A DNA stretch of 29,673 nt from a virus, in IMG/VR virus record IMGVR_UViG_3300003323_000098, positions 1 through 29,673 of that record; one strand, given 5' to 3'. The notes beneath the pieces are model-generated. The model did no database searches, was not told the DNA's origin, and worked only from the letters and a program-made list of their open reading frames with translations. Of this stretch, positions 1 to 29,673 are shown piece after piece. The position numbers and the translations under genes were made by a program. Position 1 is the stretch's first letter. Every line of letters begins with the position of its first letter.

Positions 1-543
1 GCCCCCTAATGTTTGGGAGGCGGCCTGATCTTCACCGCCAGGGTGGCTCATGACTTGATCCAGATCAAGGCGGAGCGCTTGGTTCAAGCGTAAGTCGCTC
101 GTCAGCAAATCAAGCATCTTGGCCTCCATGGCGTCAGGCCCCTTGACGAGAAGGCGAGCGACCCCGGAAGCGGCGGTTTCGCGCCGCCGCTCATCCAATT
201 GCTGAAAGGCTTCAGCAAGGCTCAAGACGACAGCGCCAACGGTCGGCGGCTCTGCAGGCGCGGCCGGCGCACCGCCGTGCGCCTCGTCCATCCATCCCGG
301 AGGCATGCCGTAGACCTGCTCCGCCCTTGTGGCCAGTTCGTCGCCGACGCTTCTGGCCTTTGGCCCCTCGCGGGTCATGGCGCTGATGTGTGTCTTCGGC
401 GTCCCCAGGGCCACTGACAACTCAGTCGGGCCGCCCGCGCGCCTGATCAGCGCCAACAGGTTCTCGCGCCGGTTCAAACGGTACGGCCTGGGCGTAGGGG
501 TTTCTTCTAGTTCATCCACTCCGGGACTGTAGGCGGCTTGCAT
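1..543 (-). CDS. CI-like phage repressor, partial at left edge
   Basis: This leftward reading frame stays open to base 1, so the C-terminus lies outside the window. From ATG 543 it begins MQAAYSPGVDEL. A Cro/CI-type helix-turn-helix follows at about residues 24-60, with the segments RRENLLALIRRAGG, TELSVALGTPKTHISAM and GDELATRAEQVYG, then PPGWMDEAHG. This layout is typical of small phage repressors in Burkholderiales. The visible second half is a helical linker with no recognisable S24 peptidase part. An in-frame ATG at 573 would add ten residues, but would put all of the left operator half-sites inside the gene, so 543 is preferred. Neither start has a clear ribosome binding site, so the transcript may be leaderless. 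It diverges from the Cro-like gene, which fits a lysogeny switch. The repressor role is inferred from fold and position. Confidence 0.7.
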   Translation of the reverse strand, partial: MQAAYSPGVDELEETPTPRPYRLNRRENLLALIRRAGGPTELSVALGTPKTHISAMTREGPKARSVGDELATRAEQVYGMPPGWMDEAHGGAPAAPAEPPTVGAVVLSLAEAFQQLDERRRETAASGVARLLVKGPDAMEAKMLDLLTSDLRLNQALRLDLDQVMSHPGGEDQAASQTLGG

Positions 544-566
544 AACAGCAGGTTGCGCGTTATGCT
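538..566 (+). promoter_or_regulatory. Candidate rightward early promoter
   Basis: TTGCAT (538-543) and TATGCT (561-566) are 17 bases apart, acceptable for a sigma70-type -35/-10 pair, though both are imperfect. They overlap two of the operator half-sites, so bound repressor would block them. Transcription would start around 573, giving a leader of about 25 bases before ATG 598. Confidence 0.3.
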
Positions 567-595
567 CAACCATCGATTGCGCACATTGCATAACC
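538..595. promoter_or_regulatory. Repressor/Cro operator region
   Basis: The gap between the divergent regulators holds three copies of GCATAAC: 540-546 on plus, 559-565 on minus (read as GTTATGC) and 588-594 on plus. The first two form an inverted repeat with 12 bases between them, and the second and third form another with 22. The outer two copies are both preceded by TT. This arrangement is what a CI/Cro-type operator would look like. The binding protein is inferred. Confidence 0.55.
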
Positions 596-597
596 AC

Positions 598-870
598 ATG
601 GACCTCCGAAAGTACACCAGTGAACTGCCGCATGGCGGCATGGCTGAGCTGGCGCGCAAGTGCGGCATTTCGCCGATCTACCTGTCCCAGTTGGCGGCTC
701 GCCAGGATGGGCGCGTGCCCGGCCCTGTGTTGGCTGGCGTCATCGAGCGCGCCACTGCCGGCGTCGTCACTCGTCAAGAGCTTCGCCCCGACGACTGGGC
801 GCTGATCTGGCCCGAGCTGACAAAGAAGCGGCTCAAGGGCAAGCCCGCCGAAGAACAGCAGGAGGCCTGA
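598..870 (+). CDS. Cro-like regulator of the YdaS family
   Basis: The 90-residue protein starts MDLRKYTSELPHGG and has a helix-turn-helix at about 15-33 (AELARKCGISPIYLSQLA). It is followed by ERATAGVVTRQELRPDDW at 50-67. The combination of AELA, a SPxYLSQLA recognition helix and VTRxxLRPD is characteristic of YdaS/Cro proteins. These sit opposite phage repressors and either act as Cro or behave as the antitoxin-like partner in Rac-type prophages. ATG 598 is chosen because it gives the normal family N-terminus. A TTG at 538 in the same frame would place the operator in the gene. No YdaT-like partner is visible. The C-terminus is a charged tail (KKRLKGKPAEEQQEA) that carries the ribosome binding site of the next gene. 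Confidence 0.8.
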   Translation: MDLRKYTSELPHGGMAELARKCGISPIYLSQLAARQDGRVPGPVLAGVIERATAGVVTRQELRPDDWALIWPELTKKRLKGKPAEEQQEA

Positions 871-873
871 GCA

Positions 874-1110
874 ATGGCCGAGTTCAAGCCCGTCAAGACG
901 GTCGCCGATCTGGAAAGCCTGGATCAAGACGACATCGTTGCCGGCTACCGCGATGGTTGGCGGAACCCGGAAGAGCCGGGCAGCGACAAGAGCCGCGGCT
1001 ACTGGCATGGCTGGCGCAATGCGCAGATGGACGCTCGGCGCATGCCCCATGACGCCGCTTCGGCGCGCCTGTGCCGCGAATACCTTGGCACTCGCGTCAG
1101 GGGCCATTGA
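874..1110 (+). CDS. Small conserved-type early phage protein, function unknown
   Basis: This is a 78-residue acidic and Trp-rich protein. It has an internal repeat-like pattern: GYRDGWRNPE at about 25-34 and GYWHGWRNAQ at about 42-51. The shared GYxxGWRN motif suggests a duplicated helical unit. It starts three bases after the Cro-like stop, with GGAGG just upstream at 861-865, so the two genes are probably translated together. Proteins of this style occur in early operons of Burkholderiales phages, but I cannot assign a function. The GYxxGWRN pair is seen directly; any binding role would be a guess. Confidence 0.6.
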   Translation: MAEFKPVKTVADLESLDQDDIVAGYRDGWRNPEEPGSDKSRGYWHGWRNAQMDARRMPHDAASARLCREYLGTRVRGH

Positions 1111-1113
1111 TCC

Positions 1114-1269
1114 ATGCATCACGACAGCCTCTCCAACTCCATGGCCTGCAGCAATAGCTCTTGCGCCAGTGCACGCAGCGCACGGATGAACACCAGCCGT
1201 CCGGCTGATAGCGAGTGGGGTGTGGGTCGTGTCGTCATGGCTTCACTTTGTTCGCCCCACCACTGGTAA
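1114..1269 (+). CDS. Possible 51-residue ORF in the early gap
   Basis: ATG 1114 lies three bases after the preceding stop and opens a 51-residue frame (MHHDSLSNSMACSN to LCSPHHW) that ends at TAA 1267-1269. It is rich in Ser and Cys, has no recognisable domain and lacks a good ribosome binding site. Otherwise the stretch 1111-1310 is empty. It may be coding, or just spacer ahead of the next gene. Confidence is low. Confidence 0.3.
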   Translation: MHHDSLSNSMACSNSSCASARSARMNTSRPADSEWGVGRVVMASLCSPHHW

Positions 1270-1310
1270 GTCCACTGGGAAGTCAGTGATTTCTATCTAT
1301 GGAGACCACC
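1264..1310 (+). promoter_or_regulatory. Leader of the 1311 gene with repeats and RBS
   Basis: CCACTGG occurs twice, at 1258-1264 and 1272-1278. The second copy forms an inverted CACTG/CAGTG pair with 1283-1287. GGAG at 1301-1304 is the ribosome binding site that makes ATG 1311 a better start than the in-frame ATG 1299. The repeats could be an operator, but no promoter boxes are convincing. Confidence 0.3.
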
Positions 1311-1661
1311 ATGCAGCTTGAGCTACCGATCCTCTGCCGGATCGATGCGCCCAGCGTCGTGCATCCCGACGAGATCAACGCCGTCAAGACGTTCCGCGAT
1401 GCCGTGCTGCTGTGCTGGGCCAAGCGCCGCGACAAGGCCCCAGGCGCACAGACCGCGTGCGCCCGCTACTGCGGCATCCAGGTCTCGCACATGAGCAGCT
1501 ACCTCAGCGACGACCCTGACCAGCGCGACATGCCGGCCAAGTACGTCAAGGCATTCCAAGCATGGTGTGGCAATGCAGCCATTGGCCAGTTCCAAGCCCG
1601 GGAGGCCGCTTTGTCGGTCATCCAGGAAGTCGAAGTGATGTTGCTTCGGAGGACCGCATGA
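1311..1661 (+). CDS. Putative early DNA-binding regulator
   Basis: The 116-residue protein has a probable helix-turn-helix at about 48-66 (TACARYCGIQVSHMSSYLS), preceded by a helix with a basic end (AVLLCWAKRRDKAPG). A helical C-terminus ends in EVEVMLLRRTA. The position, second regulator-like gene after Cro and before the replication genes, is where lambdoid phages keep CII. I infer a CII-like role from position and a possible helix-turn-helix only, since sequence identity to CII is not evident. The start is ATG 1311, which has GGAG six bases upstream. The stop overlaps the next start as ATGA. Confidence 0.5.
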   Translation: MQLELPILCRIDAPSVVHPDEINAVKTFRDAVLLCWAKRRDKAPGAQTACARYCGIQVSHMSSYLSDDPDQRDMPAKYVKAFQAWCGNAAIGQFQAREAALSVIQEVEVMLLRRTA

Positions 1662-1903
1662 AGACCACGCAAGACCTGCCTCTTGACCCGCTCGGCGGCC
1701 TGGGCGCTCCGATCCGCCCAACCAAGCCGGCGGCACCCGATCCCATCAAGCAGTTCGAGCACATCAACGACCAGAACAAGGCCGTGCAGACCATCGCCGA
1801 CACCCTCCGAAAGAAGGCCGAGGTGATGCCCGGCGCGGTGGAGGAGTGGCAGGGGCTGGACTTGTCTGACGCCTACAGCCGTGCGCTGCTCGGCTGCATC
1901 TAA
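1658..1903 (+). CDS. Small early phage protein, function unknown
   Basis: This is an 81-residue protein. Residues 1-30 are rich in Pro and Gly (LDPLGGLGAPIRPTKPAAPD) and look disordered. A helical half follows, QFEHINDQNKAVQTIADTLRKKAEVMPGAVEEW. It starts inside the stop of the preceding gene (ATGA at 1658-1661), so it is probably translationally coupled. No domain is recognised. A short flexible N-terminus with a helical C-terminus would suit an adaptor or modulator, but that is speculation. Confidence 0.55.
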   Translation: MKTTQDLPLDPLGGLGAPIRPTKPAAPDPIKQFEHINDQNKAVQTIADTLRKKAEVMPGAVEEWQGLDLSDAYSRALLGCI

Positions 1904-1933
1904 CGCCTCGATTCGGCAAAGGAGTTACCAACC

Positions 1934-2146
1934 ATGACGCACGCTGCTCAGTTGATCCAAGCCATCCGCGCCGCTGGGCGCCGTGGCATGACCTACCTGG
2001 AGTTGGAACTACTCCGCATCAGCTCGTCGCCCTGGAAGCGCCTTGATCCGAAAGAGCGGCCCGAACGTTACTTGCGCCGTGGGGAGAGCCTGAAGCGCCA
2101 GACTGGGCGCGATGGTCTGGTGCGGTTTGTGGTGGTGAGGGGCTGA
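1934..2146 (+). CDS. Small winged-helix-like early protein
   Basis: This 70-residue basic protein has a good ribosome binding site (AAAGGAG at 1918-1924). It begins MTHAAQLIQAIRAAGRRGMTYLELE. It then reads LLRISSSPWKRLD, and ends in a short strand pair (DGLVRFVVVRG). The order helix, turn, helix, basic linker and hairpin resembles a minimal winged helix, as found in many small proteins located just before phage replication genes. DNA binding is inferred from that shape and the charge. It is followed immediately by the O-like replication gene, whose ribosome binding site is inside its last codons. Confidence 0.55.
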   Translation: MTHAAQLIQAIRAAGRRGMTYLELELLRISSSPWKRLDPKERPERYLRRGESLKRQTGRDGLVRFVVVRG

Positions 2147-2149
2147 ACT

Positions 2150-3085
2150 TTGGCGACTGACGCCCGCATTTCGACGGCCCTGCCGTCTCACCCGAAAACA
2201 AAAAAGCTCGTTCGCCAGCTTGGCGCTGAGGCGGGTTGGAGCTTGGTTGTCCTAATCCTATGGGCCGCTGAGAGCCGCAGCGACGGCGACCTGTCTGGAA
2301 TGGACGATGAAGACATTGAACTGGCCTCCGACTGGGATGGCGAGCCAGGCGCATTCATCGCCGCATTGCGTCGCATCCGCTTTGTGGATGGCGCCGAGGG
2401 CGAAACCCGCATCCACGATTGGACGGAGCATCAGCCATGGGCCTCTGGCGCCGAAGCGCGCTCGCTGAAAGGTCGGTGGAACGCGATCAAGAAGCACCAC
2501 GGCGAAGCTGAAGCTGACCGTCAGGTTCCAGAGTACGCATCAATCCGGCATGCGAACGCAAAGCAGCCTGCATCCGCGCAGCATGCTAGTAGCACTGGTG
2601 TAGCAGCACAGCAGCATGCTCCGTCTCCTGCTCCGATACCAACTCCGTCTCCAACTCCGACTCCAGCGTGTGTCGCGCCTGTCGAGGCGGATCATGGGCA
2701 AACGATCCCGACGATGGCCGGAGCCGTTTGCATCACGCTCCGGGCCAAGGGCGTGCAGAGCGTCAACCCATCCCACCCCGACCTAATCGCTTTGCTTGAA
2801 GGCGGCGCGGATATCGGGGCGTTTGCAGCCGCCGCCGAAATGGCCGTGAGCCGTGGCAAGGGCACATTCGCCTACGTCCTCGCCACCGTCAAAGGGCAAG
2901 CCGCCGACTCGCAGCGAATGGCCGCCAACGCTCGTGCTTCGCCGATGCCCGGGCGCCAGCCAACGGCCGCAGAGCTTCGCGTCATGCAGGCCGTGCCGTC
3001 CCTAGCCGCCCCACATCTGCGCCCACAGCGCCCCATGCAATTCGTTGAGGAAGTCGGCAATGAGCCTCCCCTCCAGCTGGACTGA
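2150..3085 (+). CDS. O-like phage replication initiation protein
   Basis: The 311-residue protein starts at TTG 2150, with GAGGGG at 2137-2142 as its ribosome binding site. The N-terminal domain (about 1-115) contains STALPSHPKTKKLVRQLG, LWAAESRSDGDLSGM, IELASDWDG and RIHDWTEHQPW. This pattern is seen in phage replication proteins of the O/DnaD-like type. A low-complexity linker at about 140-175 (PSPAPIPTPSPTPTP) joins it to a helical C-terminal part (about 180-260, with FAYVLATVKGQAADSQRMA) that may contact the helicase loader. The DNA under the linker holds short direct repeats and could be an origin, as in lambda O. Its last 26 bases overlap the P-like gene, as expected for an O/P pair. 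Confidence 0.7.
   Translation: MATDARISTALPSHPKTKKLVRQLGAEAGWSLVVLILWAAESRSDGDLSGMDDEDIELASDWDGEPGAFIAALRRIRFVDGAEGETRIHDWTEHQPWASGAEARSLKGRWNAIKKHHGEAEADRQVPEYASIRHANAKQPASAQHASSTGVAAQQHAPSPAPIPTPSPTPTPACVAPVEADHGQTIPTMAGAVCITLRAKGVQSVNPSHPDLIALLEGGADIGAFAAAAEMAVSRGKGTFAYVLATVKGQAADSQRMAANARASPMPGRQPTAAELRVMQAVPSLAAPHLRPQRPMQFVEEVGNEPPLQLD
2578..2670 (+). repeat. Short direct repeats inside the O-like gene
   Basis: GCAGCATGCT occurs at 2578-2587 and again at 2611-2620. A run of CCAACTCCG-type units follows to about 2670. The repeats encode the Ser/Thr/Pro linker. In lambda the origin lies in the same part of O, so these might be iterons, but they are short and could simply reflect linker codons. 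Confidence 0.35.
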
Positions 3086-3503
3086 TCGGATCTTCGCCAA
3101 GCTCACCGTGACATACGGTCAGCGCTTCCTCGGTCTCTATTCCGGGGTTGACCTCCAGGCCGTCAAAGACGACTGGGGCCACGAGTTGCGCGGGTATGCG
3201 CAGGCGCCGAAGGCAATCGCCCACGCGCTCGACAGCCTTCCGGTCGACAAGCCACCGACCGTATTGGAGTTCCGCCAGCTATGCCGCGGCGCCCCGCAGT
3301 ACGTGGACACGGCCAGGCTGCCGGCGCCCAAGCCGAATATGGCCGTTGCGGCGGAGGCGCTAAAGGGCGTCAACGTTCAAGCCTACGACCCGAAGGAGTG
3401 GGCCAAGAGCCTCAAGGACCGGGAGGCTAACGGCGCGAATTTGACCAAAGCGCAGCGCTGGATGTGGCGCGAAGCATTGGGCGAGAACAAAGGGGCCTCA
3501 TGA
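3060..3503 (+). CDS. P-like replication protein (probable helicase loader)
   Basis: The 147-residue protein begins at ATG 3060 with MSLPSSWTDRIFAKL. It continues with TYGQRFLGLYSGVDLQAVK, DDWGHELRGY, AIAHALDSLPVDKPPTV and LEFRQLCRGAP. This series of helices is typical of the short P-like proteins that follow O-like genes in betaproteobacterial phages. The family role, inferred here, is bringing the host DnaB helicase to the initiator. The C-terminal third (KEWAKSLKDREANGANLTKAQRWMWREAL) is helical and basic. It overlaps the O-like gene by 26 bases and the next gene by ATGA, placing it firmly in one operon. Confidence 0.55.
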   Translation: MSLPSSWTDRIFAKLTVTYGQRFLGLYSGVDLQAVKDDWGHELRGYAQAPKAIAHALDSLPVDKPPTVLEFRQLCRGAPQYVDTARLPAPKPNMAVAAEALKGVNVQAYDPKEWAKSLKDREANGANLTKAQRWMWREALGENKGAS

Positions 3504-4390
3504 GTCAGTTCATTCAATCGTGCGCTGGCGGCTGGTGCACGAAGCGCGATCACTGCGCTCACTACCACGCGGCCAGCACAGATCAAACCCCATCCGAACG
3601 CCTATGCCCACCCGGGCAAGACGGCGCCGGCCTTCGAACCCTTTCGCCCATCGAAGACATGCGCAACTACCTAAGCCCTGAGAAGCAATCCCGCATCGTT
3701 TCCATGCTGACTGAGGACGGCATGCCGGTGCGTCGAATCATTGAAGCCATCGGCTGCAACCCGGCTAATGCCCGCACCACGGTCGTGAACCTTGCGGCAC
3801 AGGGCCGCATCTTCACCGTTCGCACCAGCACCGACGAAGCGCCGCGCAGCGAAGTGTGGTGCTTCCCAACTCCTGAGGCCAGAGACAGGTTCAAGGAATC
3901 TCGCGCCCTGGCAAGCCGCGAGCGCATTCGCGATTACCACCGCGAACAGGCCGCCAAGCGCAAGGCAGAGCGCCACGCCAGCGGCAGAGCTCGCAACGCG
4001 AGGTCCATGGCGGCGGAGGAGCGCGAGGCAAGGAGGGCTCAGGAACGCGCTCTCCGTGCCGCAGAGGCAGAAATCGCCAAGCAGCGCGCTCGCCTCGACC
4101 GTGAAGCTGCAGCAGCTCAGAAGCAGCGCGATAAGGCCGAGGCCAGGAGCCAGCAGAAGGCGCTCAAGGCCATGACCAAGGCGGCCGGCGCGACGATCTT
4201 CAAGACCGGCACGAAGAGCCCGAAGCCTGCCGCGCCGAGGTTCGCTGACTTGCCGGTCCACAACCCCAACAACATCAAGCCGGTCGAACTGCCGTGCAGA
4301 CTGCGCGACCGCTTCGCGCCTGGACCGGATGTGTGTTCTGTCGTCAATTCGGAGCAGGCCCGGCCGTGGGCCATGGCTGCGACGGCATGA
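3500..4390 (+). CDS. Cys-cluster, winged-helix and coiled-coil early protein
   Basis: This 296-residue protein has three visible parts. Residues 1-43 hold a Cys/His cluster, CAGGWCTKRDHCAHYH followed by ERLCPPGQDG, that could bind zinc. Residues 55-125 (LSPEKQSRIVSMLTEDGMP, RRIIEAIGCNPANARTTVVN) look like a helix-turn-helix followed by a wing. Residues 125-225 are a long, strongly charged Ala/Arg/Glu coiled coil. The Cys part resembles small stand-alone proteins I know from early regions of related phages, so this may be a fusion; an internal Met at residue 54 marks the junction. It lies between replication and recombination genes and overlaps both neighbours by ATGA. The function is unknown; nucleic-acid binding is likely from charge and fold. 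Confidence 0.6.
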   Translation: MSQFIQSCAGGWCTKRDHCAHYHAASTDQTPSERLCPPGQDGAGLRTLSPIEDMRNYLSPEKQSRIVSMLTEDGMPVRRIIEAIGCNPANARTTVVNLAAQGRIFTVRTSTDEAPRSEVWCFPTPEARDRFKESRALASRERIRDYHREQAAKRKAERHASGRARNARSMAAEEREARRAQERALRAAEAEIAKQRARLDREAAAAQKQRDKAEARSQQKALKAMTKAAGATIFKTGTKSPKPAAPRFADLPVHNPNNIKPVELPCRLRDRFAPGPDVCSVVNSEQARPWAMAATA

Positions 4391-4839
4391 GCGAGCGAAA
4401 GGTAATCCAGCTCGACAACGCAGCCTTCGGCCACGGCCTGTGGGTAGAGGCCTGGCGCTGGTGCAAGGCAATGCTGATCGCCGGCCATCGCCTGACCGTC
4501 GAAATCAAAACCGCCACCCGCAGCACAGAGCAGAACGCGCTCATGTGGTCTTGCCTCAACGACCTGTCCAAGCAAGTGGACTGGCCCGTGGACGGCCGGA
4601 CGCAGAAGCTGGACCCGGAGGAATGGAAGGACATCCTCAGCGCCGGCCTGAAGAAGGCCCAGCGCGTCGCCCAGGGCATCGAGGGTGGTTGGGTGATGCT
4701 GGGCCAGCGTACATCGCGCATGACGGTGGCGGAGATGTCGGAGTTGATCACGCTGGCGCACGCGTTTGGGGACCAGCATGGGGTGAAGTGGAGTAGGACC
4801 AGTTTGGGTAGGAACGTACCCGAGGAGGCGTTTGCATGA
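4387..4839 (+). CDS. ninB: NinB-like recombination protein
   Basis: The 150-residue protein is close in length to lambda NinB. It carries features of that family: VEIKTATRSTEQNALMWSCL at about 38-57, followed by the segments DGRTQKLDPEEWKDIL and MLGQRTSRMTVAEMSELI, then a short tail. NinB (Orf) binds single-stranded DNA and SSB, and takes the place of RecFOR in phage recombination. The start at 4387 overlaps the upstream stop as ATGA and gives the expected N-terminus; the longer frame upstream has a different composition. The end overlaps the RusA-like gene as ATGA. With the next three genes it forms a nin-type recombination block. Confidence 0.8.
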   Translation: MSERKVIQLDNAAFGHGLWVEAWRWCKAMLIAGHRLTVEIKTATRSTEQNALMWSCLNDLSKQVDWPVDGRTQKLDPEEWKDILSAGLKKAQRVAQGIEGGWVMLGQRTSRMTVAEMSELITLAHAFGDQHGVKWSRTSLGRNVPEEAFA

Positions 4840-5183
4840 TCCTCACCATGCCATGGCCCGTCACGCGCGGCCTTAGCCCGAATCATCGCGTCCACTGGTC
4901 GCAGAAGGCGCGCGCCAAGAAGTCACTTCGCGCCGCCTGGGCCTGGGAGGCGACGAAGCAGGGCGCTCGAAAGCTCGACGCATCGGCATTGTCAGTGGCG
5001 CTCACCTTCGTCCCGCCTGACCGCCGCGCCAGGGACATGGACAACATGCTCGCAAGCTGCAAGGCCGGGCTTGATGGCTTGGCTGACGTGCTGGGCGTGG
5101 ATGACAGCCATTGGTCCCTGTCGCTGGCCGTCTCCAAGGAAATCGGCGGCTTCGTCCGCGTCGAGGTGAGCCATGCAGAGTAA
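4836..5183 (+). CDS. rusA: RusA-like Holliday junction resolvase
   Basis: The 115-residue protein matches the RusA size of about 120. It begins with the usual hydrophobic strand and NHR segment (PWPVTRGLSPNHRVHW). It then has ALTFVPPDRRARDMDNML, CKAGLDGL and GVDDSHW. RusA resolves four-way DNA junctions using acidic residues that bind Mg2+. Here D67, D69, D80 and D89/D90, with K76 nearby, fit that pattern. The gene follows NinB with an ATGA overlap, and its own end overlaps the Ref/HNH-like gene by 11 bases, so all are co-translated. The identification rests on motif, length and neighbours. Confidence 0.85.
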   Translation: MILTMPWPVTRGLSPNHRVHWSQKARAKKSLRAAWAWEATKQGARKLDASALSVALTFVPPDRRARDMDNMLASCKAGLDGLADVLGVDDSHWSLSLAVSKEIGGFVRVEVSHAE

Positions 5184-5448
5184 GAACAAGGCCGCGCCCA
5201 CCAAGGCAGAACGTGCCCACATCGAGCGCATCAAGGAGATGTCGTGTGGCGTCTGCGAAGCCTCGGGGCCGAGCGAGTGCCACGAACTCAAGCAAGGCCA
5301 GTGGTTTACGAGCATCCCACTGTGCGCCGATTGCCACCGCGGCAGCTTCAACGGCATCCACGGCCAGGCCAGGATTTGGGCAGCCTACAAACTCGACGAG
5401 CAGGCCGTGCTGAACGAGACGCTGCGCCAACTGCTAGCCACATCATGA
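5173..5448 (+). CDS. Ref/YbcO-type HNH-like nuclease
   Basis: This 91-residue protein has C25-x2-C28, H37, C51-x2-C54 with H55, and a GIHG motif at about 61-64. The shape CxxC, H, SIPLCADCHRG, GIHGQARIW, and then a helix ending in a short Leu-rich tail, is that of the small RecA-dependent nuclease (Ref) and YbcO families, or of a related DUF968-type HNH protein. Such genes sit in the nin regions of lambdoid phages. It is shorter than typical Ref, which has an extra N-terminal RecA-binding arm, so nuclease activity is plausible but the exact family is uncertain. It begins within the RusA-like gene. Confidence 0.6.
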   Translation: MQSKNKAAPTKAERAHIERIKEMSCGVCEASGPSECHELKQGQWFTSIPLCADCHRGSFNGIHGQARIWAAYKLDEQAVLNETLRQLLATS

Positions 5449-5476
5449 CCCGCAAGCTACTCAAGGAGCGCCACCC

Positions 5477-5932
5477 ATGAACTCCCTACAGAAACGCTTT
5501 GTCCGGTTCTCGCTGCATGCCGGTGCCGGTGGCCGCTGCACCTATTGCGGCGTTGGCACTGGACTGCGCCGCGGGACCATAGACCACTATCTGCCGCTGG
5601 CGCTTGGCGGGACCGACGAACGCGGCAACCTGCGATGGTGCTGCGTGGACTGCAACGCAGCCAAAGGCGCCTTGCACCCCAACGAATGGGAGCGCATGCG
5701 GCCCAAGAGGGCCAGCAAGTCACGGCATGAGGCGCGCTGCGAACTCATCACGGCGGCGATTCAGCGCCAGCGACGCGCGCACACGCTCATCGTCCACGCC
5801 GTGCCTCTGCCGAGAATCGCCCCAGGTCTGAAGCCTCGCGCCGTCCGAATGACGGTCACGGGCGATCCCGGGCGCTACTTCGCCGTCGGCGGCCAGCAAT
5901 TCGAGGTTGTCGCCAGGAGCTGGAAACCATGA
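5477..5932 (+). CDS. HNH endonuclease
   Basis: The 151-residue protein shows a complete HNH core. It has C21-x2-C24, DH at 36-37 (TIDHYLPLALGGTDE), N51 (NLRWCCVDCN), C56-x2-C59, N60 and K63. The four Cys would hold a structural zinc and H37/N51/N60 form the active centre. The remaining C-terminal half (about 80-151) is Arg-rich and probably binds DNA. Homing, packaging or recombination roles are all possible. It is far from the terminase genes, so a recombination or homing role is slightly more likely. A good ribosome binding site, AAGGAG at 5463-5468, precedes the ATG. The end overlaps a second frame at 5929 by ATGA. Confidence 0.8.
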   Translation: MNSLQKRFVRFSLHAGAGGRCTYCGVGTGLRRGTIDHYLPLALGGTDERGNLRWCCVDCNAAKGALHPNEWERMRPKRASKSRHEARCELITAAIQRQRRAHTLIVHAVPLPRIAPGLKPRAVRMTVTGDPGRYFAVGGQQFEVVARSWKP

Positions 5933-5944
5933 CAATGCACCCCG

Positions 5945-6163
5945 ATGACAAAGCCGCACCTGACCCGAGCCAACGGCTACTGGCGATGCCAGGGCCAGGG
6001 GGTGGATGGGTACGGGATGACGCCGAAGTCGGCGTTTGCGCAGTGGCGGGCGATGCTGCCGAAAGCGCTGAGGCCGTGGGTGGAGGACGAGCGCCTCTAC
6101 CCGACGCCTGTGGATCCGATGCTGGTCGCGCTGGCTGCTTGGGAGCCGACGCAGGCGCATTGA
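5945..6163 (+). CDS. Small phage protein with tryptophan motif
   Basis: The 72-residue protein MTKPHLTRANGYWRCQGQGVDGY... has aromatic and Gly-rich strands in the first half and a helical stretch (KSAFAQWRAMLPKALRPWVEDERL) in the second. Short proteins with GYWRC followed by TPKSAFAQW are frequent in phage early operons; their function is unknown. No good ribosome binding site is seen. It starts 12 bases after the HNH stop and may be coupled. Another frame from ATG 5929 runs through it to 6399; see that entry. I consider this frame the better one for 5945-6163, because its composition is protein-like while the other is Ala/Gly/Asp-rich. Confidence 0.6.
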   Translation: MTKPHLTRANGYWRCQGQGVDGYGMTPKSAFAQWRAMLPKALRPWVEDERLYPTPVDPMLVALAAWEPTQAH

Positions 6164-6171
6164 TCCATGGC

Positions 6172-6399
6172 ATGCGGCCCTGGCATCTCGCGGACTTCAT
6201 CTGCGGGGAGATCGAGGACGGTCGCCGGCAACCCGATGCACGCGTGACACCGCGCGAGATGCTGGACCTGCTGTCCGCGATGCAGCTCGGTGACTGCAAG
6301 TGCGTGCTCAGCGATGGCACCGTGCTGAAGCTGGCGGCACAGCAGGGCGGCTTTTACGTCACTTCATGCGGGCCGAGCCAGATGCTGGAGTCCGCATGA
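6172..6399 (+). CDS. Small phage protein, function unknown
   Basis: This is a 75-residue protein beginning MRPWHLADFICGEIEDG, then VTPREMLDLLSAM, then CKCVLSDGTVLKLAAQQGGF. The first half looks helical and the second is a short beta pair ending in QMLESA. It can be extended in frame back to ATG 5929, where an ATGA overlap with the HNH stop would give 156 residues. The added part overlaps the 72-residue gene and is low in complexity, so 6172 is preferred. It ends with an ATGA overlap to the metalloprotease-like gene. Function is not known. Confidence 0.55.
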   Translation: MRPWHLADFICGEIEDGRRQPDARVTPREMLDLLSAMQLGDCKCVLSDGTVLKLAAQQGGFYVTSCGPSQMLESA

Positions 6400-6776
6400 A
6401 GCGCCAATGGCTCGACAGGCGCATCGCAGCGCCCGGCCCGTTCCTGGCACTTTGCCTGACCGAGGATCAGCTCGTCAGCGCCTGCCGAGATTTGAAGGTG
6501 AAGCCGCCCGGCTACTTCATCCGCAACGACCACTCGCACGCGACCGTCCACCACTATGACTCGCCATTTGGACTCGCCTGCATCGTCTGCGTTCGAGGGT
6601 ACGACGAGCACACCCCAGTTGAGATGGCGGGTCTCTTGGTGCACGAGGCAGTGCATATCTGGCAGGAATACGCCGACCACATTGGCGAGCGCAACCCAGG
6701 CCGAGAGCAGGAGGCCTATGCGATCCAGGCCATTGCGCAGGAGCTGATGGCGGAGTTTGCGAGGCAGGTGGCGTAG
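6396..6776 (+). CDS. Small HExxH putative metalloprotease
   Basis: The 126-residue protein contains HEAVH at 83-87, preceded by the hydrophobic helix PVEMAGLLV. It is followed by E104 and E106 in GREQEAYAIQAIAQEL, where the third zinc ligand of a gluzincin would be expected. This matches small phage proteins with a minimal zincin fold. The N-terminal 80 residues (CLTEDQLVSACRDLKVKPPGY; FIRNDHSHATVHHYD) are family-like but have no known role. It could cleave a host or phage protein or be a non-proteolytic relative. The start is coupled by ATGA at 6396 and the next gene starts at its last base. Confidence 0.6.
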   Translation: MKRQWLDRRIAAPGPFLALCLTEDQLVSACRDLKVKPPGYFIRNDHSHATVHHYDSPFGLACIVCVRGYDEHTPVEMAGLLVHEAVHIWQEYADHIGERNPGREQEAYAIQAIAQELMAEFARQVA

Positions 6777-7003
6777 TGAAAGTCTCCGACAGCCGCCGCA
6801 AGCCGTTCCGCGCCCAAGGCAACGCCAGGCGTAGGGGCGAGATGCTCAAAGCCATGCTGAGCGGTTTTGCCGATGCCATGAATTGCCGGCTCATGGACAG
6901 GATCATGGCAGTTACCAAACCGGATCACATCCAGCACTTCATTTGGCGGCCGAAGCCGTACATCTTCGATGCTGGCGTGAAGACTGTTCACAGCGGAAAA
7001 TGA
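6776..7003 (+). CDS. Small basic protein before terminase
   Basis: The 75-residue basic protein starts at GTG 6776, sharing one base with the previous stop. The N-terminal part, KVSDSRRKPFRAQGNARRRG, is strongly positive and suggests nucleic-acid binding. The middle (EMLKAMLSGFADAMNCRLMDRIM) is an amphipathic helix. The C-terminus (HFIWRPKPYIFDAG) may form a short strand pair. It immediately precedes and overlaps the small terminase gene by ATGA. A helper role in packaging is possible only by position. Confidence 0.5.
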   Translation: MKVSDSRRKPFRAQGNARRRGEMLKAMLSGFADAMNCRLMDRIMAVTKPDHIQHFIWRPKPYIFDAGVKTVHSGK

Positions 7004-7476
7004 CAGGCATGGGCCAGCAATCCACGTTCAACGACAGCGACGCCGAGACGATCTACCAATGTCTCGCGGAGGGGAAGTCTCTGCTGTCCATCTGCGAGGC
7101 CATGGGCCTTGCGTACAGCACGGCGAGGCAGTGGGAGCTCGACCACCCCGAACACGCCGCGAAATCCGCGCGCGCGCGGGAGCTTGGATGCCATTTCCTG
7201 GCCGAGCAATGCCTACAGATCGCTGACACGCCGGTCGAAGGCGTCGAGACGACCGAGAAGCCGGACGGGTCCATTGAAGTCAAGCGCGGCGACATGCTGC
7301 AGCACCGCAAGCTGCAGATCGACACGCGGATGCGCCTGATCGGCAAGTGGGCGCCGAAGATCTACGGCGACAAGCTGGCCGTTGGCGGCGCGGAAGACCT
7401 GCCGCCCGTGAAGCATGACCACAACGTCACGATGACGCCAGAGGAAGCCTACAAGCGGATGCTCAGCGGTGGCTGA
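7000..7476 (+). CDS. terS: Terminase small subunit, Sf6-like
   Basis: This 158-residue protein has the layout of Sf6/P22-type small terminases. It has an N-terminal helix-turn-helix (DAETIYQCLAEGKSLLSICEAMGLAYSTARQWE at about 14-46), a helical oligomerisation region (about 50-75, SARARELGCHFLAEQCLQIAD) and the signature LQIDTRMRLIGKWAPKIYGDKL at 105-126. Small terminase recognises the packaging site and loads the large subunit. The start at 7000 overlaps the upstream stop as ATGA; ATG 7009 is an alternative. It is followed by TerL with an 8-base overlap. Confidence 0.8.
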   Translation: MTGMGQQSTFNDSDAETIYQCLAEGKSLLSICEAMGLAYSTARQWELDHPEHAAKSARARELGCHFLAEQCLQIADTPVEGVETTEKPDGSIEVKRGDMLQHRKLQIDTRMRLIGKWAPKIYGDKLAVGGAEDLPPVKHDHNVTMTPEEAYKRMLSGG

Positions 7477-8977
7477 CTGGGCGCCGGACTACGACCAGGT
7501 CTACCGCGAGCGCGCTGAGCGCCTGGAGCGCATCCGCTCGACGCCGGGGATGCTGGAAGGGCTGAAGGCCTTCTACAAGGACAACCCGGTCCAGTTCATC
7601 ATGGACTGGGGCATGACGTTCGACCCCCGCAACGCCGAGGTCGGCCTGCCGACGACGATGCCTTTCCTGCTCTTCCCCAAGCAGCAGGAGTTCATCGTCT
7701 GGCTGCGCGAGCGCTGGATGGGGCGCGAGGACGGCCTGGCCGAGAAGAGCCGGGACATGGGCGTCTCCTGGCTGTGCGTGGCCTTCGCGGTCTGGATGTG
7801 GCTGTTCCATGCCGGCACAGTCGTCGGCTTCGGCTCGCGCAAGGAAGAGTACGTCGACGACCTCAACGACCCGAAGTCGCTCTTCTGGAAGGCGCGCCAG
7901 TTCGTCAACCTGCTGCCTGTCGAGTTCCGCCCGGCCGGCTGGGACCCGAAGAAGCACGCGCCCTTCATGACGCTGACGAACCCGGAGAACGGGTCGGCCA
8001 TCGTCGGCGAGTCGGGCGACAACATCGGCCGCGGCAACCGCACGAGCGTCTACTTCAAGGACGAATCCGCCTTCTACGAGCGCGCCGAGACCATTGACGC
8101 CGCGCTGTCGCAAACCTCCAACTGCAAGATCGACGTCAGCACGCCCAACGGCAACGGCAATCCGTTCTACCGCAAGCGCCACGGCGGGAAGATCAAGGTC
8201 TTCACCTTCCACTGGCGCGACGATCCACGCAAGGGCCCAGAGTGGTACGCGAAGCAGCAGAACGACCTCGATCCGGTCGTGCTGGCCCAGGAGGTGGACA
8301 TCGACTACAACGCCTCGACGAGTGACGCCTGGATTCCGGGCGCGCTGGTGGAAGCGGCGCAGCGCCTGGGGCCGGCCGATATAGAGGCGAATGGCCCCTG
8401 GATGATCGGCGTCGATGCGGCGCACATGGGCGACGACGAGAGCGTCATCACCTGCCGCCGCGGCCTGCTGACGCTCAAGCCGGTGCCGTTCAAGGGGCTG
8501 GATGGTCACGCGCTTGCGGCCAGCGTTGAGGAACTGTGCCGACAGTTCGAGGACGCTGGACAGATCATCGGCATGATCGCCATCGAACTGGATGGCCCAG
8601 GCGTCAGCGCCTACGACACGCTCAAGCGCGGCAAGTGGGCCGCTGTCGTCGTCGGCGTGCACACTGGCGCCAAACTGAAGGATGACCGGAACTACAACGT
8701 CAAGGCGCGGATGTGGCGCGCGGCGCTTGACTATCTCAAGGCTGGCGGCTGCTCGATGGGCATCGACCCTGAGCTGAAGTCGCAGCTGTCGTCCTACCGG
8801 TACAGCTACCGCGACGGCCTGCTGCTGATGGAGGCGAAGAAGGACTACAAGAAGCGCATCGGCAAGTCGCCGGACCGCGCTGACTCGTGGATTCTGACGT
8901 TCGCCACGCCAATGAAGACACCCGCTCCGCCCGCCGTCGAACCGCTGCCAGTGGTCAATCACTACCGCCGCCGCTAA
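7469..8977 (+). CDS. terL: Terminase large subunit
   Basis: The 502-residue protein has the two domains of a packaging ATPase-nuclease. The ATPase half shows a Walker A-like segment at 92-101 (EKSRDMGVSW), a Walker B strand at 194-199 (VYFKDE), and GRGNRTS just before it. The nuclease half has the RNase H-like acidic set: D316 (GVDAAHMGDDES), D375 (AIELDGPG) and D469/D472 (KSPDRADSW). It powers headful DNA packaging through the portal and cuts the concatemer. Length and motifs match the P22/Sf6 group. The start GTG 7469 overlaps TerS. It is followed by an 83-base gap holding RNA element A. Confidence 0.93.
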   Translation: MADWAPDYDQVYRERAERLERIRSTPGMLEGLKAFYKDNPVQFIMDWGMTFDPRNAEVGLPTTMPFLLFPKQQEFIVWLRERWMGREDGLAEKSRDMGVSWLCVAFAVWMWLFHAGTVVGFGSRKEEYVDDLNDPKSLFWKARQFVNLLPVEFRPAGWDPKKHAPFMTLTNPENGSAIVGESGDNIGRGNRTSVYFKDESAFYERAETIDAALSQTSNCKIDVSTPNGNGNPFYRKRHGGKIKVFTFHWRDDPRKGPEWYAKQQNDLDPVVLAQEVDIDYNASTSDAWIPGALVEAAQRLGPADIEANGPWMIGVDAAHMGDDESVITCRRGLLTLKPVPFKGLDGHALAASVEELCRQFEDAGQIIGMIAIELDGPGVSAYDTLKRGKWAAVVVGVHTGAKLKDDRNYNVKARMWRAALDYLKAGGCSMGIDPELKSQLSSYRYSYRDGLLLMEAKKDYKKRIGKSPDRADSWILTFATPMKTPAPPAVEPLPVVNHYRRR

Positions 8978-8992
8978 ACTCTCGCCCATCCC

Positions 8993-9060
8993 GACCGGCG
9001 CCACGCCGGCCCGCTGAGCACACCGAGCGTCCAGCAGCTCATCCGAACTTGGATGACGCT
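8993..9060 (+). promoter_or_regulatory. Two-hairpin leader element, copy A
   Basis: The first 48 bases (8993-9040) align without gaps to 19433-19480, with 36 identities. Hairpin 1 is CCGGC (8995-8999) with GCCGG (9005-9009) around a 5-base loop. GCTGAG (9013-9018) and CCAGCAGCTC (9031-9040) are fully conserved. Hairpin 2 pairs GCTCATCC (9037-9044) with GGATGAcGC (9051-9059, one bulged base) and ends one base before ATG 9061, so it covers the start region. It may control translation of the SGNH gene. Confidence 0.55.
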
Positions 9061-10521
9061 ATGCCGACGATTGCAGCGGGCACGAACCCCACCATCACCC
9101 TTGCGGCCGGCCAGAAGCTGGTGTTTTCAGCCGGCGGCGCTGGGCTGGCGACCGTCCTGCGGGTTGGCGCTTTGGCGCCGCTGCGAAACATGATGCTCGG
9201 CGCCGCGCCGATAACAATCGGCCCGTTCGGCCTTGACCACACGGTCAGCGTGGCCTGCGAACGGGCGCTGACCTACACCGTGGGCGCGTCGCCAAATGTG
9301 CTCACCGACGCCGTAAACGGATCGACCTTTCCGGCGCAGTACGACGCTACGCAGGTGGCGCCGCAGATTCAAGCGGTGGTGTCAGGGGCTGGGTTTTCCG
9401 CGATCACCAACTCAGCCGCCCTCAAGCCGTTCGCCCAGTACCTTGCCGGGGCGACCGCCAGGGAGGTCTACATCACCGGCACCGGCGACAGTCTGCTGCA
9501 GTTCGGCGGCGACAACCCGGCCGCGCCGCCCAGCAGCGACACCCTGGCGGAGCGCGACGGATTCCTGGCACAGCTCCGCGCCCAGCTCAATGCCCGCCTG
9601 GGGACGCCGGACGGTGGCCAGTGGATCCCGGCCGAGGCCTCGGTTTCCGATACCCGCGTCGCCAATACCAGCGTCGGCTACGTCAACCAGTTCGGCCCGT
9701 ACAACGCGTACAACAACGGCAGCAACGTCATCACGCAGCGCCGCGCCACCTCCCTGAATGGCTCGGGCCAGAACGTCACCTTCACGGTGACCGGTCGCTA
9801 CCTGGACATCGAGCTCTGGGAAAACGCCGGCACCTACGGCGGCACCATGAGCTGGACGGTCGACGGTGGCGGCGGTGGCACGATCAACACCAATGCCGGC
9901 GGCGGCGCGACGGACACCTACCGCACGGTGCGCCTGGACCTTGTCACCGACGCCGCGCATACGGTCTCGATCACCTGGGCATCCGGTCAGAACCTCATCA
10001 CCGGCGCGACCGTCACGCGGGGCCGTGGCGTCGTCACTCGCCGCTTTGGCTATGGCGGCAGCAAGGCCAGCACCTGGACCGGCCTGACGACCAAGCAGAC
10101 GCGCACCAGCTTCCAGACGCTGGTGACGCATCTGCACATCATCCGGCTGAGCTACAACGACTGGAACAACCAGGTCGCTGACGGCCTGACCATCGCCGGT
10201 TTCCAGACCAACATCCAGACGCTCATCAACGCGGCGCTGGTGAACACCAACGTCAAGGCGGTGCTGCTGATCGCCGACCCGACCAGCTCGACGGCTGACA
10301 CCAAGCCGCTGCTCTATCGGCAGTTTTCAGACGCCCTGAAGGCGCTGGCGACGGGCAGCGTGGCCTTCTTCGATGTGGACGTGGCCACGAACAGCACCTA
10401 CACGGCAGGCAATACCGCTGGCTACTACGTGGACTTCGTGCACCGCTCCGGCGCCGGCTACTCGGCTGAGGCTCGCGCACTCACCGAAGTGCTGACCAGC
10501 TCAAACCTGCTGACGGCCTGA
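9061..10521 (+). CDS. SGNH/GDSL-type hydrolase, likely virion esterase
   Basis: The 486-residue protein has the pieces of an SGNH hydrolase. Block I is GDS at 142-144 (YITGTGDSLLQFGGD). The N/D pair is SYND at 364-367. Block V is D458-x-x-H461 in YYVDFVHRSGAGY, giving a Ser144/Asp458/His461 triad. An insert at about 195-330 looks like a Gly/Asn-rich beta-sandwich (YNAYNNGSNV, GRYLDIELWEN, MSWTVDGG). The first 75 residues (ITLAAGQKLVFSAGGAG...) resemble small beta domains of tail appendages. Family members remove acyl groups from sugars or lipids; here a surface-polysaccharide deacetylase is inferred. Its place between terminase and portal is unusual. The start is ATG 9061, preceded by no strong open ribosome binding site. 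Confidence 0.7.
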   Translation: MPTIAAGTNPTITLAAGQKLVFSAGGAGLATVLRVGALAPLRNMMLGAAPITIGPFGLDHTVSVACERALTYTVGASPNVLTDAVNGSTFPAQYDATQVAPQIQAVVSGAGFSAITNSAALKPFAQYLAGATAREVYITGTGDSLLQFGGDNPAAPPSSDTLAERDGFLAQLRAQLNARLGTPDGGQWIPAEASVSDTRVANTSVGYVNQFGPYNAYNNGSNVITQRRATSLNGSGQNVTFTVTGRYLDIELWENAGTYGGTMSWTVDGGGGGTINTNAGGGATDTYRTVRLDLVTDAAHTVSITWASGQNLITGATVTRGRGVVTRRFGYGGSKASTWTGLTTKQTRTSFQTLVTHLHIIRLSYNDWNNQVADGLTIAGFQTNIQTLINAALVNTNVKAVLLIADPTSSTADTKPLLYRQFSDALKALATGSVAFFDVDVATNSTYTAGNTAGYYVDFVHRSGAGYSAEARALTEVLTSSNLLTA

Positions 10522-10548
10522 TTCCCATCCCCTCCGCGAGCCCACCGC

Positions 10549-12627
10549 ATGAAATCCAAAGCCCAGCGCCTTGCCGACCTCCACGCCGAGTCGCTGCAGG
10601 AGTTCAACGACATTCAGGGCGCGGTGCGCGAAGAGCGCATGCAGTGTCTGGAGGATCGCCGCTTCGTGTACATCACCGGCGCGCAGTGGGAAGGCCCGCT
10701 CGGCGATCAGTTCGAGAACCGGCCGCGGTTCGAGTTCAACAAGACGCACTTGGCCGTCAAGCGCGTCATCAGCGAGTACCGGAACAACCGCATCACGCTC
10801 GACTTCCAGCCCAAGGACGGCGGCAACGACGACGAGCTCGCCGATGCCTGCGATGGCCTCTACCGCGCCGACTACCAAGCCAGCAGCGGCGACGAGGCTG
10901 TCGACACCGCCTTCGAAGAGGGCGTCAGCGGGGGCTTCGGTGCTTGGCGCCTGTGCGCGGACTACGAAGACGAGCTGGACGACGACAACGACCGGCAGCG
11001 CATCACCATCGAGCCCATCCACGACGCCGACAACCGCGTCTTCTGGTCGCTGGACGGCAAGCGCTACGACAAGCGGGACGCGCGCCGCTGCTACGTGCTC
11101 ACGCCCTACGACCGCCGCGCCTACCAAACGGAGTTCGACGACGACCCGGACAGCTGGCCGCACGCGATCCACCAGAACGAGTTCGACTGGGTCACGCCGG
11201 ACGTTGTCTACGTCGCTGAGCTGTACCGCGTCGAGGAGGACAGCGAGCTCGTTCACATCTTCCAGGGCCTGGGTGGGGAGGGCGACGAGAAACGCGTAAC
11301 CGAGGCCGAGCTGGAAGAGCAGGAAGGCCTGGCAGCCGAGTTGCAGGCCACCGGCTACACCGAAGTCCGCCAGAAGCGCATCCGCAAGCGCATCGTCATG
11401 AAGTACACGATGAGTGGCGGCCGGATCTTCGACAAGGGAGACCACAAACCCCAGCGCATCGCCGGCACCGAGATTCCCGTCGTGCCCTTCTTCGGCATGC
11501 GCCAGGTCGTGGACGGCATCGAGCGCTGCAATGGCCACGCGCGCCTCGCCAAGGATGCCCAGCGCCTGAACAACATGCTGCTGTCGTGGCTCGCGCAGAT
11601 GGCCGCTGAGTCCGGCCCTGATGTGCCAATCATGACGCCCGAGCAGATGGCCGGCCACGCCACCATGTGGGCCGAGCACAACATCAAGCGCTTCCCGTTC
11701 CTGTTCGCGAACATGCTGACCGACCCGACGACGGGTCAGCCCATCCCTGGCAGCCAGATGCCGGCCGGCTACAAGCAGTCGCCGCAGGTGCCGCCTGCCG
11801 TCGCCGCACTGGCGCAGATGGCCTTCCAGGCGCTCGAAGACATGCTTGGCAACCAGCAGGCCGGCGAGCAGATGCAGCCGAACATCAGCGGCAAGACCGT
11901 CGAGCTGATCCAGAACCGGCTGGACATGCAGGTGTTCATCTACCTCAGCAACCTGGCCCGCAGCCGCAAGCGCGAGGGCGAAATCTGGCTCGCGATGATG
12001 CGCGACATCGCCGTCGACAGCGACGACAAGCGCAAGGTACTGGCTGCAGACGGCACGCCAAGCAGCATCATCCTGAACCAGGCCGCATACGACCCGGAGA
12101 CTGGCGAGGACTACACCCGCAACGACATTACGAAGGCGAACTTCGATGTCGTTCCCGACGTCGGCCCCAGCAGCAGCAGCAGGCGCGCCGCCACCGTGCG
12201 CGAGTTGACTGCGATGAAGGCCAACACGCAGGACCCGGAGACCATCGCCATCCTGGACGGCCTGATCCTCATGAACATGGACGGCGAGGGCGTCAACGAC
12301 GCCCGCGAGTATTTCCGCCGCAAGCTGGTCCGCATGGGCGTCATCAAGCCCACCAAGGACGAGGCCGCCGAGATGGCTCAGGAGCAGGCCAACGCCCAGC
12401 CGTCGCCCCAAGACCAGTTCGCCCTGGCCGCCGCAGAACAGGCCCAGGCCGATGCCGGCAAGGCTCGCGCACAGACGGTGCAAGTCATCGCCGACGCGGA
12501 CCTGAAGCGGGCGCAGACGGCCAAGACCTACGCCGACACCATGGGAAGCCACAACGACCAGCTGATCGCCAGCTACCAGGCGCTGCAGCAGATGCTCCAG
12601 CCACCGCAGCAGGCGACCATGCAGTGA
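10549..12627 (+). CDS. P22-like portal protein
   Basis: The 692-residue protein is close to P22 portal (725). Recognisable parts are the N-terminal FNDIQGAVREERMQCLEDRRF and QWEG motif (about 18-50), FEFNKTHLAVKRVISEYRNN (about 62-81), a long beta-rich wing region with acidic patches (about 110-310), and the crown/stem region with GNQQAGEQMQPNISGKTVEL (about 436-455). A helical, Gln/Ala-rich barrel-like C-terminus follows (about 600-692). The portal forms the twelve-subunit ring at one vertex through which DNA is packed and ejected. It is flanked by the SGNH gene and scaffold, with gaps of 27 and 74 bases. Confidence 0.9.
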   Translation: MKSKAQRLADLHAESLQEFNDIQGAVREERMQCLEDRRFVYITGAQWEGPLGDQFENRPRFEFNKTHLAVKRVISEYRNNRITLDFQPKDGGNDDELADACDGLYRADYQASSGDEAVDTAFEEGVSGGFGAWRLCADYEDELDDDNDRQRITIEPIHDADNRVFWSLDGKRYDKRDARRCYVLTPYDRRAYQTEFDDDPDSWPHAIHQNEFDWVTPDVVYVAELYRVEEDSELVHIFQGLGGEGDEKRVTEAELEEQEGLAAELQATGYTEVRQKRIRKRIVMKYTMSGGRIFDKGDHKPQRIAGTEIPVVPFFGMRQVVDGIERCNGHARLAKDAQRLNNMLLSWLAQMAAESGPDVPIMTPEQMAGHATMWAEHNIKRFPFLFANMLTDPTTGQPIPGSQMPAGYKQSPQVPPAVAALAQMAFQALEDMLGNQQAGEQMQPNISGKTVELIQNRLDMQVFIYLSNLARSRKREGEIWLAMMRDIAVDSDDKRKVLAADGTPSSIILNQAAYDPETGEDYTRNDITKANFDVVPDVGPSSSSRRAATVRELTAMKANTQDPETIAILDGLILMNMDGEGVNDAREYFRRKLVRMGVIKPTKDEAAEMAQEQANAQPSPQDQFALAAAEQAQADAGKARAQTVQVIADADLKRAQTAKTYADTMGSHNDQLIASYQALQQMLQPPQQATMQ

Positions 12628-12701
12628 CGTTGAACGGCGGCCCCTTGGAAGTTCAATTCATTTGAATGACAATCGCGCAATCCCCACCACGGATTTGAAC
12701 A

Positions 12702-13748
12702 ATGCGCCACTCCCGACTGCTCTCGCTGCTCCTTCGTCGCGTCATGGCTCCGGCCGAGATGGGCGGCGGCGGTGGCGGCGCTGCGGTCGTGGATGAGGAC
12801 GAAGACCTCGGCGGCGACACAACCGGTGCTGATGAAGTCGACGGCAATGGCGACGACGAGGGCGGCGAGGGCTCCGCCAGCGCGGCCGACGAAGGCGAAG
12901 AAGACGACAGCGAAGTCGTCATCAGCCTGGGCGGCGAGCCCGAGCCGGCCGAAGACGACGACGACGCCTCCGCCGAGGCTGCCATCGCTGCACTGGGCGA
13001 CGAGACGGCCAACGACGCCTTCGCCCGCATGCGTGTGGCACGCAAGGAACTGAAGCGCCGACTGCAACGCGAGGAGCAGGAGAAGCTGGAGGCCAAGCAG
13101 CGTGCCCGCGAACTGGAAGAGCAGTTGCAGGCGATGCGCCCCGCCGAAGCCACCATCGAGGTTGGCAAGGAGCCCGACCCGGACGAGTACGAGATGTACA
13201 CGGACGAGGGCAAGGCCAAGTTCAAGGCCGACTACGCTGCCTTCAACCAGCGCAAGGCTGAAGCCGCAGCCCAGAAGGAGAAGCGCGAGCAGACCCAGCG
13301 CGAGCAGCAAAAGCAGTGGGCCGACCGCCTGACTGCGGTTGACGAGGCTACGGCCAAGCTGCCCGTGAAAGCGCAGAAGGAAGCCGTGCAGGCCTTCGAC
13401 AGCACCTTCAGCGTCGTGCAGCGCGGCATTGTCATGGGCGCGCTGGACACGCCCGAGACCTCGGCGCAGATGCGCCACGCCCTGGGCACGAACTCCATGG
13501 TCGCCCGCAAGCTGGCCGCCATCAATGACCCCGTGAAATTCGCTGTCGCTATCGGCGAGCTGAAGGCCAACATGAAGATCACCAAGACCAAGCGCATTGC
13601 ACCCGCTCCAGAAAAGCGCGTGCAGTCCGGCAAACCGGGCGCTGCCGCCGTGGGCAACCAGCTGGAGCGCCTGCGCGCCGAAGCTGACCGCACCGGCGAC
13701 CGCTCCAAGGTCGCGCGCTACCTGCGCGACCACCCGCAAGCGGCCTGA
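12702..13748 (+). CDS. Scaffolding protein, P22-like
   Basis: The 348-residue protein is rich in acidic residues near the start (DEDEDLGGDTTGADEVDG to about residue 95) and then forms long helices. Residues 105-150 (RVARKELKRRLQREEQEKLEAKQRARELEEQL) and 180-215 (RKAEAAAQKEKREQTQREQQKQWADRL) are coiled coil. The tail (KKTKR... VGNQLERLRAEADRTGDRSKVARYLRDHPQAA) is basic. Scaffold proteins direct coat assembly and leave the head. The basic C-terminus would contact the coat, as in P22. The position between portal and coat supports it. ATG 12702 is the first in-frame start; ATG 12744 is possible. There is no strong ribosome binding site. Confidence 0.8.
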   Translation: MRHSRLLSLLLRRVMAPAEMGGGGGGAAVVDEDEDLGGDTTGADEVDGNGDDEGGEGSASAADEGEEDDSEVVISLGGEPEPAEDDDDASAEAAIAALGDETANDAFARMRVARKELKRRLQREEQEKLEAKQRARELEEQLQAMRPAEATIEVGKEPDPDEYEMYTDEGKAKFKADYAAFNQRKAEAAAQKEKREQTQREQQKQWADRLTAVDEATAKLPVKAQKEAVQAFDSTFSVVQRGIVMGALDTPETSAQMRHALGTNSMVARKLAAINDPVKFAVAIGELKANMKITKTKRIAPAPEKRVQSGKPGAAAVGNQLERLRAEADRTGDRSKVARYLRDHPQAA

Positions 13749-13826
13749 CGCCGCCGTCCGGCGCACGTCACGCGCCAGGTCTCGCCCACCTCACGGGCAG
13801 GTTTGAGGAGGCCCCCGTCCGGCCCT

Positions 13827-13878
13827 GAGCGGATGAGTCAAGCAGCGCGGCGCAAGCCGCATTCAGCACTCATCGCTC
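13827..13878 (+). promoter_or_regulatory. Two-tier hairpin before the coat gene
   Basis: An outer arm at 13827-13838 (GAGCGGATGAGT) pairs with 13868-13878 (ACTCATCGCTC), giving 11 base pairs with one bulged G. Inside it, GCGGC (13847-13851) and GCCGC (13856-13860) form a stem closed by a GCAA tetraloop (13852-13855). The ribosome binding site AAGGA (13879-13883) begins one base after the hairpin, ahead of ATG 13892. It may stabilise the coat mRNA or tune its translation. Confidence 0.6.
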
Positions 13879-13891
13879 AAGGAACCGCATC

Positions 13892-15181
13892 ATGGCTACC
13901 GCCTTCTCCAAGCAGGAAACCGTCCTGTTCGACAAACTCCTGGCCGGCTTCGACGACATGCTCGTCGCCGCCCGCAACGTCGCCCGCTTCAACGCCGATC
14001 CCCTGGTGTTGGAGCGCTCGCAGGGCACGCAGATCTGGCGCCCGCAGCCCTACATCTCCACCTCGGTGGATGGCCCTGCCGGCACCAGCATCTCGTCCAG
14101 CTTCAGCGACCTGACGCAGCTGTCCGTGCCCATCTCGCTCGGCTTCGACAAGTCCGTCCCGTGGAAGATGACCACGAATGACGTGAACGACCCGCAGCAG
14201 CGCGAGCGCAAGATCACCAGTGCCTTCCAGCGCCTGGCCACTGACATCAACGTGTCCGTCGCCAACGTGGCTTGCCTGCAGGGCACGCTGACCGTCAAGC
14301 GCACCGTCGCCGCCACCGGCTACGACGACCTGTCTTTGGCCGACGCGCTGATGATCGAGCAGGGCTTGGTGGGTGACATGGGCCGCCGTGTCGCCATCGC
14401 CCACGCCCGCGATTACAACGCCATGGCCGGCACGCTGGCCAAGCCGCAGACCTCGGCGAACCCGAAGGTCAACACGGCCTACGAGAAGGCCTACATCGGC
14501 AACGTCTCTGGCTTCGAGACCTTCAAGGCGGACTACACCTACCGCCTGACCGCCGCCGCTGGCACCAGCGTGACGGTGAACGGCGCCAACCAGCGCTACG
14601 TCCCGAAGGCCACCAGCACAGCGGCCACCGGCGAGACCGGCAACGTGGACAACCGCTACCAGTCGTTCGCGATCACGGTCGGCGGCGGCACGGTGAAGGT
14701 GGGCGACAAGTTCACCATCGCAGGCGTCAACGCCGTGCACCACATCAGCAAGGCCGACACCGGTCAGCTGAAAACCTTCACCATCACTGGCATCGTGACC
14801 GGCGCTGGTGGCACGGGCACGGTGCTGATCAGCCCGCCGATCATCGCCGCCGACTCCTCGCCGACGCAGCCCGAGCTCGAGTACAAGAACGTGACCGCGA
14901 CGCCCGCCAACGGTGCCGCCATCACCTTCCTGAACACGGTCGCGGCCAACGTGCTGCCCTTCTGGGACGAGCGCGCCATCGAGCTGCTGCCCGGCCGCAA
15001 CGGTGTGGACGAGGACGCCGGCTTCTTCATGCGCGGCACGACCGAGCTGGGCATCGACGTGATCATGTACAAGCTCTTCGACATCGACAGCAAGGTCTAC
15101 AAGTACCGCTGCGATAGCCGCTGGGGCGTCGGCATGACGAACCCCGAGATGTGCGGCGGCATCCTCTTCAACCAGACCTGA
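13892..15181 (+). CDS. Major capsid (coat) protein, P22-like
   Basis: The 429-residue protein has almost the same length as the P22 coat (430). It contains features of that family: VLFDKLLAGFDDMLVAARNV at about 10-29, QIWRPQPYISTSVDG at 47-61, and LTQLSVPISLGFDKSVPWKMT. An inserted beta-rich domain at about 220-340 (ITVGGGTVKVGDKFTIAGVNAV) corresponds to the I-domain. The C-terminus ends with TTELGIDVIMYKLFDIDSKVYKYRCDSRWGVGMTNPEMCGGILF. It builds the T=7 head. AAGGA at 13879-13883 is a good ribosome binding site. Strong hairpins lie upstream, and two terminators follow, consistent with high, separately controlled expression. Confidence 0.92.
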   Translation: MATAFSKQETVLFDKLLAGFDDMLVAARNVARFNADPLVLERSQGTQIWRPQPYISTSVDGPAGTSISSSFSDLTQLSVPISLGFDKSVPWKMTTNDVNDPQQRERKITSAFQRLATDINVSVANVACLQGTLTVKRTVAATGYDDLSLADALMIEQGLVGDMGRRVAIAHARDYNAMAGTLAKPQTSANPKVNTAYEKAYIGNVSGFETFKADYTYRLTAAAGTSVTVNGANQRYVPKATSTAATGETGNVDNRYQSFAITVGGGTVKVGDKFTIAGVNAVHHISKADTGQLKTFTITGIVTGAGGTGTVLISPPIIAADSSPTQPELEYKNVTATPANGAAITFLNTVAANVLPFWDERAIELLPGRNGVDEDAGFFMRGTTELGIDVIMYKLFDIDSKVYKYRCDSRWGVGMTNPEMCGGILFNQT

Positions 15182-15195
15182 TCGGTTGTCTCCAG

Positions 15196-15217
15196 CCCGG
15201 TTTCGCAGCCGGGTTTT
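15196..15217 (+). terminator. First terminator after the coat gene
   Basis: CCCGG (15196-15200) and CCGGG (15209-15213) form a 5-bp stem around an 8-base loop, followed by TTTT (15214-15217). It begins 15 bases after the coat stop. It is weaker than the second terminator. Confidence 0.6.
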
Positions 15218-15223
15218 CTCCAC

Positions 15224-15250
15224 CGGGCCGCCAGCGCGCGGCCCGTTTTT
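15224..15250 (+). terminator. Strong intrinsic terminator after the coat gene
   Basis: CGGGCCGC (15224-15231) pairs perfectly with GCGGCCCG (15238-15245) around a 6-base loop. TTTTT follows directly. This is a textbook intrinsic terminator in the late operon, so genes downstream depend on read-through, antitermination or another promoter. Confidence 0.8.
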
Positions 15251-15268
15251 CAAGCAGGAGCACCGAAC

Positions 15269-15658
15269 ATGGACCGCTTTCCAATGATGATCTACCGCGC
15301 CCCAGGCCCCGAGCTTCTGGACGGCGTGAAGTGCGAAAGCCGCGTCATCCACGACGAGGACGAGATGCACGCCGCTGCCGGCGATGGCTGGCACCCCACC
15401 CCCAGCGCTGCGGGCGAAGCCCTGCTGGCTGAAAAGGCGCGCCGCGAAGCTGAAGCCGCCGACGAGGAGCGGGCGCTGGCCCAGGCGGAGGCCGAGATGC
15501 AAGCCGCCGCGATTCGCGCGCCGCTGGAAGCTGAGATCGAAGCGCTGAAGGGGAAGGTCGCAGACGCTGAGCAGGCGCTTGCGGACGAGCGCGCGGCGCA
15601 CGCCAAGACGAAGGCGGCTCTCGCCGAGCCACCCGCCGGCAAGCGCGCCAAGGCCTGA
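15269..15658 (+). CDS. Coiled-coil late protein, function unknown
   Basis: The 129-residue protein has a short beta-like start (MDRFPMMIYRAPGPELL, VKCESRVIHDEDEMHAA) with GDGWHPTPSAAGEALL at about 38-53. A long Ala/Glu/Lys coiled coil follows (about 55-120, EKARREAEAADEERALAQAEAEM). Small proteins with a GWxPT element followed by coiled coil occur next to coat or connector genes in many podoviruses. A head-assembly or decoration role is inferred from position. AGGAG upstream of ATG 15269 is a clear ribosome binding site. It lies immediately after the coat terminators and two bases before the gp4-like gene. Confidence 0.6.
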   Translation: MDRFPMMIYRAPGPELLDGVKCESRVIHDEDEMHAAAGDGWHPTPSAAGEALLAEKARREAEAADEERALAQAEAEMQAAAIRAPLEAEIEALKGKVADAEQALADERAAHAKTKAALAEPPAGKRAKA

Positions 15659-15660
15659 AC

Positions 15661-16146
15661 ATGATCACGAAGCGCCAGCTCGTGTCCAAGCTGTTCGGCG
15701 AGCTGGCCCTCGTCGGATATGAGTTCGACATGTCGCCGGAAGAGCAGCAGGACGCCGCCGGCCGCATCGAAGCCATGGTCGCGAATTGGGCGCTGGACGG
15801 CACGGGCCTGCCCTACAACTTCTCTGCGGACCTGGAGAGCATCGACCTCGACGCCGATTCGGGTGTTCCGCTCGCCCACATGCGCACGGTCTACACCGGC
15901 GCCGCCATCGACTATGCCGCCACCCTCGGCAAGTCCGTGCACGTCAGCACCCGCACAGCGTTCGCGCAGGGCTTCAGCCGCCTGCAGGCCATCGCCGCCT
16001 TCCCGCCACCGGTGCAACTGCCCAGCAGCCTCCCTGCAGGCGCCGGCAACCGCCGACAGCGCGCGAACTGCAACCCCTTCATGCCAACGCCTGACCTCGG
16101 GCCGCTCCAGATCGCCGGTGACGGCGGTCTCGCCTTCGGAGATTGA
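15661..16146 (+). CDS. gp4-like head-tail connector (tail accessory factor)
   Basis: The 161-residue protein begins MITKRQLVSKLFGELALVGYE and has EEQQDAAGRIEAMVANWALDGTGLPYNF at about 26-53, SGVPLAHMRTVYTGAAIDYA at about 67-86, and helices to about residue 115. This matches P22 gp4-type proteins, which bind the portal after packaging and form the first ring of the tail. A Pro/Gly-rich end (LPSSLPAGAGNRRQRANCNPFMPTPD) could reach along the portal; similar tails occur in the family. In P22, gp4 precedes gp10 and gp26; here several small beta-rich proteins lie between the gp4-like and gp10-like genes. Assignment is by helical pattern and position. Confidence 0.75.
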   Translation: MITKRQLVSKLFGELALVGYEFDMSPEEQQDAAGRIEAMVANWALDGTGLPYNFSADLESIDLDADSGVPLAHMRTVYTGAAIDYAATLGKSVHVSTRTAFAQGFSRLQAIAAFPPPVQLPSSLPAGAGNRRQRANCNPFMPTPDLGPLQIAGDGGLAFGD

Positions 16147-16148
16147 TC

Positions 16149-16604
16149 ATGCCAGCCATCAACCGCCTGTCGACCGTTTCCGATCTTCAATCCAGCGACC
16201 TGATCGCGCTCTTCTCTGGCGCTCTCGGGAACGACGCCGCGGCCACGCTTGCCACGCTGCTGGCATGGCTGCAAGGCCAACTGACCGACGCCACCGCGCC
16301 CGTGACGCAGTACGCCGCGCCTGGCGCGAGCGGCTTCAGCGTCACCATCGCGCCGCCCACGACCGGCGCCAGCGTCTTCCTGCTGCTGCAGCCCGGCGGC
16401 GCCTATGCGGCTGGCACGCTGGTGCTGCCCACCGGCGTGGATGGCCAGGAGGTGGTCGTGCACACCCGCCAGGCCATCACCGCGCTGACGGTGACGCCGG
16501 CAAGTGGGCAGACGACCAGCGGCGCCCCCACCACGATCGCGCAGAACGGCTTCTTCCGCCTGCGCTTCGACCAGATCAACCAGCTTTGGGCCCGAGTGGG
16601 CTGA
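16149..16604 (+). CDS. Beta-rich virion protein (paralogue of 16934 protein)
   Basis: The 151-residue protein has a helical N-terminus (MPAINRLSTVSDLQSSDLIALFSG, about 1-45). A beta-rich C-terminal module follows at about 63-151, ending in FFRLRFDQINQLWARVG. The module shares its pattern with residues 31-114 of the protein at 16934: a strand pair, LP followed by GQ, then TALTV and a closing NxW segment. This suggests an ancient duplication. Phage proteins with an N-terminal SDLxxxD motif followed by a beta module are often fibre- or knob-like. The function is unknown. ATG 16149 is preferred to an in-frame TTG at 16143. Confidence 0.6.
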   Translation: MPAINRLSTVSDLQSSDLIALFSGALGNDAAATLATLLAWLQGQLTDATAPVTQYAAPGASGFSVTIAPPTTGASVFLLLQPGGAYAAGTLVLPTGVDGQEVVVHTRQAITALTVTPASGQTTSGAPTTIAQNGFFRLRFDQINQLWARVG

Positions 16605-16614
16605 GGAGCACGAC

Positions 16615-16932
16615 ATGACCGTCAAGCAGCCCATCAATCCCAGCTACGGCTCGACGAAGAGCGTCACCGCTGGCACGTCCGCCGGCAACCTGGTGATCGA
16701 CGCCCAGCGCGGCTCCAAAAGCCTGCGGCTGATCAACCTCAGCGCCAACGTTATCTACGTCCGCACCTGGGACAGCAATGCAGGCTCCGTGCCAAGCGCC
16801 ACGGCGGCCGATTTTCCGATTGCGCCCAACCAGGCAACCACGATCACCAAGCAGCAGGAGCACGACACGCTGTGCCACCTGGCCGAGACCGGCTCCTCGC
16901 GCTTCCTGGCCTCGCTGGGCGAGGGCTGGTGA
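16615..16932 (+). CDS. Small beta-rich virion protein
   Basis: The 105-residue protein has MTVKQPINPSYGSTKSV, then a strand-rich core: LVIDAQRGSKSLRLINLSANVIYVRTWDSN at about 24-53 and DFPIAPNQATTITK at about 63-76. It ends SSRFLASLGEGW. The pattern resembles single jelly-roll or Ig-like accessory proteins of phage heads and tails. GAGGAG at 16602-16607, seven bases before the start, is a clear ribosome binding site. It shares the general build of the 19053 protein (strands with N and T turns, charged core) but no clear identity. Decoration, or a tail-ring addition, is inferred. Confidence 0.55.
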   Translation: MTVKQPINPSYGSTKSVTAGTSAGNLVIDAQRGSKSLRLINLSANVIYVRTWDSNAGSVPSATAADFPIAPNQATTITKQQEHDTLCHLAETGSSRFLASLGEGW

Positions 16933-16933
16933 G

Positions 16934-17278
16934 ATGGACGCGCCTTTCTACACCCCTCCCGCAGCCGGCGGCGCCCCAGCTGCACAGCCCTACGTCAAGC
17001 AGAACACGCCGACCGCCGGGCAGACTGTCACCTTCGACAACACGTCCGCCGACCACACGCTGTACCTGACCCCGGCAGGTGTGCTTGCAACCCTGACCGT
17101 GACGCTGCCTTCCGACGCCAGCAGCACGCTCGGCCAGACGGTGACGGTCGCAAGCACACAGACGCTGACGGCGCTGACGGTCAACGGCGCCACGATCCTC
17201 AACAACATCACGACGCTGCTCGGCAACGCCGCGGCCAGCTTCCGCAAGGTCGCCGCGAACACCTGGGTCAAGCTCTGA
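16934..17278 (+). CDS. Beta-rich virion protein (paralogue of 16149 module)
   Basis: The 114-residue protein starts one base after the preceding stop. A Pro-rich leader (MDAPFYTPPAAGGAPAAQPYV) is followed by a beta module at about 29-114. The module has TVTFDNTSADHTLYLTPAG, LTVTLPSD, GQTVTVASTQTLTALTVNG and NTWVKL at the end. The order LTPAG, LP, GQ, TALTV and NxW is the same as in the C-terminal half of the 16149 protein, so the two are probable paralogues. In both, the beta module forms the C-terminal part. The function is unknown; a trimeric or pentameric accessory of the head or tail fits. Confidence 0.6.
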   Translation: MDAPFYTPPAAGGAPAAQPYVKQNTPTAGQTVTFDNTSADHTLYLTPAGVLATLTVTLPSDASSTLGQTVTVASTQTLTALTVNGATILNNITTLLGNAAASFRKVAANTWVKL

Positions 17279-17284
17279 CGCGTC

Positions 17285-18688
17285 GTGGCCCAAATCCCCA
17301 TCCTCTCGGGCATCACCGCTGACGCGGTCGCGGACTTCCGCACCTCGTATCCGCGCAACATGGTGCCGGTGCCAAAGAGCACAGGCATCTCCGAGGGCTA
17401 CCTGCGGCCGGCTGACGGCATCGACCTATTCGCCACCGGCCCCGGCACAGACCGCGGCGGCTTCAACTGGGAAGGCACGCTTTACCGCGTGATGGGGACG
17501 AAGCTCTGCAGCGTCTCCAGCGCGGGGGCCGTCACGGTGCTGGGCGATGTCGGCACTGGCGGCCGCGTCACTATCGACAACGGCGTCGGCTACATCGGCA
17601 TTTGGTCTGGAGGGCGGCTCTACTTCTGGGACGGCAGCACGCTGACCCAAGTCACCGACCCGGACCTGGGAACCGTCATTGACGGCTGCATCACCGGCGG
17701 CTACGCACTCAGCACGGACGGCACCTACCTGATCGTCAACGAGCTGACCGACCGAACGCAGGTCAACCCGCTGAAGTACGGCAGCGCTGAATCCGACCCC
17801 GATCCGATCTTGGGCGTCAGCGAGCTGCTGAACGAGGCCTATGCATTCGGCCGCTACACCATCGAGGTGTTTGAGAACGTCGGGGGTGATGGCTTCCCGT
17901 TTTCGCGCATTGAGGGCGCCCAAGTGCCGCGTGGTGTCATTGGCACGCACGCGGTGTGCAAGTTCGCCGACACCTTTGCCTTCGTTGGAAGTGCCCGCGA
18001 CGAGGCGCCGTCCGTCTACTTGATGGCACCGGGCAGCAGCCAGCGCATCAGCACGCGCGAGATTGATCAAATCCTTCTGCGATACACCGAGGCACAGCTC
18101 GCGCTGATGACCGTCGAGGCCAAGGTCGACAAGGGGCACAACTGGCTGATGCTGCACCTGCCGGACACCTGCTGGGTATACGACCTGAACGCCACCAAGG
18201 TCGTGCAGGAGCCGGTGTGGTTCGAACTGAACAGCGCGATCGTCGGCCTAGCCACCTATCGCGCTCGCAATCTGGTCTGGTGCTATGACCGATGGATCAG
18301 CGGCGACCCAACGGCAAGCACGCTGGGCACGTTCTCCGACGCCCACGGCGAGCACTACGGTGACGTCGTCGGCTGGGACTTCGGCACGCTGGTTCTCTAC
18401 AACGAGAGCCGCGGTGCAATCGTGCTCGAGATGGAGCTCGTCGCGCTCACTGGCCGCGTGGCGGCTGGCGCCAACCCGGTCGTATGGACCTCCTACTCGC
18501 TGGATGGCGAGACCTGGAGCCAGGAGCGGCCAGTCTCCGCCGGCCGGCAGGGCGAGCGCGGCAAGCGCCTGGCCTGGCGCAACCTCGGGAAGATGCGCAA
18601 TTACCGCGTCCAGCGGTTCCGCGGCACCAGCGACTGCCATGTCTCATTCGCGCGGCTTGAAGCTCAATTCGAGGCCTTGAATGGATGA
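17285..18688 (+). CDS. gp10-like packaged-DNA stabilisation protein
   Basis: The 467-residue protein is close to P22 gp10 (472). It opens with MAQIPILSGITADAVADFRTSYPRNMVPVPKSTGISEGYLRPADGI-like segments, the family N-terminus. It then forms a repeated beta-propeller-like body with YIGIWSGGRLYFWDGSTL (about 101-118), YTIEVFENVGGDGFPFSRIEGAQVPRGVIG (about 191-220) and WYDLN-like strands. In P22 this protein binds the gp4 ring and receives the needle, closing the head. GTG 17285 is the start; the upstream gene ends seven bases earlier. It overlaps the next gene by 8 bases. Confidence 0.88.
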   Translation: MAQIPILSGITADAVADFRTSYPRNMVPVPKSTGISEGYLRPADGIDLFATGPGTDRGGFNWEGTLYRVMGTKLCSVSSAGAVTVLGDVGTGGRVTIDNGVGYIGIWSGGRLYFWDGSTLTQVTDPDLGTVIDGCITGGYALSTDGTYLIVNELTDRTQVNPLKYGSAESDPDPILGVSELLNEAYAFGRYTIEVFENVGGDGFPFSRIEGAQVPRGVIGTHAVCKFADTFAFVGSARDEAPSVYLMAPGSSQRISTREIDQILLRYTEAQLALMTVEAKVDKGHNWLMLHLPDTCWVYDLNATKVVQEPVWFELNSAIVGLATYRARNLVWCYDRWISGDPTASTLGTFSDAHGEHYGDVVGWDFGTLVLYNESRGAIVLEMELVALTGRVAAGANPVVWTSYSLDGETWSQERPVSAGRQGERGKRLAWRNLGKMRNYRVQRFRGTSDCHVSFARLEAQFEALNG

Positions 18689-19043
18689 GCTGAATCCACG
18701 CCGCCTGACGCGCGCGCAGCTGGCTCAGTTCCTGCCGACGCACGACCTCATCAAGGCCTTCGAAGCGCTGTTCAACGTCACAGGCGCCACGCCTGACGAA
18801 ATCAACACGCTGACGCAGCTGGTTGAGGAAGTGACGCTGAACGCCGAGAGCGCCGCCGCCGGCCAGGCCGCTGTCGTGGCGCAGTTGCAGCGGATGGCGA
18901 GCGCCCTGGAGACGCTGGCGCTCGCCCCAGCTGTAGAACCTACACCAGTCCCGGAGCAATACGCCTGCGAAGGCTGCGCCGCCATGCGCGAAGAGCTCAA
19001 CGCCATGCGCGCGCGCGTCGAAGCGCTCGAAAACGCCCCCTGA
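18681..19043 (+). CDS. Coiled-coil late protein after gp10
   Basis: The 120-residue protein starts inside the end of the gp10-like gene. It has MDELNPRRLTRAQLAQFLPTHDLIKAFEALFNVTGATPDEINTL-type helices at about 1-45, then a helical middle. A C-terminal segment with C95, C98 (ACEGCAAMREELNAMRARVEALENA) is predicted coiled coil. The short acidic start and coil suggest an oligomeric structural or assembly protein, such as an analogue of P22 gp14 or a needle partner, but neither is identifiable. The CxxC pair is not sufficient for a zinc site by itself. It is followed by a gene with a good ribosome binding site. Confidence 0.55.
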   Translation: MDELNPRRLTRAQLAQFLPTHDLIKAFEALFNVTGATPDEINTLTQLVEEVTLNAESAAAGQAAVVAQLQRMASALETLALAPAVEPTPVPEQYACEGCAAMREELNAMRARVEALENAP

Positions 19044-19052
19044 GGAGCCACC

Positions 19053-19391
19053 ATGCCCGCCACGCCTACCGTTCTCATCGCCCCCAAGCAAGCCGAAGCA
19101 GCCCAGACCACGCAATACACGTCACCAGTGGGCGGCAAGGGCACGCTGATCGACAAGTTCACGGCCACGAACACAAGTGCCGGCGCCGTCACGCTCTCGA
19201 TCAACCTCGTCAGCGACGGCACGCCGAGCGACAACGACCTGATCGTCAAGACGAAATCCATCGCCCCCGGTGCGACCGAGACCTTTCCTGAGATCGTCGG
19301 CAGCTACCTCGCGCCTGGCTCCGTCATCTCGACCATCGCCAGCGCCGCCACGTCCGTGACGATCCGTTCCAACGGTCGCGAGCTCACCTGA
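19053..19391 (+). CDS. Small beta-sandwich virion protein
   Basis: The 112-residue protein is almost all beta: QYTSPVGGKGTLIDKFTATNTSAGAVTLSINLV (about 21-53), KTKSIAPGATETF (about 66-78) and VTIRSNGREL at the end. This pattern of paired strands with an Asn/Thr turn is common in phage capsid-cement or fibre-base proteins. Here it closes the connector group, before the ejection genes. GAGGAG at 19041-19046 is its ribosome binding site. After its stop comes a 111-base gap holding the second copy of the two-hairpin element. The actual function is not known. Confidence 0.55.
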   Translation: MPATPTVLIAPKQAEAAQTTQYTSPVGGKGTLIDKFTATNTSAGAVTLSINLVSDGTPSDNDLIVKTKSIAPGATETFPEIVGSYLAPGSVISTIASAATSVTIRSNGRELT

Positions 19392-19432
19392 TTTGCCGCA
19401 GCGGCACCCCCGCTGCCATAATCCGCGCACTT

Positions 19433-19502
19433 GACCGGCATTGCGCCGGGCAGCTGAGATCCCAGAGCCGCCAGCAGCTCGCCACCCTTCGGGGGGAGCA
19501 AG
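19433..19502 (+). promoter_or_regulatory. Two-hairpin leader element, copy B
   Basis: Hairpin 1 is CCGGC (19435-19439) with GCCGG (19445-19449), loop of five bases, same size as copy A but with a different loop sequence. GCTGAG (19453-19458) and CCAGCAGCTC (19471-19480) match copy A exactly. Hairpin 2 pairs GCTC (19477-19480) with GAGC (19496-19499) and encloses CCC(TTCG)GGG, with 19492 as the closing base, so the G-rich ribosome binding site (19491-19498) is covered just before GTG 19503. Confidence 0.55.
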
Positions 19503-20282
19503 GTGGGCATTCTCGGTTCTCTCATTGGCGGCGTTGGCGGCTTCTTGCTTGGTGGCCCACCAGGCGCAAGCCTCGGTGCCAGTCTCGGCGGCGCTTTCGA
19601 CTCAGCAGACAGTCAGCGCAGCGCCGGCAATCAGGCATCTGATGCTCAGTACCGAGCAGCGCAGCTTGGCATCGACGAACAGCGCCGCCAGTTCGACGCA
19701 ATCCAGAAGCTGCTGCAGCCCTACGTCGAAGGCGGCAACAAGGGGCTGTCTGGTCAGCTTGACCTTGTTGGCGCCAATGGCCCGCAGGCACAGCAAGCTG
19801 CCATTACGGCCTTGCAGCAGTCGCCCCAGTTCACGGCCTTGCAGCAGCAGGGAGAAAACCGCATCCTGGCCAACGCGTCCGCTACCGGCGGGCTGCGTGG
19901 CGGGAACACTCAGGCGGCTCTTGCGCAGTTCAGCCCGCAGTTGCTATCGCAGCTCATCGATCAGCAGTACGGCCGCCTTGGCGGCCTCACCAGCATTGGC
20001 CAGAACGCCGCAGCCGGCGTCGGTAATGCCGGCATGCAGACGGGGGTCAACGTCTCCAACCTGCTCGGACAGCAAGGCGCCGCCCAAGCAGGCGGCTATC
20101 TCTCGGCCGGCCGGGCTCAGTCAGGCTACGCCAGTGGCATTGCTGGAGCGCTGGGCCAGTACTACGGCCTGGGCGGATTCGGCGGGAAGAGCGGCGGCGG
20201 CATCAATCTCGGGGGCGGTGGCATTGGCGGTTTTTCGCTAAGCGATCTTTTCAACGGTACCGGCCTGGGCGGAGGTCTTTAA
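19503..20282 (+). CDS. gp7-like DNA ejection protein
   Basis: The 259-residue protein begins with a glycine-zipper hydrophobic stretch (MGILGSLIGGVGGFLLGGPPGASLGASLGG) that could enter a membrane. It continues with long helices (about 35-130, with RRQFDAIQKLLQPYVEGG, ALQQSPQFTALQQQGENRILANASATGGLRGG) and ends Gly-rich (GGFGGKSGGGINLGGGGIGGFSL). This fits small ejection proteins of P22-like phages (gp7 class), which leave the head before the DNA and help open the cell envelope. GTG 19503 is the start; its ribosome binding site is within hairpin 2 of the leader. It overlaps the next gene by one base. Confidence 0.7.
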   Translation: MGILGSLIGGVGGFLLGGPPGASLGASLGGAFDSADSQRSAGNQASDAQYRAAQLGIDEQRRQFDAIQKLLQPYVEGGNKGLSGQLDLVGANGPQAQQAAITALQQSPQFTALQQQGENRILANASATGGLRGGNTQAALAQFSPQLLSQLIDQQYGRLGGLTSIGQNAAAGVGNAGMQTGVNVSNLLGQQGAAQAGGYLSAGRAQSGYASGIAGALGQYYGLGGFGGKSGGGINLGGGGIGGFSLSDLFNGTGLGGGL

Positions 20283-21586
20283 TGCCAGATCCCTCCAACT
20301 ACTCGCTGGACGTTCAGCAACCATTTCAGGCCGCCTTGCAGGGCTATCAGGTGGGCTCTGCCATTCAGGCAAACCAGATCCAGCAGGCCCAGCAGCAGGC
20401 CGCCCTGGCCCAGCAGCAGCAGATGCGCGCCGACCTTGCGCAACTCTCCGCCAATCCGACGCCGCAGGGCATCAGCGCCGCCGTTATCAAGTACCCGCAG
20501 CTCAGCGAGCACTTCAAGCGCGCGAACGACATGCTGACCACGCAGCAGCAGGACGCGCAGAGCAAGGCCCTGTTGCCGATCTACTTCGCCGCGCAATCTG
20601 GCAATACCGACGTCGCGAAGCAGAAGCTGTTGGACCGAGCGGCGGCCTTGGAGAACTCTGGCATGGCCGGCGACGCCAAGGAAGCGCGCGACATGGCGAG
20701 CTTGATCGACCTGAACCCCAAGGGGGCGACGGTCATGCTGGGCGGCTACCTCGCGCACACACTCGGGCCGGAAAAGTTCATCGAGAACTTCGGCAAGCTG
20801 GGCACGGAGCAGCGCGCCGCTGATCAGGCACCTGGAGCTCTTCGCAAGGTCAATGCCGACGCCAGTGCGGCCGAGTCCGACGCCACGACCAAGGCCGTGA
20901 CCGCGGACTTCGCCCACCAGAACGCCGTGGCCGACCTGGAAAAGAAGGGTTGGGACGTCAAGAACATCCAGAGCGAGATCGGCTACCGGAAGGAAGCGAA
21001 TCGCATCGCGGCCATGAATGCCGCCGCGGCGCAGCAGACAAATGTCCTGAGGCGCCAGGAACTTGAGCTGCAGGTCCAGAAAGGCAGCCAAGACTTGGCG
21101 GACAAGGTGCGCGCCAAGCAGGCCGATGTCGAAAGCGCGACAGGCACCATCGACAACCTGCTGAACACGGTCGACCGGATCAAGCAGAACCCCAGCCTGA
21201 ACAGCGTCCTTGGCACCATCCAGGGCCGCATGGGCGCCTATGTCAGCGACGAGGCATCTGACGCCATCGCCCTGATCGACACCCTCGGCTCCCAGGCCTT
21301 CCTGTCGCAGATCCCAGCCATGAAGGGCACGGGCTCGCTGTCCGAGCGCGAGGGAGACAAGCTGCAATCCGCTCTCACGAACCTGAGCCGCACGCAATCC
21401 GAAGGCCAGTTCCGCGCCAACCTGGACGAAGTGCAGCGCCTGATGCTGAAGGCGCGCAAGAACGTCGAGACGCGCTATGGCGTCAAGGCGGGCGTGCCTG
21501 ACACCCCGGCCGTGCAAACCGCTCCCGAGCACATCGACGCGCTGGTCAGCAAGTACCTGAACCCGAAGCCGCCGGGGGCACGCTGA
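20282..21586 (+). CDS. gp20-like DNA ejection protein
   Basis: The 434-residue protein is mostly helical and close in length to P22 gp20 (471). It starts MPDPSNYSLDVQQPFQAALQGYQVGSAI, and a Gln/Ala-rich coiled-coil segment follows at about 30-60. Other helices include DLADKVRAKQADVESATGTIDNLLNTVDRI (about 265-300). Further parts are FLSQIPAMKGTGSLSEREGDKLQSALTNLSRTQSEGQF and a C-terminal basic helix with KARKNVETRYGVKAG. Ejection proteins of this type form the trans-envelope channel for DNA. GGAGG at 20272-20276 is its ribosome binding site and it overlaps both neighbouring genes by one base. Confidence 0.72.
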   Translation: MPDPSNYSLDVQQPFQAALQGYQVGSAIQANQIQQAQQQAALAQQQQMRADLAQLSANPTPQGISAAVIKYPQLSEHFKRANDMLTTQQQDAQSKALLPIYFAAQSGNTDVAKQKLLDRAAALENSGMAGDAKEARDMASLIDLNPKGATVMLGGYLAHTLGPEKFIENFGKLGTEQRAADQAPGALRKVNADASAAESDATTKAVTADFAHQNAVADLEKKGWDVKNIQSEIGYRKEANRIAAMNAAAAQQTNVLRRQELELQVQKGSQDLADKVRAKQADVESATGTIDNLLNTVDRIKQNPSLNSVLGTIQGRMGAYVSDEASDAIALIDTLGSQAFLSQIPAMKGTGSLSEREGDKLQSALTNLSRTQSEGQFRANLDEVQRLMLKARKNVETRYGVKAGVPDTPAVQTAPEHIDALVSKYLNPKPPGAR

Positions 21587-23673
21587 TGGCCTCGCTTCAA
21601 GACCTCGAAACCGCTCTGGTCAACGCTGACAAGGCTGGCGACAGCGACGCCGCGCGCCGGCTGGCCGTGGCTGTGCGTGACGCGCGCGCTGCTGCGGCCT
21701 CTGCGCCATCGGCCGACCGCATCCCAGGCATGGGCGCCGAGCCTGCGGCCGCGCCTTCTCCGACCTTGTCCCAGCGCGCCGTTGGCACAGGCGAAGCTGC
21801 CCTGGCGACAATCACGTCGCCTTTTGCCTACCTCAATGGCTTGGCAGCCGGCGGCAATACCTTCGTGAAACGCCTGCTGGCCGAGTCGTTCGGCGCTGAG
21901 AACCCGGAGCAGTACGACCCGGGCAAGGCCTTCGAACAAGCATCTCAGGCCGCGCAGTACACGCCGCGCACCGCCCAAGGCCAGGAGCAGGCTGGCGCGG
22001 TTGCCGACGCCATGCAGGGCCTGGCGCCCTTGGCCGGCCTCACCGGCGAGGCGGCGGCGCTCGGGCAAGCCATGCGCGCAGGCCGTGCTGGCGCAACACT
22101 GCCGACGACCGCACGCGCAACTGCCGAGGGCGTGGCTCGCGATGCTGGCGCATTGGTCAGCCCAGCGGCCGGCGAAACAGCTGCTGCGGGCGTTGGCAAG
22201 GCTATTGACGCTGCGGGCAAGGCGCCGGGCATCATTCGAGACGCCGCCGCCTCTCTGCCTGCCCGCACGCGCGAGCTGATCTTCGGCGCAGAAGAAGCGC
22301 CCGCAGCTGGCACGATGGGCAGCGCAGGCGCAGCCGGCACCGACCTGGCCACGCAGCGCGCCACCACGGCCGAAAGCCTGCCGGTGCCGATCAAGCTGAC
22401 GCAGGGCCAGCGCACGCGCGACTTCGCTCAGCAGCGTTTTGAGCAGGAGACGGCTAAAGACCCGAGCCTGGGCGCCTCCTTGCGCGAGAACTCTGCCCGA
22501 CAGAACCAGCAGCTGGCGCAGAACTTCGAAGCCATGATCGACAACGTCGGTGCAACGGCCCCGGACATGCGCGAGACAGGGCGCGTGGTCGACAGCGCGC
22601 TTGTCAAGGCTGCTGCAGACAGCAAGCGGGAGTACCGCGCCAAGTACCAAGCGGCGGACAAGGCGGGCGAACTTCGCACGCCAGTCAACCTCGACGCGCT
22701 GGTTGACCACCTTAACCAGTCTGCGCCCGAGGCGTCTACCGCACCCCTCATCAACACCGCGCGCAACCTGGCGATCAAGCTCGGCATCGCGAAGGACGAG
22801 GGCGGTCAGCTTGTGCCTGTGCGCGGTGGACGTCCGAACACGCTGACGAACGAGCAGGCGCCGAACAATGTGACGCTGAAGACGGCCGAGACGTTCCGTC
22901 AAGCGATCAACCGCAACATCGACACCGAGCCGACGAACATCCGCCAGGGCACGATCATCAAGCAGCTGATCGATCAAGCCACCGAGAACCAGGGCGGCGA
23001 CCTCTACAAAGGAGCGCGGGCGGCCCGCCAACGTCATGCCCAGCTGTTCGAGGACAACGCCATCGTCTCCGACCTGCTGGCCACGCGTCGCAACACCGCC
23101 GACCGCCGCGTCGCGCTGGAAGACGTGTTCAACCGCACTATCCTGAACGGCGACCGGGAGTCGCTTGGCATGCTGCGTCGCACGCTGGATGTCAGCGACC
23201 AGCGGGCTGGCATCAAGCCGGGCACGACCGGAGAAGGCGCCCAAGCCTGGCGCGAGCTTCAAGGCGCCACGCTGCGCCATCTGCTGACCGAGTCCACCAA
23301 GGGCGTGGCCACCGACGTCGCCGGCAACCCCATCTTTTCCGCAGCCAAGCTGAACAACGCCGTCAACGCGCTCGACCGCGGCGGCCGGCTGGACTTTGTG
23401 CTCGGCAAGAAGAACGCGCAACTCGTGCGCGACCTGAACGAGGTGGCAAAGGTCGTGCTGACCGCCCCGCCTGGCGCCGTGAACACCAGCAACACCGCCT
23501 CCGTGGTGCTGGCTGCCATCGCTGAGGCTGGCGCAACCGGCGCGTTGACGGGCCTGCCGCTGCCCGTGTTGTCGACCTTGCGCGCCGGCACCCAGTTCGT
23601 GAAGGACGTGAAAGTCCGCCGCCGCGTGGAAGCCGCCCTCAACCCGAACGGCCGGCAGCGGCCCCAACCCTGA
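21586..23673 (+). CDS. gp16-like large DNA ejection protein
   Basis: The 695-residue protein is the largest of the three ejection proteins; P22 gp16 has 609. An Ala-rich N-terminus (about 1-65) precedes a Gly/Ala-rich helical region with SPFAYLNGLAAGGNTFVKRLLAESFGAENPEQYDPGKAFE at about 80-120. A central helical domain follows with RGGRPNTLTNEQAPNNVTLKTAETFRQAINRNI-type segments (about 408-445). A C-terminal stretch near 620-670 (TASVVLAAIAEAGATGALTGLPLPVLSTL) may enter membrane. Such proteins carry the ejected DNA across the membrane and may have membrane activity. Order gp7-like, gp20-like, gp16-like, as in P22. Confidence 0.7.
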   Translation: MASLQDLETALVNADKAGDSDAARRLAVAVRDARAAAASAPSADRIPGMGAEPAAAPSPTLSQRAVGTGEAALATITSPFAYLNGLAAGGNTFVKRLLAESFGAENPEQYDPGKAFEQASQAAQYTPRTAQGQEQAGAVADAMQGLAPLAGLTGEAAALGQAMRAGRAGATLPTTARATAEGVARDAGALVSPAAGETAAAGVGKAIDAAGKAPGIIRDAAASLPARTRELIFGAEEAPAAGTMGSAGAAGTDLATQRATTAESLPVPIKLTQGQRTRDFAQQRFEQETAKDPSLGASLRENSARQNQQLAQNFEAMIDNVGATAPDMRETGRVVDSALVKAAADSKREYRAKYQAADKAGELRTPVNLDALVDHLNQSAPEASTAPLINTARNLAIKLGIAKDEGGQLVPVRGGRPNTLTNEQAPNNVTLKTAETFRQAINRNIDTEPTNIRQGTIIKQLIDQATENQGGDLYKGARAARQRHAQLFEDNAIVSDLLATRRNTADRRVALEDVFNRTILNGDRESLGMLRRTLDVSDQRAGIKPGTTGEGAQAWRELQGATLRHLLTESTKGVATDVAGNPIFSAAKLNNAVNALDRGGRLDFVLGKKNAQLVRDLNEVAKVVLTAPPGAVNTSNTASVVLAAIAEAGATGALTGLPLPVLSTLRAGTQFVKDVKVRRRVEAALNPNGRQRPQP

Positions 23674-23680
23674 GACTGCC

Positions 23681-25861
23681 ATGCTCGCCATCGAGTCCCC
23701 TTATCCTCAGTTTTTCGGCCTGGACGGCTCGCCGCTGGATGCCGGCAATCTCTACTTCGGCCAAGTCAACCAGAGCCCCGAAACATCACCGGTCACGGTC
23801 TACTGGGATGCCGCCCTGACGCAACCGGCTGCGCAGCCGATCCGCACGCTCAACGGCTACCCGGTGCGCAACGGTGCACCGGCCATGGTCTACGCGGCGG
23901 CGGACTATTCGCTGACGATCCGCGACCGCCGCGGGCGCCTAGTCGCAACCGCTCCGAGCTCGGCCGAGTACAGCTTGGGGTCGGCTATCGCTCTGATCCG
24001 CACTGACCTTGCCAGCACTTCCGACGCCACCAAGGGTCCGGCTTTGGTCGGCTTCAACGCCACGCTGAATTACGCCACCGCCACCATCGGCTGGCACGAC
24101 GTACAAGAGGTGTGGGTCACCGACTTCCCCTGGAACGCCGACCCGACTGGAGCGACCGACTCCCGCGCCGCGATTCAGGCGTGCATTGACTTCTTCACGC
24201 AGAAGTACACCGCCTATCCGAAGTTCGACATGTACTCGACCGGCACGCTGAAGACTGGCCGGCGCGTGCGCATCAACTTCGGTACGGGCAAATACCTCAT
24301 CAACCCGACCGGCGTGAGCGACCCCATCGCCGGCCTGGATCTGACCTATCGGGGCTTCATTCACCTCAAGGGTGAGAACGCCGAGATCATCGCGGGCGGG
24401 CAGGCCAACATGTCGGCGCTGGTGGACATGCGCTGGTCGAACGAGATGCTGTGCACTGGCATCGTGTTCAATGGAGCGGACGATGGCGGTGTTGACCGCT
24501 TCCTAGACTGCGTGCGCGTCGGCGGCCACGAGAACCGCGTGCTCATTGCCAGCGGCGGCGCCTACGACTCCACCATCAACTGCAAGGCCGTCCACTTTCA
24601 GAACTGCGAATTCCGGAACCCCGGCGACACCTGCCTGAACACCATCAACCCGTCAAGCACGGTATCGGCCAGTGCCGACAACTCCGATTGGTCGAACCTG
24701 TTTTTCGCGGGCGGCGGCGTCGGGCTCAAGTACGCCGGCTACCAGAGCTGGCTGAGCCGCTGCAACTTTGCCTCCCAGACCTATGCCGGCGTGCTGTTCG
24801 GCAACAACGCGCGGCTGAACATCAACGGCGTGCAGTTCACGGAAGCGAATGCCTGCCCGGCGTTGCTCTTCGACACCGACACGACCGGCATCAAAGTCGA
24901 TTGCTTCCACCTCTACGCTGAGCAATGCACTTACGTGGTCCAGGCGCTCGGGACCGGCGCCAGCAAGGCGATCAGCCTGCGCCTGTTCGGCGGCGAGCTG
25001 GAGTCCTGCCAGAACGGTCTCATCGCGATGTCCAACCGGCTCTGCACGGTCGGCCTGCACGACGTGGAGATTGGCAATACCAACGTCAACACGGCGATCA
25101 GCTGCAGCAACACGTCATCGACGCTGGTTTTGGAGCAGAACCAATTGCCGCAGGACTTCGGCGGCGCCATGGCGAACTTGGCGAGCTGGCTGGGCAAGGT
25201 GCAGCGCTTCGGGTTCCTGGCCGGCAACCCGGTCAACTATGGCCCTACCGGCACGGTTGCGATTTACGTCGACCCTGCGGCCGGGTCCGACTTCAACGAA
25301 GGCTATTCGAGCAACCGCGCGCTTGCCACCCTCGGCGAAGCCATCCGCCGGGCGAACTCGACCGGCTCGACGTCCATCTATCTCGCGTCTGGCCCTGACG
25401 GCGCGCCGCGCACATACAGCCCGCCTGCCAACTTCGAGATCTGGACAGGGCGCATCGTCCTGCTGCCGTGGGAGAAGCACGCCGGCTCAGCGACAGCGAT
25501 CAACCTGCGCACGATCCTCGACTGCTCGGCCAACAAGGTTGCAGTCTGGGGCGGCCTGGTGGAACTTCAAAACCTCACCGTGCAAGGCGGCCGGGCTGTG
25601 CTTTGCTACGAGGGCGTCGCGACGGCTCTGAGTTGCGTCTTCCCGGCAGCCGGCGCCAACGGTGCGCTGTTCGGGCGCATGTGCCGCTACACGATCAAGG
25701 ACTGCACCTTCAACGGAGCGGGCACGGACGTCGGCGTCTACGTCGGCGACCAATTCGGGGCCATGGGCGCGCTCTACAGCGGTGGCGGCAACACCTGGGG
25801 CGCAGTCACGAAATACGCGGCGTTTAGCGGCATCACCACCCACATCACGAGCAACCTCTAA
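23681..25861 (+). CDS. Tailspike with P22-like head-binding domain
   Basis: The 726-residue protein opens with LAIESPYPQFFGLDGSPLDAGNLYFGQVNQSPETSPVTVYWD-type strands (about 1-110). This is the pattern of the P22 tailspike head-binding domain: YFGQ, then PV, then YVWD-like turns. About 140-500 is a right-handed beta-helix, rich in short strands with N and G turns. A second beta-helix-like part begins near 526 (IYVDPAAGSDFNEGYSSNRALATLGEAIRRA), a signature seen in DUF1565-type repeats. The spike would bind and perhaps cleave host surface polysaccharide. The N-terminal part anchors it to the phage. I cannot place the active-site residues. Confidence 0.85.
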   Translation: MLAIESPYPQFFGLDGSPLDAGNLYFGQVNQSPETSPVTVYWDAALTQPAAQPIRTLNGYPVRNGAPAMVYAAADYSLTIRDRRGRLVATAPSSAEYSLGSAIALIRTDLASTSDATKGPALVGFNATLNYATATIGWHDVQEVWVTDFPWNADPTGATDSRAAIQACIDFFTQKYTAYPKFDMYSTGTLKTGRRVRINFGTGKYLINPTGVSDPIAGLDLTYRGFIHLKGENAEIIAGGQANMSALVDMRWSNEMLCTGIVFNGADDGGVDRFLDCVRVGGHENRVLIASGGAYDSTINCKAVHFQNCEFRNPGDTCLNTINPSSTVSASADNSDWSNLFFAGGGVGLKYAGYQSWLSRCNFASQTYAGVLFGNNARLNINGVQFTEANACPALLFDTDTTGIKVDCFHLYAEQCTYVVQALGTGASKAISLRLFGGELESCQNGLIAMSNRLCTVGLHDVEIGNTNVNTAISCSNTSSTLVLEQNQLPQDFGGAMANLASWLGKVQRFGFLAGNPVNYGPTGTVAIYVDPAAGSDFNEGYSSNRALATLGEAIRRANSTGSTSIYLASGPDGAPRTYSPPANFEIWTGRIVLLPWEKHAGSATAINLRTILDCSANKVAVWGGLVELQNLTVQGGRAVLCYEGVATALSCVFPAAGANGALFGRMCRYTIKDCTFNGAGTDVGVYVGDQFGAMGALYSGGGNTWGAVTKYAAFSGITTHITSNL

Positions 25862-25881
25862 AGAAGTCGCGGAGCCGTCAC

Positions 25882-26103
25882 ATGAGCCACCATCAAGACA
25901 TCGTGCAAGGCGGCGGCGGCGCGGCCGTGTTTGGCTGGGCCGTGACGGCTTGGACGTGGTTCTCGGGCGGCGTGTCGCCACTGGCCGCCCTGGCCACGCT
26001 TCTGACCGTGGTGTTGACCGGGCTGAAGCTATACGACGCCATCCAGCGCAAGCGCAAGGGCAAGCCGCTGGATAGCTCGGCCATGCCGCTGGGGGACCGG
26101 TGA
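25882..26103 (+). CDS. Small membrane protein, holin candidate 1
   Basis: The 73-residue protein has a short polar start (MSHHQDIVQGGGG) and two likely membrane segments: about 15-30 (VFGWAVTAWTWFSGG) and about 33-52 (PLAALATLLTVVLTGLKLYD). A basic tail follows (AIQRKRKGKPLDSSAMPLGDR). Small size, two hydrophobic helices, a charged C-terminus and the place before an endolysin fit a holin, which makes pores for endolysin release. The next gene is the same kind of protein, so one could be holin and the other antiholin. The end overlaps the next start as GTGA. Confidence 0.55.
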   Translation: MSHHQDIVQGGGGAAVFGWAVTAWTWFSGGVSPLAALATLLTVVLTGLKLYDAIQRKRKGKPLDSSAMPLGDR

Positions 26104-26309
26104 CAGCCGGCCAAGCGCTCTCTAAGGCCGGCGGGCGCACGTTTGTGCTGACGCTCGGCTGCGGAGTGGCCACGGCCATCCTGCAATGGTTCGGCAAGCT
26201 GGACCCAGCGGGCAGCACCTACGCGCTGGTCGTCTCGGCCACGGTCGGCGCCTACATCACCGGCAATACCGTCCAGCGCATCAAGGGGCCGAAGGAGCAG
26301 CAGCCATGA
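26100..26309 (+). CDS. Small membrane protein, holin candidate 2
   Basis: The 69-residue protein starts at GTG 26100. It has hydrophobic stretches at about 13-30 (RTFVLTLGCGVATAILQWFG) and 38-57 (GSTYALVVSATVGAYITGNTV), each long enough to cross a membrane, and a basic tail (QRIKGPKEQQP). Its neighbours, the holin-like protein at 25882 and the M15 endolysin, point to a role in lysis. Which of the two is the actual holin cannot be read from sequence. The stop overlaps the endolysin start (ATGA at 26306). Confidence 0.6.
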   Translation: MTAGQALSKAGGRTFVLTLGCGVATAILQWFGKLDPAGSTYALVVSATVGAYITGNTVQRIKGPKEQQP

Positions 26310-26692
26310 TCGGATTCCAGTTCTCCGGCACCAGCGAGGCTCGACTGCGCGACGTGCATCCTGACCTGCAGAAGGTCGTGCGCCGGGCGCTTGAGCTGTC
26401 GAAGACGGATTTCAGCGTGGCCGAGGGTGTGCGCTCCTATGCCCGGCAGAAGGAGCTCTTCGACAGCGGCAAGTCACGCACGATGAACAGCCGACACCTG
26501 ACCGGACACGCCGTCGATCTATATCCGGTTCACAAGTCCGGCGGCGAGTACCAGCGCGAAGACTTCACAGAACTGGCCGACGCGATGCGGCGCGCTTCGG
26601 CGGCACTGGGGATCCCGGTCGAGTGGGGCGGCGACTGGAAGTCGTTCACCGACTGCCCGCATTGGCAGCTGCCGGTCAGGGCATACCCGTGA
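26306..26692 (+). CDS. Endolysin, M15-type peptidase
   Basis: The 128-residue protein has the M15 (VanY/L-alanyl-D-glutamate endopeptidase) zinc site. SRHLTGHAVDLYP at 62-74 supplies S62, H64 and D71. E107 in VEWGGDW would be the catalytic base, and H119 in CPHWQL is the third zinc ligand. Such phage enzymes cut the peptide side chains or cross-links of peptidoglycan. There is no signal sequence, so release through the holin is expected. Residues 1-60 are a short helical part (DLQKVVRRALELSKTDFSV). The gene follows the holin-like genes and precedes Rz by GTGA. Confidence 0.85.
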   Translation: MIGFQFSGTSEARLRDVHPDLQKVVRRALELSKTDFSVAEGVRSYARQKELFDSGKSRTMNSRHLTGHAVDLYPVHKSGGEYQREDFTELADAMRRASAALGIPVEWGGDWKSFTDCPHWQLPVRAYP

Positions 26693-27147
26693 TCCCGCTC
26701 TGGGCCGTCAAGCTCGGCGCCGGCATGGTGCTGCTGGTCGGCGTCTGGGTCCACGGATACCACCATGGCAGCGAGCGCCAGAAGCGCCAGGCCGCGGCCG
26801 CGCTGCAGGCTGCAACGGACGTCGCCCGCGCTGAAGAATCCCGCCGCGTCATGCGGCTGCAGGAGGCCCAAGATGCCGAACACCTCGCCCGCCAGGCGGC
26901 CCAGCGTGATGCTGCTGCCGCTCGCACTGCTGCTGACGGCTTGCGCCGCGCCGCCGCAGGTTTCGCCTGTCTGCCCAGCGACGCCGCCTCTGCCACTGGC
27001 GGCGCGTCAGCCGGCCCCGGACCCGGTGTGCTTCCCGACGTGCTCGGCGAGCTTGCAGCGCGCGCTGACCGGCTGGCAGAGCAGGCTGACGCCGCCCGCA
27101 TCGCCGGCCAGCTCTGCGAGCGCGCCTACGACTCGCTGAGCCGGTGA
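26689..27147 (+). CDS. Rz: Inner-membrane spanin Rz
   Basis: The 152-residue protein begins at GTG 26689 with a single membrane helix (MIPLWAVKLGAGMVLLVGVWV) close to the start. A long charged helical periplasmic part follows (QKRQAAAALQAATDVARAEESRRVMRLQEAQDAEHLARQ). This is the standard i-spanin layout. A variable Gly/Pro-rich segment near residues 103-115 is followed by a second helix (LAARADRLAEQADAARIAGQL). With Rz1, the spanin joins inner and outer membranes at the last stage of lysis. The embedded Rz1 frame accounts for the unusual composition of its middle. Confidence 0.8.
   Translation: MIPLWAVKLGAGMVLLVGVWVHGYHHGSERQKRQAAAALQAATDVARAEESRRVMRLQEAQDAEHLARQAAQRDAAAARTAADGLRRAAAGFACLPSDAASATGGASAGPGPGVLPDVLGELAARADRLAEQADAARIAGQLCERAYDSLSR
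26873..27139 (+). CDS. Rz1: Outer-membrane spanin Rz1, embedded in Rz
   Basis: The 88-residue frame lies within Rz in the +1 frame and starts at ATG 26873, six bases after a strong AGGAGG (26861-26866). The signal LPLALLLTAC has a lipobox with Cys at residue 24. The mature part is Pro-rich (APPQVSPVCPATPPLPLAARQPAPDPVC), as in known Rz1 proteins. The lipoprotein sits in the outer membrane and meets Rz. Short length, lipobox, position and the strong binding site together make this a real overlapping gene and not a chance frame. Confidence 0.85.
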   Translation: MPNTSPARRPSVMLLPLALLLTACAAPPQVSPVCPATPPLPLAARQPAPDPVCFPTCSASLQRALTGWQSRLTPPASPASSASAPTTR

Positions 27148-27148
27148 G

Positions 27149-27307
27149 ATGGACTGCCCACTGTGCGGCGGGCAGCACTCGCTGAGCAAGTGCCCGAGGT
27201 GGCGTTGCAGATGCAACGTGTTTACTTGGCATCGCCAAGTCGTTGATTCACAACGCGCTGACTACATCAATCTGGGGCGCGTAAACTGCCGCCAGAAAAC
27301 AGCCTAA
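27149..27307 (+). CDS. Cys-rich mini-protein after Rz
   Basis: The 52-residue protein begins MDCPLCGGQHSLSKCPRW, with CPLCGG and SKCP forming a compact Cys cluster that could bind zinc, then RCRCNVFTWHRQVVDSQRADYI. Small proteins with CPLCGGxHxLxxCPRW follow Rz in many Burkholderiales phages, and this matches that style. It starts one base after the Rz stop. The function is unknown; zinc binding is inferred from spacing. Nothing else is seen between it and the convergent gene at 27401 apart from short repeats and a hairpin. Confidence 0.55.
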   Translation: MDCPLCGGQHSLSKCPRWRCRCNVFTWHRQVVDSQRADYINLGRVNCRQKTA

Positions 27308-27417
27308 GCCATTGATGCAAAACAGAAAACAGGCTCTCTTGGTGGTCTGCACCGCCAACATCTGCCAGCGCTGATTTCTCCTATGAACGGCGAGCGCTGT
27401 TCACTTCGTGTTCACTT
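27293..27417. repeat. Repeat-rich gap, possible attachment or arm sites
   Basis: CAGAAAACAG occurs at 27293-27302 and 27323-27332. AGCGCT is found at 27367-27372 and 27393-27398. GTTCACTT occurs at 27399-27406 and 27410-27417. Such short paired repeats next to an integrase-type gene can be arm or core sites, but no attachment core can be proved without a host junction. Confidence 0.35.
27339..27358. terminator. Hairpin between convergent genes
   Basis: TTGGTGGT (27339-27346) pairs with ACCGCCAA (27351-27358), eight pairs with one G-T, around a CTGC loop. It lies between the end of the rightward late genes and the leftward gene. No T-run follows on plus. On minus, T-rich sequence lies about nine bases beyond it. 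A bidirectional terminator is plausible only. Confidence 0.35.
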
Positions 27418-27868
27418 GCCGTTTATTTGGGTCCAGCGGTTTGACCGTCACGCGGATGGAGTCTGACCCGCGTGGGTCAGCGTAGAGGGCGGCCGGGCTC
27501 GACTCCGCCGCGCCGTTGGCGATGGCCTCGACATAGACGTCCTTCAGCTCGCCCAGCACGCGGCAGGCCGTGTGAGGGCTCCACTGCTTGAGTTTGCTGG
27601 CGATGTCGAACGGGCGCAGGGCGCGCAGCTTCGTCGAGCCCCAGGCGGCCTCGATGTGGTTGATTGACGTGGTGCGGTTCTTGATGGTCTGCGGGTGGTA
27701 GCCGCGCTCGCCGATGATGCAGCGGTAGGTGGTCAGCCACTCTGCGACGGTCGGGCCTTCAGCGGCCGGCGCGGGGTCATTGGCGGCAGCTTGGACGGAG
27801 CCGACTTGGGCGGAGGCGAGCTGTTGCAGCGCCTGCTTGAGCAGTTTCTTGAGCTTGCGTTTCTTCAT
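27401..27868 (-). CDS. Integrase-like protein lacking a catalytic domain
   Basis: The 155-residue protein starts MKKRKLKKLLKQALQQLASAQ, a basic coil. From about residue 38 it follows a core-binding (SAM-like) domain of tyrosine recombinases: GPTVAEWLTTYRCIIGERGYHPQTIKNRTTSINHIEAAWG, then LRALRPFDIASKLKQW, then RVLGELKDVYVEAIANGAAESSPAALY. It stops soon after, and the R...HxxR...Y catalytic half is absent here and in the 93 bases beyond. It is either truncated or a stand-alone DNA-binding regulator. The nearby repeats might be its sites. No good ribosome binding site is seen before ATG 27868. Confidence 0.55.
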   Translation of the reverse strand: MKKRKLKKLLKQALQQLASAQVGSVQAAANDPAPAAEGPTVAEWLTTYRCIIGERGYHPQTIKNRTTSINHIEAAWGSTKLRALRPFDIASKLKQWSPHTACRVLGELKDVYVEAIANGAAESSPAALYADPRGSDSIRVTVKPLDPNKRQVNTK

Positions 27869-27902
27869 GTTGATGTTGTTGTGCACCGGCAAGGTATGGG
27901 GA

Positions 27903-28379
27903 TCAGGCCTTGTGCCCCGCCTGCATGGCGGCGTCGATTTCGGCATCCAGCTTCTTGTCCGAACCGCAAGCCAAGTAGCTGTCCACCTTCCATGTGCGCA
28001 GCCAGCGATACCGCTCAGCATCCTTGCGCAACGATTCCAATTCCGAAGAACCGGAGGCAAGGTAGCGGCGCAGCATGTAGGCCACGTCCATCGTCTTCGT
28101 GTCCTCGGCGTGTCCGCAGCGCTCGCAGTTCCAGACGGAGTTGTCCAGCTCCTGCATGATCGTGAGCAGCATTTGACGATGCGCGTCGCGCTGGGCCCCG
28201 ACCTCTTCGATGGCTCGCTGAGTCTTCCAGCATTCTTCTTTCAGCTCCAGCAACGCATCGCGCTCCTGCTCGACCTCATGAAGCCGGCGCAGCTCAGCGG
28301 ATGCGCGTGACGCGACGTGGTTGTCGCAGTAGGCCAGCGCGTCGGCGAGCCGCAGGGATTCGGGTTGCTTGTCGGTCAT
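27903..28379 (-). CDS. Coiled-coil phage protein with CxxC, function unknown
   Basis: The 158-residue protein starts MTDKQPESLRLADALAYCDNHV. It then has a long charged helix (RRLHEVEQERDALLELKEECWKTQRAIEEVGAQRDAHR), a CERCGH pair near residue 86, and KDAERYRWLRTWKVDSYLACGSDKKLDAEIDAAM near the end. The DAERYRWLR motif is a hallmark of small accessory proteins in phages, where its role is unknown. It lies in a leftward operon of like proteins. The start at 28379 has no clear ribosome binding site. A Cys pair alone does not support a zinc finger. Confidence 0.6.
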   Translation of the reverse strand: MTDKQPESLRLADALAYCDNHVASRASAELRRLHEVEQERDALLELKEECWKTQRAIEEVGAQRDAHRQMLLTIMQELDNSVWNCERCGHAEDTKTMDVAYMLRRYLASGSSELESLRKDAERYRWLRTWKVDSYLACGSDKKLDAEIDAAMQAGHKA

Positions 28380-28401
28380 GGTGTTGGCAGAAGGCTGTGA
28401 A

Positions 28402-28767
28402 TCAGGTGGCAATCGCTGCCGCTGCGCGCACGATGGCGCGGCGGGTCGCAGCCGCCCAATCGTCGTGATTGATCTCAGTGAAGGTCGGGCACCAGCCAGC
28501 GAAGGCGCCAACCTCGGTGATCGTTGGGTACGGCACATCCAGCCGGGTGCTGTGGGAATAGCTCACGCTGATGCCGAGCTTTGCCGCCAACCGAAGCGCA
28601 TCGCCGTCGTCGGCGAGCGGGTTCCAATACCGAAACTCCCGGGTATGCAGACACTGGAATTCGTCGGTGCCACGGCCCTCAGCATCCAGCTTGAACAGGG
28701 TTCCAAGCACACTAAAGCCCGCGGCTTTTGCTGCCAGTTCCAGCAACGCTTTGTCGTCGTTGGTCAT
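28402..28767 (-). CDS. Phage ABA-sandwich-type accessory protein
   Basis: The 121-residue protein reads MTNDDKALLELAAKAAG at the start. FRYWNPLADDGDALRLAAKLGISVSYSH follows at about 44-71 and a helical end AATRRAIVRAAAAIA. The W/NPL followed by DDGDALRLAAKLG pattern is the signature of a small alpha-beta-alpha sandwich family common in phages, function unknown. The frame overlaps the upstream gene end by ATGA (28764-28767), with GGAG upstream, so it is co-translated with the zinc-finger-like gene. No enzymatic motif is visible. Confidence 0.65.
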   Translation of the reverse strand: MTNDDKALLELAAKAAGFSVLGTLFKLDAEGRGTDEFQCLHTREFRYWNPLADDGDALRLAAKLGISVSYSHSTRLDVPYPTITEVGAFAGWCPTFTEINHDDWAAATRRAIVRAAAAIAT

Positions 28768-29168
28768 ACGGGGTAGCTCCTGCAGTCGGTCTCGTTGAAC
28801 ATGGCCCACCAGTCGCGCTTGGCGGCGGCGTACTGCCATTCGTTGCGCCCGTCGTCCGGGCCGGCGACGATGGGGCCACGCTCGTCGTCCCAGGAGTTGC
28901 GCTGCCGGATGGCAGACAGGATGCAGGCGGGGCAGTCGTTGGCGACCTCGCGCATCCTGGAGAAGCCCTCGGTGTCGAGGATGCGCAGCAGCTCGGCGCG
29001 CGGCGGCGCCGGGTCAGGGCCACCTTCATCGGCCAGCGCCTTGCACATGCCGCACTCCCGATTCGGGTTGAGCGTGCAGCCGCGCTCATGGCGGCGCATG
29101 GCACTGGGCGACCCGTTGCCCTTGTTGCAGTGGTCGCAGTAGTAGCGCGGGCGCATTGCGGTTCTCAT
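28764..29168 (-). CDS. Zinc-finger-like accessory protein
   Basis: The 134-residue protein has YYCDHCNKGNGSPSAMRRHERGC at about 9-31, a C2H2/C2HC-like finger with C11, C14, H27 and C31, followed by ECGMCKAL at about 38-45 and DCPACIL near 78-84. Three Cys pairs suggest zinc sites, probably for nucleic-acid or protein binding. The C-terminus (DDERGPIVAGPDDGRNEWQYAAAKRDWWAM) is aromatic. Start 29168 has AGGA close upstream; ATG 29153 would drop five residues. Function is unknown. It leads the ABA-sandwich gene by an ATGA overlap. Confidence 0.6.
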   Translation of the reverse strand: MRTAMRPRYYCDHCNKGNGSPSAMRRHERGCTLNPNRECGMCKALADEGGPDPAPPRAELLRILDTEGFSRMREVANDCPACILSAIRQRNSWDDERGPIVAGPDDGRNEWQYAAAKRDWWAMFNETDCRSYPV

Positions 29169-29189
29169 GGATCCTCGCGGGGGATGGGG

Positions 29190-29645
29190 TTAGGGCTTCG
29201 GGGCTGCTGCGGCGAGCTGCGCCGCGTATCCCGCCTCACGCTCTGGCCTGTAGAAGCCCGCGCCTACAACTTCCTCATGGAGCTGGCGCATCGTGGTGAT
29301 GGTGGACTCAAGGCGGCGAGCGTGGGTAATGCCCTTCTGCGGGTGTCCCTTGGGCAACAGATGCTGCACCTCGTCGTAGTACCCGGGGAGGCCGAGGCCG
29401 TGGTCATAGCGCAGTGCCATGCTCATCAATAGGCCAGGTGTCGGCACGCGCGGCACCAGCACCATGTCTGCATCCTGGGGCTGAAGTTCGGCCAGGGCCT
29501 CGCCGTGGATCGTCCGGTACTCGGGCCAGCGGTCGCCGATGGCGTCCTCGCTGATCAGCTCCGGGTGCACGTCGTCATAGCGTTCGCCGCGCTTGAGCGC
29601 GACCAGCACTTCGTCATCGGCGAGCTGGATGGTGTAGGTCTTCAT
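29190..29645 (-). CDS. Hypothetical phage protein at right end
   Basis: The 151-residue protein begins MKTYTIQLADDEVLVALKRGERYDDVHPELI. It continues with short helices and acidic patches (EYRTIHGEALAELQPQDADMVLVPRV) and a region DEVQHLLPKGHPQKGITHARRLESTITTMRQLHEEVVG, and ends Ala-rich. No known domain is recognised. It is the first gene of the leftward block and lies near the window edge; bases 29646-29673 hold no visible start signal. Because the block is opposite to the late genes, its promoter should lie just beyond the window. It could be a moron or an early accessory gene. Confidence 0.5.
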   Translation of the reverse strand: MKTYTIQLADDEVLVALKRGERYDDVHPELISEDAIGDRWPEYRTIHGEALAELQPQDADMVLVPRVPTPGLLMSMALRYDHGLGLPGYYDEVQHLLPKGHPQKGITHARRLESTITTMRQLHEEVVGAGFYRPEREAGYAAQLAAAAPKP

Positions 29646-29673
29646 GGGTTGGCAGGGGGGATTGATAGTTCAG

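Follow-up and report, generated by a model that had tools for sequence, protein, structure and literature searches.

Evidence for a pseudoknot in an RNA leader ahead of late genes of P22-like phages

The usual explanation for the control of late genes in P22-like and lambda-like phages is transcriptional and invokes the Q antiterminator. The put RNA of phage HK022, which forms two hairpins in early transcripts, acts on RNA polymerase. In the preQ1 and SAM-II riboswitches, the Shine-Dalgarno sequence lies within a pseudoknot and the unpaired bases that bind the ligand are conserved. As for viral pseudoknots that serve the autoregulation of translation, a review of 2010 considered that of T4-type gene 32 to be perhaps the only case (PMC3014915). 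The gene 32 pseudoknot serves one gene, is bound by the product of that gene, and lies 67 nt ahead of the start codon with an A+U-rich stretch behind it (PMC3014915).

Here I analysed a virus record of 29,673 bases, called the window in its whole length, which has a P22-like late block. Two copies of a candidate RNA leader were found in it. Copy A lies between TerL and a tail protein gene, and copy B lies ahead of a gene for a DNA ejection protein. The features are as follows.

7469-8977: TerL, preceded by TerS, in the late block of the window.
8975-8980, + strand: -10-like box TAAACT of copy A, read from the sequence; it overlaps the TerL stop codon.
8995-9009, + strand: P1 of copy A, the 5' hairpin CCGGCG-CCA-CGCCGG (RNAfold).
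9013-9018, + strand: 5' strand of the copy A pseudoknot, GCUGAG, near-invariant in the family.
9025-9040, + strand: P2 hairpin of copy A, GAGC-GU-CCAGC-A-GCUC, with compensatory changes at the P2 pairs.
9031-9035: P2 loop CCAGC of copy A, which pairs with 9013-9018.
9037-9059, + strand: P3 of copy A, the hairpin GCUCAUCC:GGAUGAcGC before AUG 9061 (RNAfold); its GCUC is common to P2.
9061-10521, + strand: tail protein gene (phrog_15881) behind copy A; the portal gene is next.
10549, 12702 and 13892: portal, scaffold and coat, followed by head-tail adaptor and closure genes.
19393-19422, + strand: promoter of copy B, TTGCCG-18-CATAAT, with TG before the -10 box at 19417-19422 (promoter scan).
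19435-19449, + strand: P1 of copy B, CCGGC-ATTGC-GCCGG (RNAfold).
19453-19458, + strand: 5' strand of the copy B pseudoknot, GCUGAG (covariance model; U3-A9 covariation in leaders).
19465-19480, + strand: P2 hairpin of copy B, GAGC-CG-CCAGC-A-GCUC, with compensatory changes.
19471-19475: P2 loop of copy B, which pairs with 19453-19458.
19477-19499, + strand: P3 of copy B, GCUC:GAGC with an inner stem with GGGGGGAG, before GUG 19503 (RNAfold).
19503-20282, + strand: P22 gp7-like DNA ejection protein gene (PF25688, phrog_598) behind copy B.

An earlier note on this DNA had described the two copies as a shared two-hairpin element. The alignment behind it was reproduced: bases 8993-9040 match 19433-19480 without a gap and with 36 identities in 48 positions, and no other pair on the + strand of the window reached this figure when all ungapped pairs were compared. 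The CCGGC/GCCGG stem is present in both copies with loops that differ at four of five bases (GCCAC vs ATTGC), and GCTGAG and CCAGCAGCTC are the same in both. The second hairpin, of different sequence in the two copies, was also recovered. In copy A, GCTCATCC at 9037-9044 pairs with GGATGAcGC at 9051-9059, one base before the ATG at 9061, and in copy B, GCTC at 19477-19480 pairs with GAGC at 19496-19499, before the GTG at 19503. A covariance model made from 27 sequences, both window copies among them, scored the two copies at 40.2 and 39.7 bits and the next match in the window at 16.6 bits. A weak match of the model at 7513, within TerL (E 0.018), probably arose by chance. Elsewhere in the window, weak integrase matches on the - strand at 27401-28057 (phrog_1, and PF22022 with a score below its cut-off) suggest that the phage is temperate or keeps an integrase remnant. 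A Pfam/NCBIfam search of the window gave no match to a Q-like antiterminator.

The earlier note had neither the GAGC:GCUC helix nor the pseudoknot pairing of GCUGAG with CCAGC, and neither the -10 boxes in front nor the extent of the family. Stem 1 is GCUG-a-G:C-CAGC and stem 2, in P2, is GAGC:GCUC, and the two helices overlap. RNAfold, which does not consider pseudoknots, pairs the GCUC downstream. Among loci with four mismatches or fewer, GAGC:GCUC is replaced by GCGC:GCGC, AAGC:GCUU, GAGU:ACUC, GGGU:ACCC and others. The first alignment contained variants picked by eye, and a rescan with no pairing requirement was therefore performed. In these scans of IMG/VR, one base was forced off the consensus while its partner was left free, and matches were counted only in the leader context after removal of near-duplicates. 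Pairing was kept at P2 pair 2-15 in 28 of 29 leaders (G-U in 22/29), at the terminal P2 pair 1-16 in 10 of 15, and at P2 pair 4-13 in both of two. At the pseudoknot pair U3-A9, a C-G or G-C pair was found in all seven in-register leaders, two out-of-register matches having been taken out. Outside the leader context, matches to these patterns are paired less frequently (7/23 at U3-A9). The scan with a changed C2-G10 gave 14 matches, none of them in a leader. Thus, this pair is invariant and its scan serves as a control for the chance level. The other pairs of stem 1 are invariant and therefore silent on covariation.

By the alignment counts, 99.6% of the cells are paired, as against 62% or less in slid registers, and three of the four P2 pairs are changed on both sides. 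Stem 2 is supported by three covarying pairs, and stem 1 by one covarying pair together with its invariance and one U-G case. Since compensatory change is seen in both GAGC:GCUC and GCUG:CAGC, that is, in both of two overlapping helices, the core is assigned to the H-type pseudoknots, which replaces the two-hairpin form of the earlier note; the first hairpin is optional. A lack of stem conservation or covariation in the leaders of other phages had been named there as what would speak against the element, and compensatory changes were found in both helices. The claim of an RNA element before late virion genes, adjoining the Shine-Dalgarno sequence and conserved in pairing while its sequence changes, is supported. 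That these phages have a structured, pseudoknotted RNA leader is almost certain.

The bulged A and a single purine are the sole conserved bases outside the helices. With two bases ahead of its paired bases and one purine behind them, the loop nn-CCAGC-R would resemble a kissing-loop geometry more closely than a classical H-type stack, where a single nucleotide would need to bridge stem 1. The near-invariance of the paired bases exceeds what base pairing alone explains. It is compatible with protein binding, and a metabolite aptamer seems less likely given the few conserved unpaired bases. The likeness of GCCAGCAGC to the 530 loop of 16S rRNA is presumably a matter of chance.

Is this leader confined to the window? 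The earlier note had considered two copies only. The family, comprising both window copies and others, extends to about 200 distinct IMG/VR loci with a start codon, at the predicted transcript start. The common layout is a -10 box, an optional and variable P1, the core GCUGAG-n(3-14)-GAGC-nn-CCAGC-R-GCUC, P3 with the Shine-Dalgarno sequence, and the start codon. The set was gathered by a first pattern scan of IMG/VR, in which at least 119 stretches matched, and subsequently by scans in which the pattern was varied. The strict core GCTGAG-n-CAGCAGCTC was found 13 times among 161 loci, nearly all gathered via TerL and the ejection protein; the 13 matches include copy A itself (L001) and a near-identical relative (L082), and all of them are on the + strand shortly upstream of a start codon. 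Related contigs have one or two copies, which are mostly about 8-12 kb apart where there are two, and in phages the leader lies ahead of virion genes. In a divergent branch before the same ejection gene, AUGC:GCAU replaces GAGC:GCUC (L004, L005, L011, L017, L024, L026 and L027, near 1952).

Bacterial genomes rarely carry the leader. It was found in eight contigs of the GTDB set, mostly of Burkholderiales; one of the eight has no start codon in place (L286), and another is a probable chance match outside the leader context (L285). Seven bacterial genomes that were searched have a single copy each, and one of 301 genomes of one family was positive. Roseateles aquatilis CCUG 48205 (L282) and Pseudorhodoferax sp. 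Leaf274 (L287) are examples of carriers, where the leader would belong to a prophage. A model search of 19 related phage records gave one strong match, MW202867.1 (L289), and the leader is absent there from the P22-like HK620 and from the Vibrio, Rhodoferax, Sphaerotilus and Alteromonas phages. The record MW202867.1 is titled Myoviridae sp., yet its portal, coat and ejection genes are P22-like. When the leader was compared with phage records by BLAST, no match was obtained.

The first genes behind the leader are diverse. They encode a short tail fibre/cupin protein, a GNAT or P22 gp14-like protein (DUF2824), an aspartyl/asparaginyl hydroxylase, or a portal, ejection or tail protein. Second in frequency among them is the gene for a 149-residue family, phrog_21390 (function unknown), which has no Pfam match and was found at 63 loci (e.g., L309 4787). 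No first gene behind the leader was annotated as SSB. Over some 58 bases with promoter and pseudoknot, identity reaches 100% ahead of unrelated first genes, as in the pairs L314 7796/L309 4787, L168 5904/L174 2861 and L043 892/L275 2905. Thus, the leader is a cassette, and a site for autoregulation by one product is unlikely. It looks as though small genes were exchanged at the position that immediately follows it.

The -10-like boxes fall into two clusters upstream of GCUGAG, at 6-7 nt in loci with no P1 and at 26-32 nt in loci with P1. A P1-type stem is present in 70% of the distant class vs 16% of shuffles. The P1 arms make 41 different pairs among 44; that is, the sequence varies and the pairing stays. 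The copy A box is kept as TAAACT or TAGACT at an equal spacing in relatives (e.g., L082, L083, L173, L242 and L263). A plain promoter scan of the + strand from 5900 to 20500 gave one site only, ahead of copy B. Judging from the usual -10 spacing, transcripts are likely to start at P1 or, in loci with no P1, at the first base of GCUGAG; the start is predicted at this first base of the pseudoknot because the -10 box lies 6-7 nt upstream. The leader thus very probably sits at the 5' end of transcripts. In two close TerL relatives (L084 6213 and L086 9720), the -10 box and the pseudoknot are kept, P1 is absent, and the portal gene is next instead of the tail gene.

The distance from GCUC to the start codon is mostly 20-27 nt, and in 66% of the distinct loci a small hairpin carries the Shine-Dalgarno sequence in its 3' arm. 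By comparison with dinucleotide shuffles, the region from GCUC to the start codon, GCUC included, folds more stably (mean z -1.09, SE 0.10). Since GCUC belongs to both P3, the second hairpin of the earlier note, and the pseudoknot, the two compete. A stem of at least 6 bp that competes for GCUC was found in 31 of 99 distinct loci vs 20.4 (sd 3.4) in shuffles and 18.6 (sd 2.7) with swapped partners. Clear cases are L186, L210, L310, L313 and L070; in the last, GCUC has become ACCC, which matches a GGGU on the P2 side and on the P3 side alike. Many loci have only a weak competing stem or lack one (e.g., L003, L021 and L043), and thus a switch cannot be universal. For copies A and B alike, the minimum-energy prediction is the P3 fold, and the P2 state lies 4-6 kcal/mol above this with the pseudoknot stem left out. 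This stem contributes about -5 kcal/mol there, so that the two states are close. The stretch from GCUC to the start codon often changes along with the first gene. The pseudoknot stays as it is and so looks like a module of its own, a point against competition with P3.

The best-supported mechanism, to which I would give about an even chance, is translational control by a pseudoknot that competes with the Shine-Dalgarno hairpin. The leader would act in cis at the 5' end of the late transcripts of P22-like phages. Its GCUC and the following bases would pair either with the upstream GAGC, in the pseudoknot, or with the Shine-Dalgarno and start region, in P3. When the pseudoknot forms, P3 would be shortened or abolished and initiation would rise; when it is lost, P3 would close and initiation would fall. 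This direction, with the pseudoknot as the ON state, is taken from the mutual exclusion of the two pairings, its only basis. The balance may be set by an RNA-binding factor of the phage or the host, or by the folding pathway during transcription, and unlinked virion genes could be tuned together via the leader.

Could the leader simply stabilise the 5' end? A start within paired RNA would block pyrophosphate removal and RNase E entry, giving a long-lived late mRNA with no switching. With the spacing of 6-7 nt, transcripts that have no P1 would indeed begin with GCUGAG, and otherwise P1 directly follows; the leader does not depend on which gene it precedes, and the P1 pairing is kept despite its variable sequence. 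However, a simple hairpin would do for this purpose, and neither the near-invariant GCUGAG and CCAGC nor the above-chance competition with the Shine-Dalgarno hairpin is explained, so this reading seems rather unlikely. Antitermination of the put type, in which RNA polymerase would be bound by the nascent leader and ignore terminators along the long late operon, seems a little less likely again. It would fit a sequence-constrained leader with which late transcripts are predicted to begin, present in one or two copies per phage before long blocks of virion genes. Antitermination needs neither a near-fixed distance to the start codon nor an overlap with the Shine-Dalgarno hairpin, and put, set apart here by description, has two hairpins and no pseudoknot. 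A riboswitch for a small molecule, by which virion genes would be turned on in response to a metabolite of late infection, is very improbable: the H-type pseudoknot, together with the alternative fold at the Shine-Dalgarno sequence, would suit it, but almost no unpaired bases are conserved apart from the bulged A and one purine, unlike in known metabolite aptamers, and Rfam gave no match. A DNA operator, in which a dimeric regulator binds the GAGCnGCnnGCnGCTC dyad over the transcription start, is rejected as hardly credible because, although the 16 bases are nearly palindromic and half-sites would also co-vary, G-U dominates at pair 2-15 (22/29), which breaks DNA symmetry and keeps RNA pairing, and the second overlapping helix GCUG:CAGC covaries as well; the P1 pairing kept with 41 different arm pairs also speaks against it.

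Translational control by the competing pseudoknot is thus the reading that I prefer. A trans-acting factor that reads the leader is only suggested. On a more tentative level, the leaders may form a late-gene RNA regulon, that is, a promoter-coupled pseudoknot cassette, common to unlinked virion genes, through which an RNA-binding factor of the phage or the host, acting in trans during infection, would switch head, tail and ejection genes jointly at the level of translation. A covarying pseudoknot at the promoters of unlinked virion genes (about 200 loci, mostly of uncultivated phages) suggests a second layer of control at the RNA level, and the covariance model makes the leader family searchable.

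The earlier note knew of no described element of this form, and I came to the same result. In Rfam 15, the window had no match at the gathering threshold, and 15 loci and both copies had none that was credible at relaxed thresholds. A match to the lambda cIII thermoregulator (14.3 bits vs 50 needed, on the wrong strand) is due to chance. No description of the leader was found in the literature searched, a search with most subscription journals outside its reach. The leader family appears to be undescribed.

How does the leader compare with known systems? Compared by description, it is like HK022 put in being a short structured RNA at the start of a phage transcript; its place there is indicated by the -10 spacing and the copy B promoter, from which the starts were predicted. 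It is like the preQ1 and SAM-II riboswitches in being a compact H-type pseudoknot at the ribosome-binding site. Unlike in these riboswitches, the Shine-Dalgarno sequence lies outside the pseudoknot, and conserved unpaired bases for ligand binding, as expected of a metabolite riboswitch, are absent. The E. coli rpsO (S15) leader is also similar, being a translational-operator pseudoknot that is exclusive with another fold of the ribosome-binding site (PMC3014915 and general background), but it differs, by its description, in the autogenous control of a host ribosomal protein. The closest described case is the pseudoknot of T4-type gene 32 (PMC3014915). Both are leaders of phage mRNA in which a pseudoknot precedes the start codon, and both are proposed to act on translation initiation; the present leader has the 5' pseudoknot with two paired stems. 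The control that a binding SSB exerts on its own gene is not found here, as the first genes are those for portal, tail, ejection and short tail fibre proteins and others. In contrast to gene 32, the present leader precedes several unrelated late genes, is conserved in sequence, lies about 20-27 nt from the start codon and directly behind the promoter, and is exclusive with the Shine-Dalgarno hairpin.
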